DNA of 64,000 nt from assembly GCA_036768485.1 (NCBI GenBank), contig JAVLUZ010000145.1:19904706-19968705 (forward strand), written 5' to 3'. The stretch is from Mermis nigrescens. Taxonomy: Eukaryota; Nematoda; Enoplea; Mermithida; Mermithidae. Shown one piece after another: positions 1-64,000 of the stretch. The notes under the pieces are model-generated. The model was not told the DNA's origin. It saw only the letters and a program-made list of their open reading frames with translations, and did not search any database. The position numbers were made by a program, and so were the translations under genes. Position 1 is the stretch's first letter. Each line of letters starts with the position of its first letter.

Positions 1-72
1 ATTTGGAGGTCATTTAGCCCCCCCCCCTACGAATGGCCGGGACTCCCCTAACTTCGAGCCGTTACATGTATG
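1..72 (-). mobile_element. End of a MITE (family B), cut by window start
   Basis: The sequence ending CCGTTACATGTATG at 72 is the reverse complement of the end of the complete family B copy at 22538-22762, including the CGAAxTT(A/T)GGGGxxTCC block. Only one terminus is present, so no target duplication can be checked. Family B looks like a non-autonomous hAT-type element. Confidence 0.6.
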
Positions 73-2694
73 GGCCCTGCCCCTTAAGTGCGTTCCTGTG
101 ACCCCACCCCAACCACTCCACAAGAACGCGTATGACCACGATTTAGTTTGCTTTTGAACAATCTTTTAATTCAAACGCTTGATATAACGAGATTTTATTT
201 GGTGGGTCTACTAATATAGTGGGTCTAAAGAAATTTTTTCTGTGGGTCTACGATACAGTGGGTCGATCGTTTGTGTGATCACAGATGATGCGCTCTTGAT
301 CCAATCTATTTACATCGAATAATAAAGACAGACAAGCTGCTATATGATGAAGAAAAAGAACTTATGATGGCAGTCATAACTTTTCGACGAAACGCACACA
401 CTTCTGCAAATAAGTTAATCACGACTTTTTTATGCGAATCGGATTATTCAAGCCAAACTTAATTCTGGCCTAAGTCTGGCTTAAAATAAAAAGTCAGGAT
501 GATCCTGACTTCTGACTGAAGCCAGGCTTAAGCCACACTTTACAGAAAGCGATAATCCAGGCTTAAGCCGCGCTCAGCTTTAAGCCAAGGTTAAACCTGT
601 TTATAGAAAGCGGGCACAGAGAGCATTTGATCTGACTTTGTGATGAAACAACTAATCGGACTTTAGCTGGTCAGCATTTGTACTACTACTACTACGAATT
701 AAAACAACATCAACGTAACGGGTTTGAGCATCAAAACTACACTTTTTCTAGAGAAACAAAATGCATTAAAGGTCAAAAAGACAATGCTATAAGTGAATAA
801 AAAATCAATGGTTACATAGATAATTGATCAATTGCGCGAATAGCCTCCATTTAAATTGCATCTTAGCACGTAAACTTAAATATTAGGCATTTGTGGAAGC
901 ACGTCGCGGGTCCTAAAAATTCTTACTTTTTCAGAATTACAGATCATACTGATGTAGGATTTTGCAGAAGACAGAGAAATTTTTCGCATGCCTTGAATGA
1001 TTTGCGATATGATGCAACAATATTTTTTTAATATTGCGACAAGCCTCTAAACCATTCAATATTTCTTTCAGTAAGAAATGGGGGAAAGAAAGTATCGTTC
1101 GTCGACCTCAATTTTATTCAAAACCACAAAAAACTCAAAACCTCAAAATCAACCTCGATCGACCTCAAACTCAAAAACCTAAAAGAACTTAATACTTGAG
1201 CTTTCTATGCAAATTTCAGCGCTCTTAGAAGACCTTTTAACTTGATTTATCTTCCGTTTAATCGACACTTATTAAACATGCTCAGGCAGAGATATCGGTA
1301 GTCAATTGCTAATAATAAAACATTTTTCCTGAAAGGCATGACACGTGAATGATTAGTCGGCAAACATCATCTGCCCTCTTCCACTCAATATAACCCAAAG
1401 GGAGCGTGCAGCTTCGAATGGCTTGAAAAAGCATACAAAGGTGCCAAAACGCTAATCTTAAGCTGGCGAAAAACAGATCAATTACTCTCAAGATGAGACT
1501 TATTTCTTACCGTACACACTCACTCCCGAAACGAATCAGCGTAACACGTACTGTAGATCCATTGGCTTGGGTTATTATATTCGGTTTTTACTGGGTAATC
1601 ATGCGGAGAGAGAAGGTTGGCCAACCGTCAAGAGGGGCAACCGCAGCATGGAGTAGATCCTTAGATCCTAGATCTTTTCCGGGGGACAAAGAACGTGTCA
1701 AAGGACAAAAGGTATGGAATACATAACTTAGCGCTTGCTTGGATTTGAATGGTAGCAGGTCTTGTACAAAACGCGGTGCATTGATACTATAAGTGATATT
1801 AATGGTGTGTGCCACAAAACATTAAGTAACACGCGACAAAAAATAATACACTCCCGCTGGGCTATCTATTTAATCGAACTGTTTTATTGCGAAATTCACC
1901 CTTTCTTATCTTTCACGCCGTTCGTTCCACATGCAATGCACGTGTAAGGATATTGGCTATTCTTACTGTAGCCATTAGCTAAGTTACTGTACGATCCGCA
2001 GATATAATATTCGCTAAACGCAAATCATTCGGAAACCAAAGTATTTAGCATATCCCTTCGATTCTGCCCTCATTCGTCCCTTTGATAATGCTTTTGTATA
2101 ATTATGAGCAACGCTGTCACTTGTAAGCCGTTGCCATGTTTGTATTGTAATTTTATTATTGCGTTGCTCGAAATTTAATATATTATTATGTCCTTCTGTG
2201 TAGACGATTTGAACCATATACAAAAATCGTCGAATAGTTACAACAGCGTGAACTGCGGCTTAAGACAATCCTGCGCTTATTTTGCTAGCCCATCTGCGAA
2301 TCTCCTGTGCAACTCAACAGGTAAGACAGGTACAAAACTGCGACTAAATTAAATTAAGCCTGATCTGCGATCTAAGCAAGCATATAAATTATGTGACGAA
2401 GTGAGAGAAGCATGCTTGTTTTCTGCTATGCATAAATTAATTACTTTTCTCTCCGGAACTGAAAACCTACTGTAGTTTAATCGTTCACTGTATATGAACA
2501 GGTGACGCGAAGGTAGGACGGAAGCCTCTTAATAAAATTTGTAATAAATATAAACAAGTTCTGCAAATGAATAGGAAAATTGTAGAAACAATTCTTGGCG
2601 GTCAGCTATGTCTGTCTGCTGCACTGCCCACTGTCAGTGGTGTGAAACGCAGATGAAATGCTTGCATGATTTTTAAGCCGGAGCTTAAAAACAA
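73..2694. other. Non-coding DNA upstream of the LMX1-like gene
   Basis: I see no convincing gene here. Short ORFs on both strands look random. A GTGGGTCTA motif recurs about four times at 200-265. At 430-610 there is an inverted-repeat patch rich in CCAGGCTTAAGCC, with a perfect 10-bp hairpin (arms AAGTCAGGAT around a single G) at 491-511; it may be a decayed MITE. Any LMX1 promoter or 5' UTR must lie here, but I could not place a TATA box or start site. Confidence 0.5.
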
Positions 2695-2918
2695 ATGGCT
2701 AATTTAGAAAACGTCGGGAATTTGAATGGCACAAATTGTGGAAAGATCATTTGCCACGCTTGCAATCTACCCATTGTGGACAAATATTTGCTGAAAGTGT
2801 GCGACAAAGCGTGGCACGAACGCTGCCTGACATGCTCTTATTGCGGACAAACGTTGAACCGCTCGCTGTCTTGCTTTTTTCGCGATGGAAAAATCTTCTG
2901 CAAAGATGATTACAAGAG
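2695..2918 (+). CDS. Lmx1: Lmx1 exon 1: start codon and LIM1 domain
   Basis: It encodes a LIM zinc-finger pair with the usual ligands: CHAC, then H..C, CSYC, and C..D at CKDDY. It ends at a GT donor (AG|GTAACA) leaving two bases (AG), completed to an Arg codon by the first base of exon 2. The joined protein reads CKDDYKRIYGAKC, the same length as the LIM1-LIM2 linker in vertebrate LMX1. Confidence 0.93.
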
Positions 2919-5900
2919 GTAACATTGTTATTTTGCATTCACCAGGCAAAATTTATATGCTGTACGTTTGTTGCTGTTATATGTATTTCAAATGATCCTT
3001 TTTGCAAGTAATGGAAAATTTTGATAATTAGAAAATGCTACACTTATTCGTTTATGCGCTAAGAAATTCTGTCTCGTTGTGTCTTCAGGACTCAGGTCTT
3101 CCAGATTTCGTAGATGCTAATACTATGTAACTTTCCATAACTTTTTGACCCGTTTTCCATCGTCAAAAATTTTTCGAAAATTCGAAAATGAGTCGTTTGG
3201 AATGGAAAAGACTATTAGCTTTAATCCCTTTTACAAACGAATTTTTGAGCATAGATAAAAAACTTTTTCTTGCCTAAGAATGCTAATTTCAATATTTATG
3301 AAAGAATTATCTTCATTCACTTCAGCAACTTAAGCATATGATAGACTTGTCTGTAAAGACGCATTATACTTTTTATTGTTCTTCATTTACATGCATTTTA
3401 AGAAAAATAAAAAAATCATAGTTTCCAACTAACTTTGAACGACGCGCACTAGGAATATAATGGATAGTAATTGTTGATTTTTTGGTTTTGGCCAGTGAAT
3501 TCTAATTTATCTGGGTCCGTGTTCGGATTAAAAATCGAAGACCCCATGTAAGAGCGAATTAAAGGGGGCCGGGGGCATACATGTGCAGCATGAGATTTTG
3601 GGGGTCAGCCTGGAAAATTTTTATAAAGTGTTTTTTGGACTAAATACGATGGGTGCATACGTCAACAGACAAAACACTTCTTTTTTACGATGAGGACAAT
3701 GATTATTCTTTTTAAAAGCATAAAAATATAAAAAGACTGAAAAAAATTAGAAATTGAGTATATTGAACAAAATAATGTCAAAAAATGAGTATATGGCGCA
3801 AAGCGCCGAAAATTTTACTTTTTTGAGCCAAAAGTTAGCTAAAAACGCTTAAAAAGCACACATTCTACGATTTTTTTTCCAGAAAATCTACAATTATGTA
3901 AGAATCGCACTTATTTTACGCAGGTTAATAGCCATTTTAAGGGCATAGACCCCGAACCTTCAAAAAACACGTATGGCTTGGGCCAACCCCATTGGCACAA
4001 TTAATACAGTAGGCGAGCGAGATGAAGAATCGATATATTTTTAGAAATGATTTCGACCATCATTTAGCGCAATTTTTCAAATTTTTCTGATTCGCATCGA
4101 AGTATATTTATTTAACATTCGGCCTGGGTCATATTTTTGTCACAGATATAGTTTTAAACAGCAAAGATTTTAAATTTTTCGCAAAGATTTATGGAGCAAA
4201 AACTTAGATAATCCAGAGTTTAACGAGCTTTTTAGCGAACATCCAAAACTCTTCAAGGTTTCGCGTCTAATTTTTCTACAAACTTGTGTATATTAGTTTA
4301 AGAAAGGTCAAGAATGCAGCGACCAGATGAGCAATTTTTAATCTCCAGGAATTCATTTGCATGAATTTCATAAATATTCAGATAATTATAAAAATTTAAA
4401 CCGCAAAAACATTTTTTGCACACAAAATTTTCGAAAACTTTGAACTTTTTTCAAAACTCTGAATCGACTTTGCACCCGTAGGCAAGAAAACGCAATTTTT
4501 AGCTGAATTTTAGAATCTTAGAACTTTTTCGACTATTTGGGAAGACGGGGTTTACATTGCGTAGACCCTGCTATATGAGTAATGATTATTTCTTGTAAAC
4601 TTCATAGGTAAAAGATTTGTTTGTGTATGCGCGATTGATTTTTAACAACTTAATTTGTTTTTATAATCTAACAACATGGTATTTAAAAGGTGTAAAATAA
4701 GGACAGAACCAAGCGTTGGCGGATCCAGGATTTTCTGACAGGGGCGGGACCTCGAATTTACCTAAAAGTGTCAAAAATTCTCCAAAAAAATCCATCCATA
4801 ATGCTTAAAGCAGCGGTTTTTACCGTCTTTCGACAGACAGAATTTGTGATAAGAAAATGAAATTTCGAAAGTTTTCAAAGAAACACGCACAAAATTTGCG
4901 GAAAAATCGGCTCAAAGCATCGAAAAAATACCCGAGAAATCATTGTAAGAACCAAAAAATCCTTGTTTTGCACATAAACTACTCTTCTGACGTAGAAATA
5001 ATGTTTTTAGGGTTCTAAGAAAGTCAGTAAATGTCATTAATGAGTACTACTCATATTTGTTCTTGTGTGAGGGGGTTGGGGGTTGACCCCCTTACAGCAT
5101 GGCATATGAACCCCCGCAAAATGGCTGCGACCTCCCAGAATCGTCGAATTTTCGTAAAAATTGTAAAAAGTAGCCTTTTTGAGCGGTTTTTGGCTAATTT
5201 TTGTCTCAGAAGTCTCAAATTTTCGACGCTTCGCGCCATATACGCATTTTTTGATTAAATTGTGTTCAATTTACTCGACTTTCTTATGTTTTTCTGTTCT
5301 AGAAAGAACGAGCATTGTCCGGAATGTCAAAAAACAGCGTTTTTGACGCGTATCTATCGTTTTTTAGCCCTGAAAAGGCATTTTCGAAGAATTTTTTAGG
5401 CCTGACCTACACATAATTCCCATGCTGTACATGTATAGTACTACCCAGCGCGAAGATAAAAAATGGCTAAAATCATCAAAAAATACGCATTATTCTTATT
5501 GCGCTCAACTATTTTTTGACGACGGGGAGGGGGTGGCTGTCTTCTCGCCCCCTCTAAATCCGCGCTTGGAACAAAGTATCATTCAGTCTGCATAAAGATT
5601 TTCGCCAGAGGTATGTATCTACTGTGCGTACTGATCATGTTTAATTGATCAGTGATTATAATTTAGATTAAAATTTAAATCATCACTAAATTTCTTATTA
5701 GTGATTACTACACAGATTCATCGTTATTTAAAAAAAAATTTTAAAGTAAAATTCGGATAACAAGTAAAACCAGCATATTTCTTTTTGAGATCTGACATTG
5801 CTTTGTCAGAATAACATGTATAATAAGGGCATGAAAAATAAAATACATGTGAAGAGAAATCTTAAAGCTCATAACAAAAACAAATTCCCGTATCTTATTT

Positions 5901-8900
5901 CCTTATCTTTCTATTTTTTAACTCATGTATAAGCAAGCATTCAATTAAAAGCAGCAGATCACCAGAAGCATAAGTACCTATCTGATATGCTATATTTTTT
6001 ACGATAATGTTCATGCTATGTTTTTAAGATTATATTTTATTCTACGCGAAAATGTACATAATTCGACAGCCTTATTGTGCTTTCGTATAACGGAAAACAA
6101 AAACGCATAATAGTTATATTAAGGCATCACCAATGACTTAGCCGGATGTTCATTAGCAGTTGATGTTACGAAATATTACAATACAGCTGTGTTTTTGCAA
6201 AAACATTTCTCTTTAATAAATATTATCTGCATTATTTCTGAATAATGCTAACCAAAACACGCTCCGATTAGATTTCCCCATAAAACTTAAATGTCGGCTC
6301 AGAGAAATCCGTTTAGCAACGTCAAGATGAAATTTAAAAAATTTAATTTTTATCTTCATGGTATGAATTTATTGAGCCATCGATCTAATGTTATGATATT
6401 TCAGAACACCTCCTCTAACCTTCACTGCGACTTTCTCAGCTTAAATACATTTATAGGTTGTTGATTTAATAGTTTTATCGTTCCATATGCGAATTCTTCA
6501 AACAAGTACCTAGCTAATAAAAGCTTTGAAGCATTTATTATAAAATGTTACGCTTAAGTAAAATTTAGCTGATATTTTGTTATTGTTTGGAAGATGTGAT
6601 ACAGTCTTTTAAAAGTTTTTCATATTGCAGAAATTGGTGTGGTGTAGAAAAAATGGAGCAATAAAAGCAAGATACCTACATACATTCATATTATTCAGAA
6701 CAGACGCGTAGCCAGGATTTAGGTTCGGGAGGGGCATGAATAAAAATTTTTTAAGACTACTTTTGCATTGTATGCCAGTAACTTTATGTATAGTAAAAGT
6801 GCGTTTTTCGACCTTTAGTAGTGTAGCCTAGCTAATTTATGGGTTTCTGATGATCAAAAAATACAAAAAGTGTAAAGCGGCGCGAAGTGCCGAAAATTTT
6901 TGGAATTTCTACCGTTTTCATGTAGAATTTACGGCCTTTCTATTAACAAACAGTTCGGAAATTATAAGTGGCGCAAAGTGCCAAGAAATTTAGTCATTTT
7001 TTACCGCCCCTTAACATTTTGTAGCTCAGTGAATACTAATAGACTGACAGAGCAGAAAACTATCAAACTTGTACAAAATAATTTTGACAGTCCAAGCTTC
7101 TAACAAGAAAACTGCGAATTACTAACTTTGTATGAAGATATTTTGAGTGATTCAGGCTTTTAAACGCAATGCTTGAGCTTTATAAAAAGAAAGAACAGTA
7201 ACTGGCGGCGCTATGCGCCGGAAAATTTTGACGCTTTTGCACTTAAAATTCAATTTATACAGCTTAAATCATACAAAGCAGACAAATTAATCCCGGCGCG
7301 AAACGCCGGAAATTTTTGGAAATTCTTAACCCTTTTACCTGGCTTGTTCTCCCAAAAATCTCGTTGCACATGTACAACGAGATTTTACGGCTGCGGAGGG
7401 TCTGGGGTGGCACGCTCAAGCGTTCCCAGCGGGGTCCGAGGCAGAGTCCCGGAAAATTTTGTAAAAAAGAGTATTTTAATATTAACTAGTAACGTAACAA
7501 TTTTCGCAAAATTGGCCAAATCTCGGTTCTGAATCACACCTAAAAACACTTAAAATTGATGAACTCCTACATCGCACAAAATTTCTGAGCTGAAATGCGT
7601 TTTCCGACCTCTGCTAATTACATAGCGCAGCAACGGGTAGCTGCCAATAAGATATAGAAAAATGTAAGAATGAAAATTTTGTTCTTACCGTTTTCAGGCC
7701 CGTTTGTTGCCTTCTTATTAACAAGATACAGTTCAGAAAACAGGAAATGCGCAAAATTATAAGAAAATTTGGCCGTTCCTTTCAGTTAAAATAGGATTAT
7801 GTGTCCTTGTAAAGAAAGACGAAGAAAGCAAAGAATAGACAAACTGGTACTCAAAAGACAAACAAAGCAGAGAATAGACAAACTGGTACACAATCATTTT
7901 CGCACTTTTACTATTATGCTCAACAAGCATGAGCTGTTTCATTCAACGAACAAATAGTATACATTAAATTACTAAAGTGATGTGAAGTGCTGGATTATTT
8001 TAGCTGATTCAAGCTTTTAAATTCATTGAATCTATTTAACAAATAATAATGACTCGGAAAATTTTGACGTTTTTGTCTTTTTGAACTCAGTTTTCTGGAC
8101 ACAGTTTATTGCAACAGAAAAATCAACAATATTTCTGAAAAATTTCGGGGGGGGGCATGTGCCTACAATGCCCCCCTGGCTACTCCTATGATTCAGAATG
8201 TACCTACACATGTACGTACGTCACTCTTGCGATTTACAATTAGAGCATAGGTATCGTGCCGAAACGATATAAATGGAGATGTTAAGTTTTCTTTTGTCAG
8301 AAGGACTACAATCCCGAAACCAAACTTACACTCTTAGCCACACGTGTTCTAGGGGAAGCTAGCGAGCTTTGACCCCTCTAACCTTGCAGAATGGCTGCTG
8401 ACCTCCCGCAAAACAGCGGCTAAGGGGTGACCTTCAAAATTGTTGATTTTCCGAAAAAATTGTAGAAAATGTGCTTTTTTTAAGAGAGTTTAGCTATTCT
8501 TGGATCCAGAGCGTCAAATTTTCGGCGCAGCGCGCCATATACTCATTTTTGAGTATATTTTGTTCAATTTATTCAAATTTTTCGGAAACTCTTCTATTTT
8601 TTATGCAGAACGAGCTCAGTCTAAAATGTTGAGAAACAGCAATTTCAAAGCGTACGAGTGTGTATCAATGGATTTTGCGGCCAAAAAGGCATTTTTCAGA
8701 ATTACATTCGCGTGTATTCTACGATAATCAGCTACTAACGTAGAAGTTCGCTCATATGTAGTAAAAAGTTAGCAGAGTTTGTTGACTGCATTTTTAAAGT
8801 TGAGAACATTCCTCTAGTTCACTATGAAGACATGCACGTGACGTGGGGTTTGGGGGTTTAGACCCCTTAGAATGGAAAAATGGAAAATTTATGAGGAAAA

Positions 8901-11900
8901 TAAAGCAAAATAAAGGCCAAAAATGGATGAAAAATTGAAAATTTTCGTCAAAAATACCGTAAATTGACCAGAAACTGCGTAATAACGTAGTTTTAACATT
9001 ATTTTAATGCTTTCTACTAGTTTTTGAGGTAATTTTGACCCAAAAAAGTTCAATTCTTGACCCTCTCCAGACCGGCCGAACCCCCCCCCCAGATCAGCCA
9101 TGCTATGCATCTTTGGTCACTACATTCGTAAACTGAAGCATTTTTATAGTCAGCCGAAGTTCAGTCAATCAACATTTAAATGAACATGAAACATATAGCC
9201 TTCTGTAGATTGCTGGACTTTCGAGTTAAGAACAAGACAATTTTGTTTTTAAAATTCAGTTAAATTTTATATACAAAAAGATAAAGTTTGACTACGACGG
9301 ACACCTATTTTTTAGTTTAGATTTTTCTTCAAATATAGGTACATACGAGTAGGTATTGTTCTTTATTTGCTAGATTATTTCTGATTTTTTTGATTCCTTC
9401 TTTGGCTTTAATCACATTGCTAGGATTACTGTAGAATTCTAATAATCGTGTTGCGAATGATTGTTGATTCGCTTTGCGCAAACATTATACGAGTATGATT
9501 TTAATTAGAAATATCCCAGCGTAGTATAAAACGTTCTTTAAGCACTATAAGTCTCATTGAAACGAAATTATATTGAATTTCTGTCTCCAAGATTGCTGTA
9601 GTATGCATTGGTTCGTGGGAAAACCAAATAATGGATATAAAACGTAATAAAACGGTATCATAGCAAATGGACGATTTGTTTTTTAATTGTAGAGATAAAA
9701 GTAAAACCACTTTCTATTTGCGATCTGGAAATGGCGCAGAAATTGTAGTTAAAGAAAATTAACAAACGATTAAGTTCTGATTTATTTAATTTTGCTAGAA
9801 CATCATGTGTATTTTGTAAAGTGTAAAGAAGTAGTAGAATAGTTTGGAACAATCTAGCACATTCTACCCTATTATATGTATTAAACTCGAGCGATCAGTG
9901 GCAGTGGGCCATATGCTCATAATAAATTTGGCATTGATAAAAAAATTTCAATATTGACCATTTATCATGCGAATATACATATGCATAGATCTTTCGGACT
10001 CCGTATGGCATCATATGTATGTCAGGGCCATGCTTAGGGTTTTAGCGGCCTTGGACGAGGCTTCTTTTAGCGGCCCATAAAATTCTCAAAGGGCCGAAAA
10101 TTATTCCAAATGTTTACTGGGAATGCGTCAAGAACAAAAATTGCTGCAGTTTTTCCGCCTTAAGATCTTTTTTGACCAGTAAACGTAGAAAGCTTTAGAG
10201 ATTAATAAAGCAATTTCAGAGCGACCGTGGGCAAGTGAGCAACATCTTTATATTTGTGGCTTTTATGAAATTTCTAGAAAGTTTTCCATAAAATTAAAAA
10301 TTTCTACAAAATCAGAATGATGAAAAGTAGGCACGTGATCGGGATGATATGAATGGAACTCCATCGTAGCAAAATCAGGCAATAAATCTACTCTAGAAAA
10401 TACATACATAAATTCGAAATTTCTCTTTTTAGAGAGTATACATTATGCATTACTAAGCATGTATTCTGGGGTTAATTCGGATTGCTAGAATGAAGCATTA
10501 AAAGCCCTATATCTAAAATCTGAATCACAAATAATGTAGTAGCCCATATGATTTGTCACGTTAGGGACGCTAAGACAAATGCTTTTCCTAGATTTTCCGA
10601 AATGTTTTAGCGGCGCTTAGTTTTAATGGTCCTGGGCGACCGCCCGTCTCGCACCTCTCCTAAGCAGTAGCGTAGCTGTGGGGAGGATAGCGGGGAGGGC
10701 TAGTCCCCTAAATTTTTTAAATACTAGTGGTTTTTACAAGGGTCCCTTAGAGGAAAAAAATGGAAACTTTTTAAAGCTCATCTAAAAGACCGTTTGAACA
10801 GATTTTAGCATACTTTTGAACTGATAAGCCTGAAATTTTCGGTCGCTTCGCGCCTATTTATTTACATACATCATATTATTTCAATGTAATTCAAATAGAG
10901 TAAAATTTTTTGAAACTTTTTTAACTTCGTAGATCTCGCTGTGAAACGCTAAAAAAGACCATTATTTTTGCCTATTTACGAGCAACTTCAAAATTTTCCT
11001 CCCCTAAATTCAGAAGGCCAGCTTAGCTCCTGCTCCTAATTACGACGGCTACGGTACGGATGTTAATACATACATAGTCACAAAATTTCTTCCTTTAAAC
11101 TGTGTACATCTTACATGTTTCAATTAACCTGTTAATATTTGTATGATGCGAACAGCCTTTCCTTTGAATAATTTCAGGCAAGTTTTATAATAAAATTCGC
11201 ATGAATTTATCCTCTAGTTATAAGTATGTGTAGGTACGAAAGGTAATGAATTTAATTTTTTTGAATAATTATGCAGCGTCCTACCTATGTACCCCACTCA
11301 ATAAATTCAAATTTGCTCAGAATTTATGGGGCGAAATGTTGTCATTGCGCCATGCCGCTGAACTCGACGGACCTGGTGCAACATAGCGTCCAAGGAATTT
11401 ATCATGCTGCATGTTTTTTGTGCGTTTCGTGTGGTCATTTATTGCAACCCGGTGATGAGTACGTCGTGCACGATGGATATTTGATTTGTAAGATGGACTA
11501 CGATGCCCTTATGCAAAATGCTTATGGGTCGAGTAAGAGTTTTTAAGCTTGACTCTTTCTGACAGTACATTTTGGATGCTTTTTCTTATTTGAAACATTT
11601 TATTAAACATATTATTGCAAAGTATTCCTAATCAGGGGCGGATTTAAGGGGGAAGCGGAGAGGGGTGGCTGCCCATCCTCCTATTAATCTATCATAGTTG
11701 ACGAGCTAAAGGATAGATGAATAATTAATAATATTTTTGGCCATCTTTGATCGAAATTCTCAAATTTCTAACGCTTCGCGCCGGATAAAACATAATGGCA
11801 TTCATTTATTTCTTTGGCGGACTGAAAATGATATTATGCGCCAGATATAGGATTTTCATGAGCAACAAATTTTTTAAAACTTATAAAACCATTTCTGGAG

Positions 11901-14900
11901 CATAAGCAGTCACTTCAGCACAGTTTTCTTCCATTTTTTAGCATAAAATTTTAAAATCTTCGACGCTTCGCGTCAAATGCTACAATGTAATTGAAAATTA
12001 CTCTAAATGCACAAACAGAAATCGAGCAGTGATTCAAACTTCTGAATGTTCTTCTGCCTAAAGTTCACAAATATTCCGGTGCTTTGCGCCGAATTTTCCC
12101 TCAAGAAAAGGAACTGATTCATTTATTCGCAAGGAATAACAAAAATTTCAACATTTTCCAGAGACATGTACTAAAAATTATCTTAGATAAAAGGAGACAC
12201 CGTAAAACAGCGGAAAAAATGCTATTTCGCATGTGACGGGGGAATTTCCGAACTTGCTTTCAACTGTTTTAGAAAAAGCTGGACCTCCTTGTGAACATCA
12301 TAGATCCGCTATTCTATTAATTGAGCTATTTAAATAGGATCAAACTGATAACTCAGAGAATGGTTCGCATGCTTAAATGACTCTTTTTGTATTATTTTTC
12401 AAACACTATTTTCACCAGAGAAGAATGCATTTATACTCGACTAGTTGCTTTTTTAAAGAGGGGTGAATGATAGGATTTGACATCAACTAAATAATAATTT
12501 ACGTTAATCTTGACATTATTCAAGCACGTTAGAATTTTTAAGTTAAGCGTCATAATTCTACGTTAAGCACTACTTTAGAATTTTAAGCTACTTCTCAGTC
12601 ATTTTCAGCACAATTCAAAATTGAGCAGAATGCAATTTTTCCATTAAAATTTGAAAAAAAGACTAGACATACTCAAGCAGGGATAGAGAGTTGATAAATT
12701 TTGTATTTCTTAGTACATGATGAAACGATTATCAAATGTCATTGCATAAAATGTAACTGCAATTAAAAAAGCTGCAATATGAATTATTCCTCTATATCTC
12801 CATCAACCACCTTTCCTGATCCCAATAGGTAGGTATACACCACAAATTTATAAAAATCATCAATAGAGAAGCAATATTCAAAATTATAAATTATTTATCA
12901 TTATTAGTGCGCTCATAGATTTTATTATTTGAAAGTTAAGGTTTAAATCTGCTGTCATCAGTGCACACAGATCATAGGAAATCTCCGAAGAGGCCGAGAA
13001 CAATTCTGACCAGCCAGCAACGTAAAACTTTTAAGGCCTCGTTCGAATTAAGTGCCAAACCGTGCAGAAAGGTATGTATGTTTATCGAAGAAAGGTTACT
13101 TCAGTAAATTATAATAATCCGATTGAAATATGCTGAACAGGGCCCGGTTGCTCGGCTCGACCATTAAGGTTTACCTTAACGTTAATGGTCACCTTAATGC
13201 AACCATTCAGTAATGGTCGCATTTAGTCCGATTTCCATATTAACGGAACCATTTAAAAATCGGGTTGCTTGACTCAACCATTAAGCTCGACTTTAAGGTA
13301 AGTCTAATGGTCGATTTTAAATTCGGTTGCTAGACTCTACCTTAGTGCAGCCATTAATTAAGGCTCAGTTTTTCAATGTCTACCTTATGACTGGTTGCTC
13401 GACTGACGCCTCAATGCTCCCATTAAATGTTCAATGGTTTCTTTAAGGTAAATTGGGTTGCTGGGCTTTAACTTAAGGACTTTAATGGTTTTGTTAAGGT
13501 AAATTCCTTAAAGTAGGTCGGTATCTACCTTAACGAATTCAATGATTACATTTCACACTTAAAGAGTAAAGCTCCTTTCATTATTCTTATATTTAATAAT
13601 ATGATACATGCTCGTCGATCCATTGTCAAATAAAGTCCTTCGATTTATTTTAATGACAATAAATATTAATGAGGATTTTATTTGAGAACGAGTTTTTTCA
13701 GTTGGCTTCTTCATTTTCTTTAGCTGATGACAACAATGCGCTAAAATCAAAATCGTATTTCCTTATTTTTATTTCTCTATTTTTTCAAATTTCCATATCA
13801 TCGCAAGCCAACCATGTTGTACCAGACTAACGAGCGTTATAATTTATTTTCCTCATTAAATGTATCGCTGTCACTGCAATCCATTATCAGGCGAATCCGA
13901 ACCAACATCAAGTTTTATATCTATTTTAAGCAAAACATTAAAATTCTCGTGATTCACCTGTGAACCTTCACATAACCATTAAACTTCCCTTAACACAACC
14001 ATTTAGCATACCTTAACGCTACCATTAGATTTTCCTTGACGCAGCAATTGAAGCTTTTTGTTTTTGGTTTCCTTAATGGTACCCCTAAACTTCCCTTAAC
14101 AAATGCTCGGCGATTAATTAATGGTCAAGTCGAGCAACCCGATTTTTACGAAGCTTAACGAAACCATTAGTTGGTTTTACATTAACGTTAATGGTTCCGC
14201 TAAGGGAATCCTAAAGGTTGAGGGGTTAAGTTAAAGTCGAGCAACCGGTCGACCATTAAAAGTTAATTTTTAATGGTTAGCCTTTATTAATGTGAAGTCG
14301 AGCAACCGGGCCCAGGACTTTCTTGCCAAATACAATCCTTGAAGCACGTGATAGAGATTTATTTGTCGAAGAATCAGATAGGTACATATGTACGTTTATT
14401 GTCAAACAGAAAAAATTGTACTAGAAACACAAGTTTTCTTTCAGACTGCTATTCCTCATTTCCCCACAAAGCTAGTCAAAGTCGTACGAATTCTCAGGTT
14501 TTATTTTTCATGACACGACGTATCCTCCAAAGAAAAAACAATAAGTGACTCCATAAAATTCTTTACTACCATCAAGTGAAGAAAGAATGGGCCCTGGCTT
14601 TCAGGCTTTCAAATACATTAATTCAGGCACTTAGCTGCCCTTTAGAGTTTAGGGAGGAATTGAAGTCAACTACGATAGGCAAAAAACTGGTACTTTTGGG
14701 CGTCTCTCGAATTCTATTACGTGTATTAGAAAAGGAAACATTTTACCTCATTCCAATCATAGTGCGCACAGAAAAATATCTAAGGTTGTACTAAAATCTA
14801 TTCTAATCGTTCAAATACCCTTAGAAAATTTTCAATTCGTTCCTTCAGGGGGACCCTTGCGAAGAATATTAGCACCAAAAGTTTGTGGGGACTTGCCCCC

Positions 14901-16976
14901 CGAATCCTCTCTCGCTATGTACGTGCCTGTACACATCGCATATTGGATCAGTATTATACAGTAAGATTCCATTTCACTTGCGACTAATCCCCTCACAAAT
15001 TTTGTAGCTTGTAAAAATAACGACTTCTGTGCTTTAGGCCTTCAATATAAATGAAGATATATAGAATTCATTCTTTTAAAAAGAAAAGTAAAAAGTTTCT
15101 AAAAAGATAGTCTCTTACTAAAATAATAGTGCGATGAGACAATATTGATAATTATTCCGATGATACATGTGTAGAGTCGCTTCGCTAGTATAACGAAAAA
15201 GAAATTTCCCATGTCTGGATTTAGTTGTTGTTTTTGAATTTATTTAAATAAGTCAATATCTTAAATCACATCAGCCGTTGAGATTGTTGGTTGCTGAAAA
15301 AATGCTCTCCGCCCATTCATCTCCATAGGTGTTTTTCTCCCTTTTCTGTTCGATAATTTACTAATGATATGCAAAAAGATCAAATTGTATTATGCAGTTG
15401 GTAAAAAATCATTTCGAAATTTCTTATCATTCAATCGGAATTAGGAAAATCTAGCTTTTTCAATCGAAATACATATTATAGAAAATTAAGTCGCTAATGT
15501 CACATTAATTACATGCTTCGAGGGTATGTTTAATTATTTTACTTTTTTCGTCTACTAAAAATACCCGATAGTCTGTTTTACATAGCTTGGTGCATAAATT
15601 TTAAGAATTTTCATCGACAGTAGGCCGAGGGTTATAATAATTATATATAAGATCAATGCTATAATTGCAATTTGTCAGCTTATTGTCGGAGATGGTTTTA
15701 AAATTTATGACCGAAGTTGTGTGAAGCAGACTATAAATTATTCAGTGAGAAAATATTAGATTAGAATAAAGAAACTCAAATAGAGAAAAAGTAAAACCAA
15801 TCCCATTAAGTTGAATCATAGTTTTGGGATAATTTAAACACTTTTTTGTTTAGTTCTATATCACAATACAAAAAACGGCGGAAGATTATTTTCAATTTGT
15901 CAGGTTCGAGAGACTTTAGCGAAGGAAACCGGTTTGAGCGTTCGAGTCGTACAAGTATGGTTTCAAAATCAAAGAGCTAAAATAAAAAAGATACAGCGAA
16001 AGCAAGAACAGAATCAAAAATTGAAAAAATCTAAGCATTCACAGAGCTACCGGAATAAAAAGCTTCAGGATCAAACTATATCGATCGCGACTAATGAAGA
16101 CACAACAAGACCAAATTCTTCGAGCAGCACCTATAGCACAGGTATTGCTTTTAGTGCCCTTGGTTTACCTTTAAATGCCCTTGGTTTATGAGGCAACATT
16201 CATTGAATATTTATTCAAAATATATTTAAGTGACCATTTACTGCAGACAAAAAGTTGATGCATAGACTATTTTGACTTGAGGTTGTTTCGAAAAATGTTA
16301 ATTGTGAATTGATAATGGATTTACCTATCATATTTATCACAAATTATAGTTGTAATCATTTTTTTCACTCGCACGTTTTCGTGAAATCATTGAGAAGAAG
16401 TAAAATCCTTGACCAGACACTTTATGAGTACCAAATGGGTTATTAATTTTGCTTTAAAGTAATTTCTGTTGCCGTTTCCTTTAAAAGGATCAGTTGATAG
16501 AAAATTGGAAAAAAGATCATTGCTAAACCAAAAAGGAATTTTAATCACTACGTATGAACACATGTACATATGTGCATTATGTTTCACTGAAATTTCGGAG
16601 ATAGTTAAAGATTAAATTTATAATTTTTTAATAATTTATAATAATTTTTTGATCAACTTATCTCAAGTTTTTCAACTAAATAAAATTGAATAATTTAATT
16701 TTAACATTTTTTATTTATTTATTAATAATTTAATAATAATCAAATTTTCATCTCTATCGCTGAAAAGGGGACAAAATCATAAAATTCGACAGATCAGTTG
16801 TTCCCTTTATGTGTACCTATGCATATATGTTAACAGAAGATACCAGTGATCTCTCGCGCCAGAGTCCTCTAAACGACAGCTTTGATAACGACTATGAAAC
16901 GGATAAAGAACAATCATCAGCCAAAATGAATCCAATAGACAGATTATATTCAATGCAAAACGCATACTTTAGTTAG
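2695..16976 (+). CDS. Lmx1: LMX1-type LIM-homeobox transcription factor, 5 exons
   Basis: The coding exons are join(2695-2918, 11321-11532, 12971-13071, 15904-16141, 16837-16976), 915 nt, 304 residues. All four junctions have GT..AG borders and matching phases. Domain order is LIM1 (about residues 19-70), LIM2 (about 79-135), homeodomain (about 152-211, containing [16 protein letters not shown] and [15 protein letters not shown]) and an acidic, Ser-rich tail ending [15 protein letters not shown]. That tail is a hallmark of LMX1A/LMX1B. Vertebrate LMX1 proteins are longer (about 370-400 residues). Members are nuclear regulators of neuronal and dorsal fate: the LIM domains bind cofactors such as LDB, and the homeodomain binds AT-rich DNA. 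The start is supported by an in-frame TAA just upstream and a good initiation context (AAACAAATGG). Confidence 0.93.
4709..5569. mobile_element. Probable hAT-like MITE in Lmx1 intron 1
   Basis: Terminal inverted repeats CCAAGCGTTGGCGGATCC (left) and ATCCGCGCTTGG (right) bound the segment. No clean 8-bp target duplication is seen. The interior (AATGGCTGCGACCTCCC and following bases) is shared with 8370-8620, so it is repetitive DNA. Small ORFs inside have no recognisable domain. Confidence 0.4.
6701..8190. mobile_element. Non-autonomous hAT-type element (1.49 kb)
   Basis: It is flanked by a perfect 8-bp target duplication ATTCAGAA (6693-6700 and 8191-8198). Ends are CAGACGCGTAGCCAGG and, read inward from the right, CATAGGAGTAGCCAGG. 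The 8-bp duplication and CA-starting ends fit the hAT superfamily. No transposase is encoded. Several imperfect copies of the GGCGC-GAA-GCGCC hairpin lie inside. Confidence 0.85.
8873..9113. repeat. Interspersed repeat, copy 1
   Basis: The segment matches 25160-25363 over most of its length (GGCCAAAAATGGATGAAAA near the start, a TTTTTGAGGT block, then CAGATCxGCCATGCT near the end). The right end resembles other hAT-like termini here (TGTGCACCTATGG type). Element borders are not fixed. Confidence 0.6.
10665..11032. mobile_element. hAT-type MITE (368 bp) just before Lmx1 exon 2
   Basis: Ends are CAGTAGCGTAGCTG and, inward from the right, CAGGAGCTAAGCTG. Target duplication is CTCCTAAG (10657-10664) versus CTCCTAAT (11033-11040), 7 of 8 identical. 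It lies 288 bp upstream of the exon 2 acceptor and has no coding capacity. Confidence 0.75.
11321..11532 (+). CDS. Lmx1: Lmx1 exon 2: LIM2 domain
   Basis: The acceptor is TTGCTCAG|A. Zinc ligands are CCHC, H..C, CVSC and CKMD. The donor is TCGA|GTAAGA. An open frame starts upstream at 11271, but phase and alignment to LMX1 show that the 11271-11320 part is intron. One base (A) is left over and is completed by exon 3. Confidence 0.92.
11533..12970 (+). other. Lmx1 intron 2 with a decayed repeat
   Basis: The segment 11636-12312 begins CAGGGGCGGATTTAAGG and ends near GATCCGCTATT, similar to the CAGTGGCGGATC family at 28983. No exact target duplication is visible. It carries several degenerate hairpin cores (CTTCGCGCC, CTTTGCGCCG). 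The rest is AT-rich without features. Confidence 0.5.
12971..13071 (+). CDS. Lmx1: Lmx1 exon 3: N-terminal half of homeodomain
   Basis: This 101-nt exon was found by phase and motif. The acceptor is CACACAG|AT and the donor AAG|GTATGT. It encodes [19 protein letters not shown] through KPCRK, homeodomain helices 1 and 2 of the LMX1 class. It leaves phase 0, exactly what exon 4 needs. The homeodomain split after KPCRK|VRE is typical of LMX genes. Confidence 0.93.
13140..14313. mobile_element. Foldback-type DNA element (1.17 kb) in Lmx1 intron 3
   Basis: The ends are a perfect 15-bp inverted repeat, GGGCCCGGTTGCTCG and CGAGCAACCGGGCCC. Each arm repeats the terminal motif internally: GGTTGCTxGxCT near 13263, 13325, 13391 and 13455 on the left, and inverted as GTCGAGCAACC near 14132, 14236 and 14297 on the right. 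These alternate with TTAATGGT blocks. The AT-rich loop (about 13540-13970) has no transposase. I could not see a target duplication, so the superfamily is open. Confidence 0.75.
15571..15731. mobile_element. TA-flanked MITE, family C, copy 1
   Basis: Inverted ends begin GTCTGTTTTACATAGCTTGG on the left and GTCTGCTTCACACAACTTCG inward from the right, flanked by TA on both sides. CATAAATTTTAA is shared by both arms. TA duplication and a 161-bp size fit a Tc1/mariner-type MITE. Confidence 0.7.
15904..16141 (+). CDS. Lmx1: Lmx1 exon 4: C-terminal half of homeodomain
   Basis: The acceptor is TTTGTCAG|GTT. The exon begins [20 protein letters not shown], the recognition helix region of LMX1, then a Lys/Gln-rich segment. 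The donor is ACAG|GTATTG. Reading through instead would stop at 16189 after a short unrelated tail; splicing to exon 5 restores the conserved LMX1 C-terminus and is preferred. Confidence 0.92.
16142..16836 (+). other. Lmx1 intron 4
   Basis: AT-rich DNA with simple AATAATTTA-type stretches at 16610-16740. An AATAAA at 16679-16684 could serve as a polyadenylation signal only for an intron-4-retaining transcript ending at the 16189 stop. Confidence 0.6.
16837..16976 (+). CDS. Lmx1: Lmx1 exon 5: conserved C-terminal tail and stop
   Basis: The acceptor is GTTAACAG|AA, which joins the leftover G of exon 4 into a Glu codon. The exon encodes a Ser/Asp-rich stretch and ends [15 protein letters not shown] followed by TAG. 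This ending closely matches the C-terminus of vertebrate LMX1A/LMX1B. It is too short to show as a start-to-stop ORF. Confidence 0.9.
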
Positions 16977-17429
16977 CTATATAATTTATGATTTGTTACT
17001 ATTTTGTCAGGCGTGATCTACGGCATATGTTGTAATGTTCTATGATAAATGCAAAGGTCGTGTAAAGGGGCCTCCCTCAAGCCGTCAAAATTTTTTTTAA
17101 AGTGCACTAAAGATGGAAAAATCGCATGGTGTATCAGAAAAAACTGTCCTTTTCTAGAAGTATTCTAGAAGTATTTTCTATGAATCAAACGCGACTAAAA
17201 ACATCTTATTCACCACACACACCTGTAAGGAAATTTTTTTGATAAGTTCAATGTTTCATTGGATATAAAGTCGAAAAACGTGGTTTTAATACTGCTATAC
17301 ATGATATAAACGTCATGTAGGCCCTACTTTTCTTTGGCAAATCATGGATTAACCTGATTGCAAGGAAATTTTACTTACTGCTTCTGAAAGCTGAATCTCC
17401 TGGTTTATCTGTTTTCAAACATGTTTATA

Positions 17430-17595
17430 GTCTGCTTCATACAAGCTTCGTAAATCTTTGGAAAATCACAAACAATAAGCCGACAGATGATTGCGACAAT
17501 TGCATTGATCTGGATGTTTATAGAATTATCGTAATCTGCCGGCTTACTGTCGATAAAAATTCTCCAAATTTGTGCCCAAAGTTATGTGGCACAGA
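17430..17595. mobile_element. TA-flanked MITE, family C, copy 2
   Basis: It starts TA|GTCTGCTTCATACAAGCTTC and carries the family core CCGGCTTACTGTCGATAAAAA seen in the copy split by the retrotransposon at 50320. The right end (GTTATGTGGCACAGATT) is diverged, so that border is approximate. Confidence 0.55.
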
Positions 17596-18461
17596 TTGCT
17601 AGTGAAAATAAAAAGTCCATTCATAGCGGACCTTATATCGCAAAAATGTAAGTTTCCAGTGCTCTTGTAGTCTAGCGGTTTTCTCCTGAATTTTAGTCGT
17701 ACGAACCGAGCTGCAAAAGTGATTTATAAGTTTGATACAATAATGCGGCTTTACAGCTTTACGAAGGCGACGACACCTCATAACTAAGTCAAACTCAATA
17801 TGCTACGTACGGCGTCAGTTTAAAGCACATTTGTAGTCCTTTTAAATTTTTACAAAAATCTACGGCTAAACAAAATGGATTATAGGTATCAACATACATA
17901 TAGTCTATTTCACGAAACCGTGTGCTTGAAAATCAGTTTTCAGCGTTCTTGCGAGTATCTACAAAAGTGGTTTCCATGCAGCCTACTATAATACAATTCT
18001 GCACAGTACGAGTTCATGTGTTTTGTACAATATCACGATTGTTGCTTTAGTTTGAACTGCTTTTGTAATCGATTCGTACTGACTCAAAATTGTGATCCAT
18101 GCATGAGGTTCGATGTAATATACTATAGGTATCCACCTAAGTACATATATATCTACCTTTCGTACCTATAGCTGCTACGCCCCCACCCCACCTTATACAT
18201 GCGAATAATTGATTTTGATTGCTGTCTCAGTTGGAACAACAGAAGTTTTGCGGTCAATCAGCAGTTGTACTTTAACTCGAACTTTTAGGTTGGTTCCTGA
18301 TTTGTATCTAACTACTTATTTCTATTTTATGCTTAATTCTGCTTAAGCTGTCGTAAAATGGCTGCGATGTTTTCGCTGAAGAAAAATTTATCTATATTCG
18401 GAAGAGCAAGCTGATATTGCTAGTATTTTGAGCATTTTTGATGTATACTGTACTTATCAAG

Positions 18462-18677
18462 CGACCCGTTGCCAGGTTGGCATTGGCAGTTTTTCCTTCC
18501 ATTTGGGCAGTTTCTTGGTCTTTTGGAAGTTTTTCGCTTATGCTTAACCACGGGTTGGCAGTTTTTCGAGGGGCCTGTGGCATTTTTTGGGCCTCTTTTA
18601 TTTTGCTTTGTACAGGGAATGGCAGTTTTTCTCAAGAATAGGTGGCAGTTTTCAAAATTTTGACCTGGCAACACTGG
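18462..18677. mobile_element. Short hAT-like MITE with TTGCCAGGT ends
   Basis: The left end contains CGTTGCCAGGTTGG; the right end reads inward CCAGTGTTGCCAGGTC. Flanks are TTATCAAG (18454-18461) and TTATCAGT (18678-18685), a 6-base identical and probably eroded 8-bp duplication. The interior repeats GGCAGTTTTTC four to five times. Confidence 0.55.
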
Positions 18678-20544
18678 TTATCAGTCACACAATGTCTGTC
18701 TGTCTGTCATGTTTGGCTTTTGTATCGGCCTGCATCGTACATGCGCATAGGGGGTGAGGTATAATCCGCAGCTAAAGGGTCAGTCAGACAGATACTGTAC
18801 GGCGATTTTGAGGTGACAGAACGTTTTTTTGCTTCATTTTTGAGGTCAAAAGCAGTGGAGAATGTCAAAAATTTTTTGGCGCCGATGCCGGAGTAGTAGT
18901 TTTATTAACTCTTCTGCCCAGAAAGCGCCAGAAGTTGATAAGTGGAATGCAGAATACTTCTAATTTACGTCGGCAGGCGGCTATACCTACATCGACCTAA
19001 GCGGGAGCGACCTTGACCTAATCAGCTTTGAAACACCTCAGTACTAAGCCTAAGCCTAAGTGCAGGCCCTTATCCAGGATTTAGTTTCAGGAGGGAGGGC
19101 AAGACCAAAATCTTTTAATAACATAAGGTTGGACCAAAGGATGGAGTAAAAAAGACGCTGTACGACGACCACTTGAACTGAACACTTTGTTAATTTTGCT
19201 ATCCAGATGCCTTAAATATAGTTAGAATCCAATGGAAACACTCTCGAACAAATCTCATTTTCTGCAGTAAACCTGTGTTACTTTATGTTGTATAAGCTTT
19301 ACGTTGTATAAGGACTAAAAATGGATTGTTTAAACCTCGCGCTCCGGACTAAATAGTCTGAATTATAGTTCTAAAATTTGGTGCGAAGCGCCGAAAATTT
19401 TTTGCGCTTTTTGGCTAAAAAAGCAAAGGGGGTAGTCACACATTCCCATAGATGGATTTTTATATGAATAAGAAATAAGGTCCGAGACTTGAATCACTGT
19501 CAGACGATTTTGAGTAATCAAACATTTTCTGCATGATTTTTGAGTACAAAAGCAGCGAAGATATAAAAATTTTTCCGGCGCTTCGCGCCGACTAATACAT
19601 TTCTGTTTTGTTTACCCATAAAATACTTAGAATGAACTTAAAATGATCCGATAAGTCAAAATTTTCGATGAATTCCTATATTTTTCACTAACAAGAGTGA
19701 TGAAATTAGTCAGTATTGGACAAAAAGTACTTAAAAACGCAGTTTTTCACATTAAAACATGCTTTATAGGATGTTTTAGCCATTTTTCATATTTGACCTG
19801 CAAAAAAGACTAGACTCTAAATTTAGTAGTCCTAAATTTTGGGATTTCACCCCCTGAACTTTCGACCGTGGGAAACTATGGGGGTAGTGGAGGAAAAAAT
19901 CATTCTCAAATTTCGTTCCGAGGAGACGGGGGACGTGCCTCCTATCCCCCTGGATAATGGCCTGCCTGAGCGTAAGATAAGCAGAAACTTGAATTACGTT
20001 CAGGGTCGTAAGAACATGGGGTGCACTGGGTGCAATTGCACCCCAATGGCGCCAGGTCAGGTGGTCTGAGAAAAAGGAATTTCAGTCAATTAACATCAAG
20101 AACAGACAAGGCAGGCTAGCTTTTACCAAATAATTTTTTTATTCTTTTCATGAATGTAAGGCTAAAACTCGTTTGACAATCTAGAGAAGTCATACTGACT
20201 ATTTTGATCTGATGCAATTACCATCTCATTAACCTACCTACATAATCTTGCGAATAGATCTTAATCATAAAAATAATAAAAAAATACTGATATGTAATCT
20301 TAAAAATCCTAATCCTAAAAATTGGTCTTGATGCTGTTGCTCATCAGGTCGGCGTGCAGCTGTTAAGGGTGATCTGCTCGCACTTTGGCTGACTGAAATG
20401 TTAGATCGATAATCGCTGTGCAGTATTTCATAACATAGGCGCGCAAGGTCGAACTTTCAGGGGGATGGGGAAAACCGAAAATCGATGGATAGCTATATGC
20501 ATCGTAAAAAACGGTTGAATAGCAAAAAACAAAGTAGCAATAAA

Positions 20545-21090
20545 TAGCCTTTCTGAACTCACAAACATAGCTATTAACCTCTTTGGACTCACCAACATTG
20601 CTATGTATATAGTCTTTTTGGACCACAAATAGCTATTTAGCTCTTTTTGAAGTCGATAAAAGAGCTATATATTCTTTTCAAAGTCAGAAAAGACAATTAT
20701 ATAGCATTTATCAGCTCAAAAAGACTATATAGCTATACATGGGCAGCACCTAAATTCTGGGGAGGTGCAAGATTTTACAAAGGTCAAAAAATGGCCTCAA
20801 AAATGGTGGTATGGCGATAAAAACACAATTTTTCAACGTTTCTCATCGAATCTATCCATTGGCATCAAAAAATTGCGAAAAATTTAAAAAATTAAATTCT
20901 GGGGGTTATTTTGGCTTCTGGAGGGTATTTTGGTTTCCCGAAGGGGGTGCATACCCCCAAACCCCCCACTTCCAGGTGTGTATATAGCTAGTTTCTGAGC
21001 CCAAAAGGCTATATAGCTGATTTTCTGAGCCCAAAAAGGATATATAGCAATGGTTTTTCGGCCTAAATAGCTGTATAGCTATCAGTTTTT
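20545..21090. repeat. Degenerate minisatellite, AGCTATATAG / CTTTTTGGACTCA units
   Basis: Units of about 35-40 bp alternate a TATATAGC-type palindrome with TTTTTGGxCTCA or its complement TGAGCCCAAAAAG. MITE A (20734-20980) has inserted into one TATATAGC unit. Confidence 0.7.
20734..20980. mobile_element. hAT-type MITE, family A, copy 1
   Basis: Flanked by the perfect 8-bp duplication TATATAGC (20726-20733 and 20981-20988). Ends are TATACATGGGCAGC and, inward from the right, CACACCTGG. The interior carries the family signatures GGTGGTATGGCGATAAAAAC, GACGTTTCTC-like and GGGGGTGCATACCCCC. Confidence 0.9.
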
Positions 21091-21719
21091 AAAAGCTTAG
21101 GGGGAGCAATACCCCCTCAACCCCTTGCTTGCTCTTGTGTCTTTCATAATACGCATTCTCGTAGAAAAAATAAGCTAACCGCTGCCTTTTTAAATTACTT
21201 TCACAAAATGCGGGCGGATTTTAGCGCAGTAGGACATTCTTTGAACCTGTATTTTGGACTGACCGGCTTAATCACCGTGTTTGGCTATCATAGTGTCATT
21301 TTTCGCCTGTTCTTTGAATTTGCAGTTATCATACCTTTCTTAAATCGACCTTACTTTATTCATATGCCTGTTTAAAAATATTTGATTATTCAGGTTGAAA
21401 TAGGTAATGTATTTATTTTGTTTGTTGAATTGAAATGAATATTTTGCATTTTGGTGAGGCCTTTGAGAATACAATAGTGTAACAAACTCTGTACGTAATA
21501 TTTTAACAGTCACTATTGCTTATAAGTCATCAGTGGCATCTGCATCTTTCCGGTTTTCTTTGCGCGCCAAATTTTACCATCTTCCATATTGTTATGCATC
21601 TCTTATTCATTTATTCAATTATTATCATCATTTATTTTCTGATCTGACCCTACATACATTATACAATTCACCTTAAATTGATTAATTTTGATATTTTTAG
21701 TGTTAAAACTTATATAATG

Positions 21720-22020
21720 CAGTCGAAATGAGAAAAAAATGATTCAAAATGTGAAATTACCACGAAAAGACGGTTTATAGGCTAGGTATTTTGACCATTT
21801 TGGTCGTTTAAACAGCAAAAAATTGCGTTAAATTAATTGATTTCGATTTCTGAGATTTTATCCTCTCCTGCTTACTCTGACCTTGTGCACCTATGGTCGG
21901 AATTCCTGTCGGCTGATGAAGGGTTTTGGTTTGATTTTCTATTGCGTTATATTATGTGCATGCACAAGCATGGTTCTTATGGCCACGAGATCTCTCATTT
22001 AGCATGGTTCACAACGGGTT
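21720..22020. repeat. Interspersed repeat shared with 26610-26790
   Basis: Both copies contain TTTATAGGCTA, TTTTGGTCGTTTAAACA, TTTCTGAGATTTTA and end near CTGACCTTGTGCACC(T/C)ATGG. A short ORF here (21837-22022) is repeat sequence, not a gene. Exact borders were not resolved. Confidence 0.65.
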
Positions 22021-22401
22021 AATCAATCCATTTTTTCTGAAATCGCTTGTAATGTAGCAAAGTCAGTAACATTAACAAATTGAAAAATATACTTTTGGGA
22101 ATTTTTGGACTAGCAGGAGGAAACGAAAATTTTGGCCAGTTTTTATGGTCATTCTGACCATTTTCTTTTGATGTAAGTATCGTAAATCTGGACGATTTTT
22201 TGAATAACTTTTTTGAGCAGTAACAGTTATTACGTCATCAACAATGATAATGATAGTACTAATTTTAATAGTCTCATTTCTTATAATGCGATGGCCTCTA
22301 CTATCGAAGAGTTCTAGCTGTTTCGTTTACAACTAAGTTATAGTCTAATTGTCACTATACTAATATCAACAAAAGCTTTGAAAATGAGCGCTTTGATTTT
22401 C

Positions 22402-23060
22402 AAATGTTTTGAATCACGTTATCTAAAAATGATGGTTCTTGCTTTCAAGAATTATATTCGGCCTATAGTAGATTATTCTCCAAGTGTATGGAGCCCTTAT
22501 TTACTTTTTAATATCAACAGGATAGAACGGGTACAGCCATACATTTAACGGTTCGAAATATGGGGGTCCTGGCCATTTTGGGGGAGGGGTTGAATGACCT
22601 CCTATTTTTGGCCAAAAACGGCCAAAAAACGCTAACAAAGGTCAAAAAATTCGATTTTTTCCCAAAATCCGGGGGTTGGGTAAAAAATTTCTTGTTTTTG
22701 TGGGATGGGGGACGTCCGACTTTAAATAGGGGGATTCTTCGCATCCTTCTGTTACATGTATGGGTACAGCGGAAATGTACTAAAAGGTTAGTTGGATATG
22801 CTTAACTTTCTTATGATTAAAGACTACAAGCCTTAAATTTAGAGAGGCTTGAACTCCGTCGATTTAATTTATTAATGATAATATCCTATCTCTGACGATT
22901 TTTATATGTTTTTTTCAAATCAGATCAATTCAGGTAAATTTCGAATTGATTGTAAAAAAAGTATTGTATTGCTACTTGATCAGCTAGAATTTTGAACGAT
23001 CTTCCACAATATATTCAAAATTCTCCAAATGTTGAGACATTTAAGAATTTGGAAAAGGGT
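22402..23060 (+). pseudogene. Dead LINE fragment: 3' end of a jockey/CR1-like reverse transcriptase ORF
   Basis: Translating 22411-22537 gives FKNYIRPIVDYSPSVWSPYL and NRIERVQ. After the MITE (22538-22762) the frame resumes as RKCTKRLVGY, RLQALNLERLELRRFNLL and further on NDLPQYIQNSPNVETFKNL. This is the C-terminal part of non-LTR retrotransposon ORF2 (AFK.Y.RP..EY.S.VW.P and RLK.L.LESLE.RR signatures). At least two in-frame stops and a MITE insertion show that it is inactive. The 5' part is missing, as is usual for truncated LINE copies. Confidence 0.8.
22538..22762. mobile_element. hAT-type MITE, family B, complete copy
   Basis: Ends are CATACATTTAACGG and CTGTTACATGTATG; the perfect 8-bp target duplication is GGTACAGC (22530-22537 and 22763-22770). 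It sits inside the LINE fragment. The interior contains GGCCAAAAACGGCC and GGGATGGGGGACGTC. Confidence 0.88.
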
Positions 23061-23425
23061 TGATTTCAGTAATTTTTTTGATGTGCACACGTCAGCGCAA
23101 TAAGGTGTTTGTCTGTGTGTTCAGGACATTCGCATTTTGTATTTTGCCATCTTATTTTCCTCGCGACGTTTAATTCTTGCGTTTATCCGCATAAAGCATT
23201 AGTATCACTAAAAGTCGATAATGCATGAATAACTTATGAAAGTAAAGTGAGCCTAAGGATAAAAATAAAGCAGATCAACAATTTAAGTTATTATTCTGTA
23301 GAAGTGCCAGTGAAACATCCTCTCACCCCTCCCTTTGTGCAAGTAATGGCTGGCTAAATTGTGTACTATTATCTTGATCTCAACAACTTTGTAGAACATT
23401 GTATGAATATTTATTTTTATTCTTG

Positions 23426-23435
23426 TATATAAAAG
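23426..23435 (+). promoter_or_regulatory. TATA box of the FAM8A1-like gene
   Basis: TATATAAAAG lies 65-74 bp upstream of the ATG at 23500. Transcription would be expected to start about 30 bp downstream, near 23456-23462, giving a roughly 40-nt 5' UTR. This is inference from spacing. Confidence 0.5.
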
Positions 23436-23499
23436 TCATCTCATCCTTAATTGTCGATGCTGTTGCTATTCTAGCAAAGAAACGGCACATTATCGCGAA

Positions 23500-23827
23500 A
23501 TGGATGACTCAAGTTCGCTTAGGGAGAGAAATGTAGCGCAGGATAGGAATAATCATGCTCAAAATTTACAAAATAAAAAAGAAATAACGGCTGATGGTGA
23601 AGTGCCTTTGGTTTACAACTATGGCAGCTCCGCCGAATATGCTGAAGCTGTAAGAACCTGGCTCTGGGCTTATCACAGTTGGCAATTGAATCAGTGCATG
23701 ATGCCTTTCGTAAGACAGCAGCCTTTAATGAATTCCCAAAGTCTGCCAATGCAATCTGGCCATCGAGTTGATTTTTATATAAATCCGATTCATCAAGGGT
23801 CAACTGCAGTTCCGACTATATCACCTG
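23500..23827 (+). CDS. FAM8A1-like exon 1
   Basis: It begins ATGGATGACTC and reads MDDSSSLRERNVAQD. It ends ATATCACCTG|GTAATC with one leftover base. If not spliced, the frame runs on to a stop at 23874. The exon is Gln/Asn-rich with a Trp-rich patch. Confidence 0.6.
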
Positions 23828-25687
23828 GTAATCTTATAAAGCGTCGTTTGGAAATTCTGTTGGTCATGGTTTAGCTCTTGTAGTTAAGATATACTATCTT
23901 CAAGCTACTATCATCTGAAGTATCCCATTCATGTTTTTTTGTACGGAACAAAGATTTTAAGACACGTACAAAGTTTTTTGGAATTATCTTTGTTCAATGT
24001 ACAAAGTGCTTTTCTGCAAATTGATAGTAATTTTGGCGCTTTTATGCACATTTCCAGCTAAAAATCGAATTTTTTTGACGCTTTGCGCCGAATTTCTGAA
24101 TTACTGTCTAATTAATTATCTAAAAAAGTGTGCATTAAACACTTCAAGATCAATATTTTACAATCATTGTACGGACTCGAACATCCTTAGCGTCTATCTT
24201 TCATGCTTTTTGCTAAAATTTTATGTAGAAAATAAAAACTATTCGACAATTTAGCACTGTTTTCTGCTTTATAAAGATAAAATTACCTTCTTTAAGTTTA
24301 TGTTGCATTGATTTTATAAACGCAATAGCTCAGCATTCTCCGATCAATATAATTCCTGATGAATTATTTCAGCTTTCTGAATCTAGTTTTATGTGTAAGA
24401 TTAGCTTGAAGAAAACTTATAGAAATCTGGCTTCACGGCGGACTAATATCAACTGAAGGAGGCTTGCAAAAAAGTAGACCTTTAATTGCACTTCGTGTGA
24501 AAAGAACAAAAAGTCGTATTGCGTAAATGGGTTGTATAGCTGTATCTAACTTTCAATGCCTGACTGCCATTTCCAGAATTTTATCATGATAATTTGTTAG
24601 ATTAATCATATTGTCGTTGTCGCTACTGAAAATTGTTGTTTTTTGGGTGTCTTCGTAATTCTTATGTAGCTTAATTACATAATTATGATGGGAATCCTCC
24701 CTGTAAGCATTTTATTTCGTATGATGCACGGAAAGGTAAAAACTTTGTGATATTTTTTCTATTGTTTTATACGTTATTAATGAGTGATCGCGAAGTTGCT
24801 TTTGTAATTTTCCATCTTAGTTTTAGATTAGTCTTTTGATGGCAGTGATTTGTTTTATTATTGTAGGTGCTCGCCACTTAATTCCTTCTTTTGGACGAAG
24901 GGTTTTAGCCGAAACTATAGATTGCCTGATTTGCTTTGTTATCAGCTTGCTGATTACTTTTACGTTGGTCGAAGTAGGCATTTTGTAAGCAAATGATTGC
25001 CTATTATAGTTTAGCTTTACATTACTGTTTATGTGGTCGGAAACATTTGAACTTTTTGCTAATGTTTTAAAAATGAGATTTAAATTGTACCTATAAGATT
25101 TTTTCATTTCAGAGTTCGCAAAGCACTTGGTGGTCAGAAACATGTAGGCAACAGCAAATTTTGTGGGTAAAATGAGGCAAAATGTTGGCCAAAAATGGAT
25201 GAAAATTGAAAATTTTATTTAAAAGTGCTTGAAAATGACCAGAAACTCCGAAATATTGTAGATTTAACACTATTTTAGCATGTATACCAGTTTTTGAGGT
25301 CATTTTGGCTCAAAAAGCTCAACTTTTGACCCCCTTCAGATCGGCCATGCTGTGCACCTATGTTTAAGACTGCACTAAACCGGTAAATTAGGTTTTCCAA
25401 TTAGTCCTTTTCTTTTTTCACTGCTCTGACACTTATCTCGATTTACATAGCTAGCCCATCAAACGACTTCAAAGAAATCAAAATAAGTGTTAATTTTGAG
25501 GCTTAGAAAATTTATTTTTATTTAGCTTTATTAGTCGTTTCAGCAAATATTTTATCGTTTTAATAGAAATCTGGACAAATACGAAAAGTTGCTGAACAAC
25601 GAGGCCGATTTGAAGACATTTATCGACATAACGCAGGATCTTTTTCCACTTGAAATTATCAAGCGCATTCTGACTAGCGCGGCTGAA
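23500..25687 (+). CDS. FAM8A1-like RDD-domain membrane protein, first three exons
   Basis: Exons are join(23500-23827, 24867-24984, 25567-25687), 567 nt, 189 codons, all phases consistent. The N-terminus is hydrophilic, with SAEYAEAVRTWLWAYHSWQ at about residues 49-67, resembling the Trp-rich segment of FAM8A1. Exon 2 encodes IPSFGRRVLAETIDCLICF, the start of an RDD domain (R..AE.ID followed by a membrane helix). Exon 3 (NLDKYEKLLNNEADLKTF onwards) fits the loop between the first two RDD helices. FAM8A1 is an ER membrane protein of the HRD1 degradation complex. The later GGxTPGK-type RDD segment was not found downstream, so the gene is incomplete here. The family call is from memory of the family pattern, without a database search. 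Confidence 0.6.
24867..24984 (+). CDS. FAM8A1-like exon 2: RDD domain start
   Basis: Acceptor TATTGTAG|GT, donor ATTTT|GTAAGC. With the leftover G of exon 1 it opens with a Gly codon. It encodes one hydrophobic helix (CLICFVISLLITFTLVEVGI) right after RRVLAETID. The opposite-strand ORF over this stretch is a shadow. Confidence 0.65.
25160..25363. repeat. Interspersed repeat, copy 2 (matches 8873-9113)
   Basis: It shares long blocks with 8873-9113, including GCCAAAAATGGATGAAAATT and TGACCAGAAACT. It lies in intron 2 of the FAM8A1-like gene. Confidence 0.6.
25567..25687 (+). CDS. FAM8A1-like exon 3
   Basis: Acceptor GTTTTAATAG|A after a T-rich tract, donor GCTGAA|GTAAGT (near-consensus). Two bases from exon 2 plus one here make a Leu codon. 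It encodes FIDITQDLFPLEIIKRILTS, an amphipathic to hydrophobic segment. It ends in phase 0. Confidence 0.62.
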
Positions 25688-28505
25688 GTAAGTTATGTAA
25701 TCATTAAGATGGATAATAGTGGCTTTTTTATTCTTTCGTCCCTTCGTCGCCTTGATTTTTATTATTTTATTCGAAAAACGCAGATTATCAATACAAATTG
25801 ACATATTCTAAGTTTTCGTTTTTTTCTGCATAATATATATGAGCTCTGAATAATTCTGAATGTGTGTTCAATTTCAAAGCAGATTGCTGCTTTCGCTCAA
25901 ATTTTCTCTACGAGGTGCTACTAGAATAGCTGAGCACCCTTAGATTTCACAAAGCTCTGCATATCAGATCAGGAACGATTATCAGTTTGAAACAAAATGG
26001 CGATAAAAATATTCTACAGTCAAAAAGTTTGCGTGTATGCATATACTTATTGCTTTGTTGAAAAATGTGAACATGCGTAGCTTCAATAGAATCGCTTTTG
26101 TGGGCAATTTTTATAGATTGAGTTCATAAGTGCAAGGCTCAAAATTTAAGGTGGTGAAGAGTATTTACGATTTAGCCGTTTTGATAATGGTGGTTTATTG
26201 GTCTTCTACTGTAGGTCAAAAACTGCAAAAAACGACTCTAAAAATGCTTTAAAATATACATATAACAGCTCGAAATTTTGGGCTTCAATTTTTTACCAAA
26301 AACGGCCAAAAATCGCCTCAAAACAGCCAAGAAAATTCAATGTTTTCCAAAAATCAAGGTGGGGATCTAAAATTTTCTGGATTTGGGGAATGGGGGATGA
26401 TCAACTATGGGTGGGGCCCACACATGCACATAGGGGGTGAGGGGGGTATTACCCCCCTGAGGGGTCAGCTAGATCAGTACTGTCCGGCGATTTTGAGCAA
26501 ACAGGTCTTGTTCTGCATCATTTTTGACATCAAAATCAGTAAAAATGTCAAAATTTTTCCGGCGCTTCGCCATGGATTAGTACTTTTATATACTTTAAGT
26601 GATGTAAAACAGTCAACATGGACTACAAATGCTTTAAAAATGCTAAATTACTACGAAAAAACGTTTTATAGGCTATTTTGACTATTTTGGTCGTTTAAAC
26701 AACAGAAAATTTGTGAACGTTAAATTTACTGTTTTGGATTTCTGAGATTTTACCCCCCTGCCGACCCTGACCTTGTGCACCCATGGTGGGGCCCCCAACC
26801 CCCTCCCACATGTATGCTTTACAATCTTCTTCGCTGATAAGATTCTAGATGTTAAGTGTTCATCGAATGATTTTGAATTAGGTGTTTCCATTCAAAAGCA
26901 TGAAATTTTTGACATGCTAAATTCGAAATACTTTGTGCGCCCCTAATCCTTCTACAGCAATGCAGACGCGTTTTTTGGGAACAAGGGGGTATTGACCGAA
27001 TCTTGCAACGTCCTTCCGCTAATTTCAACATAGGCACTACCTATATAAGTCAATATTATTAGAAGTTCAATCAAATAAACACAAGTAGGTCAAACTCTAT
27101 TCAAATCACTTATTCGCTTCACTGTATTCAACTTGACATAAGTAGGTAAAAGTTGATCCGCTTATTCGGTTCAGTAGTGGCTTGACTTCTCCATTTTGAT
27201 TGTAATTGTTCTCTTTCTGCTTCAAAGTTGATTAATCTAAAAATTTCAGACGATTCTTATTAGAGAAGTAAGATGCGGCTTGAGAACATAAAGGTGTAAA
27301 GAGTTGAGCAATTGGTTTTGGAATTTGTTAAGCAATTAAATCAATACCATCAGGTATATTTGGAAGGCGCTGTAGATTATCATTCCGAATTGCTCAAAGG
27401 ATGCTGGAATCAGCCGTGCTTTCTAAATTTTTGAGTTGTCATAGGTTCTAGCTGAAAACATTTCGAATGCTTAATCTTCTAGGACTGATGGATAATTTTT
27501 ACATTTCTCTCAACAAACAAATGATTGGGCATCAAGTTCCCGGCTGTTAATGCATTAAGTTAATTAAGTCATTAGTTTTGTAATATGATAACCAAAGTAA
27601 TTAGTTTTCAAGATGATCAATGAAGTGTGGAAACTTAGGTAATTAGTTTCGCTATATATTCACAAACTGTGATGTCCTATGTAATTAATAAGTGATGACT
27701 TAAGTAAGTAAACTATAATCTAGCTACTAAAGTAGGTAAGATTGGCCTTAATCAGTGTGTGAATTTTAGGCTTTGTGGACTTTGGTATTTAGCCTTGGAA
27801 CATAAGTATATTTAGGGGTCCGGGAACATGGCAAGGTGGCTAAGCCCGTCCCTTTCCAGTCTATAATGTTGAAGGTGCCAAAGTAAACCAAAGTAAACCG
27901 CCTACCCTTTTATGTAGTAACATTAATAGTAGATACCTGAATACAATTACAGTAAACCATGCTCTATCAGCTACACTCCCTTATTTTATTCATAACTTTC
28001 TCAATTCTTGACCAATTTTCATAATTTTTTGTTTGATAGCCTACGACCTTAGCTCGTGAGCGAAGCGAACTAAGCAGACTCTGCGCGCTGCGCTTAGTCT
28101 GGTTGCTCCGCTTTGAAAGCAGGTGTAATGTTTACTTAAGGCTCTGTACTTATCGAGAGGACTTGGTCCCGTACCGGCCGGACGCACGCCAGGAAAAATG
28201 CTCATGGGCCTTAAAGTCATACCTTGTGACAATATTTCTGACTTATCAGTTCGTGATCATTCTGTTATGGTTTTCTGTACAAGTCAATCTATTTCTTACA
28301 CCAGGTAAGACTTCTTCAGCCTCATGCTCGAATGCATACACTGGCAGCAAGAAAATCCTGGGGAGGGTGATATCGCCATAAATTTCTAATAATCTTACTA
28401 AAAATGAATTATGGGGTCTACATTAATCTGCGGGGTTGTATATCCCCAAACCCCCACGTTCTTGTGTGCTCGTATGTGTGTGTGCACACATACTCGTATA
28501 CATAC
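25688..28505. other. FAM8A1-like intron 3 or intergenic repeats
   Basis: No further exon could be supported. Repeat DNA resembling MITE family B lies at about 26260-26440, a repeat shared with 21720-22020 at 26610-26790, and short duplicated AGTAGGT/TAAGTAG-type stretches at 27000-27740. A hairpin core CCGGCGCTTCGCC lies near 26559. Confidence 0.5.
26610..26790. repeat. Interspersed repeat shared with 21720-22020
   Basis: Same blocks as the first copy, ending CTGACCTTGTGCACCCATGG. The terminal TGCACC(T/C)ATG resembles hAT-like ends elsewhere in the window. Confidence 0.6.
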
Positions 28506-28982
28506 TAGGGATGTTCCGGTTCCAGGTTTTTCAAAAAAATCGGTTCCGGTTCCGTTTCCGGTTCTTCGAAAACATGAATTTCGGTTCCGGTTCCAGTTTC
28601 GGTTCTTGCGTAAATTGGAACCTTTGGTTCCGGTTCCGGTTAATCAACTAGAGAACCGTCGGTTCCGGTTCCGGTTCTCGGTTCCTGTGTTGAAGTATGT
28701 ACGCTCTTGATAGCTTGACTTCACCGGAACATGTGAAGATGTAATCGAAAGATAAATTATTCAGGAAGTCGTTTCTATCTGGCAACTGCATCGTTCAAAT
28801 AAGTTTTACGTCTAGTTGACAATTTACTTATAAATCACTGGATATTATCTATGTGTTTCTTAATTGGAGGCTTATACGAAATCGAAATGCTTAATTCATG
28901 ACGAAGATCTGCTGCAATGGTGGAAAGAGAAGTCGAAGAATTTGCCAATTCTCGCGTTTATAGCTAAGCAGTATCTTGCAGC

Positions 28983-30054
28983 CAGTGGCGGATCTAGGAC
29001 TTTCCTAAAGGGACAGTATCCCAACTTTTCCAAAGACAGTCGAAAATAGGTCCGAAAATTTGCCCTTAACGCGCGAAACAGCGTTTTTGTCGGGGTTTTA
29101 CAATGTATAATTTTACATTAAATCACTTTTGACGCAATATTTTTTCTTAAAATTTTAAAATTTTCGACAATTTTGTGCTAAAAATCACTAAAATTCTTTG
29201 ACTTTATCAGAATTCTGGCGCGAAGCAGTTTTTTTGTACAAGGTCTGTTTGACATGTACAAATATGATCCCAAAAAGTCTTTGTACATTGTGTACACACA
29301 CATTTTTGGGTACTATAATATGATACAGTAGCGATTTTAGTGTGGTAAAAACAGAGTTGTTCGACTTTTGGTAGTGTATTTCAGCTAATTTATGGGTCTC
29401 TGAGGGCAAAAATCACTAAGAATCGTCTTGAAACGGCGCGAAGCGCCTAAAAAGTTGACATTTATCCTTTCGAAATGCAGTTTCTGCCATTATAAAGATA
29501 AATAGAGTACACAATCAGTCATTTCGATGCGAAGCGCCGTAAATTTCTGCGAATTTTAGACCTTTTTAGTAATTTTTGTCTCTCCAAAAATCTTCGTACA
29601 TGTACAAAGACGGTCCCGAAAAGTCTTTGCACATCGGGAAAAATCTTTGCCGAATGCAAAAAAGCGTGGCGCAAAGCGCCGGAAATTTTGTGAGATTAAG
29701 ACGGATAGACGTCAAGAAGCATGATTTACAGCTTGATTTACTGTATTTATAGCATTTGATGCGAAACATCGAAATTTTTAATTGAAAATAGAAGAAAACT
29801 ATGCAAAAATAGCTGTTTCTGCTGCTAAAATTGTTTTTAAACCTACATGAACAGAAAATGGCTTCCAGGTGGCCAAGAAAGTAAATAAATGTCATTAATA
29901 GGTATCTTCCGGCGCGTAGCGCCGAAAAAATTTGAGAAATTATGGTCACTGAGGGCCAAAAAATAATTGCAAATTGTATATCCATTCTTTATCTCGCCAA
30001 ATATTTTTGGCAAATGAGGTGGGCGGCCCCCCTGCCCCCTTAGATTCAACCCTG
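28983..30054. mobile_element. hAT-type MITE (1.07 kb) inside the hAT transposase fragment
   Basis: Perfect 8-bp duplication CTTGCAGC (28975-28982 and 30055-30062). Ends are CAGTGGCGGATCTAGG and, inward from the right, CAGGGTTGAATCTAAGG. It carries several GGCGC-GAA-GCGCC hairpins (for example 29435-29447 exact; variants near 29530, 29670 and 29911) and is itself split by 29226-29668. The longer ORF at 29566-29985 on the - strand is repeat sequence with no domain. Confidence 0.88.
29226..29668. mobile_element. Third-level nested hAT-type MITE (family T)
   Basis: Ends are CAGTTTTTTTGTACAAGG and ...GCCGAATGCAAAAAAGCGTG. Target duplication is GCGCGAAG (29218-29225) versus GCGCAAAG (29669-29676), 7 of 8. 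The target is itself a copy of the hairpin motif. The larger relative at 42425-43184 has the same ends. Confidence 0.82.
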
Positions 30055-30565
30055 CTTGCAGCGCCAGCTACAAGCGTTCCATCGGAACAGCTGTTCAGTT
30101 GCACTGGAATCATTTACGACCCTCTCAGAAAAGGCTACATGGCGAAAAAGCAGAACGACTGTTATTTTTAAAATATAATTTACCCGGAACAATACTAAGT
30201 TTTAGTCTGTAAACTTTTGGGTAATAATAGGTTGAATTGCTGCTTCACGTCTTCACTAAATTTTATGAAGTTCGATTTTTAATTCTAATTCTAAAAAACC
30301 GATAACCGACTCCAAAAAAGATCGGTTCCGGTTTCGGTTCCGGTTCTTAGAAAATCAAAAAATCGGTTCCGGTTCCGGTTCTTAGAATATCAAAAAATCG
30401 GTCCTCGGTTCCGGTTCCGGTTCCAAAAAATGGTCGGTTCCAGTCGGTTCCGGTTCCGGTTAACCGGCACATCCCTAATACATTCCTATATAATTTTTTA
30501 AAATTATTCAGCGATTCGCTCCGAATTTCCGCATTGAGCATCATATGTTCACCTATACTTACATA

Positions 30566-31460
30566 CAGGCCCGTATCCAGAATTTTATTTCGAAGGAAGG
30601 CGAAAATTTTGAGGTCAGATATCTCGAGAACCGTTAGGAGATGGGTAGAATAAAGGCATTTTTAGCGTATCTCAACGAGCTCTATGCAATGATGGAGAAA
30701 AATTTCAAGAAATTTTTTTACAAATTTTCACTTTTATTCCATACTCATATTCACACGTGGGTGTGGGGGGGGTTGGGGAGGGTATGCACCCCCAGAAGTT
30801 GAAACACCCCCCTCCCCAGAAATCAAAATACCCCCAGAATTCAAATTTTGAAATTTTTTTGCTTTTTTTAGCGATTTTTGATGCCATTGGATAGTGCTCA
30901 ATGAGAAACGTCGAAAAATAGTAATTTTTTCGCCATACGACTACTTTAAGACCATTTTTTGACCTTTAAAAATTTTTTCACCCCCCCCAGAAATTTTTTC
31001 ACCTCCCCGCAGAATTTCGGTGCTGCCCACCTACGCTCATATTGCACAAATCTATCGTTTAAACAATTTACACAACTGATTTCTCATCATTAAATCGACC
31101 AATAATTTCATAACTTCTGTCTTTGTAGTTAAACTTTTTTGATTTAAAACGAAAAACAAAACAGGAAATGAATAATTAGGCGCGAAGCTCTGAAAAAATT
31201 TGACAGCTCTACACTCAAATTTGAACAGTTTTGGGCGGGCTAGAAGATAAAAACTATAGATAAACGATAAATTCGGTGCGAAGCGCCGAAAAATTTTGAG
31301 TTTACTATTTCAAAAGTACGCGGAAAACCCATTTCGATGGTGTTTTAGACCTAGTCCGAGAATTTTTCATTTTTCCCTTTTGGGGGGACCCCTTTGTGTG
31401 TTTCAAAAATTATTTTTCATTTCCGGGGGGCGGTCCCATGCTCCCCTGAATACGGGCCAG
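30566..31460. mobile_element. hAT-type MITE (895 bp) with nested MITE A
   Basis: Ends are CAGGCCCGTATCCAG and, inward from the right, CTGGCCCGTATTCAG. Target duplication is CTTACATA (30558-30565) versus CTTACATG (31461-31468), 7 of 8. A second copy of the end sequence ATACGGGCCAGCTTACAT follows at about 31481-31498. Hairpin variants lie at about 31170 and 31270. Confidence 0.8.
30752..31035. mobile_element. hAT-type MITE, family A, copy 2
   Basis: Perfect 8-bp duplication CTCATATT (30744-30751 and 31036-31043). Ends are CACACGTGGGTG and, inward from the right, CGTAGGTGGGCAGC. It lies inside element 30566-31460. Confidence 0.9.
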
Positions 31461-32216
31461 CTTACATGCATACATGTAATACGGGCCAGCTTACATAGCT
31501 TACATACATGTATGCTTATACTTGTCGTAGCTCATGCTAACAACGTATATTGTTTTTACTTTCAAAGTCCCGTCCATGAATGTAAATAGGCTGCAAAAGT
31601 AGCCTTAACCTGATCGGCACCTAGGATATTCAGTAAATAGAAGGCAGACTGGACGATAGCATTACTGTGGTTATAAAGAGTGGCCCATTAGGTATCCTTA
31701 CCTTATTTTGTAACACGTTGAATTATTGACTTTGTTGCGTAATATTTTCAGTGTAAGTGAGTGATTTTGCATAAGTTTAGGTACATAGGTATATTTTATC
31801 TAATACTAAGTTTAAAACAACACGGTTGGTACATATTGTGTCCCTTATTGTTTTAAACTTAAGTAGTTCAATTTAATCCTATTCGCACTAAATTTTGCTC
31901 CTTGGAATGATCTTTTTTATGTCCTTTTTTACGAAGTTTTACTTTACCCAATATGACTTCATTGTTTATGATCAGTTCTAAATTCATATATCGAAAAATT
32001 TATTTTAATCCGATTCATGCGTAATTGAATGAATGAGGAATTTTTAGGAAGGTGAATTCATCATTCTTCACCCGAAATGCCGCTACAAGCACATTCACCG
32101 GATTATTTCCCTTGCGACTTCTCCCTTTAGGGCTTATTAAATTAATTTTCCGCATCACACGTGGGCATGGGGTCTGCTGGACTGGACCCCCAGATTACGG
32201 CGGACTCCCTATAGAC

Positions 32217-32420
32217 CACACCTGGGCGTGGGGGGTTGGGGGTATGCACCCCCGAAGAAACCAAAATACCCCCTCCCACCACAATTCAATTTTTGAATTT
32301 TTTTGTTTTTTTGAGAAACGTTGAAAAATGGTGTTTTTCGCCATACCACCATTTTTGAGGCCATTTTTTGACCTTTGAAAAATCTTGCACCCCCCAGAAT
32401 TTCGGTGCTGCCCACGTATG
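32217..32420. mobile_element. hAT-type MITE, family A, copy 3
   Basis: Perfect 8-bp duplication CTATAGAC (32209-32216 and 32421-32428). Ends are CACACCTGGGCG and, inward, CATACGTGGGC. It appears nested in a more diverged relative (about 32158-32502) whose ends read CACACGTGGGCATGG and GCTGCCCTTGTATG. Confidence 0.9.
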
Positions 32421-32778
32421 CTATAGACCCCCAGAATTGAATTTCTATTGCCCTTTTTGGCAATTTTGCCTTATCGGGCCCCTAAAATTCGGTTGCTGCC
32501 CTTGTATGGTCTACATTACGTGACACATTCTAATAGCTTTGAAAAATGAGGCATCCTATCCTATTCGCTTTTAACGAACTTTTGTGAAATTGAGACTTAA
32601 AATTTGGCTCGAATATAGTGAACGTAGTTCAAATGAATTGTTGTCACATTGAAGCGCAATAATATTTTTAACGCATTGTTCAATTTCAATAAAACTATCA
32701 AAAGTTGTCCTCTTAGTCGACTCGTGATAAGGCGAAATTTTATCGAATTTAATTGACAAGTAAAAAAATTATCAGTGT

Positions 32779-32869
32779 TAAAACCGCTTCAGAAGTAAGT
32801 GTCGGCGATATCGTCGACTAAAATCGGGAGAATATGATCCATTTCTACTTTTCTGCGATATCGCCGACA
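32779..32869. repeat. 91-bp insertion with inverted repeat and 8-bp direct flanks
   Basis: A 14-bp perfect inverted repeat TGTCGGCGATATCG / CGATATCGCCGACA (32800-32813 and 32856-32869) lies in a segment flanked by ATCAGTGT direct repeats (32771-32778 and 32870-32877). It may be a tiny DNA element or an operator-like palindrome. Confidence 0.5.
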
Positions 32870-33445
32870 ATCAGTGTACAAAGTAAAGTGCAGTCAGTTG
32901 AAGAAAGTATGTGCACGCGTATGGCATGCATTGCATATGCCTTAAATAATTACTTATTTTTGGGCATACTATGAATTTTTGATGAGCTTGAAAGCAGCGA
33001 AATGAGTTGGACTAAAAAACTGAATAAGGTTTAAGTTTGAATGATTTATTTAATAATCATTTAATTAATTAGTTAATTATTTGATTAATCAAATGTAGGA
33101 TTGAGAATAAATTAATTACATGAAACTTGCGAATCAAATTTCTCGAATTAATTTTCAATGGAAGAGACTAATTTAGTGTAAAATCCTTGATGTTGTGGGA
33201 CAGTTGTATACTCATCCGTTTCCTTCAATTTTCTAGTAGGTTCAGAAAACTTGAAAAATTTTTTCCGATGCTCAAGAAAATTGTTCTGTATTTGCGTACA
33301 TAATTTTCGGAGTAATTTTTATTATACTTTAGGTTTCATTAATATTTTTTAAATTTCTTTCCATTTATTTTTTACTTTATTCTATTTATTTTAATTTTTT
33401 AGAATAATTTTTTATTTAATTTAATTTTAACATTGCTATTCACAA

Positions 33446-33658
33446 CATACATGTAACGGTTCAAAATTTTGGGAGGGGGTCCCTGACCATTTTTAGGAGG
33501 GGGTGGATGACCTTCAAGTTTTGGCCAAAAACGGCAAGGCCGAAAAACGGCCGAAAAATTCATTTTTTGTTAAAAAATGGGGGGGGGGTCAAATTTTTTT
33601 TGGCTTCGGGGATGGGGGACGTCTAACTTTGGGTGGGGGTCCCTTATCACTTTACATG
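33446..33658. mobile_element. hAT-type MITE, family B, second copy
   Basis: Left end CATACATGTAACGGTTC; right end TTTACATG, slightly shortened. Flanks share TCACAA (33440-33445 and 33659-33664). The interior matches the complete copy at 22538-22762. Confidence 0.7.
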
Positions 33659-34239
33659 TCACAATATCTATTACGTGCATTACATGTCCTTACGTACATG
33701 TACATGTAGGCACATGCGTGCATTGCATGCCCGAGTATGTACAGTTTCTATAGCTTCTCAGGTGGTTCTGACATGGGCGATATTGCATCACATTATTTTC
33801 ATTTCGACATTATTCCATTGCTACTGTTGTGCAATCGTTGTGATAATTTAACATCTGAAAATATTGTAGTGCTTTGTTGCGTTCTACGATCAAGAATTTG
33901 GCGCTTGGTTTCTTGTTCCCATTGTGCGTGATAATGTTTTCATTTCGCTTCAATCGATCGATTTACGATATCATGGCCAAAACTGTAGTGGTTGAAGATT
34001 GAGCATGGGAATACGATAGTCTGGTCTGGCGCTGTTTACTGTACCTTTAATTATTTTTGTGGCACATGTACCTACATCGACATCTTTACGTATTTTGATC
34101 TAAATAAATAGCCTTGATCTACGTACCTATTATCTGCCTATAGCTACATACTTTCTGCGCACAAACAGTCAATGTGCAGTGCAGTGCCCCAAATGAGGGG
34201 GGAGGGGTCACCACGGCGTAGTACGAGCTATAATCTATA

Positions 34240-34300
34240 GTCTGTTTCATAGAACTTCGGTCATAAATTTTAAGACTCTCCGACAATAAACTGACAGATT
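34240..34300. mobile_element. Left part of MITE C, split by the LTR retrotransposon
   Basis: TA|GTCTGTTTCATAGAACTTCG begins the element; its other half resumes at 50273 after the retrotransposon and ends GTTACATGAAACAGGC|TA at 50373. Together with one copy of the GATT duplication the two halves make a MITE of about 160 bp like 15571-15731. Confidence 0.8.
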
Positions 34301-35347
34301 TGTAAATGTAGGGGCCTGTATCTACAAGAGCGACACAGACCGGCCTAGCATTACCTTCGAGATTTACCTAGGTACGTAGGTACTTAAGTCTGCGCTTAGT
34401 GCTGGCCCTGATCGCGCGGCTCTAATGGCTTTCGATCTTTGGACCCTTAGAGACCTTACGGCTTTGATCCCCTCAGCCCTAATATTGCTGGCTGCTTCTA
34501 TGTCGGGTGATCTCAGCAGCTACGCCCTAAGACCTAAGGCTACCTACCTAGTCTCGGTATGTGCCGCGGAGGTCAGTTGACCTATCTCAAGCTTAAGTTG
34601 TTATTTAACTTATTTTCAATCAGTGCCTGATTCGAAATGTTTTGGTTCCTAATATGTGTAGCACGCTGAACTATGAAAACAACAACAACGAGCTCTATGC
34701 TGATCAATCATCCTTAAAGATTAAATAATAATTTTGATCAATTTTTGGCTTGAGAGATAAATTATGATTTCCAAATAGAATAAACTATCATACAAAATTT
34801 ACCTATCAGTCCACTAAACCGGGAAGAAATCCTTGACGAGTAGATGCCCGACCTAACCCTTGGTATAACCAGAAACCACTGGGTAGGTTTTCTCTATTTT
34901 TATTCGACGTAGAATTCACGGCCTGAAGCCGGACAACAAGCAAAAAGAAAAACGAAAACGTACGGGCTATGTCAACGTACGACTGGCAAACGAAAAGCAA
35001 AAACGCCAGACTAAACTACAACGTTATGTACACTGGCCTCAAGGACCATTACAGTAGATTAAAGAAAGATCAATTTAACGTAATACTGAATCACTTTTAT
35101 CTCAGATCAATTGTTATCGATTACACAAGTGGTATGCATGAAACAATTACTATTATCATACACTTAACTCTGTGCTACCGGACAAGTATCTAAATGTTTT
35201 TTATTATTGAAAATTTGGGGAAATAATGGGAAGACCGAAAGCATAGCCCACAGTGCACTATCATAGATAGCTACTAGTATTGGCTATGTTGTGGCTATCG
35301 CGAACTGCTAAGGCAAGTTCGCCTACCGTGTAACTCTCGCAGTTACA
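34301..35347 (-). repeat. 3' LTR of element 1
   Basis: Direct repeat of 49221-50272. By eye I count roughly thirty differences over about 1.05 kb (about 3%), which implies a moderately old insertion. LTRs are identical when an element inserts, so the differences date the copy. Confidence 0.95.
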
Positions 35348-35357
35348 CTCCCCCACA
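35348..35357 (-). promoter_or_regulatory. Polypurine tract of element 1
   Basis: On the - strand TGTGGGGGAG immediately precedes the 3' LTR start TGTAAC. This is the expected position and composition for the plus-strand primer of an LTR retrotransposon. Confidence 0.75.
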
Positions 35358-36337
35358 TATAGAAAAAAATTTGAAACATAGTGGAGAATTTTTTCGGGGG
35401 TATAAACAACGCCACTAGTGTCGGCGACGCTCTACAACTCGGCTCTCTGGCGTTTGCAACGCCTCTACTCTGGCGTCCGCAACGCCTTATCCTGAGCGAA
35501 CGTGAAAAATGAAAATAAAAAGAACGAAAAAATAACAAATATTGATAATTGGTAACGGTCAACGCATGACCTCGTTCGCACTCAGGAAAAATCGAGCAAC
35601 ACTCACAATGGCGCTAGGGATAACTATATTGTTGCCCGAGTAATGATGAACTCCGGTCTTGGACAACATAGCATAATATTCGATTATGCTGTCCCATTAG
35701 CCTCCTTCAGTCCCCGGGTAATGAGAAAAAATTTTGAATTGAAAAAAATTTGTAGATTGGGTGTAAATTAACCCCTTGTCCGTTAAAGAGTTAAGGTACC
35801 ATAATAGTAACACCGCTAATTGAGCACAAGAAAAATTAAGACACGGAATGATAAGGCAAAATTATGCTGAGCAAAAATTAAAGTCACTGACGAATTAAAA
35901 CAAGAGGTAAAACGAGAAAAAAATGGCAAATTATGCGAGATAACGGGGAAAAATACAAGCACCGTCAAAGAAAAAATTTACAACAAGAGAAAAATGACAA
36001 GAGAAAAAATACACATGAAATAAACAATACGTGAAGTCCTGGAATCCACATCAGGACGAAAAACGAAAAAATGGACAAAAAGCTGCTGGTCGAATTCGAC
36101 GCCGTCGCAGAGTTCCAAAAGTTCAGTACGTCGAACTTTGTAAATTAATATCAATCGCGGTAATTGGCCTTCGAGCCATACAATTTTCCGCGACGTCGTT
36201 GCCGTTGAAAATATTCCTGATCCGATTCTGGTTCGCGACGCGTATTCGAATGCTCACAATACTGATATGGCGATTGCCTACGCCCATACATATGTTGGCG
36301 TAGGCGTCAATGTGGATCGACGGGTCGATCATCGTCC
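35358..36337 (-). other. 3' untranslated region of element 1
   Basis: About 980 bp between the stop of the third ORF and the polypurine tract. An alternative-frame ORF (36307-36783, - strand) continues past the ORF3 stop with a very acidic tail (DDNKDDEDFEDDD). It could be the original C-terminus if a late frameshift occurred. Otherwise no feature is seen. Confidence 0.5.
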
Positions 36338-39300
36338 TCAAAATCTTCGTCGTCCTTGTTGTCGTCCGCGTAACGACGCGGTATGGGTGGCGTTGGAGTA
36401 AATAGTTGTTCCGGCGTAAAACCGTAAGTTTGTTTGCGAGAAGGTTCGGCGTGGACGCTGTTGTTGTTGAGTAACAGGCCACGGTTTGGGCAAAAGTGGA
36501 CCGGGTCGAGGTTGTGGCTGATAGCCCCCGGTGGCTGGTTGACTTTGTTCCAACGGTGATCGATACGACTGGTCCCATTGCTGACGTTGACAGGATTGTG
36601 ACCGGCCCCGATGACTTCTGCGCTTCGACTGTGGCGGGTGGCGATATTCATAAGGCTGCTGCTGTCGCGAGCGCGACAGATGACCAGCATTGGCCTGAGA
36701 ATATGCCTTGGAACGCTCACGCGATTCCGTAAATTGCTGCTGTTGCCGCGGTTGGGTCTGCGGTCTTGTGTATTGCTGTACATGCGGTTTTACTTGTGTC
36801 TGTTGTTGTGCTTGTGATTGTGAACGGTGATGCGTTTGCGCATAGCGTTGCCGGGATGACTGCGGTTCTTGCCGCCTTGATCCCTTTTGGCCTAAACGCG
36901 CTTTCAATTTAGCTGCAACTTCAGCTTGAACGAGTCTTCTGACTCGTTGTTTTTCCAAATTCTTCAACCGACGCAAAGTGTGCTTGGATTTAGTATCGTA
37001 AAAACGATTCAATTTGGCTTTATGTTCGTCTTCTGACATATGACAAACTTCTGAAGACTCAGCAAGAGAACCGGCGGCGCGTAATTTTGTCGCATGCCGT
37101 GGCATTTCCGTTGCTAAATTCTCACGATCGCGTTGCTCGATCGTCATGCGTGTTCTAAGCATTGCAATTTGTGCCTCTAAAGAAAGATCGACTTCGGGCA
37201 TATCAAGGCTTGCTGCGGATCCGCTCGGGTCCTGCGAGGATGCCTGTTGCCTTTCTCTGCGAATTTTCTCTAATTTGCCTTGAATACGATGTTTGAGGAA
37301 AAATACAGATTTTTGCTGACCTCTGAAACAATCGAATTGAACGGGAACTTCGAGTGGCGGGTCGGTAGCTAACCGAATTTGCCTAATCATGTTATGTAAA
37401 ACATGAGGACTTTCAATTTGTGCCGTTAAGTCCGGGAATTCCGGAAAAGCCTCACGTGGCGATGGCGTGTAAGATTTGCCAAGGAACGCTACGCGCAACA
37501 TGCGACGCAGCTGCTCGACCATGCGCCAACCTATTGCGGCATTGCCGTAGGCGTACGCAAAGAAATGGAATTTCCTATCCAAGAATTCCAAAAGCGCTGT
37601 AGCGCGCATGACGTCTATTGAAGAAAAGATCATCATGTGTCGATACTCCGAATCATATAATGATTGAAATTCACGGAAAGTATCGAAAATATCAACCATT
37701 TGACGTGTCGATATTAAGATCGGTGCGAGATGATCCTGCGCTGGAGACATTCTGTGCGGATAGAATTCCGGACGCACCTGATGTGTAACGCCATCGATCA
37801 CCTCGCTCGGTGCGTCAAGATGCGGGTGTACGACCAAATACTCGAGCGGAACCTCGTACAACATCATTCTGGTTGTGATAAAGAACCGTATGCGTACAAA
37901 GTATTGGTCGGGGTAAAATAATCGGTTAAACACGCTCATTTTGCTAATAAACCGAGGTGCGGGCTCACAATCGGCATCAGCCAAGGGCTGTGTGATTGTA
38001 GACCACACTAATGGACGCGAGGGTGAGTCAGTCGTAGCCGCATGCTGCAGATGTATCGCATACACTCGGTCGAAGTACACTTGAGCAGCTTCAACCAGCT
38101 GATCGTACAGACGCGTTCCTTCGACTTCACCCAGATAGGAACGTAACTCGTGCAAGACGACTGGCGCAATAATGCACAGTGGTTCGCGCGTCATATTTTC
38201 CATCATGGTGAAAAAATGCTGTACGTAGCGTGAGCGATTTTGTACTCTAGCGCTTTCATTCGCGAACATCTGGTCGCGAATAGCTTGAATGTGCGCAGGT
38301 ATTGCGACTTCCATATTTGATGCTTGACTGTGAGTAACCTGTGGTTGAATAATTGCCACGGTACTAGACATACCCGTCATGGCCATAGGAGCCGTAAAAC
38401 GAGTATCAGGTGCCAACATACCTTGTGACATGGACTGAGACGCGACTTGCGTGTATAATGCTACTTGTGGTACTTCGTGTGCAGCTAGTGTACGTTGTGG
38501 TTGCGGCGGAAAACCAATAATCTCGGTCATGATGACATCAGGATCAGCTTGACGCTCTGCCCCAACCGGCTGAGGAGTCGGTAAAGGTCCAAGCGAACTG
38601 ATACCCAAGGGTGCTTGTTGAGCCGCCGCAAGCGATTGCAAGACAATCGGTTGCGAAATGGTAACAGCCCCTTTTCTAGCCATTGCCACGCGTGTTACAC
38701 ATGGTGGCGTCACGTTAGCTTGTCTTTCCACCTCGGCGTCAGATAACGCCATCACTAAGCGTTTGGGAGATAAATCATCATCCTCGGTGGAGATCGATGG
38801 TTCTACATCAACCATAGGCGAATCGTAGGGGATATCGGTTTGCGAAGAAAATACCGAGGCTGGTGTACTCGAACTAGTTGGTTTTGACTTAGGTTCCATG
38901 TCAGGCGCATTGACCGGGCCTGAAACTGGGTCGGCAATAGTCTGCAAAGCCTGCACTTGTAAATCAGGATTGTCAAATACATTAGCGTGAGCCAACGCTT
39001 CCGTTACTGAGGCAACGGTGGTGGCTGCCGCTATAGCTGCTGGCAGTTGCGGAGCTGTGGCATAAAAGTCCTCAACTCGGATTAACTCTTCGCCATTCGA
39101 ATCAACTTCAGCGTCAGCAGCTGTGCTGGTCGACTGCCCTTGTGGTGGCTTACTAGTCAACAACGGTATGCACACTTTGGCTTTCGGGCCGCTAGCCCTA
39201 ATGTACAATTCATTGCCTACAAAAGAAACCAACATGGGCTTTCTATCGTCAGTAATGCGATTATCTTGCGTGCACCCTTCTATCAATATAAAAACATCGA

Positions 39301-40297
39301 TAGTTATGAGGGCGTCCATTGCTAAATAATGCTGCATGTCCCGAGTTAACGGTAAGCTCCACGCCTGTCCGAAATTCTCAGGCGCGTTCGGATCAATATA
39401 CATGTCAAAAAGGAATTCGGCCAAGCGCTTTAATGAGTGCGACTGCGCTTTAATGCGTAAACGACGCGTAAACGCTCTCGCCAATGGCTGAATATCAATG
39501 AAATTGGCAATGAATGGATCTTTCCAGTGCAGTTTATTGCGAATTTCTGCATCCGAAATAGCCAAAATTTCCTCAAAAGTTGGCCCGTAAACATGGAAAT
39601 ACGCAAGTTGGTCTTGCGTTGGGTCATAACAAACCATATACACGTTAGGTAAACGCGTTTTGAGCAACTGGTGAAGCCCAAACGGAGGTTGCGGGAACTT
39701 CGCCAAGTCCCAACAGAACACGTGGCTGTTCGCGCTCGCAACTTGGACGTAGCGTACGAATGGGCCATGGAGGTCCTGGTAAGTGGGACATAGTTGCTGA
39801 AAACGCAAGTCCCAGGTCTTATAACCTCTGCCTTTCCTGTCATTAACAAATTCAGAGTCGTAGCCTAAAAATAAAGTGCCATTTGTCATATTTGATGGCT
39901 GGATTAACGCCAAAATGGCGCCAAACGACTTCTGGTCATTGGAGATTATGACGGTGGGTAGAAGTCTGTTCTTTGGTACGCGAGGGGTTACCAAAGGAAA
40001 TCTACCAAGCCGATTCTCCCACCAGAGTTGTTGGTCGTTAATACGCTTTCTGTGATTTGCGATTTTATGTGTTGCTTTATGTTTTATCCATTTTGCGGTA
40101 AGTGACTCTAAACCGCCAACGCGACTATCGTCATTTTGCGGCAGCGGGTCTGGAATAACCAAGCCTCGCTCTAAAGCCATATTAGTCAAAGCCGAACGAA
40201 ATTCATCTAGGGACGCAGGATCACGCCCCTCAAATTTGCATCGGCGACCAGCTGCCTCCAGCAATGCCTCCTTGCTTGGGGTACCTTGTGCAGCCAT
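36338..40297 (-). CDS. Third ORF of element 1: DEDDy exonuclease-like protein, 1319 aa
   Basis: Residues about 140-345 look like a DEDDy 3'-5' exonuclease: GYDSEF (D147, E149), then VCYDPTQDQ (D225), FIDIQPLARAF (D268), SLKRLAEFLFDMYI and QHYLAMDA (Y324, D328), the YxxxD motif III. RNase D, WRN, EXD and Egalitarian belong to this class and trim RNA or DNA 3' ends. Residues 346-660 are low-complexity Ser/Thr/Pro/Ala-rich. Residues 661-1015 look folded but are unrecognised. Residues 1030-1140 are basic and helical, and 1140-1319 Gln/Arg-rich, so nucleic-acid binding is plausible. The ATG lies inside the pol 3' end, in another frame. No signal peptide or env-type membrane segment is seen. The frame is open although gag-pol is wrecked. 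Confidence 0.8.
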   Translation of the reverse strand: MAAQGTPSKEALLEAAGRRCKFEGRDPASLDEFRSALTNMALERGLVIPDPLPQNDDSRVGGLESLTAKWIKHKATHKIANHRKRINDQQLWWENRLGRFPLVTPRVPKNRLLPTVIISNDQKSFGAILALIQPSNMTNGTLFLGYDSEFVNDRKGRGYKTWDLRFQQLCPTYQDLHGPFVRYVQVASANSHVFCWDLAKFPQPPFGLHQLLKTRLPNVYMVCYDPTQDQLAYFHVYGPTFEEILAISDAEIRNKLHWKDPFIANFIDIQPLARAFTRRLRIKAQSHSLKRLAEFLFDMYIDPNAPENFGQAWSLPLTRDMQHYLAMDALITIDVFILIEGCTQDNRITDDRKPMLVSFVGNELYIRASGPKAKVCIPLLTSKPPQGQSTSTAADAEVDSNGEELIRVEDFYATAPQLPAAIAAATTVASVTEALAHANVFDNPDLQVQALQTIADPVSGPVNAPDMEPKSKPTSSSTPASVFSSQTDIPYDSPMVDVEPSISTEDDDLSPKRLVMALSDAEVERQANVTPPCVTRVAMARKGAVTISQPIVLQSLAAAQQAPLGISSLGPLPTPQPVGAERQADPDVIMTEIIGFPPQPQRTLAAHEVPQVALYTQVASQSMSQGMLAPDTRFTAPMAMTGMSSTVAIIQPQVTHSQASNMEVAIPAHIQAIRDQMFANESARVQNRSRYVQHFFTMMENMTREPLCIIAPVVLHELRSYLGEVEGTRLYDQLVEAAQVYFDRVYAIHLQHAATTDSPSRPLVWSTITQPLADADCEPAPRFISKMSVFNRLFYPDQYFVRIRFFITTRMMLYEVPLEYLVVHPHLDAPSEVIDGVTHQVRPEFYPHRMSPAQDHLAPILISTRQMVDIFDTFREFQSLYDSEYRHMMIFSSIDVMRATALLEFLDRKFHFFAYAYGNAAIGWRMVEQLRRMLRVAFLGKSYTPSPREAFPEFPDLTAQIESPHVLHNMIRQIRLATDPPLEVPVQFDCFRGQQKSVFFLKHRIQGKLEKIRRERQQASSQDPSGSAASLDMPEVDLSLEAQIAMLRTRMTIEQRDRENLATEMPRHATKLRAAGSLAESSEVCHMSEDEHKAKLNRFYDTKSKHTLRRLKNLEKQRVRRLVQAEVAAKLKARLGQKGSRRQEPQSSRQRYAQTHHRSQSQAQQQTQVKPHVQQYTRPQTQPRQQQQFTESRERSKAYSQANAGHLSRSRQQQPYEYRHPPQSKRRSHRGRSQSCQRQQWDQSYRSPLEQSQPATGGYQPQPRPGPLLPKPWPVTQQQQRPRRTFSQTNLRFYAGTTIYSNATHTASLRGRQQGRRRF

Positions 40298-41011
40298 GGG
40301 TCTGCAAAAGGAAAAACATTAGATAATGGTACGGCATGTGCTGTTTTAGAGCCATTTAATAAACGTATAGGCGCGCAGTCCTTAGCTTTTTGTTCCCTGC
40401 CTGGTAAATCCTCAAAACTTATGACTACTGCCGGGGCAAGAGGGCGATGTGGTAATTTTATCAACACAAAATCGCCAGGGATGTATGCGTGTTTTTCCAC
40501 AATCAAATCAGAATAAGGAAGTTTAGGCTCAGGCAGAAGTCTATTCCTGTGAACGTGATGAATGATGAGAGGGTTATATATAGACATATGCGATTTTCGC
40601 AGTTTCAGGCGTAGGTAAGTCAATAATTCGGTATGGACCAACACGCTTGGGTGATAGTTTACCGATTTCAGGTTGAATGACTGAGGTATTATTGAGATAG
40701 ACTATATCCGAGAGATTGAAATTTGTGTGTGTTACGGACTTGTCATATTGCGATTTTTGCTGCTTACGCGCTTGAGTTAAGTTTTGAGACGCGATTTCAT
40801 GCAGATCCTGCAAAGTCAGCTTTAAATCAATGACATATTTTCCCGCAACAGATGGTAAGTTCGGATTTATTATGAAGTCATTTATGAGCAAGGTGTCAAG
40901 TGGAAATGCTGGTTCAGCGACCATAAAGCATTTTGAAAGGAGATATATTAGTTGATGATTGTGGAGTCGTAGCGGTATGCAAATAATGCGAAGGGTAAAA
41001 ATTGTTCCCAA
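40207..41011 (-). pseudogene. Element 1 integrase C-terminal region with PWWP-like end
   Basis: The frame 41011-40574 contains KLSPKRVGPYRI (GPY/F-type module) and lies in a different frame from 40644-40207, so at least one frameshift separates them near 40600. The latter has PGDFVLIKLPHRPLAPAVVI (about 40400-40490), resembling a PWWP fold (GDxVxAKxxGxPxWPAxV). The pol frame overlaps the third ORF by 91 nt before stopping. The same arrangement is intact in element 2. Confidence 0.75.
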
Positions 41012-41051
41012 TCATACTGGGATCGTGCACTCAGCTTAGACAAACCATCAA

Positions 41052-42243
41052 TCAATGTACAATTATAACGTTCCACCAACCCATCACACTGGGGCTGATA
41101 TGGGGTTGTAAATATTTTTGAACGTTTAATAGTTTACAAACTTCCGAAATAAGGGTAGATGTAAAATTTGACCCCTGATCTGTCAAAAATTTCTTGGGGA
41201 CTCCATAACGTGGTATAATTTCTCTTAGTAATAAATTTGCAATAGTTGTTGCTTTTATGTCAGAAACAGCAAAAGCTTCCACGTATTTTGTAAAATAATC
41301 CATAAAAACCACAATTTGGTCATTTCCGGAGGCAGATTGTGGCATATGCAAACAATCGCACGCAATGAGTTCAAAGGGCGCGGATACTTTGATTGGTTGC
41401 AACGGAACGGATGTGGAATTTAATGTGACCCTACGTTGTAAGCACACATCACAATTCCTACACCATGCGATCACATCATTTTCCATACGCGGCCACCAAT
41501 AACCACACATGGGCGTGGGGGGGGGTTCGGGAGGGTATGCACCCCTCAGAAGTTGAAATACCCCCCCCCCAGAAATCAAAATACCCCGCCCCCCAGAAAA
41601 AATTTTTCTTTGCTATTTTAGCAATTTTTTGATGCCATTGGATAGATCTTGATGAGAAACGTCGAAAAATGGTGTTTTTTTCGCCATACCACCATTTTTA
41701 AGGCCATTTTTGACCTTTAAAAATTTTTTCACCCCCCCCCCCAGAAATTTTTTCACCCCCCCAGAATTTTGGTGCTGCCCACCTATGCCAATAACGCATT
41801 TGTATGGCGGGCAAGATATTGCGCGATGAAAAATGAGCTCCAAAAATAGAGTCATGAAATTCCGTTAAAATAAAACGACGCAAAGATTTGGGTATGACTA
41901 TTTGATGAACGACAGTTGGTGAACGCTTAGGTTGAAAATGACGAAAAAGTACATCGTTTATGAGAAAAAATTCGTCACGATATTTTTTCGTTGTTAAGTC
42001 ATTCAATGCAATGCGAATTTTATGCAATTCGTCATCTGCACGTTGCTCAGCGAGTAAACGCGCAGGTGGTAGCATTTCAGTTTTTTCAGCATCGGTAAGT
42101 AACAGGCGTTCACAAAATGTAGGTGGTTTAGAATTAGTAGGATTGGTTTGCGCAGTAGGATTGTTATTTTGCGCATTTGGATGATTAATTGGTGCAATAG
42201 GCGTGTTATCGCGCTGATCGGTCCGGTGGAACCGATTCATCAT
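41052..42243 (-). pseudogene. Element 1 integrase zinc-binding and catalytic core, broken
   Basis: The zinc-binding HHCC module (FHDSIFGAH ... CRNCDVC) is split by MITE A (41504-41787, duplication CCAATAAC). The core shows the first two catalytic aspartates (ACDCLHM; FLTDQGSNF). A one-base frameshift at about 41105-41115 then moves the DGLVER glutamate region out of frame. Element 2 has the intact equivalent at 61704-62984. Confidence 0.85.
41504..41787. mobile_element. hAT-type MITE, family A, copy 4 (in element 1 integrase)
   Basis: Perfect 8-bp duplication CCAATAAC (41496-41503 and 41788-41795). Ends are CACACATGGGCG and, inward from the right, CATAGGTGGGCAGC. It splits the integrase frame between Tyr-Trp and Trp codons. 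Confidence 0.92.
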
Positions 42244-42424
42244 CTGACTCAGAATCTTCCGATTCTAAATTCACGATGTTAATGACGTTTTTGCGCTCTA
42301 ATTTATATTTTCGTTCTGCATGATCATATTTAGGATGTCGTGAAAGAAGATCAGCTGCGCAGTTATATGCACCAGGAACATAAACGACATCATATTCATA
42401 TTCCTGTAATTTGAGACCCCAACG
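42206..42424 (-). pseudogene. Element 1 RNase H end and linker
   Basis: It encodes RWGLKLQEYEYDVVYVPG and NCAADLLSRHP, the Ty3/gypsy RNase H to integrase bridge, then an acidic linker. A frameshift near 42220-42240 separates it from the next frame. The hAT-type insertion at 42425 cuts it from the rest of RNase H. Confidence 0.85.
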
Positions 42425-43184
42425 CAGTGTTTTTTTTTTGTACAAGGTCCGTTTGTACATGTACAAAGATGGTCCCCAAAAGTCTTTGTACATTTTGCAC
42501 ATGCAAATTTTTGTGTACTATAATATAGTACAGTAGCGATTTTAGTGTGGTAAAACAGGGTTTTCGATCTTAGATAGTGTATTTTAGCTAATTTCTGGGT
42601 TTATGACGCTAAAAATTACTAAAAATTATCTGAAAACGGCGCGAAGCGCCGAAAAATATTGACATTTTTCCATTCTAAATGCAAATTCTGCCATTTTAAA
42701 GATATATAGGACAAATAATTTATCAGTTCGGCGCGAAGCGCCGAAAATTTTGGGAATTTTACACCTTTTTACAGTTTTTGTCTTCCTAAAAATCTTTGTA
42801 CATTTTGTACACACAAAATTTTTGGGTATTATAATATGGTACAGCAGCGATTTTAGTATCGTAAAAACAGAGTTCTTCGACTTTTCGTAGTGTGTTTTAG
42901 CTAATTTCTGGGTCTCTAAGGGCAAAAATCACTAAGAATCGTCTTAAAACGGCACGAAGCGCCAAAAAATTTGAGATTTTTACTTTTGAAATGCAATTTC
43001 TGCCATTATAAAGATATATAGAACACACAATTACTCATTTCGGCGCGAAGCGCCGAAATTTTTTCGAATTATAGACCTTTTTTACAATTTTTGTCTTCCC
43101 AAAAATCTTTGTACATGTACAAAGACGGTCCCGAAAAGTCTTTGTACATCGGGAAAAATCTTTGCCGAATACAAAAAAACCGTG
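42425..43184. mobile_element. hAT-type MITE, family T (760 bp), in element 1 RNase H
   Basis: Perfect 8-bp duplication CCCCAACG (42417-42424 and 43185-43192). Ends are CAGTGTTTTTTTTTTGTAC and, inward from the right, CACGGTTTTTTTG. It contains three exact hairpins GGCGCGAAGCGCC (42638, 42730, 43042) and a variant near 42953, each followed by AAAATTT-like DNA, and repeated CTTTGTACATGTACAAAG palindromes. No coding capacity. Confidence 0.92.
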
Positions 43185-43192
43185 CCCCAACG

Positions 43193-44398
43193 GCATAAAC
43201 AACTTGATGGGTCTTTAACATTTACTAACCAGGTTAATGCTTGATGATCAGTTTCGACAATAAATTTTTTACCGTAAAGATAATGTCGATAATGCTTGAT
43301 GGCCCACACTACCGCTAACGCTTCTTTTTCCGAAGTAGCATAGTTACATTCGGCAGAATTTAGCACGCGACTAGCGTAGCTAAGAATAAAACGATTTTTG
43401 GATGGTAAATGTTTTTGCGTCAAAATAGCACCTAACGCATAATTACTTGCGTCAGTTGTTAAAATAAATTGGTGCTCATCATCGAATTTTGGTAGTTGTA
43501 AAATAGGTGGAGATGTAAATGCTTTCTTCAGAAGCTCAAATGCGGTTTGGTGTTCGGCCTTCCAGCAAAATTTGACATCTTTACGCAGAAGATGGAATAG
43601 CAGTTTAGCGATTTTAGCGAGATCTTCAACAAATTTCTTAAACCATTGGACTAAGCCAAGGAATTTCTGCAAAGATTTAACGGTTTTTGGTACGGGAAAC
43701 GAGATTAAATCTGCTACTTTAGACATATCAGGAGCGATGCCAATTGCACTTATGCTGTGGCCAAGGAGTTTTACCTCTGCATGCGCAAGATGGCATTTAT
43801 CAGGCTTTACACGTAAGTTTGCCTTTTTAAGAGCAATAAAAACATTTTCAAGATCTGCTAAATGTTCTTTGAAAGTACGTGAAAAAATAATTATGTCATC
43901 GATGTAGACGAGTCAAGATTTCCAATTTAGACCTGTGAGCACAAGCTCCATTAGTCTTTGAAAATCTGCGGGCACATTTTTTAAACCAAAAGGTAAAACT
44001 TCAAATTCGTAATGACCAACAGGATATATAAATGCGGTTTTTTCGCGAGATTTATTATTGAGTGGAATTTGCCAGTATCCAGATTTCAAATCTATTGTGC
44101 TAAAATATGCAGCACTGCCTAAAGTATCGAAATAATCGTCTAATTGTGGAAGAGGATAAACTTGCGTTTTAGTAACATCATTTAACCGTCGATAATCGAC
44201 AACTGGCCTAAGGGAACCGTCCTTTTTTCCTATGAGAAATAATGGACTTGCCCATGGGCTAGTTGTAGGGCGAATAATTTTATCCGCAAGCATTTTGTTT
44301 ATAATTTTCTGCATGGATTCTCTTCTAGAATGTTCTACACGATATGTCTTTCCAACAATGGGCGGATTATCCCCTGTGTCAATATGATGTTTCATCAA
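43193..44398 (-). pseudogene. Element 1 reverse transcriptase and RNase H, broken
   Basis: RT motifs are clear: KKDGSLRPVVDYRRLN, FSTIDLKSGYWQIP, LPFGLKN and YIDDIIIFS. RNase H follows (FILTTDASNYALGAIL, ATSEKEALAVVWAIKHYRHY). A TGA replaces a Cys codon two residues before YIDD (about 43913-43915). A deletion of roughly 85 nt with a frameshift removes the segment upstream of the RT start near 44398 relative to element 2. Confidence 0.9.
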
Positions 44399-44828
44399 GG
44401 GGTGCGTCCGGAGCCGTTTAGAGCTTTATTTATTGATGCAAAAAGTTCTGGTGTCCTATCATCAAAGGATGAAACATGTGACACGACTTCGGCATCAGAG
44501 GTTAAAGAACCTATTATATCACCAGAGTCAATGCGAATTGGCGCTTTGGAGATATTACAAACGCGAACAGGTATTAGAGGTTGTGAAGCATCGACTATAG
44601 ATGGAGCAACAAAAAGTGAAGTTTTTTCCATAAAATCAGGATTTGGTTCGAATAATGCGAAATCAAAATTGCAAGAACCCTGACTTATATAGCCAGGTGT
44701 AATTAATTCATGCCTAGGTTGTATAATAACAGGCTCAGGTAACGAAACATGCACACACACAACACCAGAGGTAGTTGCGTTGGGTTTTGCACGAAATTGC
44801 AATTTTTCATGAGATGAGAGCAAATTAA
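44395..44828 (-). pseudogene. Element 1 protease-RT spacer
   Basis: The frame is colinear with 59110-59530 of element 2 (for example HELITPGYISQGS, LFVAPSIVDAS, GSLTSDAEVVSHVS). No known domain. It ends in the deletion/frameshift before RT. The upstream junction is interrupted by the piggyBac-type MITE. Confidence 0.8.
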
Positions 44829-45436
44829 CCCTAGTAATACTATGGGTAGTAACGCCGTTCTAGTGCGGCAGTTTTTTCATGTTTTCTTGGCGAATTTAGG
44901 GTCTTATGAGCTGAAATTGAAAATATTCTATTTTTTTGGTCGTAGAATTATTTTTTTCAAGCGCCAGCAAAGCAATTCCATTCAGTTTTTGAGAATTTCG
45001 ATATTTTTTGCTTTTGACTGAGCTGATCCGCATGTAGAGATATTTTTGTTCCTAAACTAATTACTGTAGCGCCTTATAAATGATAAGTAAGCAGTGTTGC
45101 TAGATTGGTAGTTATGCATGCACGTTTAGGTAGGTACCATCTATGCAATACTAGAACTCGGATGGAGCGGTCACAATAAAATATTCCACTCAGCGGCTCT
45201 GCAGTGCCAATGTTATTGATTTTTAGTCACGTGACTTGCCGCCATATTGTATTTCCAAAGATTTTCATCCCTTATTTTTAGCAGTAAAACTAAAAATTAT
45301 GAAAAACATGGTATATCTTTGTGCTCAGCATACTGAGAGCTTTCAGAATTATATACTTTTATTGCATAATTTGAGTATGAACTGAGTTCTAACCCATGGG
45401 AGATTAAGATATGCTCAACCCATGGTATTAGCAGGG
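44829..45436. mobile_element. piggyBac-type MITE (608 bp) in element 1 pol
   Basis: TTAA target duplication (44825-44828 and 45437-45440) and inverted ends CCCTAGTAATACTATGGGT and, inward from the right, CCCTGCTAATACCATGGGT. TTAA plus CCC-starting ends are diagnostic of the piggyBac superfamily. Removing it with one TTAA rejoins the host frame exactly. No transposase. Confidence 0.93.
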
Positions 45437-46398
45437 TTAATCTTTATGCCGTTTATAAAAGCACAGCGCTCAATAGGATTAACCCACATTAGTGCGGATT
45501 CGCAAAAATCATATCCTAAGAGCATGTCTTCCGGCAAGTGATCAATTATAGATACTGAGGTAGAAATAGATTGTTCCGCGATGGTTAAGGTCATATTTAC
45601 TCGATAACGAACTACTGCAGTGATTTCGCCTACACCATGTATGACTTGTGAAACTTGTTTAGGTGGTAAATTAAAACCAAGACGTAAGAATGCAGACGTG
45701 GTCATCATGGTGACCTGTGAACCCGTATCTATGAGAGCAGGTACGTCAACGCCATGAACCTTAACTAGGATGTTGGGTAAGTTTTTCCCAGCATGGCTTA
45801 TGATAGGAATATTAGGATCTAAAGTCCTAGATAGAGGTAGATTAATTTTCTCGTAGGTTGCAAGACGACGTTGTAGACGTTCGTACTCTTCAAGAAATTC
45901 TTGCGACGCGAATAAATTAGGACGCGCGCTAGATTCTGGCCCTTTCGCAGTAACCGTGTTTACATCATGAGGAGATGTAAGGGTTGGCTGCGGTGGGGGC
46001 ACATTTATGGCAGGTTGGTTATCTGCAGTATATGTGACATATGGGCGATTGAAATTGTTATCGCTGCAATAATTAGAATTATAGTATGTCCCATGCTGTT
46101 CATTTGGGAATTGCACAAAAGGTGTATTTTGGCGCAATTGATTATTATAACGATTATCGTAATGCGAATTTTGATAATTAGCACACGAATTTTGGTAATA
46201 ATCACTACGATTTTGCCAAAAATTCGATCGTGATTGCTTTGACTCAAAGCGATTATCATTATTTGCATAGTTAGATGAGCGATGTTGACTAGAGTTACGA
46301 TATCGTGATTGAGATTGATGCCTATTTTGCGAATTCGAACGTGATGGCGAACGATTTCGACGCAAAAAAGAACGCGATTGGCTGCGATTGCGCACCAT
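45437..46398 (-). pseudogene. Element 1 RS-rich gag end and aspartic protease
   Basis: The N-terminal part is Arg/Ser/Asn-rich (SQSRSFLRRNRSPSRS), probably nucleic-acid binding. The protease has the catalytic ALIDTGSQVTMMTT motif, followed by LLGYDF, the flap-end region. It follows gag in the same frame as the zinc knuckle but is separated from it by an in-frame TGA near 46421. The protease core itself looks intact. Confidence 0.88.
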
Positions 46399-46420
46399 AG
46401 AATTAGTATTTCAATCAGCT

Positions 46421-48650
46421 TGGGTATTATGATTAGCATTATTAGACGTTTCTTGCCTTTGACGCGTGAAACATTCCTCATAAATGTGACCTATGCGCTT
46501 GCAAAAGGTGCAATATTTACGAGAAGAATTTTCTGGTTTCTCGAAGAATTTTCTGGTTTCTCAGCACGCGATGAGCGATGAAACGTTCGATGACGTGAAC
46601 GATTTGTATCATTTTGGTTAGATGCGTGAGGAGTATCTTTAGGTAGTACGCTGCCTACTGGAGCAGCTGTTACCGATACGTAAGGCGTTACTGCCTTTTT
46701 ATCCTCAAATTCTTTATTAGCAAATTCAGCGCTTAGCGCATTGTCCAAAAATTCAGCTAATGATGCTCTAGGTTTTTTATGATATGCCTCTTTTGAAATG
46801 TGTGGTAATAAACCTTGTTTTAGTTGATGTCGCATTAAATTATTGAAATGTGGCGAGTCAACTTCAAGGTAAGGATCAGATTTAATTAACTCTTTGCGAA
46901 GCGAGAGGTAATAAACTTTAACTGATTCATTAGGCTGCTGTTTGTGTGACAAAAAACGATTAAAGAGCGCACCGGTGTTCATAGGACAAAATTCGGTTAT
47001 TAGCGCTTGCTTCATTTTTGAATAAGATTGTTGTATATCAGCGAGTAACGAATGGTATAAACGCAAAACATAAGGGTCAAGAAATCCAGTAGCGAATTTT
47101 AAACAATCAGCTTTGTCAATATCATAGGTATTGGCAAGCGATTTAAATTCTGCAAAATATGCCTTTATATCTGATTTATCGCCGTCAAAAAATTTTTTAT
47201 TTGCAATTGCAAATTGCATCTGCTGCAAAAATGGTCCGCGATTCAAGGAATCAGCGAGACGTGAGTCACCACGCGAGCTTTCAGATGAAGAACCTGAACT
47301 ATGCCTATGACGTCGTCTGCGCGATCGAGATTTGCGACGCGAGCGACGACTGCGCGGGCGATCATAACTATTAGATGAGCTTTCGTCAGAAAATTTGACA
47401 TGTTTTCTCCTACTAGATGATTCAGGTAGGGATGCAGGTTCATTTTGCAAATTTGCAGATTCATTATTAATGCCAGATAAATTTATCTCAACCAGTTGCA
47501 TTTCGATATTAGAAGAATGCAAAATAGGATTATTAGGTGGTATTTCCACATTTATAGGATTAGGTACATAATTATTGGCTAAGATTTCGCTTTGAGGTGG
47601 AAAATACTGCAGCGGTGGTGGATTTAATTGCTGCTGCGAATTTGTAGTGGAAGGATTAGGTACGAAAGAAGGCGCGTTACGATTTAATGGCAGCGAAGGC
47701 CGAGATCGCGACGTTTGCGAAATTGGTACCGACGGCTGCGAAATCGTAGGTATATTTTCCGAAAAACCCGAGTTTTGCACTGATTGCAAACCCGTGTTTA
47801 CAGAATTCTGTGACAAATTAGATATCTCAGGCGCGCGATTCGTACAACTTTGAGAGATATTTTCTGGAACAGTTTCCGAAGGTGAGCGTGAATTCGATGC
47901 TCTGTTGCTAGTAGACAACAGTGAAGATGCACGATGCGTACTTTGCGCACGATTCGCACTTTGCGCATTAAATTCAGAAAAATTTGCGCTATCGATTGAG
48001 TGGTTAACGCGCTCAGATGAATTATTCTCTATGCGATTCAAAACTGGTTGGGGTTTAAGCATAGTGCTTAGCTCCAGACGCAGTTTACGCATTTCATCCG
48101 CATTTTCCCTTTTATCTTGATCAACGCGCGTAGAAAGGTCCGAAAATTGCAAATGAATAGCTTGTAGCGCTTTCAAAATAAGATCATTAGTCACATTAGC
48201 ATTAGCACGCTCTTTGTCGGCATTTATGCAATGACTATGATTACTTTCTACGTCAGAATCGGGATTTTCGCGCTCCGAACTGGTTTCAGGATTATTTGCC
48301 GTGTTAAGAGTAGTCGTATTATCAATCATTGTATGATTAGATGAATTGTCAATATTAGGGTCCGATCTAGTTATCGAAGTTTGATTAATGCGCGCTTGCA
48401 CAGTAGTCAATAACAGTTCATCTTCAGACTGTGTATTGCTCGCGGCATGTAGTGACGCGGGTAATTTATCATTATTCGCCTTAGTAGTTACGTCTCTCGT
48501 AATTGTGTCATTACTCGCAGAATTACACGCGCTATTAGAGTCAACAGGCGCGGTAGGTAATTGGCGAGCTGAAGTAGGTGGCGTAGAAGGTTTTTTCAAT
48601 TTAGCGGGCGGTGTCCGCAAAACCTTTTTCCTGCCATTTTTAGGTGTCAA
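46421..48650 (-). pseudogene. Element 1 gag
   Basis: The 719-codon ORF (46491-48650) begins MTPKNGRKKVLRTPP, colinear with element 2. The first half is Ser/Asn-rich. A retrotransposon capsid-like domain lies at residues about 470-650 (GPFLQQMQFAIANKKFFDGD ... PNESVKVYYLSLR). A 20-bp tandem duplication (near 46519-46558) shifts the frame so that the CX2CX4HX4C zinc knuckle (about 46470-46512) falls out of frame. Confidence 0.88.
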
Positions 48651-49205
48651 AAATGTCGAAAAATGTGACTTTGGGTAAAATAAATTTCAGTACGTCGAAA
48701 TTTTTCCCAAAATAAATGTTTCGAATTAGGCCTTTGTCGATCCGAAAAACAGGTTTTTCCACGTAAATAGTACTTCCTTACGTGAAGTAAGATATACCTG
48801 ACGTGAAATGATCGAAAGCAGATAGGACTAAGCCTAAAGCGCAAGATTGTGTACGTGGTTAGAAAAACAGGTAGGTAAGAACCTAAATGACGGAAATTCG
48901 TCGTCAGTTGAGAAAAATGATAAATCGTCGCCTGAGGGTCGACGTTTATAGAAAAATGCGAGCGTGAGAGCTGCCTTCGTCGATAGAGATCCGACGGAAA
49001 TAGAAAAATAACGATGACTTTACCACGATACACAAAATCTTTACCACGGACGCTTACTTAAATTGCGCACTGCCACGATCGCGGTCGATACAACAACAAA
49101 GGTGAACGAAATGTTACACATTTTTAGATGGCCAAAATGATAATTTTTGGATCGAAAAATAATTTTACGATGATTGATCAGCTCGGCTGTAGCTAGCAGC
49201 CTAAA
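48651..49205 (-). other. Leader of element 1 between PBS and gag
   Basis: About 555 nt of untranslated leader. Short ORFs on both strands are not supported by similarity to element 2, which has a 470-nt leader. Confidence 0.6.
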
Positions 49206-49219
49206 GGAGGGAACGTCCA
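49206..49219 (-). promoter_or_regulatory. Primer binding site of element 1
   Basis: On the - strand TGGACGTTCCCTCC starts one base after the 5' LTR. Element 2 has TGGAGTTTCCCCC at the same position. PBS sequences start TGG to pair with tRNA CCA ends. I cannot name the tRNA. Confidence 0.65.
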
Positions 49220-49220
49220 A

Positions 49221-50272
49221 TGTAAATGTAGGGGCCTGTATCTACAAGAGCGACACAGACCGGCCTAGCATTACCTTCGAGATTTACCTAGGTACGTAGG
49301 TACTTAAGTCTGCGCTTAGTGCTGGCCCCGATCGCGCGGCTCTGAATGGCTTTCGATCTTTGGACCCTTAGAGACCTTACGGCTTCGATCCCCTCAGCCC
49401 TAATATTGCTGGCTGCTTCTATGTCGGGTGATCTCAGCAGCTACGCCCTAAGACCTAAGGCTACCTACCTAGTCTCGGAATTTGCCGCGGAGGTCAGTTG
49501 ACCTATCTCAAGCTCAAGTTGTTTATTTAACTTATTTTCAATCAGTGCCTGATTCGAAATGTTTTGGTTCCTAATATGTGTAGCACGCTGAACTATGAAA
49601 ACAACAACAACGAGCTCTATGCTGATCAATCATCCTTAAAGATTAAATAATAATTTTGATCAATTTTTGGCTTGAGAGATAAATTATGATTTCCAAATAG
49701 AATAAACTATCATACGAAATTTACCTATCAGTCCACTAAGATGGGAAGAAATCCTCGACGAGTAGATGCCCGACCTAACCCTCGGTATAACCAAAAACCA
49801 CTGGGTAGGTTTTCTCTATTTTAATTCAACGATAGAATTCACGGCCTGAAGCCGGACAACAAGCAAAAAGAAAACGAAAACGTACGGACTATATCAACGT
49901 ACGACTGGCAAACGAAAAAGCAAAAACGCCAGACTAAACTACAACGTTAAGTACACTGGCCTCAAGGACCATTACAGTAAATTAAACAAAGATCAATTTA
50001 ACGTAATACTGAATAAGCTTTTATCTCAGATCAATTGTTATCGATTACACAAGCGGTATGCATGAAACAATTACTATTATCATACACTTAACTCTATGCT
50101 ACCGGACAAGTATCTAAATGTTTTTTATTATTGAAAATTTGGGGAAATAATGGGAAGACCGAAGGCATAGCCCACAGTGCACTATCATCGATAGCTACTA
50201 GTATTGGCTATGTTATGGCTATCGCGAACTGCTAAGGCAGGTTCGCCTACACGTGTAACTCTCGCAGTTACA
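49221..50272 (-). repeat. 5' LTR of element 1
   Basis: 1052 bp, matching 34301-35347 throughout, with TGTAA/TTACA ends. It should carry the promoter; no clear TATA box was picked out. Confidence 0.95.
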
Positions 50273-50373
50273 GATTGCTGTTATAGCATCGATCTTATAT
50301 ATGATTATCGTAACCATCGGCTTACTGTCGATAAAAATTCTAACATTTATGCACGAAGTTACATGAAACAGGC
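50273..50373. mobile_element. Right part of MITE C, split by element 1
   Basis: It continues from 34300 after the GATT duplication. It contains CGGCTTACTGTCGATAAAAA as in the copy at 17430 and ends ...ACATGAAACAGGC|TA. Confidence 0.8.
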
Positions 50374-50375
50374 TA

Positions 50376-51723
50376 TAATTTAAAATTCTTTGGACTTTTT
50401 TTGCATTACGGTGATTCGAATGCCTTAACAATTCAGTCAGTCGGCAAAGAGCAGTTCCTTAGCACCCGCCTTGCATCAACTAATTCATGGATTTGTAGAT
50501 AGTGTATCTACACGAGCCGTTACATGTACGGCCTTTGCGCACCTTAGTGCGCCAATTCAGACCATCCGGTCGTGTGTTTCCACTTTGGCGACCCAGCCAT
50601 ATTTTCAGATCGACGATATGACATGCGGAGGCATTCCGACCACGCAGTGTCAATTGGTTGGACTCTTGTCGCTAGGTGTCGCGAGGGATACTATGATGCG
50701 ACCTTTTTACTGTGGAACACCCCACAAGTCCCCTATCACTTTTCACATTTAAAACATAGGCGACATGACCGCTATTCACGTTGAGCCTGTGCGGAGACCT
50801 GGAAAATCTATGTGCAAGTAGCACACAATTTTTGTCATAAACACATTTTACAATAATTTCTTCTTCTATTACTGTGGGCCAATCCCCCTTAGGATTATTG
50901 GTTGGTTGGTGCCAGTTTGGCTTTTGCTTTTGCGGCGTGTCATCTTCGACTATATTAGCGCCATTTATTGTTCATTGTTTTAATTCGGTAAAAGCACAAA
51001 AATCCACTGCTTAGGGGTGCATTATATCGCAAGCAGTCAGGAATTGGGATCAGGCCGGCCATAGCTTTATTTCTTGCCGGATTTCGTTGGGTAAAGTTTT
51101 TATTTATCGTTTTGTGCAAAATTCATAATTCCTTTTTCAATCCTAAAATCTATAAAAATTATTACATAATTTTTATAGTAGATGACAGCCCGGAATAGAG
51201 CTCTTTGTTGTTGTGTTTTAAGTACAGAGTGCTGTTGGAACCAGAAATCGTAAGTAGTTTCGCCATAGGTAATCTAGTGCGAAACCCTTTCAATTCTTTT
51301 CGCGAAAAATTACTCTTTTGGTCTAAAAAGGTCTAAGGACCTAGGGCGAATACCGGGATTATCTAATTACCCCTGGTTAAGATCTGCGGTCGGCATCTCC
51401 TTCCCTTTTTCTCCATAGGTACCGGACCGATTACGTCCGTGGAGATTTTAGGTAGTTTGTATTCAGGGTCAGCTTGGAAGAGTGCAGGTTTTTACCGCAG
51501 CTTCTTGACCAGCGCTAGGTGTAGCATAGGTACTTAGGTAAATCCCGAAGGTACTTTCGGGGGTTCGCTGCTTTCGTAGTTGTTGTGTGTTGGGTATCTT
51601 CTCTGACGGCGTGCTGTCAGTTTATTTATCCGTACATACTTCAAGTGCTGAATCAGCCAACTCGTTTGCGCGCGCTAAGATACTCCAATAACTCGAAGGC
51701 GGACGGAACCCACCTAAGTTACA
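50376..51723 (+). repeat. Host DNA, then 5' LTR of element 2 (left border not resolved)
   Basis: The LTR right border is at 51723 (...CACCTAAGTTACA), by analogy with element 1, whose LTR also ends TTACA right before a TGGA..TTCCC primer site. The block AGGTACTTAGGTAAATCCCG at 51530 resembles the end region of the element 1 LTR (CTAGGTAAATCTCG). The 3' LTR is outside the window, so the left border cannot be set. The 50471-50752 ORF has no domain. Confidence 0.6.
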
Positions 51724-51724
51724 G

Positions 51725-51743
51725 TGGAGTTTCCCCCTTAAGG
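51725..51743 (+). promoter_or_regulatory. Primer binding site of element 2
   Basis: TGGAGTTTCCCCCTTAAGG begins one base after the LTR end, matching the site in element 1 (TGGACGTTCCCTCCTTTAGG) with a few changes. Both therefore probably use the same tRNA. Confidence 0.65.
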
Positions 51744-52193
51744 TTGCTCGCGACAACCGATCCGGTGTCTGTCATCATTTAAATTAATACATAATATTTT
51801 CTTTACCCAAAAATATTTATTTCGGCATTCTAAAAATGTGTATTGTTTCGTTCGTATATTTTTATCGTATCGTCCGTGTCGCGGCAGTGCGCAGATAAGT
51901 TAAGCGTTCGCGGCAAAGAAATTTTGTATTCGTGGTAAAGTCGCTGGTATTTTTCTCTATATACCTATTCGACTAAGCGAAATATTTTCGCCTTTCGCCA
52001 CGCTCATAAATTCTTTTGTGCCTCTCTTTCGTACTCGTTGCTATTTTGGCATATAGAGGTACGTTTTCAGGAAAAACCCATACCTAGAGGGGTCCAATTC
52101 GAAAAAATTTTTTCAGATTTTCAGATAGTGGATTTTTTGGGAGAAAAATTTTCTTTTACCTAACGTTCATATTTCAAACGTTCCATTTTTATA
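51744..52193 (+). other. Leader of element 2
   Basis: Untranslated, T-rich, between the primer binding site and the gag ATG. No feature beyond this is recognised. Confidence 0.6.
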
Positions 52194-54572
52194 ATGGGTG
52201 GTAAGAAAATTTTACGTACCCCTCCAGCTAAAAAGGTGCCGCCCCTAGCCCGTCCTGCGCGCCCAGTACAGCCTGATCAAACCAGTTCTTCGGCGAGCGA
52301 TAACACTATTTTACCCCCTTCGGTACATAATACCTCTGTTATCCCTTCTGATAACGAGTCTACTACTGGCAGTGTGCATTCCGGAACCGGTAATTCTGCT
52401 GATACGCAAATTGAAGTAAATTCTGACGCAACGATCGTTAATAATGATCTTAACTTGCGCGCGAGTAACGATGATAATCAGACGGAAAACGAAGCCGTTT
52501 TACCTAGTCGAACTTTTGATGTGGAAAGTAATGCATCTGAAAAGCAAAATGAGGATGAAACTCGTCCTAATTCGGCAAATTCTGACCGAATTCTTTCGAC
52601 TATTCTTGAGACTATTCAGAAAATGCAGTTTCAGCATGCGCAAGAATTGCGCCAAATTCGTGAGGAACTTAATAACCGGTCTACGGCTACGTTTTCTGCT
52701 CGCCCTGAGGCTAGTCAGTCTTTGCGAGTACATAACAACGAAAACGTGATTAATGACGTGCCTATCGAGTTACCGAAACGGCGTGTCGAACAGACGGTAA
52801 ATAACGAAACCGAGTTTGATAATTCATCGCCTGTCATTCGGCCTCCGATTAATAATCCTAAGCCTAAGGTTACACTCGCGTCTGAAAGAACATCTGTGCC
52901 TATTTTACCTATGAGTGATCGTATGCCTGTTGATTTTAGATCGTCGTGTATGCGTGAGCAGCGTGTGCAAAACCCTCTTTCTGCGGATAATTTATCTACT
53001 TTTGCGCATTCTTCACAGCACGCGTCTAATCAGCAAAGTGTTGAAAACGCGCCTACTTTTTCAGAATTTTTGCAGCGCCCTTTAAATCAGCTAGCGCCTG
53101 AATTTGTGCCTAATACTGTAAATAATACGCAACATCATTCTGTAAACCCGCCGCCCTTGCAGTATTTTCCTTCTAACGCGGAAAGCGTGCCCATGCAGCA
53201 CGCGTCGCATTTCAGGAGCAATAATTTTTCAGCGCACGATAATTTAGCCAATCCTAATGACGAATCCATGCCAATCAGGGACAATATAGTCGCGCCAGCC
53301 AGCCAGCGCCATGTCAGATTTTCAGATGAGGACTCTAGCTCTTCGCAGCAGGAAGATTCGCATCGCTCGCGTCGCAGCGAAAGTTCGCGTTGCAGTTCTT
53401 GTCGCTCGCGCCATAATTCAGATTCTTCGTCTTCTTCGCGCGATAAATCATCTGTTGCTGAAGCTATTAATCGCGGCCCTTTCATACAGCAAATGCATAT
53501 AGCTGTAGCTGCTAGGAAATCTTTTCAGGGTGAAAAAACCGATATTCGGAAATTTTTCAGCGAATTTGAAAGACTGGCAAAAATATATAAAATTGATAAA
53601 AAAGATCGAGCTGAATTTGTTTCATCATTTTTCGACGACTATGCGTTAAATTTGTATGAAGCGTTACCTCAAGAAGTGCGTAATTCTTACACTAAGACTA
53701 AGTACGCTATGATCGCGGAATTTCGTCCTCTCGATCACGATACGTTATATGACCACTTTCTTGACCGTAAGCAACAGCCCAATGAGTCTGTTCAAGCTTA
53801 CTATCTTGCGCTTCACAAACAATTAAGGCGCGCTAGACCTCATATTGAAACCGACTCTGAGCAATTTAACGAAATGCTTCGCCATCAATTAAAGCGCGGT
53901 ATGTTACCTGAAATTTCAACTGCAGCCTATCAACGCGCGCCTGAAGCTGAGTTACATGAATTTTTGCATAATGCTAAATGCGCAGAGTATGCAGCGCGCC
54001 AACTTGTAGCGAAAAAAGCGCCAACGCCCTATGTCTCGACCATTGCCAATCCTGCCACCGGTGCAATTCCTAAGGAATCTGTGCGTTTTTCTAATAATGC
54101 TGATTCTGATCGTTCGCGCAATAAGACGTTTTCTCGTTCAAAACGCCCCGAAAATGAGCAATCTTCAGCGCGTAAATTTTGCGATTTTTGTAAGCGCACG
54201 GGTCATGTTGAAGAACAATGTTTTAAAAAGATGAGACAGCGCAAACTTGACGAAAATGCACAGCAAGCGAAATTCGAACCCGCCGCGCGTCAACGTAGTC
54301 AGTCGCGTTCTTGGAATAGTCGTAATGTCGCTCATCGTCGCGCTCAAATAATAATAATCGACCTCAGTCTAAGCCTAGGTATCGCGATCAAAGCCAAAAT
54401 CGTCAACCTATCCCTCAAAGTTCTGACGCACGTTTTGATTCTAGGCGCTCGTGTCCAATTTTTAGGCAAAACTATAACGATTACGCGCCAAATTATCGCC
54501 AAAACTATCAAAATCAGCCCTATGATAATCGCATGCAATCGTATGACTATCGCCAAAATAATCCTTATGTGA
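52194..54572 (+). pseudogene. Element 2 gag (frameshifted near its end)
   Basis: It starts MGGKKILRTPPAKKV, matching the start of element 1 gag. Ser/Asn-rich N-terminal half, Arg-Ser patch (residues about 385-420), capsid-like domain (GPFIQQMHIAVAARKSFQGE ... PNESVQAYYLALHKQL), then an intact zinc knuckle CDFCKRTGHVEEQC (about 54180-54225). At an AAT-AAT-AAT run near 54348 the RS/Asn-rich continuation moves to another frame, so the last part of the printed ORF is out of frame. A further frameshift lies near 54656. Confidence 0.87.
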
Positions 54573-54579
54573 CTCATCC

Positions 54580-55089
54580 GGCAGAACAGCGTAATACGTA
54601 TTATAATTCCAATTATCGTTCTGCGCCGCGAAATTATCCCCTAACGTCACATATGTAGCGGATTTCCAGCCCGCCTTAGATTATCCCCCGCCGCAACCGC
54701 CCTACTCGCCTAAGAAAAATGCAAACATGGTTACTTCTCATCAATCTGAAGGAACTAAGCGGGAAGAAAATTTTGCATCCCAAGCATTTTTGGAAGAATA
54801 TGATAGATTGCCAGCGAAGATTAGCGGTTTTAGAAAAAATGACTTCATCCCCCACCTTAAATCAGGATTCTGAAATTCCGATAGTTAGTCATGCAGGTAC
54901 AAATCTACCCACCATTTTGGCTGAAATTCATGGTGTAAAAATCCCGGCACTAATTGACACTGGCTCGCAAGTCACAATGATGACTACTGCAGCATTTTTA
55001 AGACTTGGTTTCAGGTTACCTCCGAAACAAACGTCTAAAGTCGTGCACGGTGCAGGTGACACAACAGTAGTTGTTCGCTTTAATTTTAA
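54580..55089 (+). pseudogene. Element 2 aspartic protease, 5' part
   Basis: The open segment 54719-55089 contains ALIDTGSQVTMMTT, the catalytic motif, followed by a flap-like region. Frameshifts lie near 54656 and 54815 relative to element 1. The coding sequence is cut after VVVRFNFN by the Helitron-like insertion; its continuation is at 58958. Host codons rejoin exactly across the insertion. Confidence 0.87.
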
Positions 55090-55439
55090 TCATAGGTAGC
55101 GCGTTAGCGCGTACCTATAATATACTTGGGTACCCCCAACACCTGGGCACCCCCTACAGCTATAACGGGACACTTCTGGAAGGTGCGGTTTTTTTTAAAA
55201 GAACGATAATAAAAAAATTCGCTGCCCGTGTTTTTTTGTTTTTCTTGAAACTCAAAATTGACTGTGTAAAGAAGGTGTAAAGTTTTTGTGTAACGTTATA
55301 ACATAGGACAAATTTTGGGACCTTTTTACTGCGGCATGTGGACAACTGAGTATTGATGACTCGAAGGATTGAACAGAATAGGATAATAGAGGGATGAATT
55401 CTACAGATGACACTTTTTTTGTTTTTTGAAATTCGCATT

Positions 55440-57180
55440 ATTTATCGAACGGCAGTGTAAAGAGTGCGAAAATCTGGGGGTGAAAAAGCACTTTTTGGTC
55501 GAGTTTTCAACCTTCCTATGTCCGATACTAACTCCGGTTATGAGGTTTTTAAAATGTTTTCTGACAGAAATGTAGAGCGGATCAAGGGCTACATTCTGCA
55601 TATAAGCAAAGTCTTGTATGCTCTATGGTGAGTTAGATCCTGGGGTTTAAAGTTTACACTCTAGTGGATGGTGTAAAAAAACGGATTTTAACTAAGATTT
55701 CTCTGCCAAATTTTTCCGCTTATGAGTCAGTGCAAATCGAAGACAGCATTAATAAAGTGCCTCACAGGGGCTAAACATCGCAGCAAACCGCATTTAAAAA
55801 AACGCAATATTGAGTTATTTATGGGGGTGTAAAGTTCGAAATCAGAGGTAAAAAATGGGCTAAAAAACACGTTTTTTCCGAAGTTTGATTGATAAATCAT
55901 GCCAAATAATTTTTGCAACAGAATTTTGGCACACAGGAATGTACTACGATTTAAAAGCTACAAATTGTACCAAACCGAATTTCTTTAAACTCAATGGGGA
56001 GTTCGGTACGGAATTTTAAAGTTTACAGTGTTCTAAATGATGGAAAATACGTTTTTGTTGCGTTTTTTGTTCGCCACTTTCTCCGTCCAGAAGTCGGGAT
56101 AAGTCTAATAGAATAAAAATAAAGTGCTTTATATCGGGTGCATGTCAAAGCAAATTGTCTATACATTAATATTTAGCGAGTGTAAAGTCAAAAATTTGGA
56201 GTTTTAAATGCGTTTCTGTCTTGTTTTTTCTGCCTGCTTCTCCGGTTACGAGTCAGGGACACGTTTATCAAGTCTAGAAATGGACCAGGAATCAAATTTG
56301 ATATGCCAGTCTGGCGCATATGTTTACACTCTACGGTGTTGTAAAGTAGTTTACACCAATTGTTAGTTTGCCCATAGAACATTATGTAGACTTAATTTTT
56401 TCATAAATATTAATCGTAATATCGGAACAATATCAAAATTACGAATCTGACTAAAATCTTCTTTACACTAGGTGTTTACATGAAGTTTACACTACATATA
56501 TATTTATCTTCGTTTTTGAGCATTCCTGAAACCTAATTTTTTCTTGGAGCCTAGAAGTTTTCAAAGGATCAAATGTGAGACGTCACGTAGGCGCGTTTGT
56601 TTACATCCAACAGTGATGTAAAGTAGTTTACATTCATTGTTTATATGTCCTCAGACCATTGTAGAGACATAATTTTTTCATGAATGTTGATCATAATATC
56701 CGAGTAATTTTTTACACTGCATGTTAGCCTTTGTTCTAGAGCATTGCAAAAATCGAAATTTTTTCCTGAGATATAAAAATTTACAGGGAATGAAATATAT
56801 ACGTCAATTGGGCGCGCTTGCTTACACTCAGCAGTATTGCAAAGTGGTTTAAACCTAATGTTTATTGTCTTTAAAACATTATGGAGACTCATTTTTCCAT
56901 AAATGTTGAAAGAAATATCGGAGCAATATCAAAATTACGAATCCGACTAAAATATTCTTTACGCTATGTGTTTGTGTAAAGTTTACGTTACGTGTTAACC
57001 CTAATTCGATAGACTTGCAGAGACTTTGTAACTGAAGTCAAGAAATTTTCAAGGATTCATATGTGAGACATCAATTAAGTGAGTTTGTTTACCCTCAAAA
57101 GTAATCTAAAGTGATTTAAAAATTATGTTCAAGTGTCCTTAGATCATTGAAGAGATGTAATTTTGTCTTAAATGGGTTGC
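55440..57180 (+). repeat. Degenerate tandem repeats with GTGTAAAGTTTACAC motifs
   Basis: First a roughly 180-bp unit (anchors GTGTAAAG...GTTTTTT...CTCCG near 55450, 55660, 55828, 56015, 56182), then a 230-270-bp unit (anchors GGCGCxTxTGTTTACA..., GTAAAGTAGTTTACA near 56315, 56593, 56813, 57085). The near-palindrome GTAAAGTxxTTTACA recurs throughout. Short ORFs here are not genes. Confidence 0.75.
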
Positions 57181-57799
57181 ATTAAAGTTAAATCTTTCTT
57201 AGCCGTGTTTATAATATGTTTCACAAAATCTTGCACATGGAGAGCTATCGTTTAATTGATGTAAATTGCCTGCAAAAGTGGTTTAAAATGAACCAGCAAT
57301 CACACTACTGTGCACAGAAGTCGACAAAGATATACAGCTTTATTGTAATCATGTACATTAATAAGCCGTAAACTGTTAGTATTCTCTACACCTAGTAGTT
57401 GTGTAAAGTTTGCACTATTCATTTGTTGTTAATATGTAGTCTATACTACAAATTTATTTTACTACCAAATCAAAGCGTTAGTGTTCCTTACATTTGATAT
57501 TTGCGTGAAGTTTTTGAATTTTTGCCGAAAATCTTTGCCTTCTAATTTACCAACATCCCGCCTTTTCCATTTTCTTGAAGTTTAAAATCTTTTATAATTC
57601 TCTCATAATTTAATGGTAGGTTTTAACTTTAAGTTTCTCTTGGTTTACAACTCTCGCTTAGCAAGCTCATTTTTCAAAACTTTTTCATAGTGATCAGATT
57701 AGTTGCGTTTAGTTTGGAATTGGTGGACGGTCGTTATTTTATTACTCGGCTTAAATAAACCAAGTGACTATCTTTTGATTATTTTCTTCATCGCAAATT

Positions 57800-57890
57800 C
57801 AAACACCCAATTTTCAATTTGAAAATTGACCCAATTTTCAATTTGAAAATTGATCCAATTTTCAATTTGAAAATTGAAAATTGGGTGTTT
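57800..57890. repeat. 27-bp palindromic tandem repeat
   Basis: About three copies of CAATTTTCAATTTGAAAATTG, each itself a palindrome, separated by a few bases, ending AATTGGGTG. It would form a run of hairpins. Confidence 0.85.
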
Positions 57891-58193
57891 TCAATTTCAA
57901 AAGTCACAACACATTGTGCTTGTGTATTGATTGAGTGAGGATTTGCAATGTGAATTCGTTGGTTAAATTTTTGTGCTTGATTATAAGTGAACTGCACATT
58001 AAGAAGAAATAACTTAATGCAGTTTTAATTTGAAAATGGATGGTGTCAATAAGGTTGTCTTGTTTAAAAAGGATAATGCTGATGTTAAGAACAATATTGT
58101 TTTCCGCGTTCTTGGACTGTTGTCATTATTGTGGCATGTTACTGATTGTGTTTACTGACTGATGTACTGAAATCACGCTAATTAAAAGTAGTG

Positions 58194-58366
58194 TACTAGC
58201 AAAGAAAAATGCTCCGATGGAACAAAAAAGATGAATATACTTGGAATTGTGGATTATTATGGATGTAAAAGGAGGGGACTAGGAAAAATCTACCTAAAGT
58301 CGGAAAATCTGCTAAAAATCACACTTTCTCTAAGCAACGCAAAAAATCGATGTATATTCTGCGGCC
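58194..58366 (-). repeat. Inverted copy of the Helitron-like 3' end, left arm
   Basis: 173 bp nearly identical (one mismatch seen by eye) to the reverse complement of 58788-58959. It starts TACTAGCAAAG. The spacer 58367-58787 has no gene; the 58638-58823 ORF has only a hydrophobic stretch. Confidence 0.85.
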
Positions 58367-58787
58367 TCTAAAAAAGTGTCTTTTTTAAATAATGTTCGAA
58401 GTTTCAGATAAGAGTGTATAAACGAAATCTATCAAGGTTACTTTTTTAAATTGCTGGCACCTGATTGATAGAAAACTAAGAGGTATTGTATTTAAAGTTG
58501 TTTTGTTTTATGAGCATTATAGCAAGCAAAGCAGGAGCCGATTGATTAGTGCACACAATCGTTTCGGGCATGCTAGTGTATCTACATTAAGTCTGTTTCA
58601 AGTCAACTTACGTGTTTCCTACTGTTTTTAACCAACCATGTCTTCAATTGTCTTCGATGTTTGCTATTTCATTCAATTGGCTTGGAAGACTGTTAGTTTA
58701 CTTAATATCATTTCCCATAGCTACTGCATAGCTAACGTGCTGCTGTTTCAATCATTGTTATGGTTGAATATTTATTTTAATCTGTTG

Positions 58788-58959
58788 GCCGCAGAATATA
58801 CATCGATTTTTTGCGTTGCTTAGAGAAAGTGTGATTTTTAGCAGATTTTCCGACTTTAGGTAGATTTTTCCTAGTCCCCTCCTTTTACATCCATAATAAT
58901 CCACAATTCCAAGTATATTCATCTTTTTTGTTCAATCGGAGCATTTTTCTTTGCTAGTA
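58788..58959 (+). repeat. Helitron-like 3' end, right arm of the inverted repeat
   Basis: Pairs with 58194-58366. It ends CTTTGCTAG|T at the insertion border. A single-stranded copy would fold into a stem of about 170 bp. Confidence 0.85.
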
Positions 58960-60076
58960 TGACTATAACTATCGCGGATCATTCTATTCCCACGTTAGTG
59001 TCTATCATCGATAAATTGCCAGAAGACATGCTTCTCTGTTTTGATTTTTGCCATTCCGCGTTACTCTGGGTGAATCCCATCAAAGATTGCGCGTTTATAA
59101 ACGGTATAAAATTAAATCTCTTATCACCGAGTGAAAAATTGCAGTTTCGTACCAATCCAAACGCTAAGATCGCATGTCCTATCTGCGTGCATGTTTCAAT
59201 TTCAGAGCCCATCACGATTTTGCCACGCCACGAGTTAATAACACCTGCATATATAAGTCACGGTTCCTACGATGCTGATATTGCACTTTTCGAGCCCGAT
59301 CCAGATTTTATGCACAGAAGTTCACTTTTTGTCGCCCCTGCTATCGTCGACACTTCAGTTTCAGTTTTTCCTTTGAGGTTATGTAACATCTCGAAATCGC
59401 CCGTTCAGGTCGACACTGGAGAGCTAATTGGATCGCTAACGTCTGATGTTGAGGTCGTGTCTCATGTTTCTGTTTCAGACGATCGCTCGCTCGAACTTTT
59501 TTCCTCGATAAATAAGGCTTTACAGGGTTCCATTGCTAACTCTAAGGAACAGCAGCAAATTCGTGATCTTTGTCATAAATATAATTCGATATTCGCTTTA
59601 AAAGGCGAACCACTCGGTCGCACTCCGCTCGTTAAACATCACATCGACACAGGGGATAATCCCCCTGTTGTAGGTAAAACTTATCGTGTCGAACACGCGC
59701 GCCGACAAGTCATGCAACAAATAATAAACGAAATGATCGCGGAAAAAGTCATCAGACCAACAACTAGTCCCTGGGCCAGTCCTTTGTTTTTAATTGGGAA
59801 AAAGATGGTTCCCTCCGCCCAGTTGTGGATTATCGACGATTAAATGATGTGACAAAAACTCAAATTTATCCTCTACCTCAAATTGACGATTATTTTGATG
59901 CTCTAGGGTCTGCAGCTTACTTTAGTACGCTAGACTTAAAATCTGGGTATTGGCAGATCCCCCTTGACGAAAAATCGCGTGAAAAAACCGCTTTTATCTG
60001 TCCTGTAAGTCACTACGAATTTGAAGTGTTACCTTTTGGTTTAAAAAACGCCCCCGCCGATTTTCAGCGCCTTATG
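58958..60076 (+). pseudogene. Element 2 protease end, spacer and RT start
   Basis: The frame 58959-59843 continues the protease (SIIDKLPEDMLLCFDFCHSA), the spacer, and the RT N-terminus (TTSPWASPLFLIGKK). One A seems missing in the A-run near 59797-59803, shifting the frame; 59825-60076 then continues DYRRLNDVTKTQIYPLPQID and YFSTLDLKSGYWQIP up to FQRLM, where MITE A interrupts. Confidence 0.88.
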
Positions 60077-60335
60077 CATACGTGGGCAGCAAGAAAATTC
60101 TGGGGGAGTGCAAGATTTTTTTGAAGGTCGAAAAATGGCCTTAAAAATGGTGGTATGGCAATAAAAACACCATTTTTCGACGTTTCTCATCAAGCACTAT
60201 CCATTGGCATCAAAATATTGCGAAAAAACGAAAAAAAATTTTCAAAAATTGAATTCTGGGGGGGTATTTTTGATTTCTGGGGGTATTTTGGTTTCTGGGG
60301 GTGCATACCCCCAAACCCCCCACGCCCAGAGTGTG
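60077..60335. mobile_element. hAT-type MITE, family A, copy 5 (in element 2 RT)
   Basis: Perfect 8-bp duplication GCCTTATG (60069-60076 and 60336-60343). Ends are CATACGTGGGCAGC and, inward from the right, CACACTCTGGGCGTGG. Excising it with one duplication copy restores the frame as judged from element 1. An ORF reads through it by chance from 60155. Confidence 0.93.
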
Positions 60336-61690
60336 GCCTTATGGAGCTTGTTCTCGCTGGTTTAAATTGGAAAACCTGTCTCGTATATATCGACGATATA
60401 ATTGTGTTTTCGCGCACGTTTTCAGAGCATCTTAAAAATCTAGAAGATGTCTTTCGCGCGCTTCAAAACGCAAACTTAAGGGTTAAACCCGAAAAATGTC
60501 ATCTAGCCCATGCAGAAGTCCAATTTTTGGGTCATCGCATAAGTTCGCTAGGTATTGCTCCTGACTTGACTAAAATTGCAGATTTGATCAATTTTCCAGT
60601 GCCAAAAACGGTGAAAGCTTTACAGAAATTTCTTGGTCTCGTTCAATGGTTCAAAAAATTTGTAAAAGATCTCGCGAAAATCGCGAAACCTCTTTTTCGT
60701 TTATTAAGAAAAGACACGGAATTTCTTTGGACTGAAGAACATCAAAAAGCTTTTCAAACGTTAAAAGATGCCTTCACTTCACCACCGATTTTGCAGTTGC
60801 CTAAGTTCGATAATGACCATCAATTCATCCTGACAACCGACACAAGCAATTATGCGCTAGGTGCCATTCTTACGCAGAAACATCTTCCATCTAAAAATCG
60901 TTTCATTCTTGGTTATGCTAGCCGTGTTTTAAACTCGGCCAAATGTAACTATGCCACTTCTGAGAAGGAAGCTTTAGCGGTTGTCTGGGCAATTAAGCAT
61001 TATAGGCATTATCTCTATGGCAAAAAATTCATCGTGGAAACAGATCATCAGGCGCTTACTTGGCTCGTAAATGTAAAAGATCCTTCCAGTCGTTTAAGAC
61101 GCTGGGGTTTAAAATTACAAGAATACGAGTATGAGGTTGTTTATGTACCAGGCGCATATAACTGCGCTGCGGACTTATTATCGCGTCATCCTAAGTACGA
61201 TCGCGACGAACAACGTTATAAACTCGAACGTAAACCCGTTGCTAACGTCGCTAACCTCGAATCCGAAGCGTCTGAGTCTGACGATGACAACAAACCACCT
61301 GATATGAGACAACAAACCATCGCGCCAAAACAGCAAGCTGCGCAAAACGATCATCCGCCAGTTTTTTATGAACGCATCACTTTATCTGAAGCTGAAAAAG
61401 CAGAAATTCTGTCGCCTGCTAAACTACTTGCTGAACAACGTCAAGATGAAGAGTTAAACAAAATTCGTGAATCGCTCAACGACTTAACAACACGTAAATA
61501 TCGCGACGAATTTTTCTTGCTAAATAAGATTCTTTATCGCAGATTTCAGCCTAAGCGTGCAGCTAATACCATTCATCAGCTTGTCATTCCCAAATCGCTT
61601 CGTAGTTTCATCTTAACCGAATTTCATGATTCCATCTTTGGAGCCCATTTCTCCGCGCTGAAAAATCTTACCCGCCATTCAGCTTCGTTA
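60336..61690 (+). pseudogene. Element 2 RT palm/thumb, RNase H and integrase N-terminus
   Basis: It contains VYIDDIIVFSRTF (intact catalytic YIDD), CHLAHAEVQFLGHRIS, RNase H (FILTTDTSNYALGAIL, ATSEKEALAVVWAIKHYRHY, VETDHQALTW) and the integrase zinc module start (FHDSIFGAH). A frameshift near 61655-61685 precedes RYWWPRMEN. It is much better preserved than in element 1. Confidence 0.9.
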
Positions 61691-61703
61691 CTGGTGGCCT
61701 AGA

Positions 61704-62984
61704 ATGGAGAATGATGTGCTTGCATGGTGTAAGAATTGTGAGGTGTGTTTGCAGCGTAAGGTAGCAAATAACCCCACCACCATACCTCTGCAGCCCATCG
61801 AAGTTTCAGCACCGTTTGAGTTAATCGCGTGTGATTGTCTCCATATGCCTCGTTCGACGTCCGGGAATGATCAAATCGTTGTTTTCATGGACTATTTTAC
61901 TAAGTATGTTGAAGCGTTTGCAGTGTCTGATATAAAAGCGGTCACCATAGCAAACCTATTATTGCACGAAGTAATTCCTAGACACGGCGTTCCAAAGCGA
62001 TTTTTAACTGATCAAGGCTCAAATTTCACATCAGCGCTAATTTCCGAAGTTTGCAAATTACTAAGTGTTCAAAAAGTTTTCACAACCCCTTATCATCCTC
62101 AGTGTGATGGGTTAGTTGAACGGTATAATCGAACACTCATCGATGGACTTTCTAAACTAAGCGCGAGAAATCAATACGACTGGGAACAATTTTTGCCCTT
62201 TGCTTTATTCGCGTATCGCGCAACGCCGCAGTCATCTACAAATATTTCGCCATTTGAGATGCTGTACGGTCGTGAACCTTCTTTTCCACTCGATATACAG
62301 CTTTTAAGCGATCTCGCGTTGAATCCTAATATACCTAACATCGCTGAAAAATATCTTGCTGATCTGAAACTTACGCTTCTTAACTTACACGATATTGCTA
62401 GCGAAAATCTTGCTAAAGCGCGTAACCATCAGAAAAAGCAGTATGACAAAACAACGCGCGAAAGTAAATTTGCAGTTGACGATATTGTATATCTCAACAA
62501 TAAAGCGGTAATTCAGCCTGAAATTGGAAAACTTTCACCTAAACAATTAGGTCCGTATCGCATCAAAGCCTTGCCAACGCCTGAAACTGCGCGCATCATC
62601 TATTTGCATAATCCTTTAATCGAACATGTAGTGCACCGTAATCGCCTCTTACCTGCCCCAAAGTTGCCCTATTCCGATCTCATTGCCGAAAAGTACGCAT
62701 ACGTACCCGGTGATTTTGTTTTAGTTAAGCTACCGCGTCGACCTGTGTGTCCGGCAGTAGTTATAACTTTTGAGGAATTAGCGGGCCGGGAAAGGAATAT
62801 GAGGGAGTGTGCGCCTATTCGTTTGTTAATTGGTGCTAAATCGGCACATGCCGTGCCCTTAACTAACGTTACACCTTTTGCAGAGCCATGGCTGAGCAGC
62901 GTGCCCCAACAGAAGAGGACGTCGTGGACCGAGATCGTCCGACGTTTAGCCTCGGGAACAACAACGATGCCGCCCATTTCCTAG
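61704..62984 (+). CDS. Element 2 integrase with GPY/F module and PWWP-like end
   Basis: The frame is open for 426 codons; the protein would really begin upstream in pol. Zinc pair CKNCEVC; catalytic triad in ACDCLHM, FLTDQGSNF and CDGLVERYNRTL (DDE type); then SPFEMLYGREPSFPLD and KLSPKQLGPYRI, a GPY/F-like module. The end, PGDFVLVKLPRRPVCPAVVI (about 62706-62765), resembles a PWWP chromatin-reader motif and may guide integration. It inserts element cDNA into chromosomal DNA. It overlaps the third ORF by 97 nt. Confidence 0.9.
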   Translation: MENDVLAWCKNCEVCLQRKVANNPTTIPLQPIEVSAPFELIACDCLHMPRSTSGNDQIVVFMDYFTKYVEAFAVSDIKAVTIANLLLHEVIPRHGVPKRFLTDQGSNFTSALISEVCKLLSVQKVFTTPYHPQCDGLVERYNRTLIDGLSKLSARNQYDWEQFLPFALFAYRATPQSSTNISPFEMLYGREPSFPLDIQLLSDLALNPNIPNIAEKYLADLKLTLLNLHDIASENLAKARNHQKKQYDKTTRESKFAVDDIVYLNNKAVIQPEIGKLSPKQLGPYRIKALPTPETARIIYLHNPLIEHVVHRNRLLPAPKLPYSDLIAEKYAYVPGDFVLVKLPRRPVCPAVVITFEELAGRERNMRECAPIRLLIGAKSAHAVPLTNVTPFAEPWLSSVPQQKRTSWTEIVRRLASGTTTMPPIS

Positions 62985-64000
62985 TAGCGCTCGAAGCTGC
63001 GGCTGCTGCAAAGCAGTATCGCGCAGAGGTGTGCCCTTTACAGTTCCTTTACTTCGAAAACGACGAACACGTGACTCCCAATCTTCGCGAACCATCACAC
63101 CACGAAACGCCACACCACTACGATCGTATCTATGCCCAACGTAAGTGGTGGCTGGCAACGATGGACCGTATCCCGTTGTCAGCGCCATATGTGCCCGAAA
63201 ACGCCATTCGACGTACCGTAATGGTCGAAACACACGAACAGTCTTATAACGCGATACGAACACTTTTCAGGTCGTCTAATCGTCTGAACAGCCAGTACTT
63301 TTTTGGCTTCGACTCCGAGCATGTTAACGACCGTTTGTTCATGCCCTACCGCGTTTGGGAACGATATTGGCAACAACTCGATCCCAACTACATGCAGGCC
63401 AACGGTCCTTTTGTTCGATACATTCAGATCGCCGACGTTCGTGGCCATGTTTTTGTTTGGGATATTTCTAGGTTTCCACAGCCCCCGTTTGGGCTGGCGG
63501 AGTTGCTTGAGACACAGCTGCGAGATGTTTTTCTAGCCTGCCATGATCCTAGTAACAATAAGATTGCCTATTTTCACGTCTACGGCCCACATCGCGCAGA
63601 TGTAGTGGCCTATTTACAAAATCGTGATAGCTTTCCTCCACCGCGTTCGGTTTTCAGGGCCAATATTTTAGATACGCTGGTGATGAGCCGCTTTTTCATG
63701 GTCGAACATCGTATTGATGCCGGAAATCATCGCCTAAAAACGTTGGCAGCTTTCTTCTTCGATATGCAGCCGGATTCTTTGGCAGTCACGTGGATTGGCC
63801 AGGCATGGAACATGCCTTTGACGGGTCCTATGTTACGGTATCTCGTTTTAGACCCGATTTTCTCGCTCGATGTCTACATTCTTATCGATACGTATTCGCC
63901 AAACATGAGTCAAATTTCTCCTCGTCGTGTTCCGCCAGGTTTTACTTTTGAGGGTGACGAACGTTCCGTCCAGGCAGCGCCGCCGCCGGAGCCGTTATAC
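62888..64000 (+). CDS. Third ORF of element 2: DEDDy exonuclease-like protein (incomplete)
   Basis: Open for 371 codons to the window end with no stop. Motifs match element 1: FFGFDSEHVND (D142, E144), FLACHDPSNN (D220), ANILDTLVMSRFF (D262), HRLKTLAAFFFDMQ, and LRYLVLDPI (Y318, D322). Spacing is 78, 42 and 60 residues, versus 78, 43 and 60 in element 1. Shared blocks outside the acidic residues include GPFVRY, FPQPPFGL, AYFHVYGP and GQAW..PLT. The ATG lies inside the pol 3' end in the +2 frame, as in element 1. A nuclease acting on the element's own nucleic acids or on host small RNAs is inference. Confidence 0.8.
   Translation, partial: MAEQRAPTEEDVVDRDRPTFSLGNNNDAAHFLVALEAAAAAKQYRAEVCPLQFLYFENDEHVTPNLREPSHHETPHHYDRIYAQRKWWLATMDRIPLSAPYVPENAIRRTVMVETHEQSYNAIRTLFRSSNRLNSQYFFGFDSEHVNDRLFMPYRVWERYWQQLDPNYMQANGPFVRYIQIADVRGHVFVWDISRFPQPPFGLAELLETQLRDVFLACHDPSNNKIAYFHVYGPHRADVVAYLQNRDSFPPPRSVFRANILDTLVMSRFFMVEHRIDAGNHRLKTLAAFFFDMQPDSLAVTWIGQAWNMPLTGPMLRYLVLDPIFSLDVYILIDTYSPNMSQISPRRVPPGFTFEGDERSVQAAPPPEPLY

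Follow-up and report, generated by a model that had tools for sequence, protein, structure and literature searches.

The closest described counterparts of the locus presented here are LTR retrotransposons of bdelloid rotifers. DEDDy exonuclease ORF3s were reported in the bdelloid elements Juno and Vesta and in Athena/Terminon elements, with at least two gains, and a pool of DEDDy ORFs used by diverse retroelements was suggested; in the bdelloid ORF3, the DEDD signature is changed to DEED (Rodriguez, Kenefick and Arkhipova 2017, PMC5408684). A 2019 review places DEDDy exonucleases among the accessory genes of Terminons, and in the portions of PMC5408684 and PMC6431247 available to us, DEDDy ORF3s in LTR elements are described for bdelloid rotifers only. 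A DnaQ-like exonuclease is treated as a known accessory domain in PMC6338049, which cites three papers including PMC5408684; PMC5348765 (Ustyantsev 2017), cited beside that statement, has neither “exonuclease” nor “DnaQ” in its abstract or in a word search. In nematodes, the Ty3/gypsy element Cer1 makes its accessory protein CERV from a spliced mRNA, with the acceptors TTTCAG or TTGCAG (PMC10309623). Among the titles and abstract beginnings covered by our literature search, no nematode LTR element with a DEDDy ORF was found. The first-pass annotation of this DNA had implied that LTR elements normally carry env or nothing at this position, a novelty that the published bdelloid ORF3s reduce.

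Our window, the whole stretch of 64,000 nucleotides that was analyzed (contig G000:C51), comes from Mermis nigrescens, which is a mermithid nematode parasitizing arthropods and not the arthropod host that had been supposed. The genome that we searched comprises 523,963,438 bases in 860 contigs; the published assembly has 524,220,005 bases in 867 scaffolds with an N50 of 2,429,002 (PMC10989877). The window carries the following features of two LTR retrotransposons, one on each strand.

34301..35347, minus strand: 3' LTR of element 1, 96.9% identical to its 5' LTR
36338..40297, minus strand: ORF3 of element 1, 1319 aa, open, with exonuclease domain, linker, second conserved domain and basic tail
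39230..39985, minus strand: DEDDy domain of element 1 (D147, E149, D229, D268, Y324 and D328 in its own numbering)
46491..48650, minus strand: gag of element 1 (PF03732, 8.3e-05, 23.2 bits, just missing the curated cut-off of 24.1)
49221..50272, minus strand: 5' LTR of element 1; GATT flanks the element on both sides
50494..50756, plus strand: putative element 2 5' LTR of 263 nt (TG...CA), with an identical stretch past the window at L031 9024-9286
52194..54572, plus strand: gag of element 2 (PF03732, 7.9e-08)
60155..61702, plus strand: end of RT and RNase H within the element 2 pol; the frame has a dispersed repeat as its 5' part
61704..62984, plus strand: integrase portion of the element 2 pol; its end and the ORF3 start overlap by 97 nt in different frames
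62874..62883, plus strand: ccttttgcag, conserved and resembling a 3' splice site, just before the ORF3 ATG
62888..64000, plus strand: ORF3 of element 2, 371 codons in the window, continuing past its end
63182..63937, plus strand: DEDDy exonuclease domain of element 2, residues 99-350, placed by alignment, motifs and model
63311, 63317, 63557, 63671, 63839 and 63851, plus strand: D142, E144, N224, D262, Y318 and D322 of the element 2 domain

ORF3 is the third gene of a Ty3/gypsy LTR retrotransposon. This is seen in element 1, where the DEDDy ORF follows the integrase and lies between the LTRs, an arrangement as in bdelloid Juno/Vesta, and where an LTR pair is accompanied by a short target-site duplication, as expected of Ty3/gypsy elements. 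An unbroken copy of the target sequence with a single GATT, at L031 9930-10000 past the window, fits a 4-bp duplication by element 1, and its position means that the sequence beside element 2 recurs on element 2's other side. The RT-RNase H and integrase of element 1 were recognized by similarity to element 2, and the ORF3s of the two elements are homologous (40% identity over 305 aa). The element 1 integrase (40300-41600, minus strand) has several frame changes, while the 3.96-kb ORF3 is open; because the assembly is nanopore-based (PMC10989877), sequencing errors and decay are inseparable there. In element 2, profile matches give the Ty3/gypsy order of gag, RT-RNase H and integrase; a target-site duplication was looked for at the 263-nt identical LTR pair and none was seen. 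The 371-codon frame first noted is real, begins inside the integrase ORF and runs off the window, and this copy of ORF3 proved not to be intact, being split by a frameshift near codon 580, past the window end. In another copy of the element-2 family, L051, ORF3 is open for 1297 codons.

Three further observations concern the window itself. Between its gag and its protease-RT region, element 2 contains an inverted repeat of 173 nt that is 99% complementary (58194-58366 and 58787-58959). A dispersed repeat of ~250 nt occurs in the pol regions of both elements and elsewhere (20735-20980, 30752-31036, 32205-32421, 41503-41788 and 60078-60335). Exon-like pieces at 2689-2922, 11265-11546 and 15838-16191 include LIM-type cysteine patterns and a homeobox-like piece, and together they resemble a LIM-homeobox host gene.

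The fold assignment was approached through relatives. By itself, the element 2 ORF matched no Pfam family and gave a single sub-threshold DEDD row in NCBIfam (E 0.17), so that the profile evidence on which the first-pass annotation had staked its reading is absent for the window ORF alone; it is present for the ORF's family. The element 1 domain reached PF01612 at E 0.0077 and 16.5 bits, under the curated 23.6, and that score was passed by the ORFs of loci L052 (41.3) and L055 (28.9). PDB searches with single sequences and with E-type profiles returned no DEDDy chain, the sole rows being two epimerases at E >=0.26. The E-type profile aligned with the profile of the L052 and PWWP types from motif I to YxxxD (probability 99.0, E 3.9e-18), and the latter profile finds WRN, EXD2 and a MUT-7 homolog in the PDB. 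AF2 modeling of the element 2 domain gave pLDDT 70.9 and pTM 0.76 with an 18-row alignment, and pLDDT 32.1 with a two-sequence alignment. The former model has the DnaQ/RNase D fold; in a structural comparison, all 50 matches listed are by title DEDD-type exonucleases, exosome complexes or family-A polymerases, at 8-21% identity, with Nibbler/MUT-7 exonucleases among the closest folds. Since clear PF01612 relatives sit in its alignment, the model is not independent of them, and since element 2 finds no Pfam family and E-type profiles no DEDDy PDB chain, the assignment leans on these bridging relatives. Taken together, the profile link to PF01612 relatives, the AF2 model and the adjacency to integrase in the genome support the idea of Ty3/gypsy elements with a DEDDy exonuclease fold where env would stand. 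As for the identity of ORF3 as a retroviral env, the domain order and the fold speak for another protein.

Five of the proposed active-site residues, D142, E144, D262, Y318 and D322, were found where they had been claimed. The sixth was not: D220 had been named as a candidate for motif II, and both the better-conserved relatives and the WRN alignments put it at residue 224, which lies near the start of the helix following the fourth strand in the AF2 model. This residue is Asp in element 1 (D229) and Asn in the window copy of element 2 (AAT, 63557-63559); an intact active site cannot be upheld for this copy, and its catalysis is probably impaired, judging from the substitution. Across the fetched E-type rows, which are not independent because L001 and L031 are both the window copy and three pairs of loci are identical, motif I is well kept (residue 142 is Asp in 45 and Asn in 2, residue 144 Glu in all of the 47), as are residues 262 (Asp in 47), 318 (Tyr in 45) and 322 (Asp in 45; 45 to 47 rows cover each of these three sites). 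Residue 224 is Asp in 28, Asn in 17 and Ile in 1 of the 46 rows covering it, and Asn appears in 11 of the 27 distinct element-2-type copies, requiring 6 parsimony steps; the element-2 family is therefore a mixture, part of which seems to be maintained or to spread despite lacking the motif II Asp. We rejected two candidate refinements. An unusual rate of Asp-to-Asn change at 224 does not hold, as 14 of the 149 sites tested, 224 among them, need at least 6 steps. D238 (Asp in 36 and Glu in 9 of 45 rows) is not motif II, as the model has it in a later helix and the WRN alignment gives 224.

These substitutions bear on whether the ORF3 protein acts as an enzyme. Exonuclease folds can serve as non-catalytic RNA-binding modules, as stated for EXD1 and Maelstrom (PMC5408684). 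ORF3 could likewise have kept its fold as an RNA-binding or scaffold module for RNA transport, export or packaging, in the manner of CERV of Cer1, and the apparent persistence or spread of copies without the motif II Asp does count against a strict need for catalysis. Egalitarian, which is not known to be catalytic, is a further protein in which the fold is kept as an RNA-binding module. Set against this are the near invariance of the other acidic residues and the Tyr in E-type rows, the invariance of the D142 and E144 equivalents in the 18-row alignment, and the motif II Asp, which is nearly invariant in that alignment and present in 20 of 20 element-1-family copies sampled from at least 111. 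We therefore consider a non-catalytic role rather unlikely.

ORF3 is widespread in the Mermis nigrescens genome. Scoring of 111 among 2666 candidates gave at least 111 matches to the element 1 domain, each with 92-100% identity across residues 1-370; among those listed, 109 of 111 are stop-free, and in 26 the open frame extends to at least 1371 aa. Element 2 ORF3 has at least 118 matches (110 of 2192 candidates scored), with a stop-free matched stretch in about 58 of the 118 rows listed and in 23 of the 30 loci cut out. A third subfamily, of L032 and its kin, is 64% identical to element 2 over 371 residues. All 9 E-type loci examined, out of 51 loci, have a same-strand integrase upstream, of which the L051 piece contains only the last 69 residues. 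The genome search with PF01612 gave 79 matches, 46 of them over the cut-off, and uncovered two more kinds of neighbor. At L052, an open integrase ORF, 36% identical to the element 2 integrase over 319 residues, is followed by a 458-nt stop-filled gap and then the DEDDy ORF. At L055 and L068, the integrase ends in a PWWP domain, and in L055 a DEDDy ORF follows. Within 2.5 kb upstream on their own strand, 17 of the 79 places (15 loci, two of them split) have an L052-type integrase, and 25 have a PWWP-integrase within 0.75 kb. In all, 42 places (40 loci) closely follow one of these two integrase types; for the 46 matches over the cut-off the figures are 11 and 22. These intersections used all 87 L052-type integrase rows and the best 35 of 129 PWWP rows, and several loci are identical copies. 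Three integrase types, E-type, L052-type and PWWP-type, thus carry a DEDDy ORF.

Among the remaining 37 PF01612 places are exons of an Rrp6-like host gene and two copies of the element-1 family. L058 and L059 also belong to this group; they are similar to the ORF of L052, but their integrase is absent from the list. Of the 87 integrase rows, numbers 14-24 and 26-85 lack any PF01612 match in the 6 kb downstream. Three of them, at 89% identity, are partial copies, and most of the rest are 49-63% identical. The ORF may therefore be absent from part of that integrase clade, an inference weakened by the fact that PF01612 mostly misses the diverged E-type ORF. Of additional note, a PF01612 stretch at L067 2-421 (C147:10800-11220, 9e-09) is without either searched integrase type upstream and may belong to a host gene or to an element of another type. 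The PWWP domain of the integrases (L068 3-1616, C128:604150-605765, PF00855 2.8e-11; L055 2-406) is the C-terminus of a Ty3/gypsy-like integrase in a single uninterrupted pol frame. In the host factor LEDGF, the PWWP domain reads histone marks, so that the one in the integrase may act as an internal targeting module comparable to a chromodomain. A literature search by title found no paper on a PWWP-integrase element.

This distribution decides against a host-derived passenger or domesticated exonuclease gene that came to lie beside transposons by accident. Host DEDDy genes do exist in this genome, for example the Rrp6-like gene (at C728, its name read from translated exons). Yet the ORF sits inside the LTRs and after the integrase in element 1, its domain recurs in many near-identical copies, and such ORFs adjoin three integrase types; the passenger origin is refuted as far as our analysis reaches, and we give it hardly any credence.

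Open copies of ORF3 share an architecture of exonuclease domain, variable linker, conserved region and basic tail rich in Arg, Ser, Pro and Gln. The conserved region (residues 522-1183 of element 1) aligns with the other subfamilies at 34-35%. For the second domain, at about residues 680-1000 of element 1, Pfam gave no match and NCBIfam none worth noting. Between L051 (element-2 family) and L032, the exonuclease domain has pN 0.169 and pS 0.726, that is, an omega of ~0.07 with pS near saturation; pN is 0.27 in the second domain, 0.34 in the linker and 0.45 in the tail, where L032 may be partly out of frame. The exonuclease domain is under purifying selection. For comparison, between element 2 and L032 pN is 0.05 and pS 0.58 in RT-RNase H and integrase; in ORF3, pN is 0.16-0.19 from residue 121 on and pS about 0.70-0.76 from residue 61 on. 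ORF3 is therefore constrained, yet its protein changes about three times as much as pol in the domain and more elsewhere; since pS is higher as well, rate and history are not separable.

Such fast change is what a counter-defence gene might show. An enzyme that degrades or shortens host small RNAs, or that competes with MUT-7/Nibbler-type trimming, could let the element escape silencing, and the closeness of the Nibbler/MUT-7 folds and the presence of the ORF beside several integrase types would suit this role. The raised pS, however, means that part of the pN difference may reflect history or composition, fast change equally fits a weakly constrained accessory gene, and nothing in our analysis ties ORF3 to small RNAs. 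In bdelloids, moreover, no unambiguous link to copy number was seen and a lasting self-limiting role was doubted, according to the available text of Rodriguez et al. (PMC5408684). Counter-defence overlaps the reading that we prefer below, fixing its substrate, and so specified it seems unlikely to us. A wider proposal, that a DEDDy exonuclease specific to transposons is common to the Ty3/gypsy elements of mermithids or was gained by them repeatedly, and that it is made from a spliced env-like mRNA and acts as a counter-silencing RNase against the worm's small RNAs, can cite the long insert common after motif I and the at least 111 copies of the element-1 family, 92-100% identical; as a whole, we regard it as doubtful.

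The way in which ORF3 is expressed also bears on its role. Elements 1 and 2 and L032 all have cttttgcag, four or five bases ahead of a conserved ATGGC; this stretch also codes for pol, so that its conservation may have another cause. At L052, the ATG is immediately preceded by tttcctag, and a simple frameshift cannot lead from pol into ORF3. Among the other L052- or PWWP-type starts compared, L057 has ttttttttgtag before an upstream ATG, and at L053, L054 and L055 no such acceptor adjoins the ATG itself. From these sequence features, ORF3 is likely made from a spliced subgenomic mRNA with its acceptor at the ORF3 ATG. The fold is common to proofreading domains of polymerases, and an exonuclease that proofreads cDNA, or acts on its 3' end, while reverse transcription proceeds could be imagined. 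The exonuclease, however, lies outside the RT frame, and the stop-filled gap at L052 means that ORF3 is not part of the polyprotein there; we find this role highly improbable.

On balance, we favor a predicted RNA 3' exonuclease that works in the element's RNA-protein complexes, on the element's own RNA or on host small RNA, and we hold this to be fairly probable. In copies with all ligands, ORF3 would be a metal-dependent enzyme. Its second domain and basic tail would hold the exonuclease in the element's RNA-protein complexes, where it would trim or degrade RNA 3' ends. The two likeliest substrates would be host small RNAs that target the element and the element's own RNAs, which the enzyme would mature at the 3' end or, where aberrant, clear.

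A nematode host, three integrase types and many near-identical copies make the DEDDy ORF3 a recurrent retrotransposon gene and not a rotifer oddity. Its use becomes testable here, since nematode small-RNA pathways, which include the exonuclease MUT-7 (PMC7946423), are well studied and mRNA-seq for Mermis exists (PMC10989877). Searches of a set of 5.8 billion proteins at E 0.01, at E 1, and at 0.001 among at most 7999 candidates returned no relative, nor did scans of viral and prokaryote contigs at the thresholds used. Cellular DEDDy enzymes typically have a shorter spacing between motif I and the GxF block. The Mermis proteins have the fold of WRN exonuclease, RNase D, EXD2, MUT-7/Nibbler and Rrp6, together with their DxE, their motifs II (in the family) and III and their YxxxD. 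They differ from them in a motif I-GxF spacing of 31 or 42 residues in all 18 aligned rows and in the low identity given above; a long insert after motif I is common to the three exonuclease types. CERV of Cer1 in C. elegans is likewise a nematode accessory gene product of a Ty3/gypsy element with a spliced mRNA, splicing being inferred in Mermis; it differs in its H, M and pseudo-GTPase G domains and in an N-terminal sequence in common with GAG, and the word “exonuclease” is absent from the available text of PMC10309623. Bdelloid Juno/Vesta have in common with the Mermis elements an RNase D-like DEDDy ORF after pol in LTR elements, more than one lineage carrying it, and an activity that is predicted in both. 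In contrast to these, the Mermis elements have a nematode host, a PWWP integrase in one type and an ORF3 of ~1300 aa with a second domain in another, and the motif II Asp is present in most Mermis rows and replaced by Asn in the window's element 2, the bdelloid proteins being compared by description only. The kind of ORF3 is already known; what is new is its host, the integrase types, the two-domain protein of ~1300 aa and the likely spliced mRNA.
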